From Prosthecobacter debontii (GTDB taxonomy: Bacteria; Verrucomicrobiota; Verrucomicrobiia; Verrucomicrobiales; Verrucomicrobiaceae), in NCBI RefSeq assembly GCF_900167535.1, contig NZ_FUYE01000006.1, positions 1 through 64,000 on the forward strand: a stretch of DNA of 64,000 nt. The letters run 5' to 3'. Numbering within the stretch: the first letter of the stretch is position 1; the number at the start of each line of letters is the position of its first letter. Under the pieces are notes generated by a model, which made no database searches, had not been told where the DNA came from, and worked only from the letters and a program-made list of their open reading frames with translations. This document shows positions 1 through 64,000 of the stretch, in pieces. Both the position numbers and the translations under genes were made by a program.

Positions 1-95
1 GGGCGTCCCCTCGATCCACCTCGCATAGCCGGATAATTGGGCGGCACACTGGAAGAGCGAACATGAAGGGTTCGCGCCCAACACATCCGGCCTAC
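1..95. repeat. REP-type palindrome, copy 1 (RAYT-flanking)
   Basis: This is an imperfect long hairpin. One arm reads GCCGGATAATTGGGCG and the opposite arm is the reverse complement of GCCGGATGTGTTGGGCG. The same sequence recurs almost base for base at 1079-1168 and 1341-1432. It lies immediately beyond the 3' end of the REP-associated transposase gene, the usual arrangement for RAYT loci. The left edge may be cut by the window. Confidence 0.8.
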
Positions 96-116
96 AATGG
101 GACGGAGATGAATGCT

Positions 117-836
117 TCATGGGTGAGCATTGGCGGCTAGGATCTCGGGATGCAGCCAAACCGTAGCCTCGTTTTCGCCCAGCCGGGCTTGGAGGGGATT
201 CTTGGCCAGATAACGCACCGTTTGTGCATAGTGATCGGCATCCCGAATGATCCGATCAAAACTTTCCTCCTGCCAGAATGAGCCCGAACGTCGCAGTGCC
301 TGATGAAGACATGCTGCGCTGTGTCTTTTCCACGCCCGAGCCAAACTCTCCGGGGTGTAACCATCCAGAGGGCGACAAACTACATGCACATGGTTAGGCA
401 TGATTGCATAAGCCAGCATCTCGGTGCGAATGCCTTCGAAGTGATGCAAAGCATCGACTAGAAATTGACGATATTCTGGACGACGCAGGAGACATTCGCC
501 ATGGTTCTCATCCAGCAGATGCTCCAGTTTCCGCATTTGCACGTTCTGAAACTCACGCCAAGCGGCCAGCTCATTGGGAGGCAACTGACCGTTGGTTTCA
601 GACGCGGCTTGAGCGAGGCGAGACTGCCATTCCCTCGCTTCCGCTTTCATCTGCTGCATCACAGGAAGGGGAATGGAATCATGCGCACGAAACGTGATGA
701 AGTAACAACGGCCGGGCACGCGCCAGTGCGGCATGTGTCGTTGATAGACGCAGAAGTCCTGGGTGAGAGGACTGTCAGGATCAAACCCCAAAAAATGGGA
801 AGGGAGTGGCACCTGCGCAGGAACGAACCAAAGCAT
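117..836 (-). CDS. REP-associated tyrosine transposase (RAYT, IS200/IS605-like Y1 family)
   Basis: The protein is a Y1-type single-strand DNA transposase of the REP-associated class, expected to bind and nick REP palindromes. The metal-binding HUH motif is visible as MPNHVHVV near residue 147. A probable catalytic tyrosine lies in DHYAQTVRYLAKNP near residue 203. The N-terminal FRAHDSIP and the following helical region fit the family. The open frame reaches a TTG at 869, but I chose the ATG at 836. It keeps the PHWRVPG...YFITF segment seen near the start of related proteins, and a later ATG at 734 would cut into that region. The length of 239 residues is normal for RAYTs. The gene has near-identical REP hairpins on both sides (1-95 and from 921), which supports the assignment independently. 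RAYTs are usually single-copy and not flanked by IS ends, and none are seen here. Confidence 0.88.
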   Translation of the reverse strand: MLWFVPAQVPLPSHFLGFDPDSPLTQDFCVYQRHMPHWRVPGRCYFITFRAHDSIPLPVMQQMKAEAREWQSRLAQAASETNGQLPPNELAAWREFQNVQMRKLEHLLDENHGECLLRRPEYRQFLVDALHHFEGIRTEMLAYAIMPNHVHVVCRPLDGYTPESLARAWKRHSAACLHQALRRSGSFWQEESFDRIIRDADHYAQTVRYLAKNPLQARLGENEATVWLHPEILAANAHP

Positions 837-920
837 GCCTCTGAATGAAGAACGCGGCCCAACTTGCAACTCCCATTTAGATCCAACGGCTCTAGGCCAT
901 CCCTCCGCTGCTCGCAGACC

Positions 921-1440
921 CGTAGGCCGGATGTGTCCGGCGGGAAAGAGCGAGCAAACAGGAGCGACGTCATCGCCGGATTATCCGGCTGTTCGGGGGG
1001 ATTAGCCCTGAAGTGTCATTGAACCGTCGTGCCTCATCGGTGAGCGAGCGGGGGCATGGATCAATCTCATGCGAGGCGTTCCCTCGATCCACCTCGCATA
1101 GCCGGATAATTGGGCGGCACACTGGAAGAGCGAACATGAAGGGTTCGCGCCCAACACATCCGGCCTACTTGAGGGCCCGTCGTCCGTAGGCCGGATGTGT
1201 CCGGCGGGAAAGAGCGAGCAAACAGGAGCGACGTCATCGCCGGATTATCCGGCTGTTCGGGGGGATTAGCCCTGAAGTGTCATTGAACCATCACGCCTCA
1301 TCGGTGAGCGAGCGGGGGCATAGGTCGATCTCAGACAGGGCGTCCCCTCGATCCACCTCGCATAGCCGGATAATTGGGCGGCACACTGGAAGAGCGAACG
1401 TGAAGGGGTTGCGCCCAACACATCCGGCCTACGGGAAGGC
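921..1440. repeat. REP/BIME array: two 264-bp tandem units of paired REP palindromes
   Basis: Two consecutive units start at 921 and 1185. Each has an inverted-type REP hairpin (arms GCCGGATGTGTCCGGCG and CGCCGGATTATCCGGC) and a conserved spacer of about 80 bases containing GTGAGCGAGCGGGGGCAT. Each then has a direct-type REP hairpin like the one at 1-95. The alternating orientation is that of a bacterial interspersed mosaic element. The copies differ at only a few positions, which suggests recent amplification. The stretch lies upstream of the RAYT gene and downstream of the pyrophosphatase gene. I see no coding sequence in it. Confidence 0.85.
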
Positions 1441-1448
1441 CGCCACCC

Positions 1449-3128
1449 TCACGGAGGCGTGAGCTTCCCCACCAGGTTGCTTAGATACGGGAAGAGCTGC
1501 TTCTTGCGGCTGACCACGCCGGGCATGTCATAGACCTGGGGGCTGCGCTTGTGATAATCCACATCAATGGCCGACTCCACGCGGGTGTCTCCGGCCACGA
1601 GCAGCACGCTGTGGTGGGCGGTGATGTCGGTGACCATGAGGCAGGCGAAGTGCAGCTTGTGCGCTTCACACAGGGCCTCCAGGGCGGTGTGCAGCTCGGC
1701 CTGCTTTTTCCAGAATTCATCGAGGCCCATCTCCTCGATCTGACTGATGCTGATGCGCCAGCCGTTTTCTTCGAAGACCTTGCGGTCGCCTTCGATGGCG
1801 CGGGCTGGGGTGGCCTCGCGCAGCAGGGAACCGGCGGCGAAGAAGTCCTTCACAAACTGGGCGGCATCCACACCGGCCACGCCGGCCAGCCACTCCAGGA
1901 TCTCGCGATCCGTGTTCGTCGTGGTCGGGCTGGTGAGATTCAGGGTGTCGGAGATCAAACCCGCGCACAGGCAGATGGCGGTGGATTTGTCCGGCGTCAG
2001 CCCACGCATTTTAAACATGATGCCGACGATGGTGCTGGTGCTGCCCACGGGTTCATTGATGAAGCGCACGGGTTCTTTGGTGCGCAGGTTACCACTCAGG
2101 CGGTGGTGATCCAGCACCTCGATGATCTCGGCCTCATCGGCACCGGCCACGGCTTGGCTGAATTCGTTGTGATCCACCAGCACCAGCTTCGTGCGTGGCA
2201 CCTCCACGAGGTCGGATTTGGAGAACACGCCTTCCAGTTTCCCCGTTTCTTCATCGATGACGGGGAAGAGCGGCTGGTGGGAGTTTTGCACCGAGTGAAT
2301 GAGCTCCCGCAGGGGAGTGCGTGAGCCAAAGGAGACGTATTCATGCGCCGCCTCACCGATGGGGCGGGAGAAGCGGATGAGCTGGGAGGCACTGGCGGTA
2401 TCCTGTGGGGCGGAGATCACGCAGATGCCCTTTTCCCGGGCCTGCTGCAGCAGACTGTCCCAGGGCATGAAGCCGCCGGTGACGACGAGGCAGCGCACGC
2501 CCATCTCCATGGCCAGAGCATGGATTTCAGGGCGGTCACCCGTCAGCAGCACGAGCTGGCGGGGATTGAATTGCTTGGCGCGCTCCCGGGAGGTCTCCAC
2601 GCTGGAGGCGGCCACCACCAGCAGCAGATCCTCCACCACCTCGGTGCCGGAGGTATCTCCGATCATCTGGCCACCCAGGGCGGTGGCCATGTTTTGCAGG
2701 CTGGTGCGCACCTCGCGGTTGGCGGCCTTGTGGTTAGACTCGCTCGGCAGGAAGAGCTGCGCCATCTCCTGGATGGTCGGCATGCCCAAGAGCTTATGGT
2801 CTGCATCCACCACCGGGATGGAGCGGAAGTTATGCTCCAGCATCTTGCGATAGACGGAGAGGAAGGTATCGCTCGGTGCCGCCGTCATCACATCCTTCCG
2901 GCCCACCATGGCCCCCGTGGGGCGCACATCCAGCAGCAGCTTCGGCGCTTCCACACCTGCGAGTCGCAGCACCCAGTTCGTGCGGGCATTGATCTCGCCA
3001 CAGCAGGCGGCCACCACCTCATCCTCCCGCACCTGACGCAGATACGAAGCATAGCCAATGGCGGCACAAATGGCATCCGTATCTGGATTGCGGTGACCGA
3101 TGACGTAGATGGGGGCGGACGCGGACAT
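1449..3128 (-). CDS. ppaC: Manganese-dependent inorganic pyrophosphatase with CBS-DRTGG-CBS regulatory insert
   Basis: This is a cytoplasmic family II (DHH superfamily) pyrophosphatase that hydrolyses PPi to two phosphates with Mn or Co. The N-terminal metal motif GHRNPDTDA is at residues 11-19, DHN near 318 and DHH near 340. The C-terminal DHHA2 domain ends with the SRKKQLFPYL substrate-binding motif. Between the catalytic halves lie a first CBS domain (about 76-130), a DRTGG domain (about 147-255) and a second CBS domain (about 265-312). In this family the CBS pair binds adenine nucleotides and the DRTGG-containing forms bind diadenosine polyphosphates. The frame extends upstream to 3224, but that extra segment has no family similarity. 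The ATG at 3128 puts the GHRNPDTD motif at the expected distance from the start. The length of 559 residues fits the long regulated class. Confidence 0.93.
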   Translation of the reverse strand: MSASAPIYVIGHRNPDTDAICAAIGYASYLRQVREDEVVAACCGEINARTNWVLRLAGVEAPKLLLDVRPTGAMVGRKDVMTAAPSDTFLSVYRKMLEHNFRSIPVVDADHKLLGMPTIQEMAQLFLPSESNHKAANREVRTSLQNMATALGGQMIGDTSGTEVVEDLLLVVAASSVETSRERAKQFNPRQLVLLTGDRPEIHALAMEMGVRCLVVTGGFMPWDSLLQQAREKGICVISAPQDTASASQLIRFSRPIGEAAHEYVSFGSRTPLRELIHSVQNSHQPLFPVIDEETGKLEGVFSKSDLVEVPRTKLVLVDHNEFSQAVAGADEAEIIEVLDHHRLSGNLRTKEPVRFINEPVGSTSTIVGIMFKMRGLTPDKSTAICLCAGLISDTLNLTSPTTTNTDREILEWLAGVAGVDAAQFVKDFFAAGSLLREATPARAIEGDRKVFEENGWRISISQIEEMGLDEFWKKQAELHTALEALCEAHKLHFACLMVTDITAHHSVLLVAGDTRVESAIDVDYHKRSPQVYDMPGVVSRKKQLFPYLSNLVGKLTPP

Positions 3129-3501
3129 GAGGGCTGGAAAAGCGAAGCTGGAGGCGAAAAGAGCGGCAAATGTAAGGGGGAAAATCCAGAATGCTAGCCC
3201 AAGCCACGATCTTGAGGACTCCAATCAAAGATTTATCCCTAGGGTGCTCTGGCAGGCGAGTCGTTTGTCCAGTCCGGTAAATCCCGGATTTTTCCAGGAC
3301 TGACTTCCGGACAAACGCCCTGCGGTTCCAGTCATTCACGGCGACATGGTTTTTTCTGCCGTGGATGAGGTCGATTCCGCAACGCGGGGTTTGCCCAGGA
3401 TCTCCGCACGATCCGGCGCGTATCTTGCGTTACGTGTCGGTGAATCGGACCTTTGTTTTCCGCGCTCGTCTTTTTCGCTCAAACACCCTACCCTCCTTTT
3501 C
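3129..3501. other. Divergent intergenic region
   Basis: This stretch separates the divergently transcribed pyrophosphatase and HtrA-fusion genes, so both promoters should lie here. Apart from the composite palindrome at 3262-3317 I see no gene, RNA or confident promoter. Open frames crossing it are upstream extensions of the flanking genes and have no recognisable content. Confidence 0.6.
3262..3317. repeat. Composite palindrome in divergent promoter region
   Basis: CGTTTGTCC at 3262-3270 is the exact reverse complement of GGACAAACG at 3309-3317. The directly adjoining AGTCC at 3271-3275 pairs with GGACT at 3297-3301. The whole can fold as a 14-pair stem with one internal bulge, or act as a large operator. 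It has no T-run on either strand, so it does not look like a terminator. It is unlike the REP families elsewhere in the window. Confidence 0.55.
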
Positions 3502-5691
3502 ATGCGTGCCTGGACCTGCCTCAGCTTTCTCGCCTTGGTGACCGTCTGCCCAGCCGATGAACCGGTGAAATCGGTGGCCGAGGTGGCGGAAGAGACCAAG
3601 CCCTCGGTGGTGAAGGTGCTGCAGGCGGGGCGGGAGGGGCTGGACGGTCTGGGCGCAGGCTTCGTCGTGAGTGAGGAGGGCTTGATCGCCACGAATCTCC
3701 ACGTCATCGGGGAGGCACGGCGGCTGGAGGTGGAGATGGCCAATGGCGATAAACACGAGGTGGTGGAAGTGACTGCCACGGACGCGGAGCGGGATCTCGC
3801 CCTGTTGCGCATTGCTGAAAAAGGCCTGAAACCGCTGCCGCTGGCCGATAGTGAAACCGTTCGCCAAGGTCAGCCCATCGTCGCCATGGGGAATCCTGAG
3901 GGGTTGGGCTTCAGTGTGGTGGAAGGGGTGGTGTCCGCTTATCCCGATCTCATCAATGAAGTGCCCATGATCCGGCTGGCGGTGCCCATCGAAAAAGGCA
4001 ACAGCGGCGGCCCGCTGCTGGATCGCCAAGGGCGGGTGCTGGGGCTGCTGACGCTGAAATCCGCCCGCACGGAGAATCTCGGCTTTGCCATGCCGGTGAA
4101 TGCCCTCAAGCGTCTGCTTGAGAAACCCAATCCGGTGCCCATGTCCCGCTGGCTGACCATTGGCGTGCTGAATCCTCGCTTATGGCAACCCTTGTTAGGC
4201 TCGCGCTGGACGCAGCACGCGGGCGTCATCCAGGCCTCCACGCCAGGCACCGGCTTCGGCGGACGCTCCCTCTGCCTGTGGGCGGCCCCGGTGCAGGAGT
4301 CCCCGTTCGAAGTGATGGTGAATGTGAAGCTGGATGATGAATCTGGCGCGGCAGGGCTGGTCTTCTGCTCCGATGGTGAGGATGTGCATTACGGCTTTTA
4401 TCCCTCCGCCGGAAAGCTGCGCCTCACCCGCTTCGAGGGAGCGGATGTGTATTCCTGGACGATCCTGGCGGATGTGCCCACGGAGGCCTACCACAGTGGC
4501 GACTGGAACCAACTGCGTGTGCGTGTGGAGTCGGAGGAAATCATCTGCTGGGTGAATGGCCAGCAGGTGCTGGTGCAGCGGGATGATGCCCTACGCGGCG
4601 GCCAGGTAGGTCTGTGTAAGTTCCGCAATACCGTGGCCCAGTTTCGCGGCTTCAGGGTCGGGACAGACCTCTCCGAGAAACCGGTGCCGGAGACGGTGGC
4701 GGCCTCGATTGGGAAAACGCTGAAGGATTTCCAAGCCGAACCGAAGGAACGGCAGAAAGCACTGAATCAATTGTTAGAAAAGCCCGGTGAAAGTCGGCGT
4801 GTGCTGGTGAACCAACGGCGTGAGCTGGAAAAGCAAGTGGCGGCGCTGAAGGAGCTGGAGCATGATCTGCATCGCGCCTCCGTGACGCGGGATCTGGTGG
4901 CGGAACTGGCCAAGCCGGAGGACCAGATCGACCTCATGCGCGCGACTCTGCTGCTGGCCCGTCATGACAATCCGGAGGTGGACATCAAGCAGTATCTCCA
5001 GGGCTTTGAGCGCATGGTGGATGAACTGAAAAAGGCCCCTGAGATCACACAGGGCACCGTGCCTGCCGTGAAGCGGATCAACCGCTACCTGTTCGAAGAA
5101 AACGGCTTTCATGGCAGTCGCCATGACTACAGCAGCAAGTCCAACAGCTACATGAATGAGCTGCTGGATGATCGTGAGGGCCTGCCCATCACTCTGTCCG
5201 TGCTGTATATCGAGTTGGCCGCACGGCTGGGCGTGAAGCAGGTCTATGGCCTCGGTTTGCCCGGCAAGTTCATGGTGGGCTATCGCGAGGGGCCGGAGGG
5301 GGAGCTGCAACTGCTGGATGTCTTCGAGCGCGGCAAAAAGGTCTCGCTGGAGCAGGCGGCGCTTGAGCTGTCGGACATCGGTTCCTTCCCCGAAGAAATG
5401 CTGGAGCCTGCCTCGAAGCGCTCCATCATCCTGCGCATGCTGAACAATCTGCTCGGCACGACTCTGGATGATGTCGCCGCGGTCAAAGAGACGCTTCCGT
5501 ATCTCGACCTCGTCATCGCGCTCGATCCTGACTCCGCTGTGCAGCGCATCACCCGTGCTCGCATGAAAGAGCGTCTGGGGTTCCGCTCCGAGGCGGCTGC
5601 TGATGTCCGCTGGCTGACCGACCATTTCCCTGAAGACGGACCTAACCAAGTGCGTAACCAGCTCCTGGATTGGCTGGATGAGTTGGAGTGA
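3502..5691 (+). CDS. Secreted HtrA-like serine protease fused to LamG-like and SirB1/transglutaminase-like domains
   Basis: A signal peptide covers roughly the first 17 residues. An S1C (HtrA/Deg) protease domain follows to about residue 205, with the triad His67 (NLHVIG), Asp98 (ERDLALL) and Ser168 (KGNSGGPL). No PDZ domain is present. Residues about 250-388 look like a concanavalin/LamG or 3-keto-disaccharide-hydrolase type beta sandwich. From about 455 to the end the protein resembles SirB1-type transglutaminase-like proteins (TGTVPAV..INRYLF, LPITLSVLYIELAARLG, GLPGKFMVGY) followed by tetratricopeptide-like helices. I chose the ATG at 3502 because it starts the signal peptide. The frame upstream to 3346 adds nothing recognisable. 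It probably works in the periplasm. Substrates are unknown and the combination is unusual. Confidence 0.85.
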   Translation: MRAWTCLSFLALVTVCPADEPVKSVAEVAEETKPSVVKVLQAGREGLDGLGAGFVVSEEGLIATNLHVIGEARRLEVEMANGDKHEVVEVTATDAERDLALLRIAEKGLKPLPLADSETVRQGQPIVAMGNPEGLGFSVVEGVVSAYPDLINEVPMIRLAVPIEKGNSGGPLLDRQGRVLGLLTLKSARTENLGFAMPVNALKRLLEKPNPVPMSRWLTIGVLNPRLWQPLLGSRWTQHAGVIQASTPGTGFGGRSLCLWAAPVQESPFEVMVNVKLDDESGAAGLVFCSDGEDVHYGFYPSAGKLRLTRFEGADVYSWTILADVPTEAYHSGDWNQLRVRVESEEIICWVNGQQVLVQRDDALRGGQVGLCKFRNTVAQFRGFRVGTDLSEKPVPETVAASIGKTLKDFQAEPKERQKALNQLLEKPGESRRVLVNQRRELEKQVAALKELEHDLHRASVTRDLVAELAKPEDQIDLMRATLLLARHDNPEVDIKQYLQGFERMVDELKKAPEITQGTVPAVKRINRYLFEENGFHGSRHDYSSKSNSYMNELLDDREGLPITLSVLYIELAARLGVKQVYGLGLPGKFMVGYREGPEGELQLLDVFERGKKVSLEQAALELSDIGSFPEEMLEPASKRSIILRMLNNLLGTTLDDVAAVKETLPYLDLVIALDPDSAVQRITRARMKERLGFRSEAAADVRWLTDHFPEDGPNQVRNQLLDWLDELE

Positions 5692-5723
5692 GGGGCGGCT
5701 GGAGCAGGGGCGGTGGTCTCACT

Positions 5724-6101
5724 TCACTCCAAGCCGCGATGGGCAATCTCGTCCTCATTGTAGCCGAGGTAGTGCCCCAGCTCGTGGAGCAGCGTGATGC
5801 GAACTTCATCCCGGAAGCGGGATGTGTCCCGCTCGGCAAACTCCCAGAGATTGTCGATGAACAGACGGATGCGGGGAAGCTGCAAGGGAGATTCAGGCTC
5901 AGCCTCTGTCAGTGCAGCGCCTTCAAACAGGCCCAAGAGATCGTCTTCCAAAGCCTCTCCTGCGGCCAAACAATCTGTCAGGTTGACCGCCTCGATGACA
6001 CAGGACTCGGCCGCGACGCGCACGGGTTCAGGGAGGCTGTGGAGGGTCGTGCGGATCACCGCATCCGCCACGGCATCGAGGGACGCGTCACGTGAAGCCA
6101 T
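5724..6101 (-). CDS. Small zincin-like metallopeptidase (PF06262 family)
   Basis: This 125-residue protein has the zincin signature HELGHYLGYNEDEI close to its C-terminus, where two histidines and the glutamate form the active site. The preceding segment (PRIRLFIDNLWEFA, then RDEVRITLLHELGH) is the arrangement of the PF06262 minimal metallopeptidases, which are usually 110-140 residues. No signal peptide is seen, so a cytoplasmic location is likely. It converges with the HtrA-fusion gene, with about 32 bases between the stops. The substrate is unknown for the family as a whole. Confidence 0.85.
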   Translation of the reverse strand: MASRDASLDAVADAVIRTTLHSLPEPVRVAAESCVIEAVNLTDCLAAGEALEDDLLGLFEGAALTEAEPESPLQLPRIRLFIDNLWEFAERDTSRFRDEVRITLLHELGHYLGYNEDEIAHRGLE

Positions 6102-6147
6102 GAGTTCGGTCAGAGGAGACGTGGGGCCTTGCTCGCTTCAGCTCAGA

Positions 6148-6612
6148 TCAAGGCTGGTCATACATGCTGCCCGCGCTCCGGCCGTTGAAGTTTCGGTTAC
6201 CGATGTCCTGCATGTAGGAGCCCATGATCTCATTGCCAATGCCATTCTGGCGAGTTGAATTATAGACGGACCCGGAGATGGAGCCGACGCCGGGAGGAGA
6301 CAGTGCCTGAGGCCGATCCGGGGTGGGGATGGCGTTGGCCTTCATGTCACTTTGCACCAGCGCATGCCGGTTCCAGGCCATGGTATCCACGCGATTTTGC
6401 ACACGTTTTTCCAATTGAGCTTGGGCAACTTTATATTGTTCCGTGCTGAGCTGGCCACTGCGACGTTGGGCATCGAGGTCGGCAAATTCCTCGCGATACT
6501 CCTCCCGCACACTGCGCTCCAGTTCATCCAGCTTTTCTGCCGTGGGCATGCTGTGGATGCAGGCGTTGAGAAACCCGCTGACGAAAAGGCAAAGGACGAG
6601 GCGAAAACGCAT
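6148..6612 (-). CDS. Putative lipoprotein of unknown function
   Basis: The first 18 residues form a signal peptide with a lipobox (FLNAC), so the mature protein should be lipid-anchored. A charged, helical, probably coiled-coil segment follows (about residues 24-75, rich in E, R, Q and K). The tail is rich in G, N and S with IGNEIMGSYMQDIGNRN. The frame is open further upstream to 7062, but that part overlaps the DUF2452 gene on the other strand and lacks a signal peptide. The ATG at 6612 is therefore preferred, giving 154 residues. I recognise no family. Confidence 0.75.
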   Translation of the reverse strand: MRFRLVLCLFVSGFLNACIHSMPTAEKLDELERSVREEYREEFADLDAQRRSGQLSTEQYKVAQAQLEKRVQNRVDTMAWNRHALVQSDMKANAIPTPDRPQALSPPGVGSISGSVYNSTRQNGIGNEIMGSYMQDIGNRNFNGRSAGSMYDQP

Positions 6613-6726
6613 GATTTTCTCATGGTAACAGTCCCACAGCCGCTTTTCAATCCAAACCACGGTGCATCCGCCGACGTAATCCAGAGACTTCGCGCTTCTG
6701 TTTGTCCTCCCACTCTCCCGCTCCCC

Positions 6727-7176
6727 ATGCCCACTGAAGACCCGATTGATGTCGATCTCGCCGAGACAAATGCCCCCCGGGGTAACTTCCTGCATTACCC
6801 GAGCTCTCGTCTCGGGGCCAAAATCATCCCTCAGGATTTGACCAATTTCAAAAGCCGCGGCGTCTCTCGGGTGGAGCGAGAACTGCAGCAGGAGCTCATT
6901 GAGCTGCGTGAGAGATACCTCCAGGTCATCGATGCCTTCAATTGGAACAAACTGATCTATGAGGCTCGTTTCGGGTTCGAACCGGTCATTGGCGAGCGTT
7001 ATCACCTTTACGAGGTGGAGGGAAAGCACCACCTGAGCATGATCGAACCGGAGAGCTGGCACCAGAAGTGGATCGGTAGCTTTCGGCTAAATGCGGATGG
7101 CCGCTGGCAGGTGGAAAAGATCGCTGAGGACTTTGATCTGCGGGCATGGATCAGTGGTCAGGGAGCCACCGTCTAA
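6727..7176 (+). CDS. DUF2452 family protein
   Basis: The 149-residue product follows the DUF2452 pattern. It has an N-terminal NPID-like stretch (EDPIDVDLAETNAP) and a YPSSRLGAKIIP segment. A long helix comes next, then the conserved block IYEARFGFEPVIGERYHLYE, and finally LSMIEPESWH. It ends with a GRWQVEKI strand. No function is established for this family. I chose the ATG at 6727 because it opens directly before the conserved start. The longer frame from 6352 runs antisense through the lipoprotein gene. It is divergent from that lipoprotein gene, with 114 bases between starts. Confidence 0.82.
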   Translation: MPTEDPIDVDLAETNAPRGNFLHYPSSRLGAKIIPQDLTNFKSRGVSRVERELQQELIELRERYLQVIDAFNWNKLIYEARFGFEPVIGERYHLYEVEGKHHLSMIEPESWHQKWIGSFRLNADGRWQVEKIAEDFDLRAWISGQGATV

Positions 7177-7210
7177 CCTTTTCGTCACGGCATTCCGCCT
7201 CTTTTTGCGG

Positions 7211-7251
7211 GCCCACTCAGGCATCTTGCCAGGTGGGCTTTCCTATTTTCC
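7211..7251 (+). terminator. Probable rho-independent terminator of the DUF2452 gene
   Basis: GCCCAC at 7211-7216 pairs with GTGGGC at 7233-7238, and an inner GGCA/TGCC pair extends the stem. A T-rich stretch (TTTCCTATTTTCC) follows on the plus strand. It lies 34 bases after the stop codon. Confidence 0.55.
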
Positions 7252-7307
7252 TGTCTTGCACCCGGCCTGCCCTGCCGCCAGACTAGGCACCCAACCACCT
7301 CATTTTC

Positions 7308-8447
7308 ATGCTTCGCTGCGCCTTCATCGCCGCTGCTCTCGTTTTTATGTCATCGCTTTTGCCTGCCGTCGCCTCCGTCACGTCTGAAGTCTGGGGTAAA
7401 ACTGCCGCAGGGCAAGACGTCCACCTCATCACGCTGACCAATGCCAGCGGTATGGTCGTGCGGCTCATCAGCTATGGCGGCATCATCGTCTCCATTCAAG
7501 TGCCCGACCGTGAGGGTCAGGTGGCGGATGTCGTCTTGGGCTTCGACACGCTCGAGCCTTACTTGGGTAAGCATCCGCACTTTGGCTGCATAACAGGTCG
7601 TTATGCCAACCGCATCGGCGGCGCTTCCTTTATGCTGGATGGCGTGATGCATGAGGTGACCGCTAACTCCGGTAAAAATCACATCCATGGCGGCAAGAAC
7701 TCCTTTGATTACCAGGTGTGGAAACCGGAACTCAAGGCGGATCAGAACGCCGTGGCTCTCACCTACACCAGTGCGGATGGTGAAGAGGGCTTCCCAGGAA
7801 AACTGGACTGCACCGTGACCTACAGCCTGAGTGACGACAACACGCTCAAGATCGAATACCATGCGGTGACGGATAAGACCACCGTGGTGAATTTAACCAA
7901 CCACAGCTACTTCAACCTCGCCGGTGAAGGTAGCGGCGACGTGTTGGGCCATGAGATGATGATCCCGGCGGATCAATACACGGCAACGGATGATGCGTTG
8001 ATTGCCACGGGGGAATCGCCTGCGGTGGCAAACACTCCGATGGATTTCACCACCCCGCATCTCATCGGCGAGCGCATCGACGCCCCTTTCAAAGCCTTGC
8101 AGCAGGGCAAGGGCTACGACCATAACTATGTGCTCCGAGGCTACACCCCTCCCGCCTCGGACTCGGCCGAAGCAGCGCCTCTGCTCCTGGCCGCCCGTGC
8201 CAAGGACCCAAAGAGTGGCCGGGTGATGACGGTGCATACCACAGACCCGGGCGTGCAGTTTTATACTGGCAACCATCTCAAAGGCGTGCGGGGGAAAGGT
8301 GGCCATGTGTATGAGACCCGCCACGGCTTCTGTCTGGAGACCCAGAAGTTTCCCGATAGCCCGAATAAACCGCAGTTCCCCTCCGCCACCTTGCGCCCTG
8401 GCGAGACTTATCAGCATATCACGACCTTCAAATTCTCTGCCGAGTGA
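7308..8447 (+). CDS. galM: Secreted aldose 1-epimerase (mutarotase)
   Basis: The enzyme interconverts alpha and beta anomers of aldoses such as galactose or glucose. A signal peptide spans about residues 1-23, so this copy should act in the periplasm. Family motifs are clear: GRYANRIGGA, the catalytic histidine region NHIHGG, NLTNHSYFNLAG, and near the end GFCLETQKFPDSPN with the catalytic glutamate, followed by the GETY strand. The length of 379 residues is typical for secreted GalM homologues. The stop codon overlaps the start of the PP2C phosphatase gene by four bases (GTGA), so the two are likely co-transcribed. Confidence 0.93.
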   Translation: MLRCAFIAAALVFMSSLLPAVASVTSEVWGKTAAGQDVHLITLTNASGMVVRLISYGGIIVSIQVPDREGQVADVVLGFDTLEPYLGKHPHFGCITGRYANRIGGASFMLDGVMHEVTANSGKNHIHGGKNSFDYQVWKPELKADQNAVALTYTSADGEEGFPGKLDCTVTYSLSDDNTLKIEYHAVTDKTTVVNLTNHSYFNLAGEGSGDVLGHEMMIPADQYTATDDALIATGESPAVANTPMDFTTPHLIGERIDAPFKALQQGKGYDHNYVLRGYTPPASDSAEAAPLLLAARAKDPKSGRVMTVHTTDPGVQFYTGNHLKGVRGKGGHVYETRHGFCLETQKFPDSPNKPQFPSATLRPGETYQHITTFKFSAE

Positions 8448-9283
8448 CCGCACCTGTTCCGCTGCCCAAGCCTACCCCATCCGTGACGCCCATGTTCGTT
8501 CAGGAACAGGATTTTGCCGCCCGCCAATACAAAGGACGTCGGGAAAATCAGGAGGACTACTATGCCTTTGCGGATGCTGCTGAACTGGGTGAGGAACCTT
8601 TGTCGAAGATTTTGTTGGTCGTGGGAGACGGTCTCGGGGCCCACGCCGGTGGCAGTGTGGCCAGTTATTTAGCGGTGAATGCTTTCGTGCGTGCTTTCCA
8701 CGAGCAGCCCGGTGACGCGAGCTGGCGCCTGCGCACCGCCCTGGATACGGCCAATGATACTCTAGGCTTCATCACCGAGCGGATGCCGGCGGTGGCACCG
8801 CCGATGGGCACCACGATGCTGTCCGTGCTCATCAGTCAAAAGGAGGTGCAATGGATCAGCGTGGGAGATTCCCCACTCTTTCTTTATCGCAAAGGCAACC
8901 TCACGCGTTTGAATGCGGACCACTCCCTGGCTCCCTTGCTTGAGGAGCGGGTTAAGGCCGGTCAGATGACGGCTGAGGAAGCGGCCAATCACCCGGGCCG
9001 CCACACCCTGCAGAGTGCTCTCATGGGCATGCCGCTGACGCTGGTGGATTTTGCTGCGGATCCCATCAAGCTGCTGCCGGATGACATCATCATCGCGGCT
9101 AGCGATGGTCTTTTCACGCTGACGCACAAGGCTCTTCAGGAACTGCTCCACTTTGGCCAAAACACCACGGCTGACAAGATCACGGACGCCATTCTGTTTG
9201 CCATCCGCCGCATCAATTTCGACCGACAGGACAATGCCACCATCGGTGTGGTGAAGATCCCGGGAGGAACGACGGATAGCTGA
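8444..9283 (+). CDS. PP2C-family serine/threonine protein phosphatase
   Basis: This is a metal-dependent PPM phosphatase of the bacterial Stp type. It contains KGRRENQEDYY (first metal aspartate), DGLGAHAGGS, GTTMLSVLI, WISVGDSPLFLY, IIAASDGLF and the final metal aspartate in RQDNATI. I kept the GTG at 8444, which overlaps the epimerase stop. An ATG at 8492 is an equally possible start and would remove 16 proline-rich residues. No signal peptide or membrane segment is visible, so it should act in the cytoplasm. No partner kinase gene is nearby. Confidence 0.9.
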   Translation: MTAPVPLPKPTPSVTPMFVQEQDFAARQYKGRRENQEDYYAFADAAELGEEPLSKILLVVGDGLGAHAGGSVASYLAVNAFVRAFHEQPGDASWRLRTALDTANDTLGFITERMPAVAPPMGTTMLSVLISQKEVQWISVGDSPLFLYRKGNLTRLNADHSLAPLLEERVKAGQMTAEEAANHPGRHTLQSALMGMPLTLVDFAADPIKLLPDDIIIAASDGLFTLTHKALQELLHFGQNTTADKITDAILFAIRRINFDRQDNATIGVVKIPGGTTDS

Positions 9284-9329
9284 AGAAAAGGGGTTGATGG
9301 CAACTGCCGAACTCTTCGTTAGGTCGGCC

Positions 9330-10439
9330 TCAGGCCCCTTTCCGATAAAACGGCTTCTTCACGATCTCGGCGGGGAATTTGCGACCGCGGATCTCGATCT
9401 CAAGGGTGGTTCCGATCCCGGCCGCCTCATACGGGACATAGGCCATGCCGATGCCGCAGCCGAGGCTGGGGGATTGGGTGCCGCTGGCGACTTCGCCGAT
9501 GACTTGATCACCGAACCACACGGGGTAATGCGGGCGGGGCGGTGGGGCGGTACCCGTCATTTTGAAGGCCACCAGCTTGCTGGGCAATCCGGCAGCTTTT
9601 TGCTCCACGAGGGCGGCTTTGCCCACGAAGTCTTCTTTGTCCAAGGCGACGAAGAAACCCAGCCCGGCTTGGAGCGGGGTCTTGTCGGGATAGAGATCGT
9701 TGCCATTGAGCGGATAGCCCATTTCCAGACGCAGGGTATCGCGCGCACCGAGACCGCAGGGCAGGCCGCCTTGGGCCCGAGCCGCCTCCACGAAGCGGTC
9801 AAACCACGCCTCGGCAGTGCTGGCGGGCATGAAGAACTCAAAGCCCTCCTCCCCTGTGTAACCGGTGCCGCACAGCCACATGAATCCGGCCTCGCCAGCG
9901 GAGACAAAGAGGCTGTTGTGTGGTGGGAAGGGAGCCTCGGTGCCAAACACGGCTTCAAACACCGCGCGGCTCTGCGGGCCCTGGATGGCGAGCCCGGCGG
10001 TGACGTCGCTGAGATTCGCCATCTGCACGTCTTCATCCTCGCGGAGCAGGCTTTGCAGTTGCGCCCAGTCTTCGGCGATCTTGCTGGCATTGACCACCAC
10101 GAAGAACTCCTTGGCACTGCTGCGGTAGAGGATGAGGTCGTCAATGACACCGCCCTGATCGTTCAGCAGGAGGCTGTATTGTCCTTGGCCGATTTCCAGC
10201 TTGGTCACGTCATTGGTTAGGGCGCGGTTGAGGAAAGCCTGGGCCTCTTGGCCGCTGACGATGAACTGGCCCATGTGGGAGATGTCAAAGACGCCCACGG
10301 CCTTACGCACCGCGTGGTGCTCCTGCACGATGCCGGTGTATTGCACAGGCATCTCCCAGCCCGCAAAGGGGATCACTTTTCCACCCAGGGTGAGGTGACG
10401 ATCATACAAAGGCGTGCGGAGCAAGGGAGCATCGGACAT
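9330..10439 (-). CDS. gcvT: Glycine cleavage system T protein (aminomethyltransferase)
   Basis: GcvT transfers the aminomethyl group from lipoyl-H protein to tetrahydrofolate, giving methylene-THF and ammonia. The start region TPLYDRHLTLGGKVIPFAGWEMPVQY and the motifs FDISHMGQF, GYTGEEGFE, LGARDTLRLEMGYPLNGND and PSLGCGIGMAYV are diagnostic. The frame runs upstream to 10574, but the ATG at 10439 gives the family's usual N-terminus and length (369 residues). The other cleavage-system genes are not in the window. Only 94 bases separate it from the divergent sialidase gene, so there is no room for a full glycine riboswitch. Confidence 0.95.
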   Translation of the reverse strand: MSDAPLLRTPLYDRHLTLGGKVIPFAGWEMPVQYTGIVQEHHAVRKAVGVFDISHMGQFIVSGQEAQAFLNRALTNDVTKLEIGQGQYSLLLNDQGGVIDDLILYRSSAKEFFVVVNASKIAEDWAQLQSLLREDEDVQMANLSDVTAGLAIQGPQSRAVFEAVFGTEAPFPPHNSLFVSAGEAGFMWLCGTGYTGEEGFEFFMPASTAEAWFDRFVEAARAQGGLPCGLGARDTLRLEMGYPLNGNDLYPDKTPLQAGLGFFVALDKEDFVGKAALVEQKAAGLPSKLVAFKMTGTAPPPRPHYPVWFGDQVIGEVASGTQSPSLGCGIGMAYVPYEAAGIGTTLEIEIRGRKFPAEIVKKPFYRKGA

Positions 10440-10533
10440 GATGGGGCACAAGAGTGGCGGTGTGGGGGCCCCTGTCAAAGCGTGGTTCACATTCCGTGTT
10501 TGAAATCCAGGCCCGCCATCGTTTCGATGAGCC

Positions 10534-12444
10534 ATGACTTTTCGTGTTCTTCTCGCTTCCTTATGGATTCTCACCGCTGCCGGCGCGGCATCGGCTCAGA
10601 CTTCGGCTTTCCCTGAGGCGAACGTCCTGCTCACGCCAGGGGCGGAATACAGCGATGTCGCTCGCGTGTGGCAGGGCATCCCGGGCATCGAACGGGCGAA
10701 GAACGGTCGCCTGTGGGTGACGTGGTATAGCGGGGATGAAGGCGAGGGCGCGATGGGCAATTACGCCCTGGTGAGCAGCAGTGGGGATGCCGGTCAAAAG
10801 TGGACGAGACCCCTCGTCATCGAAGGCCCCAAGGGCACGAAGATTGGTGACCCGATCCCCTGGCTCGATCCAAAAGGCAGGCTGTGGGTGTTTTACAATC
10901 AGCTCACCGAAAAAACCGCCGAGCACCCGACCCTGCGCGCCACCTGTGCGATCCGTTGCGATGATCCCACCAAGGCCACCCCTGTGTGGTCAAAGCCCCG
11001 CGTGGTGGCAGAAGACGGAATCCTCTTTGGCAAGCCCCTCGTGCGCGCGGAGGGCGGCTGGCTGGCTCCGTTTTTCCTGATGGGAAATCTGCAAGGTCGG
11101 CCTGATACCGGCACCCTGCTGAGCACGGATGAGGGCGCAAGTTGGCAGTGGCATGGCGGCACCAGCATTCCAGAAAAGCTGCGTAACTTCAGCGAGGCCA
11201 CACTGGCTCAGCGCCAGGATGGAAGCCTCTGGACCGTCATCCGCACCACGCAGGGGCTGTATGAGAGCAGCTCTAAGGATGGTGGGAAAACCTGGACGGA
11301 AGCCGTGGCCATGCCGTCGTTTGAAGGACCTTCCACTCGGGCTTGTTTACGGAAGCTGGCCTCGGGGGCCTTCATGCTGGTGTATCACGATGCCAAGAAG
11401 AACGAGAACGGGGCCTACCCACGCACACGCCTGACGGTGTGGCTGTCTGAGGATGAAGGCCGCACCTGGCCGCATAAGCTGGTGGTGGATGAGCGCAGCA
11501 GTGTCTCGTATCCGGATGCCATCCAGGCCACTGATGGACGCATCTACATCACCTATGATCATGGCCGCTACAATGCGGGTGAGAAAGAGGTGCTGGTGGC
11601 CGTGCTCCGAGAGGAAGACATCCGCGCGGGCAAGTGGATCTCGAAGGATGCTAAGGAGCGCCTGCTGGTGAATCGAGCCTTCGGCTACGGCAACCACTCC
11701 GATAAACGCGATGAGGCCAAGATCGCTGAGAGCCTGCCGCCCAAGGACAAGCTGCATCTCTACCTGCTGATCGGTCAATCCAACATGGCAGGCCGGGGTG
11801 TGCTGGATACGGAGAAGCGCATCTCGCGCACACGCTTGCTTAAATTCTCGCCTAACAACAAGTGGACCACGGCAGTGGAACCTCTGCATTATGACAAAAC
11901 CATCGCCGGAGCAGGTCTCGGCATGAGCTTCGCCCGAGAGATGGCGGATGCGGACAAGACGATCACGGTGGGATTGATCCCCTGTGCGGTGGGCGGCACT
12001 CCTCTGGAGCGCTGGCAAAAAGGGGGCGACCTCTATCAGCAGGCCCTGGAGCGGGCACGCCTAGCCATGAAGGAAGGCACCCTGAAAGGCATCCTCTGGC
12101 ATCAGGGGGAGGCGGACTCCGGCAGTGAAGCTAAGGCTGGGAACTATGCCGATCGTCTGGCCGGGATGATCGCCGATCTGCGTGCCGACTTAGGGGCCGG
12201 GGAGGTGCCCTTTGTCGCCGGCAAGTTGGGGCCCTATCTGGCAAAGATGAGCAAGGACGGCAAGCCCAGCTACTGGCCGTTGGTGAATGAACAGATCGCC
12301 AGTCTCCCGGCGCGGGTGCCGCACACCGCAGTGGTGGAGTCGGAGGGGCTGAAGCATAAGGGGGATCAGGTTCACTTCGATACCGAATCCCTGCGTGAGT
12401 TTGGCCACCGCTATGCCGAGGCGATGAAGCCTTTGCAGAAGTGA
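10534..12444 (+). CDS. Secreted sialidase-like beta-propeller fused to sialate O-acetylesterase-type SGNH domain
   Basis: A signal peptide (residues 1-22, ending ASAQT) precedes a BNR sialidase propeller of about 25-385. Four Asp-box motifs are visible: SSGDAGQKW, STDEGASWQW, SSKDGGKTW and LSEDEGRTW. From about 405 to 636 lies a carbohydrate-esterase/SASA domain with catalytic Ser416 in LIGQSNMAGRG, block GILWHQGEAD, and a C-terminal histidine in GDQVHFD. Such domains remove O-acetyl groups from sialic acids or xylan. The fusion would therefore deacetylate and trim one glycan in the periplasm or outside the cell. A LacI-type regulator gene follows after 23 bases. True sialidase specificity is not proven, because related propellers act on other glycans. 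Confidence 0.88.
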   Translation: MTFRVLLASLWILTAAGAASAQTSAFPEANVLLTPGAEYSDVARVWQGIPGIERAKNGRLWVTWYSGDEGEGAMGNYALVSSSGDAGQKWTRPLVIEGPKGTKIGDPIPWLDPKGRLWVFYNQLTEKTAEHPTLRATCAIRCDDPTKATPVWSKPRVVAEDGILFGKPLVRAEGGWLAPFFLMGNLQGRPDTGTLLSTDEGASWQWHGGTSIPEKLRNFSEATLAQRQDGSLWTVIRTTQGLYESSSKDGGKTWTEAVAMPSFEGPSTRACLRKLASGAFMLVYHDAKKNENGAYPRTRLTVWLSEDEGRTWPHKLVVDERSSVSYPDAIQATDGRIYITYDHGRYNAGEKEVLVAVLREEDIRAGKWISKDAKERLLVNRAFGYGNHSDKRDEAKIAESLPPKDKLHLYLLIGQSNMAGRGVLDTEKRISRTRLLKFSPNNKWTTAVEPLHYDKTIAGAGLGMSFAREMADADKTITVGLIPCAVGGTPLERWQKGGDLYQQALERARLAMKEGTLKGILWHQGEADSGSEAKAGNYADRLAGMIADLRADLGAGEVPFVAGKLGPYLAKMSKDGKPSYWPLVNEQIASLPARVPHTAVVESEGLKHKGDQVHFDTESLREFGHRYAEAMKPLQK

Positions 12445-12467
12445 GGGGCTGCGCCTAGTTCTCAGGC

Positions 12468-13502
12468 ATGTCAGTCACGCTCCAGCAGATCGCCCAAACG
12501 GCAGGCGTCTCCGCCATGACGGTGTCGCGGGTGATGCACCAGTCACCTCGAGTCTCGGTGGAGACGCGCGAGCGTGTGCAGGCGGCGATTCAGCAACTGG
12601 GCTATCAACCCGATCCCCATCTGGCGCGCATGATGACGATGGTGCGCGGGCGCAAGAAGGCGCGCGTGCGTGCGGTCATCGCCGTCATTCGTGAAACGGC
12701 CCCCAAGGATGCCCTACATCAGACAGCCTATCAGTATGTGCCCATCGAGGCCATTCGCCAGCGTGCCGAGCAGCACGGTTACCTCGTGGAGGAATTTTGG
12801 TTAGGCCAGGATGGGCTGGACTCGGAGAAACTGGTGCGCATCCTCCAAGCGCGTGGGATTGAGGGCATCATTGTGTCGCCCCAATCCTCGCAGATGCTGT
12901 GTGCGCAGCTCGACTACCGGGCTTTTGCCGCAGCCACCTTCGGCTTCGGTTTGACCCAGCCTTCGTTGCATCGGGCAGCAGGGAACATGAATCTGGGCAT
13001 CCAGATGGCGGTGAAGCAACTGAGCGCACGTGGTTATGAGCGCATCGGCCTCGCGGTCACGCAGTGGATTGATCATCGCGCCGAGGGTGCCTACAGTGGA
13101 GCCATGCTGCATGCTCAGCAGAGCCTGCCGGTGGGCCAGCGGGTGCCCGTGCTGCTCTTCCCGCACAATGACTTCAGCCGCTGCCGCAAGGAGTTCATGG
13201 ACTGGATGGACGCGCATCATCCCGATGCCCTCATCACCTTCGATCAGCATGTGCCGGAGTGGCTGAATAAAATGGGTCTGCGGGTGCCGGAGGACATCGG
13301 CCTCGTGGTGCATGACTGGACCCCCACCATGAAGGGCTATGCAGGCATCTATCAGCGGCGGGATCACGTGGCCGCCGCCGGGGTGGACCTCGTGGCCACG
13401 CAGCTTTTACAAAACGAAACCGGTGTGCCCGAGGTGCCACGCCAGATCCTCATCCCTCCGCAATGGATCGAAGGAGAGTCGATCCGGGCGAAGCTCGTGT
13501 GA
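12468..13502 (+). CDS. LacI-family transcriptional regulator
   Basis: The N-terminal helix-turn-helix is the LacI type (VTLQQIAQTAGVSAMTVSRVMH, residues 3-24, then hinge LGYQPDPHLARMM). Residues about 60-344 form the periplasmic-binding-protein-like effector domain. This class, with the PHLARMM hinge, is frequent in Verrucomicrobiota next to glycan-degradation genes. It sits 23 bases after the sialidase/esterase gene, so it probably controls that gene in response to a sugar. No operator could be identified by eye. Confidence 0.9.
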   Translation: MSVTLQQIAQTAGVSAMTVSRVMHQSPRVSVETRERVQAAIQQLGYQPDPHLARMMTMVRGRKKARVRAVIAVIRETAPKDALHQTAYQYVPIEAIRQRAEQHGYLVEEFWLGQDGLDSEKLVRILQARGIEGIIVSPQSSQMLCAQLDYRAFAAATFGFGLTQPSLHRAAGNMNLGIQMAVKQLSARGYERIGLAVTQWIDHRAEGAYSGAMLHAQQSLPVGQRVPVLLFPHNDFSRCRKEFMDWMDAHHPDALITFDQHVPEWLNKMGLRVPEDIGLVVHDWTPTMKGYAGIYQRRDHVAAAGVDLVATQLLQNETGVPEVPRQILIPPQWIEGESIRAKLV

Positions 13503-13505
13503 ACG

Positions 13506-13711
13506 CGGCAGCGTCCCGGAGTGCGGTGGCAGAGAGGCAAGGGCAACGCCTTGCCTCGTCGACACCGCTCTGGGTGATGGAAATGAATTCAGGAGGAACT
13601 CTCTATCTTCTTGAGTAAGGGCTGTCGAAGAGTTCAAGACCCCTCGATAGCGGTGTCGCCGAAGCCTCCCGGCTCCGGCTTCTTTGCCACCGCACTCCGA
13701 GACGCTTCGCG
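13506..13711. repeat. Dispersed inverted repeat element, family C, copy 1
   Basis: Outer arms GCGTCCCGGAGTGCGGTGGCA and its near-exact reverse complement at about 13685-13705 enclose inner arms. The inner arms include a GAGGCAAGG/CCTTGCCTC hairpin and CGACACCGCT/AGCGGTGTCG. The same layout recurs at 35765-35922. This copy fills the gap between the convergent lacI-type and cytochrome genes. No gene is seen inside. Confidence 0.75.
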
Positions 13712-13721
13712 GCCACGATAA

Positions 13722-14369
13722 TCACTTCTGGTTAGGCTCGGGATTCAGGGTGAGGATGTAGCTCACTACGTTTTTCATGGTTTGTTCATCCTCGATGAAG
13801 AGGGTGGCCATTTGCACCATCTTGGCACCTTTTTCATCGCCCTTTTCTGCGCCACGGTGCAGGCCTTTGAACTTCTTCAACTGCGCGAGCAGATACCAGC
13901 CCTGCCTGCCCACCAGGGGCGGGCTACCGAAGAGCTGCTCACCACTGGCATTGTAGCGGTGGCACTCCATGCAGCGCTCGTAAAACAGCTCCTGCCCGGC
14001 CTGCACATCGGCCCCGGCCAGGGTGCGCTCCTTGGGCGGAACGAGGGGCAGGGATTCCACATGCTGGGCCACTTCGACGATCTGCTCGGGCTTGAGTGTT
14101 TTCGCGATCGCGGCCATGAGCGCACCTTGGGGGTCGGCTTGGCCGTTGTGCCCGCGTTTGCCATCGTGGAAGTTGCTGAGTTGGCGCTCGACATACCAAC
14201 TCGGTAGATGCGCGATGGAGGGGGCCTTGATCTCGTCATTGCCCTGGCCCTGGGCCCCATGGCAGGCGGCACAGGTCTTTTGAAATAAGTCCGCACCCTT
14301 GGCCTGTTCCTGAGCCTGCAGGAGCGCAGGCAGGAGGCTGAGCGTGAGGAGGAGTGCGGCTTTGACCAT
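13722..14369 (-). CDS. Dihaem c-type cytochrome (c553/c4-like)
   Basis: A signal peptide (about residues 1-20, ending LLQAQ) exports the protein to the periplasm. Two covalent haem sites are present, CAACH near residue 33 and CMECH near 133, each with a downstream methionine suitable as axial ligand (for example ALMAAI and MVQMATLF). The repeated architecture of about 100 residues per haem and the 215-residue length fit the cytochrome c4/c553 group, which shuttles electrons to terminal oxidases. No oxidase gene is adjacent. It converges with the lacI-type gene across a palindromic repeat. Confidence 0.9.
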   Translation of the reverse strand: MVKAALLLTLSLLPALLQAQEQAKGADLFQKTCAACHGAQGQGNDEIKAPSIAHLPSWYVERQLSNFHDGKRGHNGQADPQGALMAAIAKTLKPEQIVEVAQHVESLPLVPPKERTLAGADVQAGQELFYERCMECHRYNASGEQLFGSPPLVGRQGWYLLAQLKKFKGLHRGAEKGDEKGAKMVQMATLFIEDEQTMKNVVSYILTLNPEPNQK

Positions 14370-14518
14370 AAGGGGAATTAAACGCGCATCCCAGCGTGAT
14401 TCTCCGCCGGACTCAAGCCTGGGGCAAGACTCGCACAGAGAATGACAAACTCAGGCCCGGAGGCTCATGCAGCCTTGCACGAGGGCGGGCCTCTGTCACA
14501 CTCCGGCCTCTCCACTCC

Positions 14519-15133
14519 ATGTCCACCATCGTTGTCGCCCAAAAGAATGGCGTTTCCTGCATCGGCGCAGATACCATGAGCAGTCTTGGTTCCCTGCGGC
14601 AGAAGGCGCACCACGTCGTCAATCACACGAAGATCACCCATCAGGGGGATAGCTACATCGGCCTCACCGGCACCTCCTCCAGTCTCGTGGTGATGAACAG
14701 CTACTTTGCCAATCCGGAGCGCCCCCGGGATTTCTCCTCCACGGATGCCATCTTTGAGACCTTCCGCCATGCCCATCATTGGATGAAGGCAGAGTATTTC
14801 ATGTCCACCTCTCCCGATAAAAATGAGGAGTATGAGACGACGCAGTTCTACGGCCTGATCGCCAACCCGCACGGCATCTTTGCCCTGTATTCCTACCGCA
14901 CCGCGCAGCAGTTCAAGCGCTACTGGTCAGCCGGTTCAGGCCGTGACTATGCCCTGGGGGCCATGCAGGCAGTGTATGATCAGTATGAGGACGTGGTGGA
15001 CATCGTCAAAGCAGGCCTGCACGCCGCGGCGGAGTTTGACAGCGCCACGGCGGCACCCTTTGAAATCTTCACCTGCGATCTACTCCAGCCTGAGAAGCCC
15101 AAGCCTGCCAAAAAGAGCCGACGCAAGGCGTAA
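14519..15133 (+). CDS. Proteasome/HslV-like Ntn-hydrolase (possibly BPH-type)
   Basis: The N-terminus MSTIVVAQKNG and the following GADTMSSLGS align with the start of HslV and bacterial proteasome homologues. With Met removed, an aspartate falls at position 17, as in HslV, and YIGLTGTSSS matches the third core strand. The ATG at 14519 is chosen because it places the nucleophile directly after the initiator. The frame upstream to 14396 lacks homology. Unusually, the residue after Met is serine instead of threonine, although Thr follows it. No hslU ATPase gene is in the window, which fits an unpaired homologue such as the BPH class. The 204-residue length is slightly more than HslV. The C-terminus is lysine/arginine-rich. 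Confidence 0.72.
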   Translation: MSTIVVAQKNGVSCIGADTMSSLGSLRQKAHHVVNHTKITHQGDSYIGLTGTSSSLVVMNSYFANPERPRDFSSTDAIFETFRHAHHWMKAEYFMSTSPDKNEEYETTQFYGLIANPHGIFALYSYRTAQQFKRYWSAGSGRDYALGAMQAVYDQYEDVVDIVKAGLHAAAEFDSATAAPFEIFTCDLLQPEKPKPAKKSRRKA

Positions 15134-15172
15134 GCTTTGGCCCCCGCCCTCCGTTGTTTTCCACCCAACTCC

Positions 15173-17179
15173 ATGAGATATCTCCCGCTTGTTTTTATCC
15201 CTGTTCTGGCGCTGGCCGATGGCCCCAAGGACAATGTCGCCGATGACGTCCGCCCCATCCCACCGGTGGGTGTGGAGGTGCCCGCTGCTGATGCGGAGGC
15301 GCTGAAGAAAGGCCTGTCTGAGCTGCGTGCCGCCATCGATGCCGCTGTCAAAGCCCAGGCCAAGAACCCCAAGCTGGCGGATCTGCTGCCAGACGTGGAG
15401 GTCTTTTACAAAGCCGTGGATTGGGCGCTGAAATATAAAGAGATCCATAAAGTGACGGAGGTGAAGTCCGCTCAGGAAGCCCTGGCGGAAGGTAAGCTGC
15501 GCGCGGAGCAGCTGAAGAACGGTCAATCCCCCTGGACCACGCAGAAGGGCCTGGTGGTGCGTGGCTATCGCTCCAAGATCGATGGCTCTGTGCAGCCTTA
15601 TGGCATGGTCATTCCAGAGAGCTACAGCGGTGCGCCGACACGTCTGGATGTCTGGTGTCATGGCCGTGGGGAGACCCTCAGCGAGCTCGGTTTCATCGAT
15701 CAACGACGCAAGCAGACGGGCAATGTCGCGCCTGCCAATGCCATGGTCATTCACCCCTATGGCCGCTACTGCTGCGCCAATAAATTTGCCGGTGAGATCG
15801 ACCTGCTCGAAGCCATGGCTCACGCCAAGAAGTTTTACACCATCGATGAAGATCGCGTCATCATGCGCGGCTTCAGCATGGGTGGTGCGGCCGCGTGGCA
15901 GTTCGGTGTGAATTACACGGACAAGTGGTGCGCCGTCAGCCCCGGAGCTGGCTTTGCCGAGACACCGGAGTTCCTGAAAGTCTTCCAAACCGAAGACGTG
16001 AGCAAAATCCCGGCTTATGAAAAGACGCTCTGGCACTGGTATAACGCCACCGATAGCGCCGTGAATCTCTTCAATGCACCGACCATCGCCTACAGCGGTG
16101 AGATCGATAAGCAGAAGCAGGCGGCGGACATCATGGAGAAGTATCTGAAGGAGGAAGGCATCGACATGATTCACATCATCGGGCCGCAGACCGCGCATAA
16201 GCTGCATCCTGATTCCCTGATCGAGATCGAGCGTCGTCTGGCTGAAATCTCCGCCGTGGGTCGGGATCGTAATCCGTCCGAGATCTACTTCACCACCTGG
16301 TTCCTGCGCTATCACCAGATGCACTGGATCACCGTCAACGGCCTAACCAAGAGCTGGGAGTGTGCCCGAGTGCATGCGAAGATCACCGGCGCTAAGGAAG
16401 TGACCGTGGACACGGAAAACGTCACCGCGCTGAGCATCGACATGCAGCCCGGTCAGTGCCCCTTCAGCGTGCGTGAGGTGCCCACCGTGAAGATCGATGG
16501 CAAAGCCCTGACGGTGAACAAGCCGTTGTCGGATCGCTCCTGGACCGTGCATCTGCGCAAGCAGAACGGTCAGTGGGCTCAGGTGGAAACCGCCCTGGAG
16601 GCAGGCAAGCTGAGCAAACACCACGGCCTCAGCGGCCCGATCGACGATGCCTTCATGGATAGCTTCCTCTACGTGAAGCCCACAGGCACCGCCCTGAATG
16701 AAAAAGCCGGTGCCTGGTGCAAAGCCGAGATGGAGCGGGCCAGCTTTGAATGGCGTCGCCAGTTCCGTGGCGATGCTCCGGCCAAAGCCGACAAAGACAT
16801 CACCGACGCGGACATCGCGGCGAACAACCTCATCCTCTGGGGGGATCCGCAAAGCAACAGCGTGCTGGCCAAGGTCATCGCCAAACTGCCCATCCAGTGG
16901 AGCAAAGACAAGCTGGTGGTGAATGGCAAGACCTACGATGCCGCCACCCACGCCCCCGTGCTGGTGTATCCCAATCCGCTGAACCCCAGCCGGTATGTGG
17001 TCATCAACAGCAGCTTCACCTATCGTGAATACGACTACCTGAACAACGCCCGCCAAGTGGCCAAGCTGCCCGATTGGGCCGTGGTGGACCTGACTCAGCC
17101 GAAGACCACCCGCGCTCCTGGGGGCATCCCTGACGCCGGTTTCTTCGATGACGCCTGGCAGTGGTCGAAGGCGAAATGA
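15173..17179 (+). CDS. Secreted alpha/beta hydrolase (prolyl-oligopeptidase/dienelactone-hydrolase-like)
   Basis: The ATG at 15173 opens a short signal peptide (RYLPLVFIPVLALADG). Residues about 30-110 are helical, followed by an alpha/beta hydrolase fold. Visible elements are DVWCHGRGET (oxyanion side), the nucleophile elbow GFSMGGAA, the acid region YSGEIDKQKQA and the histidine region GPQTAHKLHPD. The C-terminal 270 residues are beta-rich and include WSKDKLVVNGKTYD and a final strand set of unknown function. Members of this group in Verrucomicrobiota and Planctomycetes are secreted esterases or peptidases of unknown substrate. The longer frame from 15137 adds no signal peptide feature. Confidence 0.82.
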   Translation: MRYLPLVFIPVLALADGPKDNVADDVRPIPPVGVEVPAADAEALKKGLSELRAAIDAAVKAQAKNPKLADLLPDVEVFYKAVDWALKYKEIHKVTEVKSAQEALAEGKLRAEQLKNGQSPWTTQKGLVVRGYRSKIDGSVQPYGMVIPESYSGAPTRLDVWCHGRGETLSELGFIDQRRKQTGNVAPANAMVIHPYGRYCCANKFAGEIDLLEAMAHAKKFYTIDEDRVIMRGFSMGGAAAWQFGVNYTDKWCAVSPGAGFAETPEFLKVFQTEDVSKIPAYEKTLWHWYNATDSAVNLFNAPTIAYSGEIDKQKQAADIMEKYLKEEGIDMIHIIGPQTAHKLHPDSLIEIERRLAEISAVGRDRNPSEIYFTTWFLRYHQMHWITVNGLTKSWECARVHAKITGAKEVTVDTENVTALSIDMQPGQCPFSVREVPTVKIDGKALTVNKPLSDRSWTVHLRKQNGQWAQVETALEAGKLSKHHGLSGPIDDAFMDSFLYVKPTGTALNEKAGAWCKAEMERASFEWRRQFRGDAPAKADKDITDADIAANNLILWGDPQSNSVLAKVIAKLPIQWSKDKLVVNGKTYDAATHAPVLVYPNPLNPSRYVVINSSFTYREYDYLNNARQVAKLPDWAVVDLTQPKTTRAPGGIPDAGFFDDAWQWSKAK

Positions 17180-17216
17180 GAAGCGGAATTTAGCCTAACA
17201 TCGCATCACATCACAT

Positions 17217-17285
17217 AAGGCGGGTTTGTCCGGCCATGTCATGGAGGTCAGTGACCTCGATTTCAGGCCAGATGACCCGCCTTTT
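17217..17285. terminator. Nested hairpin after the hydrolase gene, possible bidirectional terminator
   Basis: AAGGCGGGT at 17217-17225 pairs exactly with ACCCGCCTT at 17275-17283. Inside, GTCCGGCC faces GGCC, and at the tip GAGGTCA and TGACCTC form a perfect seven-pair stem with one central base. A short TTTT run follows on the plus strand and a weaker A/T tract on the other. A terminator is likely, but the size is also compatible with a mobile palindrome. Confidence 0.5.
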
Positions 17286-17313
17286 GAATGAAGACGAAGT
17301 GAGGTCTTCCGAG

Positions 17314-17393
17314 TTCGGAGCCCCGCCTTGAGGCGGAATCAAGGGAGTTTCCAAAGGTCCAAAGTCCGGCTGAAGCCGGGGCTTCGAACGAAC
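17314..17393. repeat. Dispersed double-hairpin repeat, family B, copy 1
   Basis: The unit has a TTCGGAG...CCGCCTTGAGGCGG hairpin, a spacer, and a CCGGCTGAAGCCGG hairpin followed by GGCTTCGAACGA. The outer ends TTCGGAGCCCCG and GGGGCTTCGAA are themselves complementary. Further copies are at 22877-22954, 33634-33717 and 33834-33912, with a partial one at 34041-34070. All are in gaps between genes. Confidence 0.75.
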
Positions 17394-17409
17394 GGAGAGA
17401 TGCCTCCAC

Positions 17410-17590
17410 GTACGCCGGATGTGTTCGGCGTATCCAAGTTGGCTGTCAGTTGTGGGGTCGTCGCCGAACTATCCGGCTTCGATGAAGGTGGATCACTCTA
17501 GAACCAACGAGCCTCCAAGCAGCCGGATCGTTTGGCGAATGAAGTCTCTTCTGGAGCGAGGAGGTTTTGCACCAAACACATCCGGCCTCC
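17410..17590. repeat. Two distant REP palindromes of the RAYT family
   Basis: One hairpin uses GCCGGATGTGTTCGGCG (from 17413) against CGCCGAACTATCCGGC. The second uses GCCGGATCGTTTGGCG (from 17522) against ACCAAACACATCCGGC. Both keep the asymmetric GCCGGAT(GTG/AT)..GGCG design of the palindromes around the RAYT gene but diverge in the loop. They look like older copies in trans. Confidence 0.7.
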
Positions 17591-17709
17591 AGGTGGTCGT
17601 CCCTTGGGGGGGCAGGCATGATGTGACAAAACGAATGCGGCTTGTTCTTTTGTCACGCTTGGATCGTTAGGTTATGCGAGTGGTTCAACCGATCCTGACT
17701 CCATAAAAA

Positions 17710-20700
17710 TCAGGCGCGGCGACGGCGGCGACTGATGAAGGCGATCAAACCGAGCATGAGGAATAGAGCACGGGAAGGCTCGGGGATGACGGCGATGTAG
17801 ATCACCCCATGCTGCATGAAGTAGTCGGTGTTGAAGACGAAGCCGCTGCCGGAGAGGATGGCATTGGCGGAGGAGAGATCGAGATCCGCCAGGGTGAAAG
17901 CTCCAGCACCCCCGGCTCCGTCGCCATCGGTGTTCAGCGGGTTGACCCAGTCGAGCAGATTGAAGACGTCCCCGGCGGTGGGCACATAGCTGCCGAGCAG
18001 TTCCACTCGCAGGGTGCTGCCGGCATTCAGAGACAGGGTGCCATTCACCTGGATACTGTCGTAGAGACCGCCGGAGTCGGCATTGGCGAAGTATGCGGGG
18101 TCACCTCCAGAGAGGAGGTCGCTGAGGGTGCTGTTGGTATCGCCGAGTTGGAAGAGGGCGCGCAGGGTGGGGGTACCACCGGCGAGGGTGAGGTTTTCAA
18201 AGGTGAGTTCACCCAGGCCATTGCCGGCATTGCTGAGGAGGGAACCCGTGCTATCCCCGGCGGAGACATAACCGCTGCTACCGGCGATGATGAGGTTGCC
18301 ATTGACGTTGCCACGCCCGGAGAGGATCTGGCCGTTCAAGGTGTAGTTGCCACTGGTGCGGCCGGAGATGCTGAAGGTGGCGCCCTGATCCACCTGAATC
18401 CAGGGGGTGCCGGAGATGTTGCCGGTGCCGCTGAGCGCCAGGGTGCCGGCGCGGATGGTGGTCTTGCCGGTGTAGGTGCTCTGGGTGGCGGTCGCGGTGG
18501 TGCCGCCGAGGTTGTAGGTATTGGTCAGGGTGAGGGTGGCACTGCCGTCTTTGACTAGGGCGAGGTTACCTTCGATGCGGCCGCTGTAGGTGGTGCTGTT
18601 GGCTTGGTTCAGGGTCAGCACGGAGAGGTTGCCCGCGCCTGAGAGGGAGTTGGTGACATACACATTGTCCACCACAGAGACGACGCCGTGCTTGAGCCCA
18701 GCGAGGGTTTGATCGTTGCCGTTCAGCTCCAGCGCCACGGACTCGGTGACCACGGTGTTGGTCAGCATATTCAGTGTGGTGGTAGCAGGCAGGGCGTTGT
18801 CGGTATCGATGCGGACGATGCCGCGGATGATGTCGCTGTTACCGGTGTAGGTGTTGGCTTTTTTGAGCACCACGATCCCGCCGCCATTACCGACATAACT
18901 GATGCTGGTGCCTGCGCCGTTTTTGATCACGCCATCGATGATCAGGATGCCGGTGCTGCTGCCGGTGCCGATACGGCCGGTGTTGCTGCCCAGGATGATA
19001 TCGCCTGCCCAGGTGGCGGTGCCGGTTTGCACCTGTAGGTTCCCCTGGTTGTTGCCGGGGCCGTTGATGGTGAGGGTTTCACCGGTGACGGTGACGCCGG
19101 TATTCAGGCGCAGGATGGCGGCGGAGGCGACGGTGGTGCCGCCCAGAGTGGAGCCGAGGGCCTGGCTGTGATTCACCTGCACGGTGCCTGCGTTGACGGT
19201 GGTGACGCCGTCGTAGGTATTGGCGCCGCCGAGGGTGAGGGTGCCGTTGCCATTTTTGGTGAGGCCGCCGACGCCGCTGATGATGCCGCTGTAGGTGGTG
19301 TTAAAGGTTTGCAGGTCGAGGGTGCCGCCGTTTTCGCCCAGCAGGATGCCGCGATTGGTGCTGAGAGTGAAGCTCGCGGCCATCTGGAGGGTGCCGCCAT
19401 TGAGGGTAAGGTGACCGCTCACAGCGCTGGCCGGGGCGGTGCCCAGGCTGCTATCGGCTGAGATGCGCACGGTGCCGCCATTGATGTAGGTGGCGCCGGT
19501 GAAGGTGCTGTTGGTGGTGGCACCGAGGATGAGCAACCCGGGGCCGTTTTTCACCAAGCTGACGATGCCCGTGCCGTTGTCACGGATGGCGGTGTTGACG
19601 GTGGTGGTCTGGCCGGCGGACTGGTCGGTGAAGATGAGCTGACCCGGGGTGCCCGTGGTGGTGCCGCCGGCGCTGAGGTTGCCACTGTTCGGCGTGGTGC
19701 CGATGGTGAGGTTCCCCGCACCGGTGCCGAGCATGATGCCGCCGGAGGTGCCCAGGCGCAGCAGGGAACCCGTAGGCACATCGATGATGGCCTCGCCTGT
19801 GGCGGTCTGGAGCAGGGTATTGATGTTGGTCGTGGTGCTTTCCAGAGCGATGTTACCCGAGGTGCCGCCGTTGATGATGCGGACGTTGGCATTGGCATTG
19901 TTAGGCAGAGGGGTGACGGCCCCGGCGCCAGTGCTGAAGTTGGTGATGTCTGTGTAGGCGCTGTAAGCCACGATGTTACCGCCGGAGACGGTGGCCCAGT
20001 TGTTGCCGCCGACCGTGGCCCAGCCGCCGAGGATGCCGCTGGCGTCATTGCTGCTGGTGGTGCGGATGCCGTTGGTGGCGCTCTGGGTGCCGCTGGGCAG
20101 GATGAAGTTCACCCGGCCACCGTTCTGCGTGGTGATGTTCCCCAGATTGAGCACCAGGTCTTGAGCAGTGGTGGCGTTGCGGGTCAGGGAGATGGTGGAG
20201 AGGCCAGCACCGACGGTGAGGCTCTGCACGGTTTGCGCATTGGCAGCGGTGGAGCTTCCAGTGAGGGAAAACGTGCCGCCTGACAGGATGAGGGCGGTGC
20301 TGCTGCCGAGGATCTGGCTGGCGGGAGCGCCGGTTTGGTTAAAGTCGAGCTGCAGGGTGCCTGCGGCCACGGTGGTGCTGCCGGTGTAGGTGCTGGCGCT
20401 GCCGAGCACCTGGGTGCCGCTGCCCGTCTTCAGGAGGGAGAGTTTACCGCCGCCGGAGCCATCGGCCAGGGCGCCCAGATAGGTGCGGGTGGCGGAGGTC
20501 TGGATGGTGAGGGTGGCATCGGTGGTCCCGCCGTTCTGGGTGGTCACGCCGGTGGCACTGGTGGAAACCAAGCCGCCAACGATGCTGGAGGTGCCTTGCA
20601 GGGAGAGCGTCTTGGTATTGGCGCTGGCGCTGAAGGTGACGACGTTGGGGGCGGCGGAATTCAGCGCGCCGTAGCTGCCCAGGATCAGCTCACCCTGGCT

Positions 20701-22722
20701 GAGGGCCACACCGTTGGTGAAGGTGTTGTTGCCACTGAGGGTCCAGGCACCGGTGCCGCTTTTGGTCACGGTGAGGGCATTGGAAATATTCCCGCTGATC
20801 ACCCCGGTGCCGGAGCCGACGAGGTTGAAGGAATGGGCAGAACCACCGGTATCCGCCGCATTGACATTACCACTGATGTTGAGCTGGGTGCCGCTGGCGG
20901 CGTCAAAGGTGAGGGTGGCCCCAATGGCGGCCTGCACGGAGCCTGTCCAGGTGTTGTTGCCTGCGACGCTGGCGAGGTAAGGCGAGATGAGGGATTCACC
21001 GACGACGGTGAGGCCGCCGGAGAGGTTCAAACGTCCGCTGGTGTTGGTGATGCTGGTGCCTCCAGCTGTGCTGCCCAGGGCCAGGGCGTGACGGATCTCA
21101 AGGTTACCAGCGGTGATGAGGGTTTCTCCACTGTAGTCACTGGCTCCGGCCAGGATAAGGAGGCCGGTGCCATTTTTGGTGAGGCTCCCTGCGCCAGTGA
21201 TGGCTCCTGCGTAGTAGGTGTCATTGGCCAGGGTATCCAGGGTGCCACCGCCAGCCAGCAGGGTGATGCCACGATTGACGTTCAGAGAGGGGGAAGCCTG
21301 GGATCCGGCATAGGCGAACTGAAGCGTGCCGCCGTTGAAGGTGAGGTTATCAGGATCGACCGTGCTGGGCACAGCGCCCAGGCTGCCATCGGCGGCGATG
21401 TTGAGGATGCCGCCGTTGAGGACGGTGCCGCCCGTGTAAGTATTGGCCGTGCCACTGAGGGTTTGCGTGCCGCTGCCGGTTTTCACCAGGGTGAGGGCAC
21501 CGCCTCCGGTTCCATCGGCCAGGGTGCCGCGGAAGGTGGCGTTGGCGGTATTGGCCACAGTCAGGGTAGCGGCGGTGGCGCTGGCGTTTTCGATGGTGAC
21601 CACATCCGTGGTGCCCTGCTGGATGATGCCTGCCATCGTGGTGGAGAAGCCATTGAGCGTGAAGGTCTTCGCGACGGTGTTTGTGGCAAAGGTGAGCGTA
21701 TTCACACCCGAGGCATTGAGGGCATTGGCACTGCCGAGGCGCAAGCCGCCAGCATTGAGGATGACCCCACCGGTGAAGGTGTTGTTACCACTGAGCACGA
21801 TGGTGCCGATGGCGGTGCTGGAGGCATTGATGGTAAGGCTGCGGCTGCCCCCAGTTTCACCGATGTTTCCGGCCACGGTGCCGACGAGATTGGCATTGCC
21901 GACATTGACGGAAACCCCAGCATTGCCTGTGAGAGTGATGGGGCCGGAGACCGTGTAATTTTGATCAAAGCGGATGGCTCCACGCGAGCCTGCACCTGTG
22001 CCAGAGAGGGAGAGAGGAACATTGAGAGCCTCGCTGCCGCCAAAGCCAAGAATCAGAGAGCTGCCCGCTTGGACATCAATCGCATTCAATGTCTTGAGGG
22101 AATTGAGATTGCTGACGTTCAAGAAGGTGCCGCCTCCCCCGGCCACATTGGCCAGGGTCAGAGTTCCAGTCCACGTGTTGTTGCCACTGATGGTGAAGAA
22201 GGCCGTTTCGCTACCGCTCTTGGCAAAGGTGATGTTGCTGCCTGCAAGTGCGGAGGTGATGGTCAAACGCGTCGAGCCCGTCGTGAAAGAAGTGAAGTTT
22301 TCAGTCCTGATGAAAGCTCCATCCGCCAAGGAGATGGTGCCACCTGATAAGGTATAAGAGCCATAATTCGGGGTTGGGCTCGAAACCGTGCCAACGGCTT
22401 GGAAGGTCAGTCCTCCAGCATTCACGGTGCCGCTGACGGTGATCGTGGCCGCACTCGCATTGCTGCCGTTTCCAAAGACGGCGATGGTGCTGCCGTTATT
22501 GTTCCAGACATCGGTGGTGGCACCGTTCGACCAGTTTTGATTGGTAAGATTCCAAGTGCCCGCCCCGTCGGTCACTCCAGCCGTTGTGCCGTTGGCATCC
22601 CACTGCAGACTCTGGGCGGGAGCCAGGTCTAAACACAGACAAAAGGCCAAAGCTGCCACGAGGAAGCGATGGGAAAAACGGAGCACGGAGTTGCCTGGTT
22701 GGGGCAGGGTGTTGATTTTCAT
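17710..22722 (-). CDS. Giant PATR-repeat surface protein with PEP-CTERM anchor
   Basis: The protein of about 1670 residues starts with a signal peptide (HRFLVAALAFCLCLDLAPAQS). It contains more than ten autotransporter-associated beta-strand repeats of the form GxGxLxKxGxGTLxLxGxNTYxGxTxVxxGTL, which fold as a beta helix. It ends with a PEP-CTERM sorting signal: PEPSR, a hydrophobic segment and a terminal arginine run. That signal is read by exosortase, so the protein should be exported and anchored or released at the cell surface. There is no autotransporter barrel. I chose the ATG at 22722, directly before the signal peptide. In-frame starts at 22770 or 22827 are possible. The gene's opposite strand carries long artefactual open frames caused by its repetitive GC-rich code. 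Confidence 0.88.
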   Translation of the reverse strand: MKINTLPQPGNSVLRFSHRFLVAALAFCLCLDLAPAQSLQWDANGTTAGVTDGAGTWNLTNQNWSNGATTDVWNNNGSTIAVFGNGSNASAATITVSGTVNAGGLTFQAVGTVSSPTPNYGSYTLSGGTISLADGAFIRTENFTSFTTGSTRLTITSALAGSNITFAKSGSETAFFTISGNNTWTGTLTLANVAGGGGTFLNVSNLNSLKTLNAIDVQAGSSLILGFGGSEALNVPLSLSGTGAGSRGAIRFDQNYTVSGPITLTGNAGVSVNVGNANLVGTVAGNIGETGGSRSLTINASSTAIGTIVLSGNNTFTGGVILNAGGLRLGSANALNASGVNTLTFATNTVAKTFTLNGFSTTMAGIIQQGTTDVVTIENASATAATLTVANTANATFRGTLADGTGGGALTLVKTGSGTQTLSGTANTYTGGTVLNGGILNIAADGSLGAVPSTVDPDNLTFNGGTLQFAYAGSQASPSLNVNRGITLLAGGGTLDTLANDTYYAGAITGAGSLTKNGTGLLILAGASDYSGETLITAGNLEIRHALALGSTAGGTSITNTSGRLNLSGGLTVVGESLISPYLASVAGNNTWTGSVQAAIGATLTFDAASGTQLNISGNVNAADTGGSAHSFNLVGSGTGVISGNISNALTVTKSGTGAWTLSGNNTFTNGVALSQGELILGSYGALNSAAPNVVTFSASANTKTLSLQGTSSIVGGLVSTSATGVTTQNGGTTDATLTIQTSATRTYLGALADGSGGGKLSLLKTGSGTQVLGSASTYTGSTTVAAGTLQLDFNQTGAPASQILGSSTALILSGGTFSLTGSSTAANAQTVQSLTVGAGLSTISLTRNATTAQDLVLNLGNITTQNGGRVNFILPSGTQSATNGIRTTSSNDASGILGGWATVGGNNWATVSGGNIVAYSAYTDITNFSTGAGAVTPLPNNANANVRIINGGTSGNIALESTTTNINTLLQTATGEAIIDVPTGSLLRLGTSGGIMLGTGAGNLTIGTTPNSGNLSAGGTTTGTPGQLIFTDQSAGQTTTVNTAIRDNGTGIVSLVKNGPGLLILGATTNSTFTGATYINGGTVRISADSSLGTAPASAVSGHLTLNGGTLQMAASFTLSTNRGILLGENGGTLDLQTFNTTYSGIISGVGGLTKNGNGTLTLGGANTYDGVTTVNAGTVQVNHSQALGSTLGGTTVASAAILRLNTGVTVTGETLTINGPGNNQGNLQVQTGTATWAGDIILGSNTGRIGTGSSTGILIIDGVIKNGAGTSISYVGNGGGIVVLKKANTYTGNSDIIRGIVRIDTDNALPATTTLNMLTNTVVTESVALELNGNDQTLAGLKHGVVSVVDNVYVTNSLSGAGNLSVLTLNQANSTTYSGRIEGNLALVKDGSATLTLTNTYNLGGTTATATQSTYTGKTTIRAGTLALSGTGNISGTPWIQVDQGATFSISGRTSGNYTLNGQILSGRGNVNGNLIIAGSSGYVSAGDSTGSLLSNAGNGLGELTFENLTLAGGTPTLRALFQLGDTNSTLSDLLSGGDPAYFANADSGGLYDSIQVNGTLSLNAGSTLRVELLGSYVPTAGDVFNLLDWVNPLNTDGDGAGGAGAFTLADLDLSSANAILSGSGFVFNTDYFMQHGVIYIAVIPEPSRALFLMLGLIAFISRRRRRA

Positions 22723-23082
22723 GGCGGGGGGAATGGCCAGTCTAACTGAAAGCCCGGCGGCTTTCAGCATAAACCTGCGCGATTTGGGCAGAAATAGACG
22801 GGAATGTCTCGTTTCTGATCGATGCAAAATGCAATAAATGCGAGTTGGAGCCTCGTCTTGGGAGGTTTGATCAAGGTTCGGAACTCCGCCTTCAGGCGGA
22901 ATCTGGGCGACTTCGCTGTCTCAAAGAGTCCGGCTGAAGCGGGGGCTCCGAACGACCAGACACGGGCGTCAAGACTCACCCATTAGGTGCTCCAAACTTA
23001 GATTTCCGGCTGAAGCCTGCGACGTTTCAGGCCGCAGATGCGAAGGCTTCAACCGGAATTCCTTGTCTTCGATAAGGCCACT
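22723..23082. other. Gap between PATR gene and SNF2 gene: leader hairpin and repeats
   Basis: Close to the PATR gene, CTGAAAGCC (22746-22754) and GGCTTTCAG (22759-22767) form a perfect nine-pair hairpin that would lie in its leader. A family B double-hairpin repeat spans 22877-22954. At 23003-23056, TTCCGGCTGAAGCC faces GGCTTCAACCGGAA, a larger stem that could end SNF2 transcription. No gene is supported. Confidence 0.65.
22877..22954. repeat. Family B double-hairpin repeat, copy 2
   Basis: TTCGGAACTCCGCCTTCAGG continues to a closed hairpin, and after a spacer CCGGCTGAAGCGGGGGCTCC closes against the beginning of the unit. It is the same design as the copy at 17314-17393, with a few substitutions. 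Confidence 0.72.
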
Positions 23083-26000
23083 TCAGTCCTCAGCATTCAT
23101 GGCTTCTTCAGCCTCCAGGCCGAAGAGGAATTCGAAGTCGGATTTCTCCAGGGTGCTGGAGAAGCCGCCCTCGCCCAGGATGTTGGCGGACATGAGGCTC
23201 TTTTTCTGCTGCAGGAGCATGATCTTCTCCTCGATGGTGCCTTTGGTAATCATTCGATAGGCCATCACCGGCTGGGTCTGGCCGATACGGTGGGCACGGT
23301 CGATGGCCTGGGCTTCCACAGCAGGGTTCCACCATGGGTCGTAAAGGATGACGTAGCTGGCGGAGGTGAGGTTGAGACCGCTACCACCGGCTTTCAGGGA
23401 GAGCAGGAAGACGCATGGATCAGGATCTTCCTGGAATTGCTGGACGACTTCGGAGCGGTTGTTGGTGCTGCCGGTGAGCCAGTAATGCGGGATGTTCATC
23501 TCATCCAATTTATCGCGGATGATGTTGAGCATGGTCACGAACTGACTGAAGAGCAGGACCTTGTGCCCCTCAGCATGGAGACCCTCGATCATCTCCAGAG
23601 TGGAGGCGAGCTTGGCGCTGTCTTCATCCCCGGAGGATTTATCCACGAGGCCGGGATGGCAGCAGATCTGGCGCAGGCGGGTGAGGGCCTGGAGGATGGC
23701 GAAACGCTTGCGGGTGAGCACCTCGAAGCCGGAGGCGGTCAGCACCATGTGCTGGGCCTTGGCCAGCTCCTCACGATACAGGCGCTCCTGGGTGCCGGTC
23801 ATCTCACAGAGCATGGCTTCCTCACTGCGGGCGGGCAGTTCCTTAGCCACCTGAGACTTGGTGCGGCGTAACAAGAAGGGTTTTAAGCGCGCAGAGAGTC
23901 GCTCGCTGGCACGGGCGTCTTTACGGCGGTCGAAGTGGCGGGTGAAGTAGTTGCGATCTCCCAGAGCGCCGGGTGCGGCGAAGGTCATGAGGCTCCACAG
24001 GTCTAACAAACGGTTCTCCACCGGGGTGCCGCTGAGCACGAGGCGGTTTTCCGCCTTGAGCATGCGGGCGGCCTTGGCGGCCTTGCTGTCCGGGTTCTTG
24101 ATGTGTTGGCCTTCATCCAGGATCACGGCCAGCCATTTAACCGACTCCAGCAGCTCGATACAACCGCGGAGTTGGGCGTAGTTCATGACCAGGACGTGGG
24201 AGTCTCGGTAGAGGCTTTCGAGATCCAGCTCTTCTTTGTCCCGCAGCACCTGCACTTTCAGGCCGGGGGCGGCTTTGCCAAACTCGGTGGCCCAGACATC
24301 CAGCACGGATTTCGGGCACACGACGAGGCAGGGCCAGGCGGTGCGGTAGCGGGTGCGCAGCCAGAGGATCCAGGTGATGCTCTGGATGGTTTTGCCCAAG
24401 CCCATGTCATCGGCCAGGATGCCGCCGAATTTGTTCAGGCTGAGGTAGGCGAGGAAGTGATACCCGTCTTCCTGATAGGGACGCAGGGTGACGCCGAGGC
24501 CTTCGGGCACGGCAGGCCGCTCATCCAGCTTGGCCTGCTCCATGCGCTGGGTGAGATTTTGCCAAGCGCGGGGGTTGATGATCTCCTTGGCACCTTGACC
24601 GGTGAGCTGGCGCCAGTGCAGGCGGTGGGCTTCATTGCTGAACTCATCCAGATCCAGGCCGAGCTGGTCCATCATGGCCTGCTGCTCCTCCGTCAGCTCC
24701 AGTTTGACGCGGCGCCAGGTGCCATCGGCCAGTTGCACAAAGCCTCCTTTGGCGGCGATGAGGCGGCGGATATCGGCGGCTTTGAGATCCGCGCCTTCCA
24801 CCTCGAAGACCATCTTCAGGTCAAACCAGTCGATGTTGGCGGTCTGAGATGCCTCGATGCGCACGCGGGCGATCAGCGGATCGGCCAGGATGGATTGCAG
24901 ACGTTCATCCGCCTGCAGGCTCATGCTGCTGGGTAAGCCCTGAGCCCAGTTATTGAACTGTTCGGGGAAGGTTTTGGTCAGGCGGACGCGGAAGCCCTCG
25001 TGCTCGGGGTCATACACGGGCCGCATCTCATGCAGGGCATTTTCCGCCTCCGCCAGGGCGGTGCGGTCTCGGCAGATGATGCTGTTATCATCATCAGGCC
25101 GGGCATTCTCCGTGGGCTGCCAGCCGGCATAGCGCAGCACCTCACGCACCACGCCATCCGGCGTGACGGCCTCCACCTGGAAGACGGCGTGCTCCGTGCT
25201 GCTGGCATGGGAGCGGGCCAGACAGCCGGCCTTCACCTGCACCTTCAGCGGCTCATGCTTGATGCGGGCGGCGATATCGGCCGGCAACGGCAGGCGGAGC
25301 TTATCCAGGAAGGTGATGCCATCCTGGGTGGCCAGGGCATTGATGGGGATGGCGGTGGCGGAATCCAGGCGGGTCTCTTCAGCGAACCAAACGGGGCCGG
25401 GGAAAACGGTGTCTGCAGAGAGATACTGCGTCTCCGCGCCATGCATGATGCGCAGTGGCAGGGGGGCGGGGGTGCCATCCGCCTGCACGAGGCTGAGCAG
25501 CAGTTGGCCGGTTTCCTTCTCCTCCTGGCTGGACCACTGGAGTGGCTCACTGACGCGGCGGAAGGGCGCCTCATCCAGCGTCAGCATGCGCGCTTGCAGC
25601 GCAGGTTGCTGGAAGAGGGTGCCTAGCCAGCGGCTGTGATTGTCCAGGTCGAAGCGGCAGACCTCGCCAGGGTTGGCCCCGGTTTGATTGATGCAGGCCA
25701 TCAGCAGCAGCTCCGCCGCCGCAGGCATGTTCAGGGCGCCGCGTTCATGGGCATTCTCCAGCGTGTGCAGTTCCGCCCCGCTCACGTTGCGGAAGGCGGT
25801 ATCGCTTTCTTTGATCTGCAGGCGGGCCTCCGCCGTGGTGATGACGAGGCGGAAGTCACAATACTGGCGAGGTTTCGGCGGGGTATCGTGGAGCGCGCGC
25901 AGCAGCGTGCGGATGCGCTCCCGCCACAGCGGCAGCGTGCGCTCCTGGCGCCAAGCACCCAGGCGCTCACGCACCGCATCCAGGTCCACACTGTTACGCA

Positions 26001-26589
26001 GGAAGGCGGGCGCGGGCAGGTTTTTCTCCTGGAGAGCCAGGGCCACGTATTCCCAGAACTCCTTCAGATTCACCGGCGGCTCGGGCCACAGGGCCAGGGG
26101 GTCCATGCTCTGGATGCTCCAGCGCGGGTGCAGGCGCACCATGTCCTGGTCATAGATCTGGCCGCTTTGGCGCACTCGTTGGAAGCGCTTCTCCAGCTTG
26201 CTCAGGTAGCCTTCCTCCTCGGGCGTGAGCTGGCGGGCCAGGCGGCGCTCCAGCATGATCTGGAAGGTCTCCTCAGGGGGGAGGGAGGGCGCACCAGCGG
26301 CCGGGGCCTGCCGGGCAAAGCGGCGCTGGCTGGCGATCAAGGCCGCGCAGAGAGCCAGGTCATGCAGAGGTGCCTCATCACAATCACTCTCTCCCTGCCA
26401 CTGGCCATCTTCCAGCGCCCAGCGCACATTCACACGGCGGTCATCCAGCACCACCTCGGCCAGCACTTCATCTTCCACGATGTCGAGGCCACGGATGGCA
26501 TCATCATCCGCGAGCCGCTCCGCCTCCTGACGAATGCGGGCATCAAAGGACTGCAAAAGGGCGGGGAGGGATGTAGCGAAATCAGGCAT
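23083..26589 (-). CDS. SNF2-family DEAD/H-box helicase-like ATPase
   Basis: This is a 1168-residue bacterial Swi2/Snf2 ATPase, a double-strand DNA translocase. The N-terminal half (about 1-680) is poorly conserved but includes a segment near 560-670 like the bacterial SNF2-associated domain (ADLKAADIRRLIAAKGGFV, DGTWRRV). The motor starts near 715 with ILADDMGLGKT (Walker A), then ILDEGQHIKN near 824 in place of DEAH and VLSGTPVENRLLDLWSL. The C-terminal lobe has LLFSQFVTMLNIIRD, LLSLKAGGSGLNL and IDRAHRIGQTQPV. The ATG at 26589 (MPDFATSL) is chosen over the 26640 start, which adds a proline-rich stretch. Likely roles are transcription recycling or repair. No methylase or nuclease neighbour suggests a defence system. 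Confidence 0.9.
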   Translation of the reverse strand: MPDFATSLPALLQSFDARIRQEAERLADDDAIRGLDIVEDEVLAEVVLDDRRVNVRWALEDGQWQGESDCDEAPLHDLALCAALIASQRRFARQAPAAGAPSLPPEETFQIMLERRLARQLTPEEEGYLSKLEKRFQRVRQSGQIYDQDMVRLHPRWSIQSMDPLALWPEPPVNLKEFWEYVALALQEKNLPAPAFLRNSVDLDAVRERLGAWRQERTLPLWRERIRTLLRALHDTPPKPRQYCDFRLVITTAEARLQIKESDTAFRNVSGAELHTLENAHERGALNMPAAAELLLMACINQTGANPGEVCRFDLDNHSRWLGTLFQQPALQARMLTLDEAPFRRVSEPLQWSSQEEKETGQLLLSLVQADGTPAPLPLRIMHGAETQYLSADTVFPGPVWFAEETRLDSATAIPINALATQDGITFLDKLRLPLPADIAARIKHEPLKVQVKAGCLARSHASSTEHAVFQVEAVTPDGVVREVLRYAGWQPTENARPDDDNSIICRDRTALAEAENALHEMRPVYDPEHEGFRVRLTKTFPEQFNNWAQGLPSSMSLQADERLQSILADPLIARVRIEASQTANIDWFDLKMVFEVEGADLKAADIRRLIAAKGGFVQLADGTWRRVKLELTEEQQAMMDQLGLDLDEFSNEAHRLHWRQLTGQGAKEIINPRAWQNLTQRMEQAKLDERPAVPEGLGVTLRPYQEDGYHFLAYLSLNKFGGILADDMGLGKTIQSITWILWLRTRYRTAWPCLVVCPKSVLDVWATEFGKAAPGLKVQVLRDKEELDLESLYRDSHVLVMNYAQLRGCIELLESVKWLAVILDEGQHIKNPDSKAAKAARMLKAENRLVLSGTPVENRLLDLWSLMTFAAPGALGDRNYFTRHFDRRKDARASERLSARLKPFLLRRTKSQVAKELPARSEEAMLCEMTGTQERLYREELAKAQHMVLTASGFEVLTRKRFAILQALTRLRQICCHPGLVDKSSGDEDSAKLASTLEMIEGLHAEGHKVLLFSQFVTMLNIIRDKLDEMNIPHYWLTGSTNNRSEVVQQFQEDPDPCVFLLSLKAGGSGLNLTSASYVILYDPWWNPAVEAQAIDRAHRIGQTQPVMAYRMITKGTIEEKIMLLQQKKSLMSANILGEGGFSSTLEKSDFEFLFGLEAEEAMNAED

Positions 26590-26825
26590 GGGCACAAAAA
26601 CCCACGGCGGTGAAACCGGGGGAACTGGTTGGCTTAGCACACTGAATCGCGCCGCGCCAGAGATGTCTTGAAAAGGAAGGGAACAATTATCCGGAAAAGG
26701 CAGGGCCTTCAGAAAAGAACGCTCCTTACGGCCCTGAGGCTACAAGTTCTTACGCCAGTGTCAGCCTCAAAAAAAGCCACGTGCCGGTCAAGATACCCCA
26801 GGCTCGATGGTTGTATTATGCTGCT

Positions 26826-27689
26826 ATGAAAACCCAACCCCCGGAGACTGTGTTTCTCAAGAACCTCTACGCCACTCCCGCCGATTGGCAGAGAGACTTG
26901 TTTTATTCTGTGGTGCGTGCCGGGCATCTGAAAGCCGGGCCGGAGCACCGCATCCAGCGGGAAACCTACCCTGGGCATGAGCTCATCCTCTGCCTGCGGG
27001 GCAGCGGCTGGCTGCAGGTGGCAGGGAAAAAACATATGATCGGTCCTGGTCAGATGGCTTGGGTAAACTGCCATCATCCTCACGTCTATGGAGCCATGCC
27101 GAATGACCCCTGGGAAGTCTATTGGGTGCGCGCGGAAGGGCGTTCCCTGGACCGCCTCGCCCAGTTGCTGGAGATCCGCTCCCTGCCAGTCTTGGCTGGC
27201 TTTGACGCCGCAGGCGCAGCGGCTGAGTTTGAGCGCAGCTTTCAGTATCTGGAGGGGAACCGCCCCTGCGATGCCGCGCATGTGAATGCCGCCATCTCCG
27301 CCATCATCGCCATGGCCTTCGATGCCCGCCTATCTGACCCAGATCTCATCCGGCCAGACCTGCCCATGCCGGTGCAGAAGGCGCTGGAAAAGATGCGCCT
27401 CTATTTTCACCAATCCATCCGCGTGGTGGAGCTGGCCCAACTCGCCGGTATGAGCGAGAGCCATTTCAGCCGCCAGTTCAAAGCCGCCATCGGCACCAGC
27501 CCCATCGATTGGCTGCGGCGTGAGCGCATCAATCAGGCCAAGCGCCGCCTGATCGAGTCCGACGATCCCGTGAAGGAAATCGCCCGTCAGGTGGGCTATG
27601 CCGATCAGTTCTTCTTCAGCAAAGACTTCAAGCGCATGACCAAACTCACGCCCACCCAGTTCCGCGATGAAGAGCGGCAGGCCGGGTGA
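26826..27689 (+). CDS. AraC-family transcriptional regulator
   Basis: An N-terminal cupin sensor of about 150 residues (HRIQRETYPGHELILCLRG, then MAWVNCHHPHVYG) is followed by two helix-turn-helix motifs. These are VVELAQLAGMSESHFSRQF and VKEIARQVGYADQFFFSKDFK, with the family signature ending at TPTQFR. The ATG at 26826 gives a 287-residue protein of normal size. The frame extends only 15 codons further upstream. Sensors of this type respond to sugars. It is divergent from the SNF2 gene, and no sugar operon is adjacent. The target is unknown. Confidence 0.9.
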   Translation: MKTQPPETVFLKNLYATPADWQRDLFYSVVRAGHLKAGPEHRIQRETYPGHELILCLRGSGWLQVAGKKHMIGPGQMAWVNCHHPHVYGAMPNDPWEVYWVRAEGRSLDRLAQLLEIRSLPVLAGFDAAGAAAEFERSFQYLEGNRPCDAAHVNAAISAIIAMAFDARLSDPDLIRPDLPMPVQKALEKMRLYFHQSIRVVELAQLAGMSESHFSRQFKAAIGTSPIDWLRRERINQAKRRLIESDDPVKEIARQVGYADQFFFSKDFKRMTKLTPTQFRDEERQAG

Positions 27690-27712
27690 GGGGGGAGCCT
27701 TTGCAAAATTTG

Positions 27713-28849
27713 TCAGGATGCGAAGAGTTGGTAATACTCCTTGAAGTAGAAGACACGATTCCTCCGCTTTCCTGTCAGTTCATGGACGATCCCCAACCTG
27801 CGCAAGTCTGACAATAAGCGATCAACGGTCGGTTGGCTGAGGTCAAGCCGACTGGACAATCCAGCACTGGTGACCACAGGTTTTGCAAAAAGAGATTCGA
27901 GTAAGCGACTGGCGTTGCCCGACCGTTTCCCGAGCGTCTGAATTTGGGCGGCGGTGCGCTGACGCATTTCATGAATGGACTGGAATGTCAGAACACCTTT
28001 GCGTGCCGTTTCATTGATCGCTACGAGGAAAAACTTGATCCAGTGCATCAGGTCTCCTCGTGTGCGGACGGCTGTCAGTGCGTCATAATAGGCTGCACGA
28101 TGTTGCTCCAAGTGGGCGGAAAGATAAAGGCAAGGGCGATGGAGTAATCCTTTGCTCACCAAATACAGTGCGATCAGAAGACGCCCAATGCGTCCATTGC
28201 CATCAAGAAATGGGTGAATGGTTTCAAACTGGTAGTGGCTGATGCCAATGCGGATGAGTTCTGGAACAGCGATGGTTTCATTGTGCCAAAATGCCTCCAG
28301 ATCGCTCATGAGAGCAGGCACCTCCTCATGATGAGGGGGGATGAAGACCGCATCTGCCAGAGTGGCTCCACCGATCCAATTTTGACTCCGACGGAATTCT
28401 CCCGGCGTTTTCCCTTCACCACGGACACCTTTGAGAAGTGTTCGATGAGCTTCACAAAGTAACCGATTGGATAACGGCAATGTTTTGAGCCTCTCGACGG
28501 ATTGATTCATGGCTTCAATGTAATTTCGAACCTCGCGCCAATCGTCCCGCTTTTCGGGGGCGATTTCTTCGGGATCTTCCTCCAAGGCTTCATCCATCTC
28601 CGTCTGAGTGCCTTCAATCCGACTTGAGGTTTGCGCCTCCTTAACCACGTGCATTTGGATGAAACGATCAACATCCGGCACAATCAGTGACAATCCGTTG
28701 AGTTCACCTAAATGGCGGTTGGCATTCGACAGCAAGTCATGAAGTTCAGGCGAATCCCACGTCCATTGATGATTCACGAGAGGCGGTTGGTAACTGCGAT
28801 AACGGAACTGTTGTTGGTAAGTCCCTTTCTGGAAGCCTTCGATTGTCAT
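27713..28849 (-). CDS. Fic family AMP-transferase with N-terminal inhibitory motif and winged helix
   Basis: The Fic motif HPFLDGNGRIGR (residues 212-223) is intact, so the enzyme should transfer AMP from ATP to a protein hydroxyl. Upstream, SSRIEG at 75-80 matches the [S/T]xxxE[G/N] inhibitory helix, with Glu79 as the blocking residue. This makes it a class II (self-inhibited) Fic protein with a Fic_N domain. The last 70 residues look like a winged helix (SSRLDLSQPTVDRLLSDLRRLG), typical of chromosomal Fic/DUF4172-type regulators. No separate antitoxin gene is beside it. The gene is visibly less GC-rich than its neighbours, which suggests transfer. Confidence 0.92.
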   Translation of the reverse strand: MTIEGFQKGTYQQQFRYRSYQPPLVNHQWTWDSPELHDLLSNANRHLGELNGLSLIVPDVDRFIQMHVVKEAQTSSRIEGTQTEMDEALEEDPEEIAPEKRDDWREVRNYIEAMNQSVERLKTLPLSNRLLCEAHRTLLKGVRGEGKTPGEFRRSQNWIGGATLADAVFIPPHHEEVPALMSDLEAFWHNETIAVPELIRIGISHYQFETIHPFLDGNGRIGRLLIALYLVSKGLLHRPCLYLSAHLEQHRAAYYDALTAVRTRGDLMHWIKFFLVAINETARKGVLTFQSIHEMRQRTAAQIQTLGKRSGNASRLLESLFAKPVVTSAGLSSRLDLSQPTVDRLLSDLRRLGIVHELTGKRRNRVFYFKEYYQLFAS

Positions 28850-28925
28850 TTTATTTTTGGCGGCCCGTTAAATTCAAGAAATGAAGATTTTGAATTTAAG
28901 GATATCACTAAAAAACGTTATGTGC

Positions 28926-29528
28926 CTAAAAGAATGTTGAAGTTGAGGCTTCTGCCAGCTCCTCCTTCAGCCGCTCCATCGGTAGGCCCATGACATTGGT
29001 CCAGGAGCCTTCGTAGCTGGCTAGGATCATCTCGCTGCATTCCTGGATGCCGTAAGCTCCGGCTTTATCCAGGGGATTCACACGGGCGTGGTAGGCACGG
29101 ATGATCTCTTCGGTGAGGGGGAGGAAAGTCACCTCGGTGATGACGTGGAAGCCATACCCCTGGGCTCCTCCCTGGGAGGCCAGATAGACGCCGGTGCAGA
29201 CCTGATGCTGACGGCCGGAGAGGCGCTGCATCATGTGCAGGGCTTCCTCGAGGTCGGCAGGTTTTCCCAGTGGTTCCCCATCCACATAGACCAGGGTATC
29301 CGCGCCAATGACGAGGGCGTCTGGACGGAGGGTGGCCCCGGCGTGGGCTTTACGGCGGGCGTTTTCCACCGTCAGGGCCTCGGGGGTGAGGCTGGCGTCG
29401 TGGGCTTCTTCCACCTCAGGCAGCAGGAGATCGAAGGTGAAACCGGCCTCACGCAGGAGCTCGACACGGCGGGGGGATTGGGAAGCCAGCACGAGAGGCT
29501 GGGCCGTGGCGGGATGGGGGGAACTCAT
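28926..29528 (-). CDS. maf: Maf-like nucleotide pyrophosphatase
   Basis: Maf proteins hydrolyse non-canonical or canonical nucleoside triphosphates (dTTP, UTP, m7GTP and others) to monophosphates and PPi in the cytoplasm. The motifs are complete: LASQSPRRVELL near the N-terminus, ENARRKA, VIGADTLVYVDGEPLGKP and the DKAGAYGIQ segment, followed by NVMGLP. The length is 200 residues, as usual. Its start overlaps the stop of the upstream lipoprotein gene by four bases (ATGA), so the two are translated from one mRNA. Confidence 0.95.
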   Translation of the reverse strand: MSSPHPATAQPLVLASQSPRRVELLREAGFTFDLLLPEVEEAHDASLTPEALTVENARRKAHAGATLRPDALVIGADTLVYVDGEPLGKPADLEEALHMMQRLSGRQHQVCTGVYLASQGGAQGYGFHVITEVTFLPLTEEIIRAYHARVNPLDKAGAYGIQECSEMILASYEGSWTNVMGLPMERLKEELAEASTSTFF

Positions 29529-29758
29529 GTGTCTTGTTCCTCGATCATCAGCACTTCATCGGCGCGGAGGAGCGAGTCGCGGTCTTGGAAGGTTCGGTAG
29601 CGGTAATAGCCAGTCTTGCTTTGGTATTCCGGGCGTCCTTTGCACATGTATTGGCGGCCGTCTTTCAGAGTGATTTTATAGCTGCCGCCCGCCGACTGGC
29701 AGCTTGCCAGGAGAGTGGCCGTCAGAATGACGCTGAGGAATGGCTTGATCAGAGGCAT
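29525..29758 (-). CDS. Small YgdI/YgdR-like lipoprotein
   Basis: The 77-residue product has a signal peptide and lipobox (TLLASC). It then has a short beta domain YKITLKDGRQYMCKGRPEY...TGYYRYRTFQDRD with LLRADEVLMIEE at the end. This resembles the small SH3-like YgdI/YgdR lipoproteins of enteric bacteria, whose function is unknown. The ATG at 29758 was chosen because it opens the signal peptide. Longer upstream frames run antisense to the methyltransferase. It is translationally coupled to maf. Confidence 0.78.
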   Translation of the reverse strand: MPLIKPFLSVILTATLLASCQSAGGSYKITLKDGRQYMCKGRPEYQSKTGYYRYRTFQDRDSLLRADEVLMIEEQDT

Positions 29759-29830
29759 GGAGGGAAGAACGCCTCTCAAGGAAAAACATTCGCACGCTTT
29801 CGCAAGTCCGCTTATATCGGCGGGCCACGC

Positions 29831-30406
29831 ATGTCCGCCGCTACTTTCCTTCAAGAATTCGTCCGCAATTGGCAGACCGTTGGGGCTGTGGCTCCTTCCA
29901 GTCAGGCTTTGGCTTACCGGATGATGGAATCCGCCGAGGTGGGCCGTGCCCAGCATGTGCTGGAGCTGGGGCCTGGCACGGGAGCATTTACGGAAGCGAT
30001 TTTGGATGTGATGCCGCATGGTTCGAGCTATTTGGGGATCGAGCTCAATGAAACCTTCGTTTCTCAGCTCAAACCGCGCTTCCCCAGCATGGATTTCCGA
30101 GCGGCTGGGGCGCAGGAGTTTGATTTTGGCAGTTATCTGGGCGGGCGGGAGCCCTTCGATGTGATCGTCAGTGGTTTGCCCTGGACCGCTTTTCCCCGTT
30201 CACTCCAGGAGGCGATCTTGGCCAATGTGCTGCCGCATCTGAAGCCCGGAGGGCGCTTTGCCACCTTCGCTTACTACGGTTTTCATCGCCTACCCAGCGG
30301 TCAGCGTTTTCGGGGGCTGCTGCATGAGCGGCTCACGGGGGTGGAGACCAGCCGTGTGGTGTGGGGAAATGTGCCGCCGGCCTTCGTCTATGTGGCACGG
30401 AAGTAG
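29831..30406 (+). CDS. SAM-dependent methyltransferase, phospholipid N-methyltransferase-like
   Basis: The Rossmann methyltransferase motif VLELGPGTGAFTEAIL (about residues 42-57) is followed by YLGIELNE. The sequence FDVIVSGLPWTAFP at the catalytic motif IV position is characteristic of PmtA/rRNA-adenine-dimethylase-like enzymes. The C-terminal GFHRLPSGQRFRG also fits PmtA. Such enzymes methylate phosphatidylethanolamine at the membrane, but the substrate here is inferred. The ATG at 29831 gives 191 residues. It is divergent from the lipoprotein-maf pair, with 72 bases between starts. Confidence 0.82.
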   Translation: MSAATFLQEFVRNWQTVGAVAPSSQALAYRMMESAEVGRAQHVLELGPGTGAFTEAILDVMPHGSSYLGIELNETFVSQLKPRFPSMDFRAAGAQEFDFGSYLGGREPFDVIVSGLPWTAFPRSLQEAILANVLPHLKPGGRFATFAYYGFHRLPSGQRFRGLLHERLTGVETSRVVWGNVPPAFVYVARK

Positions 30407-30517
30407 GAAGTTTCGTGTCGGATGAATGGATAATCCTTGTTCCAAACGTGTATTCATCACGTGAGGAAAGCTTGACCTCTGACGAGCTTTTTCTCAGGCT
30501 TACCTTTTCGACGATTT

Positions 30518-31663
30518 ATGAATTTTAACCGAGCTTCACTTTCGTTTATCTTTGCAGCGCTGACCACGTCAGCCATCGCCGGTGATAACTACCTCGTTTA
30601 CTTTGGTTGTTACACCAATGCCAAGTCGGGAAGCAAGGGCATCTACGTTTCGAAGTTCAGCAGCGGCACCGGTGAGCTTAGCGATCCGGAGTTGGCGGTG
30701 GAAACCGGCAGCCCCAGCTTCCTGGCCATCTCCGCCGACAAAAAGCACCTCTATGCCGTGGGTGAGATGCCCGTGCCTGGCAGCAAGGCCGGGGGAGTCA
30801 GCGCCTTTAACATCAGCCTGCCCGAGGGGAAGCTCAGCCCCATCAATCAAGTCTCCTCCGTGGGCGTGGGTCCCTGCCATGTCTCGCTGGATCACACCGG
30901 CGAGATGGCCATGATCGCGAACTACGGCAGTGGCAGCGTGGCCAGCTACGCCATCGGTCAAGGCGGAGAATTGAGCGAAGCGGTGAGCTTCATGCAGCAT
31001 GAAGGCAGCAGCGTGGACCCGAAGCGCCAGGCGGGTCCCCATGGGCACAGCATCAATGCCAGCCCGGACAATCAGTTCGCCCTCGCCTGTGACCTGGGGC
31101 TGGATAAGGTGCTGATCTATAAGATCGATCCTGAGCGCGGCAGCCTCATGGGGCATGGGCACGCCACCGTCCCTCCCGGCAGCGGCCCCCGCCACCTCGC
31201 CTTCCACCCCAACGGCAAGTTCGTCTTTGTGAACAATGAGATGCTGATGACGGTGACCTCCTTTGCCTATCAGGCCACAAAGGGAGCCATGACCGAGATC
31301 GAGACCGTCTCTACCCTCCCTGAAGCAGATCGTGGTAAGCAGGGCTACAGCACGGCGGAAACCGTGGCTCACCCGAATGGCAAATTCGTCTATGTGTCCA
31401 ACCGCACCCACGACACCATCGCCGTCTTCTCCTGCGATCCGGCCACCGGAAAACTCACCTTGATCCAGAATGCCCCTGCGGAAGGGGAAATTCCCCGTAA
31501 CTTCTGCCTGGACCCTTCCGGCAGGTGGATGATCGTGGCCCACCAGAACAGCAACACTGCCGCGCTCTTCAAGGTGGATACCGAGACGGGTAAACTGGCC
31601 TTTACGGGTAAAAAGGTGAAGGTCGGCGGTGCGGTCTGTGTACGTTTTCTGGCACTGGACTGA
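30518..31663 (+). CDS. Secreted lactonase family beta-propeller (6-phosphogluconolactonase-like)
   Basis: A signal peptide (1-21, ending SAIAGD) is followed by a seven-bladed propeller of the PF10282 lactonase family: YFGCYTNAKSGSKGIYV, GGVSAFNI, VSLDHTGEMAMIANYGSGSV, GPHGHSINASPD, GSGPRHLAFHPNGKFVFVNNE and the closing NFCLDPSGRWMIVAHQNS. Cytoplasmic homologues (YbhE/Pgl) hydrolyse 6-phosphogluconolactone. The exported form here more likely acts on other sugar lactones. It has 381 residues and stands alone. Confidence 0.88.
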   Translation: MNFNRASLSFIFAALTTSAIAGDNYLVYFGCYTNAKSGSKGIYVSKFSSGTGELSDPELAVETGSPSFLAISADKKHLYAVGEMPVPGSKAGGVSAFNISLPEGKLSPINQVSSVGVGPCHVSLDHTGEMAMIANYGSGSVASYAIGQGGELSEAVSFMQHEGSSVDPKRQAGPHGHSINASPDNQFALACDLGLDKVLIYKIDPERGSLMGHGHATVPPGSGPRHLAFHPNGKFVFVNNEMLMTVTSFAYQATKGAMTEIETVSTLPEADRGKQGYSTAETVAHPNGKFVYVSNRTHDTIAVFSCDPATGKLTLIQNAPAEGEIPRNFCLDPSGRWMIVAHQNSNTAALFKVDTETGKLAFTGKKVKVGGAVCVRFLALD

Positions 31664-31692
31664 TTAAGGCCTCTACCTTATGGTCGCTTCCT

Positions 31693-32076
31693 ATGAGTGG
31701 CGCATTTCTTTCAGACCATCGGCAGAGTGCAAGTGAGCGGGAAGCCGAGCGCCGCATTGCGGAATATCACGAGTCGATTGCCAAGCGCTGCTACAACGGA
31801 GCGACTTGGCTGCTGGTGATCACCATGGTCATCATGGCCATCCCCCAGCTCGGCTTGGAGCGCTGGCACTGGCACCTCGTCGGTGTCTCGGCTCTGATCA
31901 TGACCATCTTGGCCGTGCAGATGATCCGTTACGGACGCATCTCCAATGGTCTCGTCTGTCTCCTTTGTGCTTTCGCGGTGTTACCCGGCTGGGTTTACCT
32001 AGCCGATGATGTGGTGCGGGTCGGCACCTCATTTTTCACCATGATCGTGACTCAGTGGCGGGCGAAGTTTGGCTGA
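31693..32076 (+). CDS. Small membrane protein of unknown function
   Basis: The N-terminal 35 residues are charged and probably helical (REAERRIAEYHESIAKR). Three hydrophobic segments follow, at about 38-55, 62-79 and 87-104 (ATWLLVITMVIMAI; VGVSALIMTILAVQ; LVCLLCAFAVLPGW), and a short amphipathic tail. The gene begins 29 bases after the lactonase gene on the same strand and is followed by a clear terminator, so it probably closes that transcript. No family recognised. Confidence 0.65.
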   Translation: MSGAFLSDHRQSASEREAERRIAEYHESIAKRCYNGATWLLVITMVIMAIPQLGLERWHWHLVGVSALIMTILAVQMIRYGRISNGLVCLLCAFAVLPGWVYLADDVVRVGTSFFTMIVTQWRAKFG

Positions 32077-32101
32077 AGCCACCCCTTAGCTGAGTCAATT
32101 G

Positions 32102-32147
32102 AAAGGGCCAGAGCTCCTGGAGGGGGCGTCCTGGCCCTTCCTTTTTT
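32102..32147 (+). terminator. Rho-independent terminator
   Basis: AAAGGGCCAG at 32102-32111 pairs with CTGGCCCTT at 32131-32139 and is followed by CCTTTTTT. It lies 26 bases after the small membrane protein's stop codon. This is the cleanest intrinsic terminator in the window. Confidence 0.88.
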
Positions 32148-32198
32148 CGGTCGTGCCGAGCGAACGACACCGCGCATGAGCGTCATTGAGTTCTTTAA

Positions 32199-32213
32199 TG
32201 AAAATGATACGCA
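32199..32213. promoter_or_regulatory. Fur-box-like site upstream of PchR-like regulator
   Basis: TGAAAATGATACGCA matches the 7-1-7 Fur consensus TGATAAT-N-ATTATCA at 10 of 14 positions, by hand alignment. The surrounding run is the only AT-rich stretch in this gap. Genes of the PchR type are often repressed by Fur, which makes the site plausible, but the match is imperfect. Confidence 0.3.
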
Positions 32214-32311
32214 GTCGCAAATAAGGGTTGATCGGTCCAAAGAGCGACGTTAAAAAGCGCTCGCTGCCTTCGGGGCCGCTTCACGTCACTTCACTGCCAC
32301 GGATCGTGTCC

Positions 32312-33232
32312 ATGCTTTTTCCTGCCTTTGAAAGCCGCTGGCTGGGTGCCGATGCCCAGCTCGGGGGAAATCATTGGCTCAAGGCCCTGCGCCCCGGGGG
32401 AGTCACCGCCCTGCTGCTGCTGGAGGGGCCGGTGCGGGTGGAGTGGAGCCTGCGCAGCCATCGTGAGATCTCCGGCAATAGCCTGATCTGGCTGAATACG
32501 GCGGTGGCCTTGCCGGAGAGCTGGCGCTTGCTCGGGGGGCGTCAGCATGAGGCCCTGGCCCTGCATTTTCCCATCGAGTGGGTGCACAGCAGTCTCACCA
32601 GCCTGCGCCAGGAGTTGTCGGCAGATTTCCGGGGCCTCTTACTCGGGCCGCACTCCGCCACCCCGCTGATCACACGCCCGCTGGAGGCGGAGGATCGAGT
32701 CTGGTCCCGCACCCTTATGGCGCCCACACTTTGCACCGCCGCAAGGCACCTGCTGGAGGGCAGTCGAATGAGTGAGTTTTTCTTCCGCAAGGTGCTCACC
32801 GAGTCGAAAGGGGAGGAGCTTTTCTGCACCCGCACCCGCCGTCTCTCCCTGGAGCGGGTGGCCAAAGTGCGTGCGGCGCTGCTGGAGAATCTGGAGGAGC
32901 CGCCGACTCTGGAGGAGCTGGCCCGCCTGTGTGGCTGCAATCCGCAGTATCTCTCCCGCACGTTTTCGGAAGCGGCGGGCACCACCATCAGCCTCTATCT
33001 GCGCCGGCTGCGCATTGAGCGGGCGGCGGAGATGCTGGCGCATGGCCGGGCCAATGCCAGCGAGGCGGCCCTGGAGGTGGGCTACCGCAGTCTCAGTCAT
33101 TTCAGCCAGGCATTCCGTGCGGAAAAAGGCATCACGCCCAGTGAATGGGTGCGCCGACCCGGAATCTCGGCGGAGGCGAATACAAACATCGGAGCAAATG
33201 CGAATACAAACGCCCGACAAATTCCGGCATGA
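32312..33232 (+). CDS. AraC-family regulator, PchR-like
   Basis: The C-terminal domain carries two helix-turn-helix motifs (LEELARLCGCNPQYLSRTFSEA and ASEAALEVGYRSLSHFSQAFR, then GITPSEW). The N-terminal 200 residues (WLKALRPGGVTALLLLEGPV, LALHFPIEWV) resemble the sensor of PchR-like siderophore regulators more than the sugar-binding cupin type. The ATG at 32312 is preferred. The frame opens earlier at a TTG (32228) without recognisable sequence. The tail (ISAEANTNIGANANTNA) is low-complexity. The site at 32199 hints at iron control, but no TonB receptor or siderophore gene is in view. Confidence 0.83.
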   Translation: MLFPAFESRWLGADAQLGGNHWLKALRPGGVTALLLLEGPVRVEWSLRSHREISGNSLIWLNTAVALPESWRLLGGRQHEALALHFPIEWVHSSLTSLRQELSADFRGLLLGPHSATPLITRPLEAEDRVWSRTLMAPTLCTAARHLLEGSRMSEFFFRKVLTESKGEELFCTRTRRLSLERVAKVRAALLENLEEPPTLEELARLCGCNPQYLSRTFSEAAGTTISLYLRRLRIERAAEMLAHGRANASEAALEVGYRSLSHFSQAFRAEKGITPSEWVRRPGISAEANTNIGANANTNARQIPA

Positions 33233-33291
33233 AATCGACAGCCAATGTTCCGAACAAAACGAATTTCTTTCCGTCTAAAACATAAACCCCT

Positions 33292-33456
33292 ATGAATTAC
33301 ACGAACCTCGATAGCCGTCTCAAGTTCCAGCAATTGAGCCCAAGTTTCCTCCGCCGCCTGAAGCGAATCCGCGCCAACAGCCTGAAGGGCAAGGCGAAGA
33401 AAGCACCTCCGGCCACTCCCCCTGTCTCTGGGGATGTCGCTCCGGCGGCGTCCTGA
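33292..33456 (+). CDS. Small basic protein, 54 residues
   Basis: A clean frame starts with MNYTNLDSRLKFQQLSPSF and continues into an arginine/lysine-rich helix (RRLKRIRANSLKGKAKKA). It ends in a proline/alanine tail (PPATPPVSGDVAPAA). The net charge is strongly positive. It begins 59 bases after the AraC regulator and ends before the repeat block. The mixed composition and absence of low-complexity coding bias argue for a real gene, but I recognise no family. A ribosomal-protein-like or nucleic-acid-binding role is possible. Confidence 0.5.
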   Translation: MNYTNLDSRLKFQQLSPSFLRRLKRIRANSLKGKAKKAPPATPPVSGDVAPAAS

Positions 33457-34073
33457 ACTCGGCGGCGGGTCTTATCGCGATTCTGGAAAAGAATTTCCGG
33501 CGCTTCGAGTGAATCCTAGGTGATCGAATGACGGAGACCTGTGGCCCGAACACTCCGTGTGCGGAAAGCCAGAGGTGGTAGAACTGGAAATCCACGTGTC
33601 TCAGCCGATCTGGCAAACTGCTTGCCACTCAAAGGTCGGAGTTCCGCCTCCAGGTGGCAGGGGAGGGAGGACTTTTGTAAGCTCCCAGATTCCGGCTGAA
33701 GCCGGGGCTCCGAACGAGGATCCCCTGGCCTGCGGAGACCTGTGGCCCGCACACTCCGTGTGCGGAAAGCCAGACGTGGTAGAACTGGAAATCCACATGT
33801 CTCAGCCGATCTGGCAAAGTGCTTGTCACTCAAAGTTCGAGCTCTGCCTTCAGGCGGCAGGGGAGGGGACTTTTGTAAGCTTCCAGATTCCGGCTGAAGC
33901 CGGGCTCCGAATGAGGATCCTGGCCTTCGAGGCAAGGTGGATGTGTGGGTGCCTTGCTTGGCATTCCACGCGGTCACCTGCACACGGAGTGTGCGGACCA
34001 CTTCACTCTCTGGCTGACCGGAAATCCTGGAGAGATCGCTAAAGCCACCTGAAGGCGGTGCTCCGAACCCCGC
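33457..34073. other. Gene-free gap filled by a tandem duplication and family B repeats
   Basis: No gene is supported. The gap holds the tandem 200-bp repeat (33532-33927), a GCACACGGAGTGTGC palindrome near 33978 that inverts the GCACACTCCGTGTGC palindrome of the duplicated units, and a partial family B unit at 34041-34070. Short open frames on both strands mirror each other and have no recognisable content. Confidence 0.7.
33532..33927. repeat. Tandem direct duplication, about 200 bp per unit
   Basis: Unit 1 starts at 33532 and unit 2 at 33733. Both begin CGGAGACCTGTGGCCCG and run through the palindrome CACTCCGTGTGCGG, the shared GTGGTAGAACTGGAAATCC segment, a family B double hairpin and GAGGATCC. 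Units differ by scattered substitutions and short deletions, so the duplication is not brand new. Confidence 0.85.
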
Positions 34074-35600
34074 TCACTGAGGCCCGAGTTCCACCTCGTC
34101 GTCCAGAGGGTAGATGGGGCGGCGGATTTTCTCGAAAGGTAAGCTGCGGAGTTGGCTGCTGCACGGCCCAGGGGTATTCACCCAGAGCATGCGGGTGGCG
34201 ATGCCATCGTAAGCCCGCCGGTGAGCCACGGCAGCCTTGACCCCGATGACAGAAAAGTCCGTGGGTTCTAGCCCCTGGCTTCGCCACTGGCCGAGATCGA
34301 AGGGCGGGGTCTTGATGCTGGTGAGCAGGATCGTCAGGCCCTTATGCCGCACGACGGCGGTTGGCCCCATGTCAAACTGGCTGCCACTCATGGAGGCGAG
34401 GTGGCTCTGGGTGTCTTCCAGGTCAAACAGACCACTGCCATGGGAGATGACCTCCACCTCCAGCTCCACCGGTCCAGCATCCAAGCGGCTGCCTCGGCCC
34501 CCAATCGCCACCATGACCCGGTCACCTGCGCGATGTGCGGTGACCTTCGTCACCGCCTCCGCATCGGCGATGCAGATGGCGCTGTTGGGCACCCGCCAGT
34601 GAATGAGAGCGCGCATGAGGGCGGTGCCGTCTCCTGGGGCACCGCCGCCGATGTTATCGGAGGGCTCCACCAGTACGGTCAGGCCCTCGGGCGGCTCAGT
34701 CAGGCCGCCGATGATCTCACTCAGGGGCGGCTCGGTGGCATTGCCCAGTTCACGCAGTTGCCAGGCCGTCTCGCAGAGGCGCTGGAGATGATCCGGCACT
34801 GGCTGTGAGCTGGCAATGACGAAGCTCACGCCCGTGTCGGGGGTATCCGCAAAGGCAAACCCGGCGACGATGCTCACCGACCAGATGCCCGGCTCCTGCT
34901 CCATTTCGCGCGCCATTGTCTCCAGCGTCTTCATCGGCTCTGTGGCTGTGCCGGTGCCGGTGGGGGGCCAGACCAGGGGCGGATGCGCGTGGTATTGCCG
35001 GGGGCGCTCGCCCGTCTCCAGACAGCGCCGCAGCAGTCGGGCGGCGTCACAGGCGGCATGGCGGGCATCGGTATGCGGGTTTTCACGATACGCCACCAGG
35101 CAGTCGGCCAGTTCCGCCATGCGCGGGGTGAAGTTGGCATGAAGATCGAAGACGCCGAAGATGGGCACTCGCTCCGCGCCCGGCAGAGCCCGCAGCCGCT
35201 GGAGCAGCTCACCCTCCACATCCTCAAAGGATTGAGAAACCATGGCACCATGCAGCACGAGGTAGATGCCATCCACACCCGTGCTCAGGTGCGGGGTGGC
35301 ATGCTCCTCAAAGTCCGCCCAAAAAGTCTCAATGGCCAGATCCTCGACCAAGGCGCTGGGCTGAGCCCGATAGTCCACGGTGGGCAGCACCTCCCACTGC
35401 CATTTTTCAGCCAACTCCAGCACGCCCCCCATGGGGGAGGCATCCCCCTTCTGCGCCAGCAGTTCCTCACCCCGGCGGATGGTGAAGTCCGCCAAGGGCG
35501 TGGAGCCATCCAGAAAAGTGTGGGTTTCATGAAACAACCCGGCCAGGAGGATACGGGGCCGAAGCGGCACGACGGCCTCGGTGTCAGGGCTTGGAGTCAT
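34074..35600 (-). CDS. M81 family metallopeptidase (MlrC-like)
   Basis: The N-terminal half carries the M81 metal-binding motifs LFHETHTF, FGVFDLHANF and YRENPHTDARHA. The C-terminal MlrC domain is recognisable by EPSDNIGGGAPGDGTAL, IADAEAV and ILLTSIKTPPFD. MlrC of Sphingomonas degrades linearised microcystin products, but most homologues, often in sugar- or amino-acid-catabolic clusters, have unknown substrates. The frame reaches a TTG at 35633. The ATG at 35600 gives 508 residues, the family size. No signal peptide. It is followed downstream by repeats, not by a co-directional partner. Confidence 0.9.
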   Translation of the reverse strand: MTPSPDTEAVVPLRPRILLAGLFHETHTFLDGSTPLADFTIRRGEELLAQKGDASPMGGVLELAEKWQWEVLPTVDYRAQPSALVEDLAIETFWADFEEHATPHLSTGVDGIYLVLHGAMVSQSFEDVEGELLQRLRALPGAERVPIFGVFDLHANFTPRMAELADCLVAYRENPHTDARHAACDAARLLRRCLETGERPRQYHAHPPLVWPPTGTGTATEPMKTLETMAREMEQEPGIWSVSIVAGFAFADTPDTGVSFVIASSQPVPDHLQRLCETAWQLRELGNATEPPLSEIIGGLTEPPEGLTVLVEPSDNIGGGAPGDGTALMRALIHWRVPNSAICIADAEAVTKVTAHRAGDRVMVAIGGRGSRLDAGPVELEVEVISHGSGLFDLEDTQSHLASMSGSQFDMGPTAVVRHKGLTILLTSIKTPPFDLGQWRSQGLEPTDFSVIGVKAAVAHRRAYDGIATRMLWVNTPGPCSSQLRSLPFEKIRRPIYPLDDEVELGPQ

Positions 35601-35929
35601 AGCAGGTTGGGTTGGGGGGTGGAAGTCATCCAAGTAACGGATGAAGGCTAGGCTTTTGGGTGTCTCTCCGGCGATCTTTTTTTCTCCAGATAGGATACGT
35701 CTGAGCCGCAGTGAGTGAGTGGGCTGGAAGCCGTGGTGTGAAGAAGATGAATTTCGAGTGTCGCGTGAGCGTCCCGGAGGTGGCAGAGAGGCAAGGGCAT
35801 CCTTGCCTCGACGACACCGCTCATACGCGGACGCATCGTGTTATGAACGTAGGCTGACCTGAGACCCATAGAGCGGTGTCGCGCTTGAGCGCTTGCCACC
35901 GCACTCCGGGACGCTGTCGCGCCTGATCC
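35601..35929. other. Intergenic gap with family C repeat
   Basis: The gap lies between the M81 gene start and the end of the aminotransferase gene, both on the minus strand. It holds the family C inverted repeat and otherwise nothing I can identify, including no confident promoter for the M81 gene. Confidence 0.6.
35765..35922. repeat. Dispersed inverted repeat element, family C, copy 2
   Basis: GCGTCCCGGAGGTGGCAGAG and the GAGGCAAGG...CCTTGCCTCG hairpin on the left face AGCGGTGTCGCGCTTGAGCG and TTGCCACCGCACTCCGGGAC on the right. It is the same design as 13506-13711 with a shorter middle. It begins just after the aminotransferase stop codon and may stabilise or terminate its mRNA. Confidence 0.75.
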
Positions 35930-37270
35930 TCAGGCCCCCACCCACTCTTCCGCATGGCGTGCAAAGGCCCGTCGCGCGCGGACCAGCGCTTCATCGACAT
36001 CGGCCTCGGTGTGGGCGAGACTGAGGAACCAGAGACCGCGCTCGATGGCGCGCACGCCCTCTTCCAGCAGGCAACGGCGCAGGTGTGCCCAGCGTGGGGC
36101 ATCATGCCGCAGCACGTAGTCGCGGTAACTGGTGACCGGGCCTTCGGCGGCCCCAGGTTTCAGCATCGTGGCATGGAAGACGAGGCCGGGGCCTTGAGGT
36201 CGCAGGGGGATGCCATACTCATCGGCCAGGGCACGCAGTCCCTGCATGGTTTTTTGGCCTAACGAAATCAGTGTCTTGGGGTGATCGGACCCGAGTTCGA
36301 GGATCTGATCCAGACACCACTTGGCGGCGGCGAGGCACAGCGGGTTGGCATTTAGAGTGCCGGCGTGCACCGCGGCACCGCTGAGGAATTTGGCGAAGGA
36401 GGCTTCTTTCCCCACCAGGGCGGCAAAGGGGACACCGCCGCCGATGGCTTTGCCGAGAATGGTAAGATCCGGCACCACGCCATAATGCGTCTGCGCTCCG
36501 CCGGGGCCGAAGCGGAAACCGGTGATGGTTTCATCCGCGATCATGAGCATGCCGTCGCGATCACACAGCTCGCGGATGGTGGAGAGCAGGCCGGGCACGG
36601 GCTCCATGCAGCCGGTGTTGCATAGCACAGGCTCGAACACGATGGCGGCGATCTGGCCGCGATACTGATCCACGCGCTGGCGCAGATGCTCGACGTCATT
36701 CCAGCGGGCGACGACGAATTGCTCCAGCACTTCCGAGATCACTCCTTGGCTGGGGTGCAGGCGAGTCGGCTCCTCCTCCGTGCCCCATTGATCCGGCGGT
36801 GGGGCAAAGCCGACCAGCCCTTCATCGGCCCAACCGTGGTAATGGCCTTCGAATTTCAAGATGAGCTGACGCCCGGTGTGGGCCCGGGCCAGGCGGAAGG
36901 CGGCGAGCACCACCTCCGTGGCGGAGTTGTTAAAGCGCACCCGCTCCGCGCCGGGAATGAGGCGTTGCAGCCGCTCGGCCACATCGATCTCCAACTCGCT
37001 CTGCGCGGCCCAGTGGGTGCCTTTACGGGCCTGCACGGAGAGAGCCTCCGCCATGCCTGCGGGAGCGTGACCGTAGAGCAGCGCTCCCTGACCGGTTTGA
37101 AAATCGATGTATTCATTCCCATCCACATCCCACAGGCGGCAGCCCTGACCGTGATCGAAGTAAAGCGGCACAGGAACTTCCAGCTTACGGATGCCGCTGT
37201 TGATGCCACCAGCGATGCTTTTTTGGGCCCGGGCATACAGCTCGGCTGAACGTGGGAAGGTGTAGGACAT
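35930..37270 (-). CDS. Glutamate-1-semialdehyde aminotransferase-like PLP enzyme
   Basis: This is a class III PLP aminotransferase of the HemL group. Visible elements are AGGINSGIRK (HemL usually has PGGVNSPVR), the PLP-binding NNSATEVVLAAFRLAR, FEGHYHGW, DETITGFRFGPGGAQ and the Schiff-base lysine in LGKAIGGGVPFAALVG, followed by HAGTLNANPLCLAAA. True HemL isomerises GSA to 5-aminolevulinate. The changes GINSGIRK and NNSATE (GSEA in HemL) suggest a GSA-like paralogue with another substrate. I therefore give no gene symbol. The ATG at 37270 gives 446 residues. The upstream frame to 37456 overlaps the divergent moxR gene. Confidence 0.85.
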   Translation of the reverse strand: MSYTFPRSAELYARAQKSIAGGINSGIRKLEVPVPLYFDHGQGCRLWDVDGNEYIDFQTGQGALLYGHAPAGMAEALSVQARKGTHWAAQSELEIDVAERLQRLIPGAERVRFNNSATEVVLAAFRLARAHTGRQLILKFEGHYHGWADEGLVGFAPPPDQWGTEEEPTRLHPSQGVISEVLEQFVVARWNDVEHLRQRVDQYRGQIAAIVFEPVLCNTGCMEPVPGLLSTIRELCDRDGMLMIADETITGFRFGPGGAQTHYGVVPDLTILGKAIGGGVPFAALVGKEASFAKFLSGAAVHAGTLNANPLCLAAAKWCLDQILELGSDHPKTLISLGQKTMQGLRALADEYGIPLRPQGPGLVFHATMLKPGAAEGPVTSYRDYVLRHDAPRWAHLRRCLLEEGVRAIERGLWFLSLAHTEADVDEALVRARRAFARHAEEWVGA

Positions 37271-37396
37271 GAGTGGAGAGGGAGATGAGATGCGCCGTGC
37301 GGCAGGAACGTAAAATCCGTGTAAGCCGCACAACAGAGCTTGCCAGAAAGCCCCCAAAAAAGCGACACTACGAATATCACCAATCCCCCCGCTTTT

Positions 37397-38341
37397 GTGT
37401 CTGCTCGCCCTATCACCCCCACCGACGCCACGTTGCCTGAATCTGTCGCCCGCCAAGCCCAGGCGAATCTTCAGAAATTGATCGATGGCTTATCTCAAAT
37501 CATCCTGGGCAAACAGGATGTCATCCGCCTCGCGGTGAGCTGCTTGCTTGCTCGCGGTCACCTGCTGTTTGAAGATCAGCCGGGGGTGGGCAAGACACTG
37601 CTCTCCCAGGCCCTGGCGCAGGCTCTGGGGCTGCAATTCCGCCGTGTCCAGTTCACCAGTGACATGCTGCCTGCGGATATCCTCGGTGCTTCCATTTATG
37701 ATCGGGAGGCGGGTAGCTTCGTGTTCCACCAAGGCCCGGTTTTTACCCAGGTGCTGCTGGGGGATGAGATCAACCGTGCGACGCCGAAGACGCAATCCGC
37801 GCTCTTGGAGGCAATGGAGGAGGGCAAGGTGACGTCCGATGGCGTCACGCATGCCTTGCCCCAGCCGTTCTTCGTCATCGCCACGCAGAATCCATCGTCG
37901 CAGATCGGCACCTTCATGCTGCCTGAGTCTCAGTTAGACCGCTTCCTCATGCGCTTGGCCTTGGGCGTGCCCGACCGCACCGCGGAGCGCAGCATCCTGC
38001 AGGGTCAGGACCGGCGGGAGATGCTGAAGTCCATGACGGAGATCCTGCCCTGGGCGGAGATGCAGCAGATGCAGGTGCAGGCCAGGCAGGTGCATGTCTC
38101 CGGGCCGCTACTGGATTACGTGCAGGATTTGCTGGCAGCGAGCCGTGCCGAAGGGCATGGACTCTCCCCGCGTGGCGGTTTAGCCCTACTGAATGCGGCG
38201 AAGGCCTGGGCTCTGATGCATGGCCGGGCCATGGTGCTGCCGGAGGACGTGCAGGATGTGGGTGTGGCCGTGATGTCTCATCGTCTGGAAGGCGATGGTG
38301 AAACGGCCCGCCGTCTCCTGGAGGAAACCGTCATCCCTTAA
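37397..38341 (+). CDS. MoxR family AAA+ ATPase
   Basis: The MoxR chaperone-type ATPase has Walker A DQPGVGKTLLSQALA, the family block FTSDMLPADILGASIYD, Walker B VLLGDEINRATPKTQSALLEAMEE, sensor 1 VIATQNP and the conserved LPESQLDRFLMR. No in-frame ATG exists before the core. Candidate starts are TTG 37340, GTG 37397 and TTG 37433. I take GTG 37397 because it gives the usual short N-terminus before the NLQKLIDGLSQIILGKQ helix. It is 17 bases upstream of the DUF58-TgpA fusion gene, the standard operon order for MoxR, DUF58 and TgpA. Confidence 0.92.
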   Translation: MSARPITPTDATLPESVARQAQANLQKLIDGLSQIILGKQDVIRLAVSCLLARGHLLFEDQPGVGKTLLSQALAQALGLQFRRVQFTSDMLPADILGASIYDREAGSFVFHQGPVFTQVLLGDEINRATPKTQSALLEAMEEGKVTSDGVTHALPQPFFVIATQNPSSQIGTFMLPESQLDRFLMRLALGVPDRTAERSILQGQDRREMLKSMTEILPWAEMQQMQVQARQVHVSGPLLDYVQDLLAASRAEGHGLSPRGGLALLNAAKAWALMHGRAMVLPEDVQDVGVAVMSHRLEGDGETARRLLEETVIP

Positions 38342-38358
38342 CCCCCCCCTCTATCGCG

Positions 38359-41343
38359 ATGAACTCGGAAGGCCGCATGAATGCTGCTGCTGCGCCATCT
38401 CCTGCCTCCGCATCGGGAGGCTGGTGGGCGCGTTTTTCATCCTTGGTTAGGCGGAGGGGTGGTGCGGGCGAGGTCACGGCGGGTACGCGCATCCGTTTTA
38501 ACCTGCACACGCTGTCATGGATCGGGGTTTGCAGCACCATGGCCTATGCCGGTGCGGCTCAGTCCAATGGCGCGGCCTACCTGCTGGCCTTCACCGCGGG
38601 GGCTCTGGGGGTGATGAGCTACGTCTATGCCCGGGCGAATTTGCGTGGCCTGGAAATCCGCGTGGGGGCCAATCCCCTCCAATCCGGCGGCCAGGAAGTG
38701 CTGCCGGTGGAGGTGCGTGCGGCTTCCGGACATATGCCTTGCGGACTGGAGGTGCTGCTGGCGGGATCACCGAAGGCGGCCTTTGTCGAGCAGATCCCAG
38801 CGGGTCAATCCGTGCGGTTGCATCTGCGTCTGCCGGTGGCTCGGGGTGGGCCACTGAAGCTTCTTCTGCGCAGTGCCTACCCGCTCGGCCTGCTGCATGC
38901 GCAGCGGGTGGTGAATGTGGAGCTGAGCCGCCGCGCGGTGCCTCCGGCTTCTGGGCATTTACCGCTGCCGACTGCGGCGGAGAAGGCCACCTCATCCGGC
39001 GGGCAGAGCCGCTCTTCTCAACAATCCAAACCCGGTCGGGAAGGGGATGACTTCGCGGGGGTGCGCGAGTGGCAGCCCGGAGACTCGCCGCGGCACATCG
39101 ACTGGCGGGCGGTGGCGCGTGGGCGGCCGCTGATGGTGAAGACCTGGGCCTCCGGGCTGAGTGAAGCGGTGCATCTGGACTGGGCAACTCTGGCTCTGCC
39201 TGAGGAGGAAAAAGCCGGGCAGATGGTACGCTGGATTCAGACTGCGGAGCAGCAGGGGCTAGCCTACTCGCTGAGTCTGCCAGAGCTGAAGATCCCAGTC
39301 GGGCAGGGGGAATCTCATGCACGGCGCTGTCTCCAGGCGGTGGCGGAGCTGCACGCAGGCGGGTTGGCGGCGGCGGAGTCTCGGCAAACCCTGCGGGTGC
39401 CACCCAGCCATGAATATAACTCCGAGGTCTCGCGGGGGCCGCTGTCTCTACTCAGTGCGGTCTTGCTGATCACGGCCTTGCCTCTGAGAGACCTGGTGTC
39501 GATCTGGGTCTTGATCGTGCTTTTCGTGAGTCTGGTCATCCGCAACGTGACGGTGCGGCCTCTTCAGACCAAGATCGTGCCGTTGGGGCTGACGGCACTG
39601 GGGATTGCCGCAGTGTATTTCACCCAGGGCACTTTGTTCACCATGGAGGCGGGCATTGCGGTCTTAATCGCGTTATCCGGCGGGAAGCTGCTGGAGTCCC
39701 GCACCCCGCATGATTTTCAAGTCTTGGCCATGATCGGCTGGTTCCTGTGCCTGTGTGGTCTGATGGCGGATCAGAGTCTCATGCGCTCGGTGTGGATGTT
39801 CACCTCCTTCGCGCTGATCACCGGGTGCATGATGCGTTTCCGCCGTGGAGTGCCGGGGTGGAAGGCGCCAGCGCTTCAGACGGTGAAGCTGCTGGTGCAG
39901 GCCCTGCCGCTGGTGCTTCTGCTGTTCTTCATTTTCCCGCGTTTCAGCCTGGATTACCTCCAGCGGATGAGCGGTGGGCGCACCAACGTCACCGGCGTGC
40001 CTTCTTCGCTCGATCCGGGCAAGGTGTTGGAATTGGCCAAGAACACGGCGACGGCTTTCCGGGTGGAGTTTCCCGATGGCCAGCTCCCGACGAATCGCGA
40101 CCGCTACTGGCGCTGCGTGGTATTGTGGGAGTGTCAGGGGCTGAGTTGGAATCGCGGTCTGAATAGCAGCTATGCCCCGCAAGTGGGTGGCCCACTGCCG
40201 AGCGATGTGCGGCAGATCATCACCATGGAGCCGCATGGTCAGGCCTGGCTCCCGGCTCTGGATGTGCCCATCGCTTATGCACCGGGGCAGCGCATCTCCG
40301 GTTTATCCTCCGAGCGGATTCTTTGGTCCCACGACACGGTGCGTAAGGTCCGGCGTGTGGAGGTGACCTCGCGTCCGCAGATGGGGGTGGAATCCCTGAG
40401 CCCGTTTCAGCGTGAGGCGGCCCTGGATTTCCCGGCGGATTTAGCCCCGAGTCTGCGGGATCTGGCCGGTCAGTGGCGGCAGGGGGCGACGCGAGATACG
40501 GAGGTCGTGCAAGCGGGTCTGAACTATCTGCGCAGTCAGGGCTATCGTTACACCCTGGAGCCCGGAGTCTATTTGGGAGGGGTGGCGCTGGAGGAGTTCA
40601 TGACGAAGCGGAAGATCGGTTTCTGCGAGCACTTCGCCGCAGCGTTTGCGACCCTCATGCGCGTGGCCGGCGTGCCTTCGCGGATTGTCATGGGCTATCT
40701 CGGTGGGGAGATGTCCATCACCGGCACGCACTTGATCGTGCGTCAGTCGGATGCTCATGCTTGGGTGGAAGTCTGGCTGGATGAGCGAGGCTGGACGCGG
40801 GTGGACCCGACGGCGGTCCTGGCCCCGGCACGCCTAAACTCGGATTTGCAAGGTTATTTGTTAGGCGACGAAGAAGCTCTGGAAAGACAGCGCAACAGCT
40901 TCTGGTGGCAGGCCATGCAGCAGGTGCGCCTGTTCATGGATCAGGTGAACTATGAGTGGTATCAGTCCGTGATCAGCTTCGATGACGAATCGCAGTTCGG
41001 CTGGCTCTCACGGTTGGGGTTGAGCGGCATCAAGGAGGGCTGGCTGCTGCTCATCAGCATCGGTGCGGTGTTGCTGGCGTTGCTCCTTTTGACACTGTGG
41101 CTGCGGCGGCCAGCGCGTGACCCCGATCGCTGGCGCAGTGCCTGGGCGCATTTTTGCCGTCGCTTGGAAAAGCTGGGATTACCCGCACGGCGGGAAAATG
41201 AAGGTCCACTGGCCTATGCCCAGCGGGTGGCTGGAGATCGCGAGGCTGTCCTGGCGCTGGCGCAGCAGTATGCCTCAGGCCGCTATGGGCAGGGTGAAGT
41301 CTCCGTAAGAACTTTCGAGCGGGCCGTCCGAGAGCTTCGCTGA
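38359..41343 (+). CDS. DUF58-TgpA fusion: von Willebrand-associated domain joined to membrane transglutaminase
   Basis: The first 340 residues form a DUF58 protein: two hydrophobic segments near 52-90, then the signature GDDFAGVREWQPGDSPRHIDW near 230-250 and KTWASG. From about 360 follows a TgpA-type protein with six to seven membrane helices (360-560) and a periplasmic transglutaminase domain. The triad is Cys756 (KIGFCEHFAAAFATLMR), His800 (DAHAWVEVW) and Asp816 (RVDPT). One more membrane helix near 895-918 and a cytoplasmic DUF4129-like tail complete it. The two proteins are normally encoded by adjacent genes. Here one frame of 994 codons joins them without stop or shift. With MoxR upstream, it probably works on cell-envelope or peptide cross-linking. 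The substrate is unknown. Confidence 0.88.
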   Translation: MNSEGRMNAAAAPSPASASGGWWARFSSLVRRRGGAGEVTAGTRIRFNLHTLSWIGVCSTMAYAGAAQSNGAAYLLAFTAGALGVMSYVYARANLRGLEIRVGANPLQSGGQEVLPVEVRAASGHMPCGLEVLLAGSPKAAFVEQIPAGQSVRLHLRLPVARGGPLKLLLRSAYPLGLLHAQRVVNVELSRRAVPPASGHLPLPTAAEKATSSGGQSRSSQQSKPGREGDDFAGVREWQPGDSPRHIDWRAVARGRPLMVKTWASGLSEAVHLDWATLALPEEEKAGQMVRWIQTAEQQGLAYSLSLPELKIPVGQGESHARRCLQAVAELHAGGLAAAESRQTLRVPPSHEYNSEVSRGPLSLLSAVLLITALPLRDLVSIWVLIVLFVSLVIRNVTVRPLQTKIVPLGLTALGIAAVYFTQGTLFTMEAGIAVLIALSGGKLLESRTPHDFQVLAMIGWFLCLCGLMADQSLMRSVWMFTSFALITGCMMRFRRGVPGWKAPALQTVKLLVQALPLVLLLFFIFPRFSLDYLQRMSGGRTNVTGVPSSLDPGKVLELAKNTATAFRVEFPDGQLPTNRDRYWRCVVLWECQGLSWNRGLNSSYAPQVGGPLPSDVRQIITMEPHGQAWLPALDVPIAYAPGQRISGLSSERILWSHDTVRKVRRVEVTSRPQMGVESLSPFQREAALDFPADLAPSLRDLAGQWRQGATRDTEVVQAGLNYLRSQGYRYTLEPGVYLGGVALEEFMTKRKIGFCEHFAAAFATLMRVAGVPSRIVMGYLGGEMSITGTHLIVRQSDAHAWVEVWLDERGWTRVDPTAVLAPARLNSDLQGYLLGDEEALERQRNSFWWQAMQQVRLFMDQVNYEWYQSVISFDDESQFGWLSRLGLSGIKEGWLLLISIGAVLLALLLLTLWLRRPARDPDRWRSAWAHFCRRLEKLGLPARRENEGPLAYAQRVAGDREAVLALAQQYASGRYGQGEVSVRTFERAVRELR

Positions 41344-41383
41344 TGCCATCTTCAATCAGCGAATGATCTCGGCGGCGCCAGGA

Positions 41384-41575
41384 TCAGATGTTTCCTGGCA
41401 CCGCCGAGAGTTTCAACTGGTGTCCACCAACCCCCCCCGGAGCGGTAGATCTCCCAGAATTGGATTCCATCTTCAGAGGAGCCTGAGATGGCTGGGCACG
41501 ATGGGCATTGAGATACGCGGTCATGCCGCCTGCAAGGGCGAGAATGACTGCGGAAAATGCCAGATAACGTGCCAT
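41384..41575 (-). CDS. Small secreted or membrane-anchored protein, 63 residues
   Basis: A signal-like hydrophobic segment (RYLAFSAVILALAGGMTAYLN) opens the frame, followed by a hydrophilic, glycine- and proline-containing tail. It is divergent from the response regulator gene, and two palindromes lie between them. The position and the credible signal sequence suggest a real gene, perhaps part of the same stress response. No family recognised, and I cannot rule out a chance frame. Confidence 0.45.
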   Translation of the reverse strand: MARYLAFSAVILALAGGMTAYLNAHRAQPSQAPLKMESNSGRSTAPGGVGGHQLKLSAVPGNI

Positions 41576-41897
41576 GACAGAAATTGGAAAGGGCGAATGA
41601 GAACTCGCGGTGTGTGGGGGGATTCGAAGGGGTAAACGTTCACTCTTCAGTGAACATTAGCATCATTTGCGAAAATCCTCATAAAGTCACCTTACCGTTT
41701 GGTAATGATTGATCATACTTTTCTGCGAAATCGACCTTTCTTAGGTCGGGGCGACTCGGGGGCGGGTTTTCGCTGTTTCGGAATGGTTTATGAAGGCTAA
41801 AGAGATGCGCTAGTCAGAAAAGGAAAGGATTTCTACTGGCGTTTACCCCCGGGAAAGCGCAGTCTGAAACGCCTTTTCACCGAGCCTGAAATAGCCC
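41576..41897. other. Regulatory gap upstream of the two-component genes
   Basis: This AT-rich stretch is compositionally distinct from the flanking coding DNA and separates the divergent small gene from the response regulator. It holds the two palindromes described separately, and a TGATCA near 41712. No coding sequence is supported. Confidence 0.6.
41638..41705. promoter_or_regulatory. Two operator-like palindromes
   Basis: GTTCACT-CTTC-AGTGAAC (41638-41655) is a perfect inverted repeat with a four-base loop. TTACC-GTTT-GGTAA (41692-41705) has the same 4-base spacing. Centres are about 52 bases apart, about five helical turns. No T-run follows the first, so these look like protein-binding sites more than terminators. 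The adjacent response regulator is the obvious candidate. Confidence 0.45.
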
Positions 41898-42572
41898 ATG
41901 AATCTTTTGCTTGTCGAAGATGATCCCGAACTCGCACGTCAAGTGAGGGGATGGATGCATGATGCCGGGCACGAATTGCGCTGGGAAAGCAGTGCGGCAA
42001 AGGCGATGGAGTGCTTTCTCAATGAAGAGTGTGATGTGGTGATCCTGGATGTGGGGCTGCCGGATATGAATGGCTTTTCCCTCATGGAAAAAATGCGCCG
42101 TGAGGGGGTGCGGACGCCGGTGCTCTTCCTCACCGCGCGGGCCGATGTGGCAGACCGCGTGCGGGGCTTCGCGGCGGGGGCGGATGATTACCTCACCAAG
42201 CCCTTTGCCCATCAGGAATTACTGGCGCGGGTGGAGGCGCTGCATCGTCGGGCCACCAACCCCATCCCCACGCACCGTAGCCTGGGCAATTGCCGCCTGG
42301 ATCTGCTGCGCCATCGGGTCTCCTGCGGTGGCGATAGTGTGGAATTGCAACCGCGTGAGTGGGCACTGCTGGAGGTGCTGATGAATCATGAAGGCCGCGT
42401 GCTGCCGAAGAAGTTTTTGCTGGAGCAGGTGTGGGACATTCACTTCGATCCCGGCACCAATGTGGTGGATGCCATGATCTGCCGCCTACGCCGCAAGCTG
42501 GAGGCACCTGGCTGTGGCGTGCAGATCGAGACCATTCGCGGAAAGGGCTATGTTTTTAAAACTCTGGCGTGA
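41898..42572 (+). CDS. OmpR-family response regulator
   Basis: The receiver domain (1-120) has the acidic pair ED (residues 7-8), phospho-acceptor Asp51 in VVILDVGLPDMNG and the conserved KPF. The C-terminal winged helix (about 130-224) is OmpR-type, with LQPREWALLEVLMNHEGRV and the IETIRGKGYVF end. The coding region overlaps the histidine kinase gene by 23 bases, so the pair is translationally coupled. Upstream palindromes suggest autoregulation. Confidence 0.95.
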   Translation: MNLLLVEDDPELARQVRGWMHDAGHELRWESSAAKAMECFLNEECDVVILDVGLPDMNGFSLMEKMRREGVRTPVLFLTARADVADRVRGFAAGADDYLTKPFAHQELLARVEALHRRATNPIPTHRSLGNCRLDLLRHRVSCGGDSVELQPREWALLEVLMNHEGRVLPKKFLLEQVWDIHFDPGTNVVDAMICRLRRKLEAPGCGVQIETIRGKGYVFKTLA

Positions 42573-43944
42573 GAAGGTTCCGTCCGTATGGCGGCTGATT
42601 TTGCTGTTGGTGGCGGTGGTGTCCATCTGCATCGCCACGATCCTGGTGTTCGTCCGCATGGCGGTGAATCAGGACATGCGGCAGTTTCATCGCAATCGCA
42701 TCTCCGATGAGCTGATGCAATACTCCGCCATCTACACGCAGAGCGGGCTGGCGGGGGTGAAGCGGGTGTTTCAGGCCACCCCGCGCCCACTGAGTCATGA
42801 TGCCATGCGGCTGACCACGGCCTCCGGACAGATCATCTCTGAAGAGATGTCATCCGCAGCTAAAGGCTTCATTTGGCCCGAACAAACGATGCGATCATTG
42901 TTAGATAAAGGGGATATGGACCTGATGGAAGTGGCCGCCACGGATCGTGAAGGCCGCCTGTATCTGGGGGCCATCCGGCTCTGGGATGGCAATACTCTGT
43001 GGATGGGCAGGGCGGATACGCAGTCACGCATGCACTTGCGCAATATCGAGTGGCATTTGTGGTTCGCGGGACTCACTGCCGCCATGATCCTTTTGCTCCC
43101 CGTCATGTGGTTTCGCCATGAGGTGCTGCGGCCCATCCTCTCCTTCACCCGCACTGCGGAGCGCATGCGGCTGCCGGGGAATAACAGCCGCTTGCGCGGG
43201 CAGGAGGCCATCCCTGAACTGCGAGCCCTGGCCTCGGTGGTGAACATCGGTCTCGATCAGATCCAGGCCCTGACACGCGAGCTCCAGACCACCAATGACT
43301 TCCTGGCCCACGAGCTGCGCACCCCGCTGGCACGCATCCGAGGAAACTTGGAGCATTTCCATGATGAAACCGACAACGAGGCCGCGCGTGAAGCAGCCGC
43401 CCGCAGTCTGGAAGAGATCGATCGTGCCACCCAACTGGTGCAGACGCTGCTGACCATCCGAGCCGGGGATCACGCCGCGCTGCGCCTGCATCGTCAAGTC
43501 ACCTCCCTGGATGAGCTGTTGACGGATCTGGTGGAGCTTTTCGTGCCGGCGGCGGAAGATCGGAAGCTGATTCTCAAACTGGTGCCGGGCCTGAGCATGA
43601 CGCTGAACATCGATCGCGAATTGCTGACGCAGGCCGTCTCCAATTTGCTCGATAACGCGCTGGCCTACAACCGACCTGGCGGCCAGATCAGCGTGAGCTG
43701 GCAGGGCGAAGGCACCGGTGCCATCATCTCCGTGGAGGATACCGGCCCCGGGCTGCATCCGGATGAGATCGAAATCATCTGGGACCGCTACGTGCGTGGC
43801 AGCGCTGCCCGCCCCAAGAGCTCCGGCATGGGCCTGGGGCTCAGCCTCGTGCGCTCCATCGCCATGGCGCATGGCGGGTATTCCGGTGCCCACAATCGCG
43901 AGGGAGGCGGGGCGGTCTTCTGGATCCATATTCCGGGAAATTGA
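42550..43944 (+). CDS. Membrane sensor histidine kinase
   Basis: Two membrane helices (about 13-36 and 177-199) enclose a periplasmic sensor of about 140 residues with no recognisable fold. A HAMP-like linker precedes the dimerisation helix with phospho-acceptor His254 in FLAHELRTPLARIRGN. The ATPase domain shows NLLDNALAYNRPGG (N box), EDTGPGLHPDEIEIIWDRY (G1) and SSGMGLGLSLVRSIAMAHGG (G2). The ATG at 42550 overlaps the response regulator end. A frame beginning at 42514 would add 12 residues. Only 62 bases separate it from the ECF sigma gene. Confidence 0.95.
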   Translation: MFLKLWREKVPSVWRLILLLVAVVSICIATILVFVRMAVNQDMRQFHRNRISDELMQYSAIYTQSGLAGVKRVFQATPRPLSHDAMRLTTASGQIISEEMSSAAKGFIWPEQTMRSLLDKGDMDLMEVAATDREGRLYLGAIRLWDGNTLWMGRADTQSRMHLRNIEWHLWFAGLTAAMILLLPVMWFRHEVLRPILSFTRTAERMRLPGNNSRLRGQEAIPELRALASVVNIGLDQIQALTRELQTTNDFLAHELRTPLARIRGNLEHFHDETDNEAAREAAARSLEEIDRATQLVQTLLTIRAGDHAALRLHRQVTSLDELLTDLVELFVPAAEDRKLILKLVPGLSMTLNIDRELLTQAVSNLLDNALAYNRPGGQISVSWQGEGTGAIISVEDTGPGLHPDEIEIIWDRYVRGSAARPKSSGMGLGLSLVRSIAMAHGGYSGAHNREGGGAVFWIHIPGN

Positions 43945-44006
43945 AGCGTTTTTGGAAAACCCCTGTCATACAGGCGGAGAGACCAGGTCACTCACCTGAC
44001 AAATGA

Positions 44007-44540
44007 ATGGAGCGCGAACTTGCCGACAACCTCGACGCCCTGCATGCCGATGCCTTTGGCTGGGCGCTGCACTGCTGCGGCGGAGATCACCATCGGGCCG
44101 AGGAAGTGCTGCAGAATGCGTATCTGAAACTCGCGCGCGGCAGCTTGCAGCGCCAAGGCGGCTCCAGCTTCAAGACCTGGTGGTTCGGCATCATCCGCCT
44201 CACCGCCCGCGAGGAGGCGCGTCGGCAATGGTATCGGGAAAGCCTGCTCAGCAAGCTGTGGCGTCAGGGCCAAAGCGAAACGCGGGTGACGCCACCCTCT
44301 CCTTCACGACAGGTGGAGCAGGACGAACAAACTTTGCAACTGCGTCAGGCCCTGGGCATGTTACCCGCACGTCAGGCCGAGGCGCTGCATCTGGTGTTTT
44401 ATCAGGACCTGTCTCTCAGCGAGGCCGCCGCCGTCATGCAGGTCAGCCTAGGTTCCGTGCGCCAGCATTACGAACGCGGCAAAGCACGTTTGAGAACCCT
44501 CCTTTCACCTTCCTCTCCCACTCATGACCATGGACCCTGA
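44007..44540 (+). CDS. ECF-type RNA polymerase sigma factor
   Basis: Sigma-70 region 2 lies at about residues 10-75 (ALHCCGGDHHRAEEVLQNAYLKLARG, then FKTWWFGIIRLTAREEARR). Region 4 is at about 110-165 (LGMLPARQAEALHLVFYQDLSLSEAAAVMQVSLGSVRQHYERGKARLR). The absence of region 3 and the 177-residue length make it an ECF factor. The start ATG at 44007 is the second of two overlapping ATGs and opens the frame. It overlaps the next gene by 17 bases, so a regulator partner is expected there. Confidence 0.93.
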   Translation: MERELADNLDALHADAFGWALHCCGGDHHRAEEVLQNAYLKLARGSLQRQGGSSFKTWWFGIIRLTAREEARRQWYRESLLSKLWRQGQSETRVTPPSPSRQVEQDEQTLQLRQALGMLPARQAEALHLVFYQDLSLSEAAAVMQVSLGSVRQHYERGKARLRTLLSPSSPTHDHGP

Positions 44541-44880
44541 AGCCCAGCTCCGAGATCGCTTCCAGCAGATGCGGCGTGCAGATCATGCCGAAGCACCGGC
44601 TTGGAATCCTGACCTGCTGCAAGCTCCGCGCCTAGCAGCTCCGCAGCGTTCTTTCGCGTGGTTCGTCGGGGCTCCCTTGGCTGCGGCGCTGGTGCTGATG
44701 CTGGCCTTGGGCGTGACCTTCGAGGAAGCCGTTCCCGTCGCTGAACAACCTCGGCTTGCCGAGTCCCTCCCGGTCTTGCTGGAGGCGCCCCCGGCGGAGC
44801 TCTTCGCCAGTCTTGATGAATCCTTTGCTGCGCCGAGTGATGCCCTGCTGCCTGCGCATCTCACCCTTTCCCTGCCATGA
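44524..44880 (+). CDS. Single-pass membrane protein, probable anti-sigma factor partner
   Basis: The N-terminal 40 residues are hydrophilic and would face the cytoplasm (DPEAQLRDRFQQMRRADHAEAP). One membrane helix follows at about 43-64 (FAWFVGAPLAAALVLMLALGV), and then a short acidic periplasmic tail. The topology and its position, overlapping the ECF gene, fit an anti-sigma factor. There is no zinc-binding HxxxCxxC motif. Function is therefore inferred from context only. Confidence 0.6.
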   Translation: MTMDPEAQLRDRFQQMRRADHAEAPAWNPDLLQAPRLAAPQRSFAWFVGAPLAAALVLMLALGVTFEEAVPVAEQPRLAESLPVLLEAPPAELFASLDESFAAPSDALLPAHLTLSLP

Positions 44881-45710
44881 AACACTTTGGTTTCGTCTTT
44901 TCACTGCTAACACTTCCGCTCTTCGCCGGACCGGAGATCTTGCTTCAGAGCGGCCTGATCACCCCGGAGATGATCGTCACTCTCAAGCCCGAGTTGCAGC
45001 TCACCTCTGCGCAGGAGGCGACGATGACCCAGATCGCTCAAGCATTGCAAGCGGAGGCCGCGCCGCTGGAAAAGCAGGTGCGTGAGCGGCAGCGCGAGTT
45101 GGTGCAAAGCCTGCGCAAACCGGAAACCGGCCAGGAACAGGCAGCGGCTCGGCTGGATGCCCTGATGGAGGCGGAGGCTGCGGTGAAACATCTGCACCTC
45201 AAGGCGCTGGTGCAGTTGCGGGATGTGCTGGATCCTGAGCAGCAAAAGAAGGCGCTGACTTTGGCGTCCTCCAAACAGGCGCGGCGTGCAGGTCTGGAGT
45301 CGCGAGTGCGGGAGAAGGCGGCGCGTTTACGCATGGCGGTGGACTCCCTCGGCGTGCCGCCCACGCAGGCGATGCAAAAGCGCGGCGGCGAGATCGAGGC
45401 CCTGATCCGCCAGGGAGAGTGGACTGCAGCGGATCAGGCACTGGATCAGCTCATGCTGGAGAGTCAGGTGGATGAGGCGGAACTGCCCCCTCCTGCGGAT
45501 TTCTCCAGCTATGAGCCCGGAGACACCGATGTGGAATCTCTCAAAGCCCGCTATGAGAAAGTGGCTGCGGCGGCGCAGTCGCTCATCTCCATCCAACAGG
45601 TGAAGCAACTGCTGAAAGCTAAAGAAGCCCTCGAAGAAGCCAAAGCCACCGAGGATGCCGAAGCTGTGGGACGAGCGCTCACTTGGGCAGAGCAGATGCT
45701 GAAGCTCTGA
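44877..45710 (+). CDS. Periplasmic Spy/CpxP-like helical protein
   Basis: A signal peptide (1-18) precedes an almost fully helical protein of 277 residues with heptad character and many Glu, Gln and Lys residues. An LTSAQ motif near residue 42 matches the LTxxQ signature of Spy/CpxP periplasmic chaperone-like proteins, which sense misfolding or metal stress. It is longer than Spy (about 160 residues). It overlaps the previous gene by four bases (ATGA), tying it to the ECF sigma operon. It may act as the stress sensor or effector of that system. Confidence 0.65.
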   Translation: MKHFGFVFSLLTLPLFAGPEILLQSGLITPEMIVTLKPELQLTSAQEATMTQIAQALQAEAAPLEKQVRERQRELVQSLRKPETGQEQAAARLDALMEAEAAVKHLHLKALVQLRDVLDPEQQKKALTLASSKQARRAGLESRVREKAARLRMAVDSLGVPPTQAMQKRGGEIEALIRQGEWTAADQALDQLMLESQVDEAELPPPADFSSYEPGDTDVESLKARYEKVAAAAQSLISIQQVKQLLKAKEALEEAKATEDAEAVGRALTWAEQMLKL

Positions 45711-45836
45711 AGGCTGTGATGGGCTGCCGCATGAGGGGGGAGAATGCTTGGAGGTCTGACGGCGGTTCCGTTCATGACCTTGCGGTTACAGATCCCTCGT
45801 TAGGCCTTTCGTTGCAGGCAGGAGTGCCCGCATCAC

Positions 45837-46307
45837 TCACAGCATCAGCCGATAAGCCAGATCACAGCGGGCGGAGCAATGCTCCGGCTGATAGGGCTGA
45901 AACCCGGCGCGTTCATACATCGCGGTGGCTTCCTTCAGGACGCTGGCGGTTTCCAGGTGGATCTCGCGGAAGCCCAGCTCACGGGCGCGCTGGAGAGCAT
46001 GGTCCAGCAGCGTTCGGCCGATGCCACGGCCACGGTGCTGCGGCAGGAGATACATTTTGCGCAGCTCGCAGAGGCCTTCACCCTGGGGTTGTAAACCCAC
46101 GCTTGCGATGATTTTTCCATTCGGGTCAACCACCACCTCGAAGCAGCCACCGCGTTGAGCATAGTGGCCTTCGAGGTCAAAAAGATCCGCATCGGTGGTG
46201 CTGAGGTCGGCTTGCAGACCATACTCCGCCAGCACGCTGAGCACGACGGCGCGGACGGCTTCGCAATCGGCATTCGTGGCAGGACGGAGGGTGTATCCAG
46301 GAGGCAT
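45837..46307 (-). CDS. GNAT family N-acetyltransferase
   Basis: The acetyl-CoA binding motif A is complete: CELRKMYLLPQHRGRGIGRTLLDHALQRARELG, with the RGRGIG loop. Motif B follows as ATAMYERAGFQPY. The N-terminal LRPATNADCEAVRAVV is the usual first strand and helix. The ATG at 46307 gives 156 residues. The frame upstream adds 15 residues lacking homology. The substrate cannot be read from the sequence. Confidence 0.9.
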   Translation of the reverse strand: MPPGYTLRPATNADCEAVRAVVLSVLAEYGLQADLSTTDADLFDLEGHYAQRGGCFEVVVDPNGKIIASVGLQPQGEGLCELRKMYLLPQHRGRGIGRTLLDHALQRARELGFREIHLETASVLKEATAMYERAGFQPYQPEHCSARCDLAYRLML

Positions 46308-46370
46308 GGCTGGCGGGCTTTTCAAAGCAAGCCAAGGCTGGGCGGAAAGCAAGATCGGAAAGCGTGGGAC

Positions 46371-49300
46371 TTACCGACGGCGGCGCAGGATGAGGCTGGT
46401 CAAACCGAGGCCGAGGAAGAAGAGGCGGCTGGGCTCGGGCACCACCACCAGGGTGGAGATGGAGAGCACCCCGGTGGTGAGCAGGCTATCCACATTCCAG
46501 GCCAGGCCTTCGGGGAGCGTGGGGAGATCGTAGGTCGCGAACCCGCCCTGCACAGGGGTGGTGAGGCCAGACCAGTCGAAGAGCTGCCATTGATCATTCA
46601 ACGCCCAGGTTGTCATGCCGTTGGGGTTACTCACGCGCAGCGTGGTGCCTGCACCGAGGGTGACTTGGCCGCTGATCTTCAGACGATCGGCTGCCAGGGC
46701 ATTGGCGGTGTTATCACCCGAGCCAGAGCCGGAGATGAGATCCATCGAGATGTAGGCTTGGTTTTGCAGCGTCAGCATGCCAGCTCCCGTGGTATCCAGG
46801 GTGAGAGTGCCGGCACTCACGCTGAGGCCAGGCAGACCGGGATTCAGCGTGCCGCCGGAGATGAGGATGGATTGACCATCGCCAGGGGCCACGCGGCCGG
46901 TTCCGCCCAGGGTCGCCCCAGCCTGCACCGTGACACTGCCGAGACCTGTGGCTGAGCCTGGGAGGGCCGGGTTATTGTTGGCGAGCAGGATGCCCTGACG
47001 GACGGTGGTGCCACCACTGTAGGTGCTGCTGCCGGTGAGCGCCCAGGTGCCCACTCCTTCTTTCTCCAGCTTGCCCAGGATGGTGCTGGAGGCATCGGCG
47101 AAGCTGACGATTTCATTCAGGCCGGTGTTCGTTCCGGTCAGGCGCAGGGTGCGGTCGGCGGCGTTGCTGCCGCCTGCGGTGAATGGGGCGGTGAATTTCA
47201 GAGTGCCAGTGCCGGCGTTTTCCAGGACGGCGGTGACGGTGACAATGTCGCCTACATCATCGGAGTTGGTGACGCTGACCGGGCGGTTGGTCACGGAGTC
47301 GGCGCTGCCGATGTATTTTAAAATGGCGGTGGCGTAGGAACCCGCGGTGCCGGTGGTTTGGTTGGCCATGAGGATGGTGCCTGCGGAACTGTTGAAGTCC
47401 CCGGTGCCCAGGGAGCTGACTTCGCCAATGTTGGCCAGCTTTTCCACCACGATGGTGCCGCGTGAGTTGATGGTGGCGCCTGCATACGTGTTGTTAGGCC
47501 CGAGTGAGAGGGAGCCGTCGATGGCGGAGAGGCGCACTTCGATGTTGTTTTCATACTGGCCTGATCCGCCGATGATGCCGTTGCTAAAAGTGCTGGGGGT
47601 GGTTGTCGAGCCTGCGAGCAAGATCTGTGACATGGTGGAGGCACCGCCGACGATACGGTTCTCTGTGCCGACGCCCTGCGTGGTGATGTAGTCCATGTTA
47701 AAGGTCACACCGGTGCTCTCACTGCCGAGGATGATCTTCCCGCTGTTGCTGCCGGAGCCGAGGATGAACTCGATGTTGTTGTTCACACTACTGCCAGCGG
47801 CGAACTGAATGGCCCCCTCATAGACACGCAGGTTTCCGCTGAAGGTATTGGCTCCCGACAGGACGACCAACCCCGGTCCGGTTTTCGCGACGGAGACGGT
47901 GGCGGCGGTTCCAGTGCTGCTGAGGGAATTGGTGATGCCGCCGGTGATGTAAAGGGCACCCTGGGTGTTGTTCTGGATGATGTTGAGGTCAGGATTGACA
48001 CTGGCCACCGTCGCCGGAGACGGGCGGAGAAAATCGGTGGAGATGGTCACGGACTGAGCGCCCACGGTGCTGGAGACGAGGATGCCGCTGGTGGTGAGGG
48101 TGGTGGCCGCTGCGCCATCGGTGATCAAGGTATCCTGCGCCTGGGCAAAGCGGAGCGTCGTCGTGGTGGTGTCTGCACTCAGGGTGGTGGTAGCTGTGAC
48201 GAGGTTGGCATTGCCACTGAGAGAGGTCGCGGTGGAGTTGACATAACCGCCGATGGAAGAGAGCGTGACGACTGGGCGTGTGCTGCCGCTGAGCACGCCG
48301 GTAGCGGCCCATTCATCTCCATTCACACTGTCTCGGATATAGGCATAGGCGCGGCCATTGTAACTGATGAGGGTATTGTTAGACCCCGTGTTCAGGCGCA
48401 GGCTTGTCCCGCTAGGCAGATCCAGACCGAGGATGCTCCAGGCATTTCGGGTCACCGTGCCGAAGTTCAAGGTCAGGCTGCTGGCTCCATTCGGCACCAG
48501 GGTGATGTCGGCTTTGTTCGAGAGGGAGAGCGTGCCCAGCGTTTGGGAGTTGGTGGCGCCTGCGGCACCCGTCAGCTTCAGTGCGGTGCTGTTCAGTCCC
48601 ATGGCCACCGGTGTGGCAATGCCGTTGTAGAGAATGTCCGTGGAGGGGGAGTAGGCATCTGAAAAGTCCAGGTGCACGGTGCCTGCGGAGAGCGTCATCG
48701 CCCCCGTGAAGGTCTGCGTGCCTGCAAAGGTGAGCGTGCCGGCGCCATCTTTCGTGATGACGTTGCTTGAGGCATTCATTTTGCCTCGGATGGTGATGTC
48801 CCCGGCCCCACCGAAGGCGGTGGTGGCTCCGGAGGCGCTGGAGGTGATGGCATCCGTGGTGCCGCTGGTGGCGCGGAAGATGAGGGTGCCGGATTCACTG
48901 TTGATGCGTGTCGGTTGGCCCACCGTCACGGCCCGGACCACCGTGTTGTCACCATCGGTATTGATCAGGGCCCCGGTGTTTTTGAAACCGAAACCGTTGA
49001 GGATGATCGGTTCATCGGTGGTGATGCCACCGCCCAAGCGCAGCGTGCCATTCACCAAGACCGTGGTATTTGCCCCCGAGAGGACGCTGTCACCGAGCCC
49101 CATGGAATGGCGGATCTCCAGCTCACCACTGCTGATCTGGGTGCTGCCGCTGTAGGTGTTCGCTCCGGCGAGGATGGTTTTCCCTGTGCCGTTGATGAAG
49201 AGGGAAACCGCACTCTGAATGGAGGAATTGACGGTGAGAGTGCCACTCGTGGACAGGTTGGTCAGCCAGAGTTGGCCATTGCCAGTGGCGGCCTGGATCG

Positions 49301-50927
49301 CCCCTGCATAGCCTTCCATGCCGACGACCAAGCTCTTCGCATCCTTGGTGATCTGAATGCCTCCCACGCTGCCGAGCTTCAGGAGGCTGCCATCCCCCAC
49401 ATCCACCAGGCGGGCCGTGGTGGTATCGTTCATGGAGATGGAATTCACCTGAAAGGTGCCAAAGCCGCCAAACACATCCTCGGTGGAGTATTCATTGATG
49501 TTCACATCCGCATTGATGCCCATGGTGCTCAGCATGGCTCCGTCCAGAAAAATGGCCGAGCCGGAGAAGGCCTGGAGTTGGCCATTTTCCACCTTGGCCC
49601 AAGAGCCGAAGTCTTCTTTATTCACCAGGGTGGCCCACGGACCCAGGAAGCCGTTGGCCATGCTAGAGGTGATGGAACTGGAAGCGTCGGTGCTAAAAGC
49701 GATGGAGCCGGTGCCGCTGCGGGTGATGGTGCCGAGGTTCAGAGAAACGCTGCCGCCGATCCCCGAGGTCAGGGTGACATTCGAGCGGGTGCCGGACACG
49801 ACGACATTGCCGAAACGCTGACTGTTCTCGGTGCCGTCTTTGCCCTGAATGATGAAGGTGCTGTTGCCCTGAGAGCCTCCGATCATTGCCAGGCCACCTG
49901 CCGTGGTCACCCCCTGATAGAGCATATCACTCTGAGGCGCTCCAGCAGCGGCAAAGTTCAGGATCGTGATGCCCCCGGCGGTGGCGCCTGAGCGGCCAAA
50001 GGTGGTGGTGCCCTTGTAGGTGCTGGTGCCATTGAGGGTGAGCACACTGTTGGCGGAGCTGGCGAAGCGCTGGAAGCCATAGCCGAGGCCGTTGTCCGTG
50101 ATGGCGGAGTCAATGCTGGTGTTGAGGATACCGCGGTTGGTCATGATCCCGGCATCGGCCGAGAGGGTGATGCCTCCGGTGAAGCGGATGCTCGAACTGT
50201 CGATGCGGATGGCCCCGTTGCCCTGGCCGTTCCCGGCGATGCTGATGGGGATGGTGTAGTTGTTGCTCGTGCCCCCGGTGGCGAGCACACTGCCCGACTG
50301 CACATTCACGCTGTCCATGCCGCTGATGTTGTTGAAGCCCGTGAGCAGGAGGAAGATGCCGTTATCCGCCGCGCGGGCATTGACGTTGAGCACGCCTTTG
50401 AGGTCTGGATTGGCAGAGCCGAAGCGGATGTATTGAAAGCCATTGATGCGAGTCTCCACCGGGCGCTGAAGTGTGAGTCCGTTGCCTTTCAGCACGGAGT
50501 TGAGATTGATGAAGAGCACGGAGCCGCTGCCGCTGGAGGAGTTGTTGGCCGCTTCGATGACCGCATTATCGGCAAACTGAAGCGTGCCGCCGTTGATGGT
50601 GTGAGCGATGGTGACGGGTAGATCCTGACCGGTGGAGGTGCTCAGGGCATTGAAGCGCATGCCGCCGACATTGAGGGTGCCCTGCACGGTGATGGTGCCG
50701 CCAGTTTTGCTCGCGGTGCTGCCGAAGGAGGCGATGGTGGAGCCGCTGTTGTCCCAGGTGGTATTGCCGCTGCCGGTATTCCACAGAGCGTCGGTCAGGT
50801 TCCAGTTGCCATTGCCATTTTGCACTCCGTCAGCGGCGTTGGGATCCCAAAAGAGCTGGGCTGAAGCGTGGGGGCTCACCATCAGGAAGAGACTGACGGC
50901 GAGTGAAAAGCAGGACGAGTTTTTCAT
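46371..50927 (-). CDS. PATR-repeat surface protein with PEP-CTERM anchor, second copy
   Basis: The signal peptide (KNSSCFSLAVSLFLMVSPHASAQ) is followed by LFWDPNAADGVQNGNGNWN, an opening typical for PATR proteins. The beta-helix repeats follow (for example KDGAGTLTFAGTQTFTGAMTL). It ends with PEPSR, a hydrophobic stretch and an arginine run, the exosortase-recognised PEP-CTERM signal. The length of 1518 residues is similar to the paralogue at 17710-22722, but the repeats are degenerate and the two are not close copies. The ATG at 50927 begins the signal peptide and sits in an inverted repeat and in a four-base overlap with the leader ORF. No exosortase gene is in the window. Confidence 0.88.
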   Translation of the reverse strand: MKNSSCFSLAVSLFLMVSPHASAQLFWDPNAADGVQNGNGNWNLTDALWNTGSGNTTWDNSGSTIASFGSTASKTGGTITVQGTLNVGGMRFNALSTSTGQDLPVTIAHTINGGTLQFADNAVIEAANNSSSGSGSVLFINLNSVLKGNGLTLQRPVETRINGFQYIRFGSANPDLKGVLNVNARAADNGIFLLLTGFNNISGMDSVNVQSGSVLATGGTSNNYTIPISIAGNGQGNGAIRIDSSSIRFTGGITLSADAGIMTNRGILNTSIDSAITDNGLGYGFQRFASSANSVLTLNGTSTYKGTTTFGRSGATAGGITILNFAAAGAPQSDMLYQGVTTAGGLAMIGGSQGNSTFIIQGKDGTENSQRFGNVVVSGTRSNVTLTSGIGGSVSLNLGTITRSGTGSIAFSTDASSSITSSMANGFLGPWATLVNKEDFGSWAKVENGQLQAFSGSAIFLDGAMLSTMGINADVNINEYSTEDVFGGFGTFQVNSISMNDTTTARLVDVGDGSLLKLGSVGGIQITKDAKSLVVGMEGYAGAIQAATGNGQLWLTNLSTSGTLTVNSSIQSAVSLFINGTGKTILAGANTYSGSTQISSGELEIRHSMGLGDSVLSGANTTVLVNGTLRLGGGITTDEPIILNGFGFKNTGALINTDGDNTVVRAVTVGQPTRINSESGTLIFRATSGTTDAITSSASGATTAFGGAGDITIRGKMNASSNVITKDGAGTLTFAGTQTFTGAMTLSAGTVHLDFSDAYSPSTDILYNGIATPVAMGLNSTALKLTGAAGATNSQTLGTLSLSNKADITLVPNGASSLTLNFGTVTRNAWSILGLDLPSGTSLRLNTGSNNTLISYNGRAYAYIRDSVNGDEWAATGVLSGSTRPVVTLSSIGGYVNSTATSLSGNANLVTATTTLSADTTTTTLRFAQAQDTLITDGAAATTLTTSGILVSSTVGAQSVTISTDFLRPSPATVASVNPDLNIIQNNTQGALYITGGITNSLSSTGTAATVSVAKTGPGLVVLSGANTFSGNLRVYEGAIQFAAGSSVNNNIEFILGSGSNSGKIILGSESTGVTFNMDYITTQGVGTENRIVGGASTMSQILLAGSTTTPSTFSNGIIGGSGQYENNIEVRLSAIDGSLSLGPNNTYAGATINSRGTIVVEKLANIGEVSSLGTGDFNSSAGTILMANQTTGTAGSYATAILKYIGSADSVTNRPVSVTNSDDVGDIVTVTAVLENAGTGTLKFTAPFTAGGSNAADRTLRLTGTNTGLNEIVSFADASSTILGKLEKEGVGTWALTGSSTYSGGTTVRQGILLANNNPALPGSATGLGSVTVQAGATLGGTGRVAPGDGQSILISGGTLNPGLPGLSVSAGTLTLDTTGAGMLTLQNQAYISMDLISGSGSGDNTANALAADRLKISGQVTLGAGTTLRVSNPNGMTTWALNDQWQLFDWSGLTTPVQGGFATYDLPTLPEGLAWNVDSLLTTGVLSISTLVVVPEPSRLFFLGLGLTSLILRRRR

Positions 50928-50977
50928 GGTGCAGGAGGGTTCATCACCAGCGCCAGGCCGTGGACCTCCTGCACCAT
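50924..50977 (-). CDS. Candidate 17-codon leader peptide overlapping the PATR start
   Basis: Read on the minus strand, an ATG at 50977 opens a frame of 17 codons (MVQEVHGLALVMNPPAP). Its TGA overlaps the ATG of the PATR gene as ATGA. The beginning of the leader (CATGGTGCAGGAGG) and the PATR start region (CCTCCTGCACCATG) form a perfect 14-bp inverted repeat, so both start codons would be paired in one hairpin. Translation of the leader would open it. A chance origin cannot be excluded. Confidence 0.4.
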   Translation of the reverse strand: MVQEVHGLALVMNPPAP

Positions 50978-51358
50978 GAAGGTGCTTATTTTTGCAGATC
51001 GGGCTCCGGGGGGGATGCGGGTTAACTAACAGCACCGCACGTGCCAAACCAGGGCTGCGGGGGCACACTCAACACGGAAGTATCAGTGTTGGTTGCACAC
51101 GGTCCTCCCCATGAAAAAGGGGGGATTGGGGATCGTCTTGGGGGAGGCCTCTAGGAGCGCGTAAGGCCTTCGGTTTCAGGTTAAGAGATCCCCAGGCGGG
51201 ACCGTAAAGTTGCACGAAATCCCGTCCCTAGGGCAAGTCTAGAGACATTGGGTATTGGGTGACGAAGCTCTTGGTTAGGTTGAGGCCTCGCTTGACGGTC
51301 TCTGGCGTCGGCGAAAGGGACGTTTCGTCACGCAACGTGGGCGTCTGCCCGAGCCGCG
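50978..51358. other. Upstream region of the PATR gene, no further gene
   Basis: This gap holds the presumed promoter of the PATR gene and the 3' end of the M42 peptidase transcript. A short stem (TCCTCCCC against GGGGGGA near 51105-51125) is present. I see no coding sequence, RNA or confident promoter boxes. Confidence 0.5.
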
Positions 51359-52438
51359 TTACAGCTTCACGTGAAAGTCATCCTTGTCTGTGACGCTCTC
51401 GGCGAAGCTAACCAAAAGTTGGATCACAGCCTCGATGTCTCGCAGGTCCGCCATCTCCACCACGCTATGCATGTAGCGCAGGGGCAGGGAGACGAGGGCG
51501 CTGGGGATGCCATGCTGCTGATTGAAGATCACATCCGTGTCCGTGCCGGTGAAGCGGGAGGAGGACTCGTGTTGGAGAAGCATGTTTTGGGCTGCGGCCA
51601 CCTCCATGAGACGCTTCACCACTTCGGGATGGTTGGCACTGCCATGCGTCAGGCTGGGGCCACCGCCCAGTTTGACCTCCCCATTTTTCTTCACATCCAC
51701 ACTCGGGGTATCGGTGGCGTGGGTGACATCCAGCACGATCGCCACATCGGGCATCAGGCGGTGCGCGGCCATCTTAGCCCCATGCCCGCCGATCTCTTCC
51801 TGCACGGCATTCACAGCGATGACGCTGGAGCTGAGAGGCGTCTTCCGCTTGCTCAGACGGGCGATGACTTCCGCAATGATGAAGCCGCCGATGCGGTTGT
51901 CCAGGGCCCGACCGACCAGACGATGCGCGCCGATCTCCTCCACCCCATCGGCATACACCATGGGGTGCCCCACGCGGATGCCTGCATCAGAAACTTCTCC
52001 GGCGCTGGTGGCCCCGATGTCCACCCACAGCTCATGCACCTTGGGTGCTTTTTCATTGTCCCGGTCTTCACGGATGTGAATGGCGATGTTGCCAATGATG
52101 CCGCGCACGGTGCCTTTATCTCCCAGGATATCCACACGGCGACCGCGGGCCGTGGCGACATCACTGCCGCCCACCCGATCCACGCTGATGAAACCCTCCT
52201 TGGAGATGTATTTCACCATGTAACCGATCTCGTCCGCATGGGCCTCGAACATGATGCGTTTGCCCTTTTTGCCTTTGCCCTTCAGCGTGCCCCAGGCACT
52301 GCCATAGGCATCACTCTCGACTTCATCGGCGAACTTCCCCACATACTGCGCCCACTTGCGCTGGCCGCGGACTTCAAAACCGGTGGGGCTGGGGGTGGAA
52401 AGGAGATCGAAAAGGAAAGTCTTGGCGGCAGCGGTCAT
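51359..52438 (-). CDS. M42 family glutamyl-aminopeptidase/endoglucanase-like metallopeptidase
   Basis: All ligands of the binuclear zinc centre are visible: His in FEAHADEIGYMV, Asp in GRALDNRIGG, the catalytic Glu pair in VQEEIGGHGAKMA, Asp in VLDVTHATDTP and the final His in LRYMHSVVEMAD. The proposed role is removal of N-terminal residues from peptides as a large tetrahedral assembly in the cytoplasm. The 359-residue length is typical. The start MTAAAKTFLFDLLSTPSPTGFE matches the family beginning. Confidence 0.95.
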   Translation of the reverse strand: MTAAAKTFLFDLLSTPSPTGFEVRGQRKWAQYVGKFADEVESDAYGSAWGTLKGKGKKGKRIMFEAHADEIGYMVKYISKEGFISVDRVGGSDVATARGRRVDILGDKGTVRGIIGNIAIHIREDRDNEKAPKVHELWVDIGATSAGEVSDAGIRVGHPMVYADGVEEIGAHRLVGRALDNRIGGFIIAEVIARLSKRKTPLSSSVIAVNAVQEEIGGHGAKMAAHRLMPDVAIVLDVTHATDTPSVDVKKNGEVKLGGGPSLTHGSANHPEVVKRLMEVAAAQNMLLQHESSSRFTGTDTDVIFNQQHGIPSALVSLPLRYMHSVVEMADLRDIEAVIQLLVSFAESVTDKDDFHVKL

Positions 52439-52635
52439 GGCAAAAGAAAGAAGGAACTCAAACCCCTTCTAACGTCCGCCAAAGAGGGGAAGTCATGCTG
52501 AAATCGTCAAAAAAAGCGGGTGGAGTTGCCGCACCGGACGTGGACCGAGTCATCCGCTTTACCCATGCCTACCATGCGGATTGCTTGGTTCAGCCAAATA
52601 CTCCAAGTTTCTCCTCTCATCCGTGAGCCTGTGAT

Positions 52636-52821
52636 TCAGCATAAAATCGGGAAACCGAATATATAAGCAGATGGATTCTTGTCTGGACTTTCTAACCAAA
52701 ATGCATCGCACTCATCACATATCCAAGCGGGAAGACCCGAGAGAGGTAGCACGCGAACAGCTTGTAGATAGCTTTGGCGGCATGATGGGCAGACGAGTAG
52801 ATGCATTTGATAGTGACCCAT
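52636..52821 (-). CDS. Zinc-ribbon microprotein, 61 residues
   Basis: Two CxxC pairs (CPSC near residue 11 and CDEC near 35) flank a 20-residue beta hairpin, the spacing of a zinc ribbon. The tail (DAFWLESPDKNPSAYIF) is conserved-looking but unassigned. It stands alone between the M42 gene and the regulatory-domain gene on the same strand. A nucleic-acid or protein-binding role is likely for the fold. The clustered cysteines are the only strong support. Confidence 0.55.
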   Translation of the reverse strand: MGHYQMHLLVCPSCRQSYLQAVRVLPLSGLPAWICDECDAFWLESPDKNPSAYIFGFPILC

Positions 52822-52885
52822 CTAGTGGACTCGGCTTGCGGTAATGTTCGCTCGTGAGTGAGATGGGCTGACGAGGCTGGAGTTA

Positions 52886-53899
52886 TCAGCGTTGCGATGG
52901 ATCCGCTGCAAGATTCCTCGAACCTGACTTCGGATTGTAGTAGCCTTCGATAACGGTGAAGAAGTCTCCAAAGGCTATCATTTCGACCTTGATCCGAGCA
53001 AAGGTATTGTCATTGAAACGCACGAAATAGGAGCGACGCACCGAGTCAGCCCATTGTGGACGTGGCAGAGAGTCGTTCATGTCGATGACATCCGTTTCCT
53101 TGTAGCCGGTCTCAGGCGCTTCAAACTGAAAGGTTTCGCCCGCAGGCTGCAGCCCTCCTTGGATGACTTTGACCTCAAAGCTCCACGAGAATCTGCCGTC
53201 GGGTGTCACCTCGTCTTCAGTTGTGCACGCCAGAGAGATGCGGTGTGCTCCTTTATCCAATTCAATTTCGACGGCCTTCCCCGTTCGGCTAAGCCGATGC
53301 GAAGTTGATTTAATCCGAGTCAGCGGCTCAATTGTTCCAGGTTTAAACAAGTGCAGGATGACTGGTTTGGATGCATCTGGTTTGTGGATGCCTCTTCCCA
53401 GGTCCTCGGCATAGTCAAAACCCTTTTCAGACACAAGTCCCGGCATTTTGCCGGGGTAGATGTGGTAGTAGCCTGGCTTATCCACTGTCACAAAGAAGCT
53501 CATTCCTTTTGAGCGAAGCGTAAAGTGACCGGCAGCATCCGTGGTTGTCGTTACCTTGGTCGAGTTGCCGCCCATGGAGACTGCTGCGGAGCCCCGCACG
53601 ACAGCCCCCACGACTGGTGCGCCATGTTGATCAAGAACACGTCCGTAAAAAGTGATGGGGGTTGAGAAGGCGTTCACCATGCGCTCTGCAAAACTCAGTC
53701 TTTCACCTGGGCTTGGAGAAGCCCCCGCAGATGATGATGCCCCAGGATTGGGTGGGCTGAGAACGACTTCGGGGACCACCTTGGTCGTTTGGCCGCTGGC
53801 ACCACTTTTTGCAGGAATTGGCTGGCTGCTGGGTGCAAACAGCCACCAGCCCATGCAAACGATGAGAACAGCAGCGATGATGGCGGCGAGACGTTTCAT
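52886..53899 (-). CDS. Membrane-anchored or secreted protein with carboxypeptidase-regulatory-like domain
   Basis: A hydrophobic N-terminal segment (RLAAIIAAVLIVCMGWWLF) may be a signal anchor. A proline/serine/alanine-rich linker (about 22-65) leads to an Ig-like regulatory domain (FYGRVLDQHGAPVVGAVVRGSAAVS with TDAAGHFTLRSKG). Further beta-rich sequence of about 170 residues follows. The ATG at 53899 is chosen because the hydrophobic segment starts there. The frame upstream to 53986 has no features. It is AT-richer than the rest of the window. Unknown function, perhaps cell-surface adhesion. Confidence 0.72.
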   Translation of the reverse strand: MKRLAAIIAAVLIVCMGWWLFAPSSQPIPAKSGASGQTTKVVPEVVLSPPNPGASSSAGASPSPGERLSFAERMVNAFSTPITFYGRVLDQHGAPVVGAVVRGSAAVSMGGNSTKVTTTTDAAGHFTLRSKGMSFFVTVDKPGYYHIYPGKMPGLVSEKGFDYAEDLGRGIHKPDASKPVILHLFKPGTIEPLTRIKSTSHRLSRTGKAVEIELDKGAHRISLACTTEDEVTPDGRFSWSFEVKVIQGGLQPAGETFQFEAPETGYKETDVIDMNDSLPRPQWADSVRRSYFVRFNDNTFARIKVEMIAFGDFFTVIEGYYNPKSGSRNLAADPSQR

Positions 53900-54351
53900 T
53901 GTGATCAATTTGGATGTGTATCGATACCGAACTGCCGGAGCAGCCTTGTGAAACACTCGAAGGTCTTTTGGATCGAATAAACCCATTCAGCGCTATGCTC
54001 ATCACTTGAGTCGATGGTTAGCTCGCTACGATAAAGAAAAGCTTTCCTTCAGTGCAATAAAGACTGAATCGGGCTAGCAATAGGGTGGTGCGAATTAGGC
54101 GAGTTGCGCGAGAGAACCGGATCCGCAATTGACTCCATCGGTGAGGAGCTAAGGTCGCTTGGCGGAGATTTCGCACACTCCTTTTGCAGTCAGTGGCGGG
54201 AACGATATGAGCACTTTGGCGGCTGGCAACGACAGGGATTTGGGAACTACTCTACGAGCTGGATTAATGAGCCAGTAGTTCGTTGAGTAACGAGTCACTC
54301 GATCTGCCGAAACTGTCTAGTTGAGCCAGCGCCTCTGAGGCTGAAGACCAA
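53900..54351. other. AT-rich intergenic gap
   Basis: These 452 bases hold the upstream region of the regulatory-domain gene. A 60-codon plus-strand frame beginning at TTG 54104 (IDSIGEELRSLGGDFAHSF in the middle) is open but has no start context, neighbour or recognisable content, so I do not call it. The composition suggests possibly decayed DNA. Confidence 0.5.
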
Positions 54352-55323
54352 TTAGGGTGCTCCTTGGGTAATTAGCTCTTGGGTACGTAGGGCTTGTGCT
54401 GCAACTTGAGCAAGTGAAGTATCACCACGTTTTTGTTGTGTTATTAGGAATGTCTCGATCGTTTGTCGAGCTTTGGTCGTAGGAACAGTTGATATGGCAG
54501 TGATTGATTCAGACAAAATAATAGGGTCGATCTCATCAAGGAAGTTTAGGTAAAAGCCGAGTTTGGCTGATGCATCGACACGGTTGAAGTTCGGATCTTC
54601 AGAAGATAGACCAAAAGCGGCTCGTGATGTTGAGTGGATTGCTGCACGCAGTGCAAGGAGGCGATAAACAGGGTTTCTTGCATTTGCCAAAGGTTCCCAG
54701 ACTTCAAAAATAGATACATCAGTTGAAGGGCCTAATTCATTGATAGCTAGATTCAATGCTTCGAAGATGGCTATATCAGTCGTAGTTGGAGGAAGTGTGT
54801 TTGCTCGTTCTTTGGCATACTGTGAGAGTAAATCAGATTGAGTTGAGGCCATTACCAAGCCAAGAGCGTTTAACATTGTTTGCGCTGATGAAGCATCATT
54901 TTGCCTTGATGTTGAGTGAATGACATCTGCGAGTTCTGAGGGCAGCCTCGTTCCATTCGCAACGCTTGCATTCGCTGCACTTGGCAGTATCCTAGGAGGG
55001 AGTAGAGTGACACTCTCTTTCCATAGTTTTGCTATCTTACCCGCAAGCTCAGGGGCGTTCTTTTCGATATCACCAAGCTCTTGCCGCAAACGATCAGCCG
55101 TAGGGTTAGGTTGATCTTGCAGAATGACAAGTTGAGGGGACTTTTGCCTGGGCTGTCGTCCGCTTTCCTTGTCCTTAATCGCTAATCCAACTGCTTGGGC
55201 TTTAGGAGGCGTCGATGGTGATAGTGATGGCAGGGATGTTTCAGATGACGCTTCCTTACTGCATCCGTCCGAAAGGACGACAGCGATCGAAACACCTATC
55301 AATACGAATTGAGTTTGTTTCAC
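54352..55323 (-). CDS. Exported protein of unknown function downstream of the giant surface protein
   Basis: The 323-residue product begins with a hydrophobic segment (QFVLIGVSIAVVLSDGC) that could be a signal peptide. The cysteine at about 21 is not preceded by a proper lipobox, so lipidation is uncertain. A low-complexity, serine/proline-rich stretch (about 25-75) leads to an all-helical C-terminal region (TMLNALGLVMASTQSDLL, LANARNPVYRLLALRAAI, KARQTIETFL) reminiscent of HEAT-like repeats. It starts 15 bases after the giant gene on the same strand, so it is probably co-transcribed. No family recognised. Confidence 0.65.
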   Translation of the reverse strand: MKQTQFVLIGVSIAVVLSDGCSKEASSETSLPSLSPSTPPKAQAVGLAIKDKESGRQPRQKSPQLVILQDQPNPTADRLRQELGDIEKNAPELAGKIAKLWKESVTLLPPRILPSAANASVANGTRLPSELADVIHSTSRQNDASSAQTMLNALGLVMASTQSDLLSQYAKERANTLPPTTTDIAIFEALNLAINELGPSTDVSIFEVWEPLANARNPVYRLLALRAAIHSTSRAAFGLSSEDPNFNRVDASAKLGFYLNFLDEIDPIILSESITAISTVPTTKARQTIETFLITQQKRGDTSLAQVAAQALRTQELITQGAP

Positions 55324-55338
55324 GGCTTTTTTGTGGCT

Positions 55339-58300
55339 TTAGTTTCTCGGCTTATCGCATTCAAAGAGGAGGTAGGTATTGACATAGTAGTATGGAAAGC
55401 CCTTGTGTTTGGCTCCTTTTATGATGGTTTGCTGATCTCCGTCGGGGTTACTCAACACAAGACCCACGGATGTAGAACCGTCTAAAAATAAAAGTTCCCA
55501 GTTAGTAGGGTTCCCACCAGTGAGTGATTGCACCCCAGAATTGTGGGCATCAGTTGCAAACTGTGCCGCAGCACCTCCTTTGCCTTCGTAATTCGTTGCT
55601 GTGAAGATGATGCCTTTGCCCGCTTCATGCCCTTTACCACGTCCCACAGCTTGATTTTCTGCAGATTGCCGGATGCCTAATGTGTAGTTAGTCGACAGCC
55701 CGCCGATGCCTTGATCCATGTTTGGCGGATCAGGTATTTGCCCTGCTCCGAACGTGAAGGTCTGGGGCGAAAGAGTGTGGCAAATATAACGACCCAAAGC
55801 TCCGCCAAGATCGGGATGGTGTGTATCATCAGATGGTGGGCGAAGTATCAGTCTTCCCACACACAAACGGCCGTCACACCGATCAGTCATACCGCCTGGC
55901 AAAGTCACACCGCTATTAAAGCACTGATTCCCATTGATGATGACGTCACAATTGTAGCTGGCTTTCACCGCATCAATACCTTTGAGCCTAGGCTGGTCGG
56001 CAACGTGATCGTATGTGTCTAAGCCAAACATCACTGTTGATTCCTCAAGCATTGCAACGATGCGGTAGCGGGTGCTCCCATAATCTTTGTTATGTGTAAA
56101 ATTCTTAGTGTTATTCTCGAATATGTAGTCCCTGGTGCCCTGGAAGTATTTTGTCGCGCCTAAGTCCTTAATAAATGTGACCTTCAACTTGGCAGCTTCG
56201 CAGCCAGTGGCAGCGCTGCCAGTTGGCTTGATCATCAGTTTTAAGTCTCCCTCCTTCTGCGGATTGGTCGTTGAGAACGTCACGCTCTCAGCCCGTACGA
56301 ATACCTTGTTAGGAAATGGATTGCTTGAACTGATCATGAAGTGATTGCTTGGCGAGAGCTCGATTTCTTCGGTGCATTTCCTCGTTTTGTAAAACTTCAA
56401 TCCATCAATGGCAGGATGATCAAGCCAAACTTCGCCTTCGGTTAGGCCTGGCTTGATGTGCAGCTCCTCAGCATCGTCATCGTCGGTATCGGTTGGCTTA
56501 CCGGGCGTATCATTATCCTCCTTATCCCAACCACCGTTTGAGAGCGAGTCATTGGCAAAGATGAATTCAGTTCCCTTGTCCTTTTCCTCCTCACTGGCAT
56601 CGCTTGTGTAAGGTTTTCCAACAAAGCTGTTGTCGCTGCTATTGACCTGTCCGTCGTTATTTAAATCACTGTATAACTCCGCCTGCATCAAAGAAATCTC
56701 AATTCTTCCACCATGCGGAAGAAGCTCTTTTTCATCAATAGCCTGAGTTTCCTCAATGATCGAGGTTTCTCCAGGCTGAAGGAGGATGGTCTTTAAGATC
56801 TTCTGATCAACGATGGTGCCCTCCTCATCCCTGAAGGTAAGAAAGATACTTCGGCTTATCGGCGGTAGCTCAGCTTTTTCTTCGGGGCTTAAGCCTTCGG
56901 GAATCTCATATTGCAGATACCAAGAAATGGAATTGGCCTCGGAACTGAAAATGCCATGTCGATAATCGCGCTTATATTCAGCCGTGCCAATCTGGGTGCT
57001 GTTCTGGGTCTGCGTCCAAGTGGAGGGATAGTTTTGTTCCTTTAGATGCTTGCGCATACGCATGTCCACATGCCCCCACGAGATGGGGTCGGAAAGCCTC
57101 CAGCTACGACTCCAGGTGCCGACTTTTTTATCGCCTTTCATAAAGTCCCCGGACAGACGGTGAGAGGTAAAGGTGGTTGTCGTTTGAGTTTCAGGAGTGA
57201 GCCATATTCCCAAGCTGTATTCATTGACACTTGAAATCGATACAGTGGTATTTTCAGAGGTCGAGGCAGGGTGTGGGTTGGGCCCCTCATCGTAGTAGTA
57301 GCTGACGTTGCCATACGCGTCAGTGACATAACCGTAATGTAGAGTCCTCTGCTGAGGATTGAAAAAAGACACGGTCTTTCGCGTCCCATTCATTGGGAGG
57401 GGGCCATACCAAGACGGAAGTCCGGGCCCACTGCGCTCAGCAACGATGCGGTCATTCACCCATTTGTTGGAAGTATCATTGCGTGTGCTGGTGGTCGTGG
57501 AGGAATAAGACGGACCGCCGTCCTTTTTGAAGTAGTCATAGACATCTGAGTATTCACGCCGCCATGACGAATGAGTGACGACCTTTTCAGTGAATTTGAG
57601 ATCCGACAAGATCGGAGTGTCCGATGGATTCGGAGGTATCACGACAATGGCGTTTGTGACACGGTGTGATGTGGTGTCCAAACGCATGTAACCATAACTG
57701 TAGGCGTTTTTCTCGGTCTTAGCGCCAGAGGTATATTCGCCGACGTAAGGCTGAATGGATTCGGTCGATGAATCGTTGAAGCCTGAAGAAACGTCCTCGG
57801 TAACCTCAGTCAAATAGACGACGTTAGTCGGCCCGTGGGGCAGGGGCTCATCTGGGGGACTATAAATCCGGCCAGCATCCACATAGGCTTTGGAATTCTT
57901 GACTTTCGTGAAGGCGAGAATGCGACCTTGCTGAGGTGGTGGATCGTTAGGCTTGTTAGGCTGCACAGGACCTGCAGCCGAGGTTGACGGCCCCTGTGGA
58001 GTGGATACCCAAAGGTCGGTGCCGTTCACATATTCCAAGTAATTGGGGATGCTGTCACCATCGGGATCCTCCAGACCATCGGTATAGCTTTTGGGATCTA
58101 AGAAATGGGTTAGTTCCCAGTAATCTGGGATGCCATCGTTATCACTATCGCTTTTCCGCGGGTTCGTGCCATAAGCGAATTCATGACGGTTAATGATGCC
58201 GTCACCATCGGCATCCCAAGAGGCGTCCGGTGCATAAGTTGGATCAAAGCCATAGGTGATCTCCCAGCCATCCGGCATCATGTCGTTGTCGGAGTCGGCA

Positions 58301-61300
58301 TCCATAGGATCGGTTTGATTTCGATACTCCGCCAGATTATCAAGTCCGTCTTGGTCGGGATCCAGGAAGGTATCCCGCTCTTCTGGAGACGACGCCGCAT
58401 TGAGGCCATGGTCAAGTTCCCACTTGTCTGGCAATAGATCGTTGTCCGTATCGTCGCTCTGTGGGTTGAGTCCCAAGAAATACTCTTGGATGTTCGTGAG
58501 CCCATCGCCATCAGCATCCATCGCCGCATCGGCAACCTCTGGATCGAGCCCGTAGTAGCGCTCCCAGTCATCAAACATCCCATCGCCATCCGCATCGTTT
58601 TTGTCATAGCGGGCGTCAAGGATTTGCGCTTGGATCGTATTGAATGCCGTATCAACGATGTAGAGTCCCGAAGCTGTGAGGCTGGAAGTGTAGCGGAGTT
58701 CCCCATCCTTCCAATAAGTGACTGAGGAGCCTGTGCGTTTGATCGTGAAAAGCGTATTCGAGCCGAATTTTCCTAACGCTCCACTGGCACCGACTGACGT
58801 GCCATTCTGATAGATTTGAGCGGACCCGTTGGTTAGGACAATGGCGAAATTGAGGTCGGTGAGGAGCCTGGAGTTGTTGGCATCATTCAGACCAATGGCG
58901 AGGGTGCCTACCGGAGAGGCACGAAAGGAGAGTCGAATATCGGTAAACGATTTTTGACTGATGGCATCCGCATCGTAAGCGGCCGCGCCTCCAGAGATCT
59001 TTTCCAATGAACCAATGAATCCCGACGTATTGAAATGATCCTCCCAAGCAATGCCTTTGAGCATGTCCTGAGAATTAGCAGCGTCGGTGTGATCTAAAAA
59101 CTCTTGGAGGTTCGTCACCTTATCGCCGTCTTTATCCCCTGTGGGGAGGAAGGCCTGCAACTCCGCGAAGCCAGCCGAGGCGGGTAAATATGTTTTTTCC
59201 CAAGCGTCCGCCATCGCATCATTGTCCATATCGCCGCCGGTGAAACGGACGCTGGGGATGACTTGATTGATGGTTTGGAGGTAGGCATCCAAAGTTAAGA
59301 TACCTGAGCAAGTCACCTCGGAGGTGTAAAACAGGACTTGGTCTTTGTAGTAGCGTATTTGGTTGCCCTGACGTTCGATGGTAAACAGCGTGTCTGGGGT
59401 ATAAACGCCCATATTGCCAGCCGTAATCGCCGTGCCATTCTCATAAACTTGGGCACTGCCCGAGGCAATGGAGATGCAATAATCCAGATCAGGACGGGTG
59501 GCATCGAGGTTCTCTAAATTGAAGCCCACCGCGACAGTGGTGGAAGCATTGGCCTTAAACACGACACGACCGTCCCCGATGAGCTTCTTGCTACCGACAG
59601 CATCGGCATTCGCGGTGCCTGTGGCCGCTGTCTTTTTCAACCCTCCATTCACCCCGTCGGCTTGGGTGCCCCGGAAGCTGGTCCAAACAACGGGTTCCAA
59701 ATAGCTGAGTGCATCTCTGGGATCCGTGTTTTCTAAAAATTCCTGCAAGTTGCTTACACCATCGAGATCGGCATCATCGCCAGGTAAAAAGGTGAAAAGA
59801 TCATCCAGAGTACTGCCCGCAGGCAAATGGGCAAATTCCCAAGAATCGAGTATGCCGTCCTCATCCCAATCGGCAGGAAATTTATCCGCCACAAGGGCAA
59901 GGGCATGATCAAAGCCTGAGGAGATAGAGACGAACCTTTGATCCGTCGTCAGGCTGCCTTGAACCACCTCTGTCGGCACTTTCTTCGAGGCGGGACTGGT
60001 GGAGCCGATAGCGAGCTGACCCACGTTGTTATGGCCCCAGGCAGTCATGGTGCCATCGGAGCAGAGGGCGTAGCTATGATGTTCACCGGCACTGATATCC
60101 ACCACAGTCTTGCCAGCAAGTGCGGATAATACGGCGCTGTCTGTATTGACGAAGACAGGGAGGAAACTATCCGTGGCGTTGTTGATACCCAATTTTCCAT
60201 AATAGATATTGTCGCCCCATGAAATGGCACTTCCGTCGCTCCTGATAAGGAGGCAGTGTGAAGCACCTGTGATCAATTTATGAATCGTCCAATTCGGATT
60301 GCTGCCATGGGTCAGAAGTGGCGCAATCGAGGTCAGGACCGGAATGGCTGCATCCGTGGTGGTGCCGTTACCCAAGCGACCGGAAGCGTTTTGGCCCCAA
60401 GCTGCAATCGTCTGATCATCGCAAAGAGCCAAGCAGAAGTCGGCCCCAGTTGCTATACCAATCACCTGTTTACCGAGTAACGCGCCACTTGTCTTGTTAA
60501 CGAGGACCGGAGCGTTGTGATAAGTGCTCGCTGAATTGTTACCCAGACATTTGGCAGTATTCCGCCCCCAGGCGACCAAAGTGCCGTCCTCGCAAAGAGC
60601 CAAACTATGATAGGCGGCGGAGCCTGTAGCGATCCGGATGACTTTTTTGTAAAAGGGCGCTGTGGGTGAGTAGAGAGCCGAAGGTGAATCTGTGCTGACG
60701 AGCACCGGAAGGCGTCGGTCTGTCGCTGTCGTGGCAGCGTCTCCACATTGCCGGCTGGCATTGTCCCCCCAGGCGACGACTCGGCCGTCCGAGCAGAGCG
60801 CTAAGCTGAATGTATATCCTGCGGCGATGTCCACGACGGTGCGACCGTAAAGGGCTGAGCCGCTCTCAGCATTGACGAGGACTGGCACGCTACTATCGGT
60901 GACCGAATTATTGCCAAGCTGGCCGTTGCCATTTTCCCCCCATGCCACCACGCTGCCGTCTGAACAGAGGGCAAGACTATGACTGCCGCCAGCGGCGACT
61001 TTCAGGACGGTCTTATGCTCCAAGGCTCCCGAGGTATCGACGGCCACAGGGCTGGTCCTATTGGTCACGGTGTTGTCTCCAATCCGTCCCGAAGAATTTT
61101 CACCCCAGGCATAGGGTTTTGTGCCCCCCCAATGCAAGACCAGATCATTGCCGTCTCCGCCATAATAGTTGGCGACAAAGCGATAGGGTTTATTGTCGTG
61201 GTAGAGGACCGCATACTCGCCGTGGGCAAGATCGTCGTATTCTCCGGTGATAAAGCTTTTCCCGGTATTGTTGATCAACGTCAAATTCGTTCCCGTTTCA

Positions 61301-64000
61301 GGTGCGAAGTCTAAGACGAATTGAGGTGCGGACCCCGCGAGGGAAACGCTGTTGCCCGTCACCGGTAAGTCGGTGCTCGTTGTGTAAGTCGCGACATTGT
61401 ATTGCCCCTGGATCTTAAAGCTGTAGGAAGGCGTTACTTCGTCATCACTGGTAACCGTCACTGTCGCTTCTTGCATCCCAGGCTGGGTCTCGATTCCGGG
61501 ATTGAAAATCACCGAGAAATTTTGAGGCTGTCCAGATTCAATCTGCACAGGAAGGGTCAAATCACCGCCAAGAGAAAAACTGCTTGGCTGGGAGGACGAT
61601 AAAGTGATCGAACTCACTGTTCTTGTGCCGGAAGTTTGTAAGCTAAAAGACCTCACAACAGCGGGATGACTATGGAACAACGTCCCGAAATCCGTCTCAT
61701 CAGCAGCACGCGGCGTTGTGTCGTTAGGGGGAATCAATAGCCCGTTGCCGACCACATTGAGCATTCGATAGATGGAAGTGCCGCTGATGGTAAAACTATG
61801 GGTTGGAGTATCAGCATCATTGCTGTGAAATGAAATGACCTGGCTTTGGAATCCGCCATTGTCCGTTTCAAATCTGACCGTAAAGGGATAACTATCCCGG
61901 GGTTGAATGCTGATGGGTAAGCTGAGCGGCGGCGCTATTTTGATGTGCCCATCATTAGCGCCATAACTCACTGAATGGATGATCAGGATCGAGTCGCTGT
62001 GATTTTCAATGGTAAACGGTTGATCATATTTTCCACCGATCAATTTTTTTCCGAAGTCTGTCCCATCATCGACACTCGGGCTGCTATCTCCATTCTGGAT
62101 TTCTAAACCCTTACCCAAGATCACAATTTCGGGGTTTGGGTGTAAATATTTTCCGCTGATGGGGAAGCTGTAGGAAGGCATTACTTCATCATCACTGTGA
62201 ATTGTGATGACGGCCTCTCTCGGGCCATAACCCGTAGGAGTGAAGGTGATGCCGAAAGCTCTCGTCTCATTGCCGGGAATGGTGAGCGGGGCCGTGAGGC
62301 CTGAGATCGTAAAGTCGTTGGCATGGGGCCCTGAAACGGTGATGGAGCTGATCGCTCGTGGCACAGGATGGATGGTCTCAAGAACGAAGGAGTGGGTTTC
62401 GGGGCTGTCCCCGGTGACCAAGGTACCAAAATCGGTGCCGTTGGCGATACTGGGTGCTGGAGCATCGCTTATATTCGGAATAGGTTGGTCATTGAACTTG
62501 GCCCAAAGAACTTGCTGCTTGCCGCGACCGGAAACACTAAAGCTGAAGGTGGGCGTGTTTACGGCATTACTGTGAACCTCGATCGTGCTATCGATAGGAC
62601 CGAAAGCACTAAGATACGAGAGGTCGAAGGTCTGACTTCCGCGGGCGGGGACGGTGAGAGATGCTGGCCCCGAAATTTGGAAAAGGGAATTGGAAGTGCT
62701 GATGGAGGTGATCTCCAGCAGCGCATCACTATCATTCGTCATGGTGAAAGTATGGGTCGAGCTGGCCCCAGGAACCAAGACAGGTTCAAATTGAGTCCCA
62801 TCCGTCTCTGAAGGAGTGAGGTCGCCATTCGAGATTGGTATATTGTTGCTTGATATAGCGATCTCGGGAGTGGTCTTGTAAAGAGTCTTTGTGGCCTCTA
62901 TGTAGCCATGACTCCAATAGCGTCGATTCATAACGCTTGGCAGTGTTTTCGCACGAGCTCTGATCAGGCTTCCCCCAGGAAGAGAGATGTCTGAATATTT
63001 CCATCCTCCAGAAATCCGGGTGGCTTCACCCAGCAGTGTCCATGTCACTCCTGCATCGAGAGAACGTTCGAAGGATACCTCAGAAACTTCAGGCGCGCTA
63101 CCACTCCGCATCCAGTAGAGATTGTTCCCGGCATCCACATACATGCTCTCGGTCGCGGGCGAGTTGTGAAGTCGCGCCAGACCTCTATGATTGGTAAGGT
63201 ATCCGCCGACCAGTAGTTTTCCATCGGCCTGTAGCTGCATCGATAGGGGGCAGTCCTTTAGGCTGTTATCCAGGGGGTTGGAGGCCACAAACGAAGTGTC
63301 GATTGAACCGTCCGTATTGAGTCTTGCAAGGTTTCTTATATTGACCCCGCCACTGAATCCAGAAAATGGACTTGCGATTAAAATCTTTCCATCAGCTTGT
63401 TGCGTGGCCGCGTGGATTCCATCCCACCTCAAAGAGTAATCGTTAAGGGGGGACTCCTCCCAAACAATGGAGGGTGAGTTGAAGGTGGTGTCAAGGGATG
63501 CGTCGGCGTTATGTCGGACTATTCTGTTCTCTGTGGCTGAATAGGATACGATTTTACCATCTCCTTGGAAGAGTAATATATTCCTGGGAAAGTTTGAAGG
63601 GAATGTTGAATCTAACTGACCGTTTGTATTTAAACGTATATAAAAATCAGGTTGATCAGAACTTGTATATGGCATCGGTCCTAAAGCCTCAACGATAATC
63701 TTGCCATCCGACTGTAGAAGCAAGCGAGCTGATTTAAAGCCCTCCGGTAGCTCAGGATTAAAGGAGGTATCAATTGTTCCATCTACATTGAGACGAATCA
63801 GCACGCCTGTATAAACGTTCTCAACATCATTCCACACTAATCCATTTAAAATAACTTTATCATCGTTCTGAATGACTGCAGAGTAAACGTTCGCGAACTC
63901 ATTATTTGGACTCTGCGGATAGTTTTCGTCAATATCACCAGCAGTGTTAAATCGAATGATATGGGATTTAGGGGCTAAGACGTTATCACCAATGAGGATG
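55339..64000 (-). CDS. Giant multidomain surface protein (choice-of-anchor D, RCC1, TSP3-like), N-terminus outside window
   Basis: The frame is open to the right edge with no plausible start. Reading from 63999 it gives LIGDNVLAPKSHIIRFNTAGDID, so the gene continues beyond. Delta-60-like repeats (RLNxDGxxDTSF with QxDGKILV) fill the region from 64000 to about 63150. Four choice-of-anchor D (ASH-like) domains follow to about 61400, each with DFG and FxISG. RCC1-like repeats (VAWGxNxxGQLGxN) extend to about 59900. Two LamG-like modules, each with a preceding calcium-binding DxDxDG segment, extend to about 58600. Thrombospondin-3-like DSDNDGIPDYWE repeats run to about 58000. A long unique part and a possible phosphodiester-glycosidase domain complete the protein. 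At least 2880 residues are visible. It is lower in GC than most of the window. No PEP-CTERM or barrel is seen. Confidence 0.82.
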   Translation of the reverse strand, partial: ILIGDNVLAPKSHIIRFNTAGDIDENYPQSPNNEFANVYSAVIQNDDKVILNGLVWNDVENVYTGVLIRLNVDGTIDTSFNPELPEGFKSARLLLQSDGKIIVEALGPMPYTSSDQPDFYIRLNTNGQLDSTFPSNFPRNILLFQGDGKIVSYSATENRIVRHNADASLDTTFNSPSIVWEESPLNDYSLRWDGIHAATQQADGKILIASPFSGFSGGVNIRNLARLNTDGSIDTSFVASNPLDNSLKDCPLSMQLQADGKLLVGGYLTNHRGLARLHNSPATESMYVDAGNNLYWMRSGSAPEVSEVSFERSLDAGVTWTLLGEATRISGGWKYSDISLPGGSLIRARAKTLPSVMNRRYWSHGYIEATKTLYKTTPEIAISSNNIPISNGDLTPSETDGTQFEPVLVPGASSTHTFTMTNDSDALLEITSISTSNSLFQISGPASLTVPARGSQTFDLSYLSAFGPIDSTIEVHSNAVNTPTFSFSVSGRGKQQVLWAKFNDQPIPNISDAPAPSIANGTDFGTLVTGDSPETHSFVLETIHPVPRAISSITVSGPHANDFTISGLTAPLTIPGNETRAFGITFTPTGYGPREAVITIHSDDEVMPSYSFPISGKYLHPNPEIVILGKGLEIQNGDSSPSVDDGTDFGKKLIGGKYDQPFTIENHSDSILIIHSVSYGANDGHIKIAPPLSLPISIQPRDSYPFTVRFETDNGGFQSQVISFHSNDADTPTHSFTISGTSIYRMLNVVGNGLLIPPNDTTPRAADETDFGTLFHSHPAVVRSFSLQTSGTRTVSSITLSSSQPSSFSLGGDLTLPVQIESGQPQNFSVIFNPGIETQPGMQEATVTVTSDDEVTPSYSFKIQGQYNVATYTTSTDLPVTGNSVSLAGSAPQFVLDFAPETGTNLTLINNTGKSFITGEYDDLAHGEYAVLYHDNKPYRFVANYYGGDGNDLVLHWGGTKPYAWGENSSGRIGDNTVTNRTSPVAVDTSGALEHKTVLKVAAGGSHSLALCSDGSVVAWGENGNGQLGNNSVTDSSVPVLVNAESGSALYGRTVVDIAAGYTFSLALCSDGRVVAWGDNASRQCGDAATTATDRRLPVLVSTDSPSALYSPTAPFYKKVIRIATGSAAYHSLALCEDGTLVAWGRNTAKCLGNNSASTYHNAPVLVNKTSGALLGKQVIGIATGADFCLALCDDQTIAAWGQNASGRLGNGTTTDAAIPVLTSIAPLLTHGSNPNWTIHKLITGASHCLLIRSDGSAISWGDNIYYGKLGINNATDSFLPVFVNTDSAVLSALAGKTVVDISAGEHHSYALCSDGTMTAWGHNNVGQLAIGSTSPASKKVPTEVVQGSLTTDQRFVSISSGFDHALALVADKFPADWDEDGILDSWEFAHLPAGSTLDDLFTFLPGDDADLDGVSNLQEFLENTDPRDALSYLEPVVWTSFRGTQADGVNGGLKKTAATGTANADAVGSKKLIGDGRVVFKANASTTVAVGFNLENLDATRPDLDYCISIASGSAQVYENGTAITAGNMGVYTPDTLFTIERQGNQIRYYKDQVLFYTSEVTCSGILTLDAYLQTINQVIPSVRFTGGDMDNDAMADAWEKTYLPASAGFAELQAFLPTGDKDGDKVTNLQEFLDHTDAANSQDMLKGIAWEDHFNTSGFIGSLEKISGGAAAYDADAISQKSFTDIRLSFRASPVGTLAIGLNDANNSRLLTDLNFAIVLTNGSAQIYQNGTSVGASGALGKFGSNTLFTIKRTGSSVTYWKDGELRYTSSLTASGLYIVDTAFNTIQAQILDARYDKNDADGDGMFDDWERYYGLDPEVADAAMDADGDGLTNIQEYFLGLNPQSDDTDNDLLPDKWELDHGLNAASSPEERDTFLDPDQDGLDNLAEYRNQTDPMDADSDNDMMPDGWEITYGFDPTYAPDASWDADGDGIINRHEFAYGTNPRKSDSDNDGIPDYWELTHFLDPKSYTDGLEDPDGDSIPNYLEYVNGTDLWVSTPQGPSTSAAGPVQPNKPNDPPPQQGRILAFTKVKNSKAYVDAGRIYSPPDEPLPHGPTNVVYLTEVTEDVSSGFNDSSTESIQPYVGEYTSGAKTEKNAYSYGYMRLDTTSHRVTNAIVVIPPNPSDTPILSDLKFTEKVVTHSSWRREYSDVYDYFKKDGGPSYSSTTTSTRNDTSNKWVNDRIVAERSGPGLPSWYGPLPMNGTRKTVSFFNPQQRTLHYGYVTDAYGNVSYYYDEGPNPHPASTSENTTVSISSVNEYSLGIWLTPETQTTTTFTSHRLSGDFMKGDKKVGTWSRSWRLSDPISWGHVDMRMRKHLKEQNYPSTWTQTQNSTQIGTAEYKRDYRHGIFSSEANSISWYLQYEIPEGLSPEEKAELPPISRSIFLTFRDEEGTIVDQKILKTILLQPGETSIIEETQAIDEKELLPHGGRIEISLMQAELYSDLNNDGQVNSSDNSFVGKPYTSDASEEEKDKGTEFIFANDSLSNGGWDKEDNDTPGKPTDTDDDDAEELHIKPGLTEGEVWLDHPAIDGLKFYKTRKCTEEIELSPSNHFMISSSNPFPNKVFVRAESVTFSTTNPQKEGDLKLMIKPTGSAATGCEAAKLKVTFIKDLGATKYFQGTRDYIFENNTKNFTHNKDYGSTRYRIVAMLEESTVMFGLDTYDHVADQPRLKGIDAVKASYNCDVIINGNQCFNSGVTLPGGMTDRCDGRLCVGRLILRPPSDDTHHPDLGGALGRYICHTLSPQTFTFGAGQIPDPPNMDQGIGGLSTNYTLGIRQSAENQAVGRGKGHEAGKGIIFTATNYEGKGGAAAQFATDAHNSGVQSLTGGNPTNWELLFLDGSTSVGLVLSNPDGDQQTIIKGAKHKGFPYYYVNTYLLFECDKPRN

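Follow-up and report, generated by a model that had tools for sequence, protein, structure and literature searches.

In riboswitch-type leaders with a sequestered start, a conserved core sits beside a covarying helix, stems are mutually exclusive and the start codon is covered. For PEP-CTERM genes, the upstream arrangement described in Proteobacteria is a box composed of a ‘motif 1’ and a sigma-54 ‘motif 2’, linked to PrsR/PrsK; the available part of the same report states that many PEP-CTERM genes, both inside and outside the Proteobacteria, have other upstream regions (Haft et al. 2006, PMC1569441). In the accessible sections of two further reports, the RpoN-dependent pepA of Aquincola provides a mapped sigma-54 promoter for a PEP-CTERM gene (TGGCAC/CTGCTT; PMC9850573), and in Salmonella the mgtQ-mgtB intergenic small ORF is needed in a system where alternative stem-loops decide the opening of the start region (PMC8092293).

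The window analysed here, a stretch of 64,000 nt from Prosthecobacter debontii (GCF_900167535.1, NZ_FUYE01000006.1, positions 1–64,000), encodes a surface protein of 1518 amino acids (46371–50927, minus strand) whose N terminus resembles a signal peptide and whose C terminus bears a PEP-CTERM signal above the TIGR02595 cut-off, and which has PATR repeats (PF12951; TIGR02601); leader ORF, stem and gene all lie on the minus strand. Reading the sequence from the far upstream side towards the gene, we see an enhancer-like motif (51073–51085; TGATACTTCCGTG, with GATACTTCTGTGC and similar in relatives), a −24/−12 site of sigma-54 type (51031–51045; GGCACGTGCGGTGCT), and a ‘C-tract’ (CCCCCCC, 51008–51014) located just past the predicted transcript start. 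Below these comes the hairpin that we call P1 (50971–50985), predicted from growing-transcript folds and covariation between groups, in which GCACC (50985–50981) pairs with GGTGC (50975–50971), followed by a conserved core (50958–50969; GGAGGTCCACGG, consensus GGAAGTCCACGG). Overlying both is the start-codon stem, its 5′ arm (50965–50980) taking in the GGTGC of P1 and the GGAGG of the core, its 3′ arm (50923–50938) containing the gene’s ATG; the 16-nt arms are 100% complementary and 26 nt apart, so that the repeat is perfect, as had been proposed, yet 2 bp longer than the 14 bp originally given. A 17-codon ORF (50977–50924, peptide MVQEVHGLALVMNPPAP and stop) is likewise confirmed, its TGA overlapping the ATG of the gene at 50927–50925 (ATGA). 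Elsewhere in the window, an adjoining 2832-codon ORF (55339–63837, minus strand) carries WG.N..GQLG-type repeats, which we take to resemble RCC1, and a first PATR gene (17710–22827, minus strand) has CCCCCCGCC immediately before an ATG, appears on reading to be without the leader element and, when translated from 22653, a start that we placed within the gene, scores just above the TIGR02595 cut-off.

The leader resembles such riboswitch-type leaders in its conserved core, beside which a helix appears to covary, and in its predicted exclusive stems and covered start codon; it differs in having no known ligand, in preceding surface-protein genes and in lacking an Rfam match, searches of Rfam 15 returning only a chance-level miRNA match for the window’s own leader (E 0.59) and none at E 0.1 for 8 element loci. 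As with the Proteobacteria box, single PEP-CTERM genes follow long non-coding stretches with a sigma-54 −24/−12 site and a candidate activator motif upstream; unlike that system, the PrsR model (TIGR02915) is above cut-off in none of four genomes here, NtrC-type relatives scoring below, and the available text on the box describes it without a leader RNA element (PMC1569441). Aquincola pepA is likewise a PEP-CTERM gene with a sigma-54 site, and the accessible portion of that paper makes no mention of a leader structure (PMC9850573). The use of alternative stem-loops to open or close a start region recalls mgtQ-mgtB, as far as that account is available, but the small ORF needed in Salmonella is not conserved here (PMC8092293). 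Among the literature matches listed, in a search that covered few subscription journals, we found no description of the leader element, and the same search returned none of post-transcriptional control of PEP-CTERM (exosortase) cargo; the stem-bearing shared leader looks like an unreported gene-control element. Our preferred reading, held with slightly more belief than doubt, is that the stem is an RNA structure covering the start codon, added by one branch to a structured leader transcribed from a sigma-54 promoter, and that a switch between P1 and stem gates translation.

A 69-nt RNA with the repeat has a folding energy of −35.6 kcal/mol, equalled by 0 of 200 shuffles (z −5.4). Perfect inverted repeats with arms of at least 14 and a loop of at most 60 occur twice in the 64-kb window, compared with a mean of 0.0 over 20 dinucleotide shuffles; the other one lies at 1154–1200 (15 bp, short loop). 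Using the N-terminal 409 residues of the protein as query, we find matches in 13 of 56 genomes. Direct orthologues in the relatives that we label G018, G033 and G034 (the window’s own genome being G000) adjoin the same M42 peptidase gene and show 63–64% identity over these 409 residues; a fourth orthologue lies in G064, and over about 500 residues identity is 0.59–0.61 for all four. The stem pattern matches 4 of 68 family genomes (G000, G018, G033 and G064), at a single place in each and always at the orthologous start codon, with a control giving 0; the fifth orthologue, G034, has no stem.

Between the four stem-bearing species 13 of 16 columns are invariant in each arm, as against 7 of 19 in the remainder of the loop (core excluded) and 18 of 49 in the upstream leader, and the gene’s four-fold sites agree at only 0.45–0.59 among G000, G018/G033 and G064 (0.73 for G018–G033). 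Paired cells make up 96.7% of the stem, with a two-sided change at one pair only, and 361 of 500 shuffles match the pair count, four sequences being too few to separate covariation from chance; the predicted start-codon-sequestering stem is conserved as a structure in four species, with structural covariation itself unproven. At equilibrium the region from −8 to +6 around the start is nearly always paired in these four leaders (unpaired 0.09–0.14), a degree of closure that is equalled in 1 of 24 other leaders (G000:C16, 0.13). As a trait of the whole element family the stem can be rejected, outside the window’s branch being at chance level (43495 of 100000 permutations); the long stem is a branch-specific addition to the wider element.

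Because a conserved stem would cover the start codon, post-transcriptional control of the large PEP-CTERM surface protein is probable, and to this extent the switch of the original prediction stands, separated from the leader peptide on which it had been made to depend. A stem this stable may, on the other hand, simply remain shut. One account of its origin is that template switching made the second arm from the first, the stem exerting little or no control and persisting by hairpin-based correction or through a role in mRNA stability only; the arms are indeed almost letter-identical in the four species, and the stem is absent from G034 and from other groups. Against this, it has been kept while 41–55% of four-fold sites changed (27% in the closest pair), despite an expected cost to translation, and we consider such an origin without control rather unlikely.

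The preferred reading places the stem upon a leader that extends well beyond what the original prediction had seen. Upstream of genes matched by the N-terminal search we find a shared block, a recurring element consisting of the enhancer-like motif, the sigma-54 −24/−12 site, the C-tract, P1 and the nearly invariant GGAAGTCCACGG, with the ATG following 32–45 nt after the core (27 elements); it stands before surface-protein genes of the PEP-CTERM/PATR type in Prosthecobacter and its relatives. In 12 aligned leaders the GGCA and GCT of the sigma-54 site, five C of the C-tract, GTCCAC and an ATGAA at the gene start are invariant, and GTCCAC remains so in 24 aligned leaders. A pattern drawn from the 12 matches five places in the window’s own genome, two of them among the 12, with 0 in a reversed control. 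Since the alignment registers of P1 differ between groups, ruling out a structured covariance model, we built a sequence-only model from the aligned leaders (R1; the 12 of its kept matches that are training sequences have biased E-values). In 48 genomes of the genus R1 gives 27 matches, of which 24 were kept, three weak ones lacking both sigma-54 site and surface-protein ORF being dropped (G063:C159, G059:C518, G066:C134). The 68 family genomes add four further elements (in G082, G069, G085 and G086; those in G085 and G086 are weak, E 9e-4 and 0.0016, and have no C-tract), with two matches dropped for want of the same two features (G077:C19, G077:C3). This brings the total to 28 elements in 13 genomes, one of which (G064:C9b) has no GTCC core, so that core-based counts use 27 of the 28.

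A strict pattern run against a collection of 84,980 species matches 22 times. All six matches within Prosthecobacter/Verrucomicrobiaceae are followed by a signal-peptide surface-protein ORF; the other 16, in unrelated taxa, we discount as chance, none having a long signal-peptide ORF just downstream. The genes behind the five elements of the window’s own genome and the one of G064 all encode autotransporter-type repeats (TIGR02601 five times, TIGR04393 once), and each of the six products closes with (V/I)PEP followed by a hydrophobic stretch and then basic residues, the TIGR02595 model scoring above cut-off in four, narrowly below in one and going unreported in one. For ten further or partial ORFs, mostly represented by their first 500 amino acids, PATR is above cut-off only in the two longer ones, below in one and absent in seven.

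The upstream part of the element fits a predicted sigma-54 promoter: the position of its GG-N10-GC core is constant, and each of four genomes has two sigma-54 genes. The usual sigma-54 geometry, as we take it, puts the transcript start at about 51020, which would place the C-tract a few bases into the transcript; in all 24 genus elements the tract opens 27–32 nt downstream of the initial G of the −24 element. So modelled, the start lies upstream of the leader ORF, not inside or downstream of it. Most genus elements have a motif similar to the enhancer-like one, with constant spacing to the sigma-54 site downstream, making it a candidate activator site. In each of the four genomes one of the two sigma-54 genes has an NtrC-type regulator gene no more than about 3 kb away (G000:C2:476231–480001, with like neighbourhoods in G018:C1, G033:C5 and G064:C9), a candidate activator of the gene set.

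In P1 the letters change between element groups and the pairing is kept. Each half matches its own partner better than the partners of other groups (11 groups, 27 leaders; 1 of 100000 permutations), and two-sided changes occur in 3 of 6 pairs (2 of 500 shuffles), a count taken on 14 of the 28 leaders (13 distinct) chosen for their shared register, a choice that leans towards structure. Sliding the partner by −3 columns yields equally many two-sided pairs, but with 50% rather than 79.5% of cells paired. RNAalifold retains three P1 pairs (−0.71 kcal/mol), and in single sequences the stability of the region is weak (mean z −1.07 vs −0.66 for a control segment). Pairing between the 5′ end of the transcript and the stretch ahead of the start is also better than in mismatched combinations (4 of 100000; −15.5 vs −12.8), a result to which the window’s branch adds nothing (−11.0 vs −12.9 mismatched). 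The 5′ domain as a whole is more stable than shuffles on group average (z −1.84), partly explained by its C- and G-runs; in the window’s branch, with a mean z of −0.3, it has no such advantage. We find unconvincing a general hairpin joining the G-rich stretch to the one preceding the ATG (80 of 2000 element permutations; by group permutation 7683 of 100000, or 4413 when the window’s branch is left out).

In the window’s leader P1 and the long stem exclude each other, since the 5′ arm of the latter includes the GGUGC of P1. Folds of the growing transcript keep P1 up to 88 nt (−28.4); the start-codon stem appears from 92 nt (−32.1), reaching −39.5 at 96 nt. From these features we infer promoter use, action as RNA and the direction of a switch, as follows. 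Transcription from the sigma-54 site would begin near 51020, and P1 (GCACC/GGUGC) would form first in the emerging leader, next to the conserved GGAGGUCCACGG. With the start region transcribed as well, the 3′ arm of P1 together with GGAGG could re-pair with CCUCCUGCACCAUG, closing the start codon. Were P1 and core held by a protein, a ligand, a partner RNA or timing, the gene would be on, and otherwise translation would be off; the stem would then act as a default-off gate laid over the shared sigma-54 leader. We put forward only tentatively the broader proposal that the P1-GGARGUCCACGG leader constitutes a new cis-regulatory class of sensor RNA in Verrucomicrobiaceae that makes the translation of a group of PEP-CTERM surface proteins respond to a signal, with a three-part switch, in which one arm serves either P1 or the start codon, in the window’s branch. 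Sharing one leader would identify several large surface-protein genes in a genome as a single regulon with two layers of control (sigma-54 and RNA); it would aid the finding of further members, and the switch is testable by compensatory mutation. As to a trans target or complementary RNA, we rejected one acting through GGADGTCCACGG: of its 46 occurrences in four genomes 12 fall in elements, and the 34 elsewhere are a mild excess over the 20 of a reversed control (elsewhere/control by genome 3/3, 7/4, 12/4 and 12/9).

A different view of the same conservation is that it acts in DNA, the dyad or the GTCCACGG core being bound by a regulator of the sigma-54 promoter. The core is conserved more in letters than in pairing and its spacing to the promoter is rigid, as such a site would have it; P1, however, swaps letters yet retains its pairs, and the short distance from core to ATG suits a leader. 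We regard a DNA-level site as unlikely.

The coupling put forward in the original prediction, in which ribosomes translating the 17-codon ORF would open the stem and re-initiate at the ATGA overlap, making PATR synthesis dependent on the leader peptide, is unsupported by our analysis. The two ATGs are 50 nt apart in the window’s own genome and in G064, such that the ORF ends at the overlap; in G018 and G033 they are 49 nt apart, a one-base difference in length by which the overlap is lost, the ORF continuing beyond the gene start for 119 and 140 nt. The conservation test that had been suggested for stem and leader frame alike gives a divided result, the stem being kept in four species and the ATG-started ORF with its overlap in two of them; the stemless G034 has no leader ATG, and an ORF started there by TTG would reach its stop at the overlap. 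Across the 28 related leaders an ORF ends at +4 in ten (ATG-started) or 15 (GTG and TTG allowed), figures that speak for the coupling. The ATGA overlap is nonetheless unremarkable in itself, because genes start with ATGA in 27 of 28 cases and an upstream ATG in one of three frames will end there unless it meets an earlier stop. Upstream ATGs fall 13, 10 and 13 in the overlap, gene and third frames (n = 36; six leaders have none), upstream ATG/GTG/TTG together 28, 31 and 34 (n = 93), and the GTCC-to-ATG distance modulo 3 divides 9/9/9 over 27 elements; the frame spread of upstream starts is what chance gives. The invariance of GTC CAC in the 24 aligned leaders, though both codons have synonyms, argues for a constraint on nucleotides rather than peptide, and the stem encloses the ATG of the leader as well. 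On frames and orthologues together we reject the leader peptide as a conserved unit; we judge the 17-codon ORF to be incidental and think the coupling very unlikely. A transcription terminator on the plus strand can be dismissed as highly improbable, since the one terminator-like match (+50971–50985, then TTATTTTTGC) compares with 0.8 expected from shuffles, no T-run follows the stem on the gene’s strand, and the plus strand is antisense to the gene.

Other upstream arrangements are seen in the genus. At one further locus of the window’s own genome (L054, G000:C4, about 1400–1560), a PATR-type gene has a sigma-54-like site and an ATG almost at the predicted transcript start, so that the C-tract falls in codons 3–5 (MFPPH...); the same promoter and C-tract here occur without a long leader. 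In other genus members (L036, L039, L040, L041 and L047) a different long block, CACAAATA.CGTCTTCTTTGCGCGATT..., lies upstream of PATR genes and precedes a possible sigma-54 site, perhaps representing a second regulatory type.
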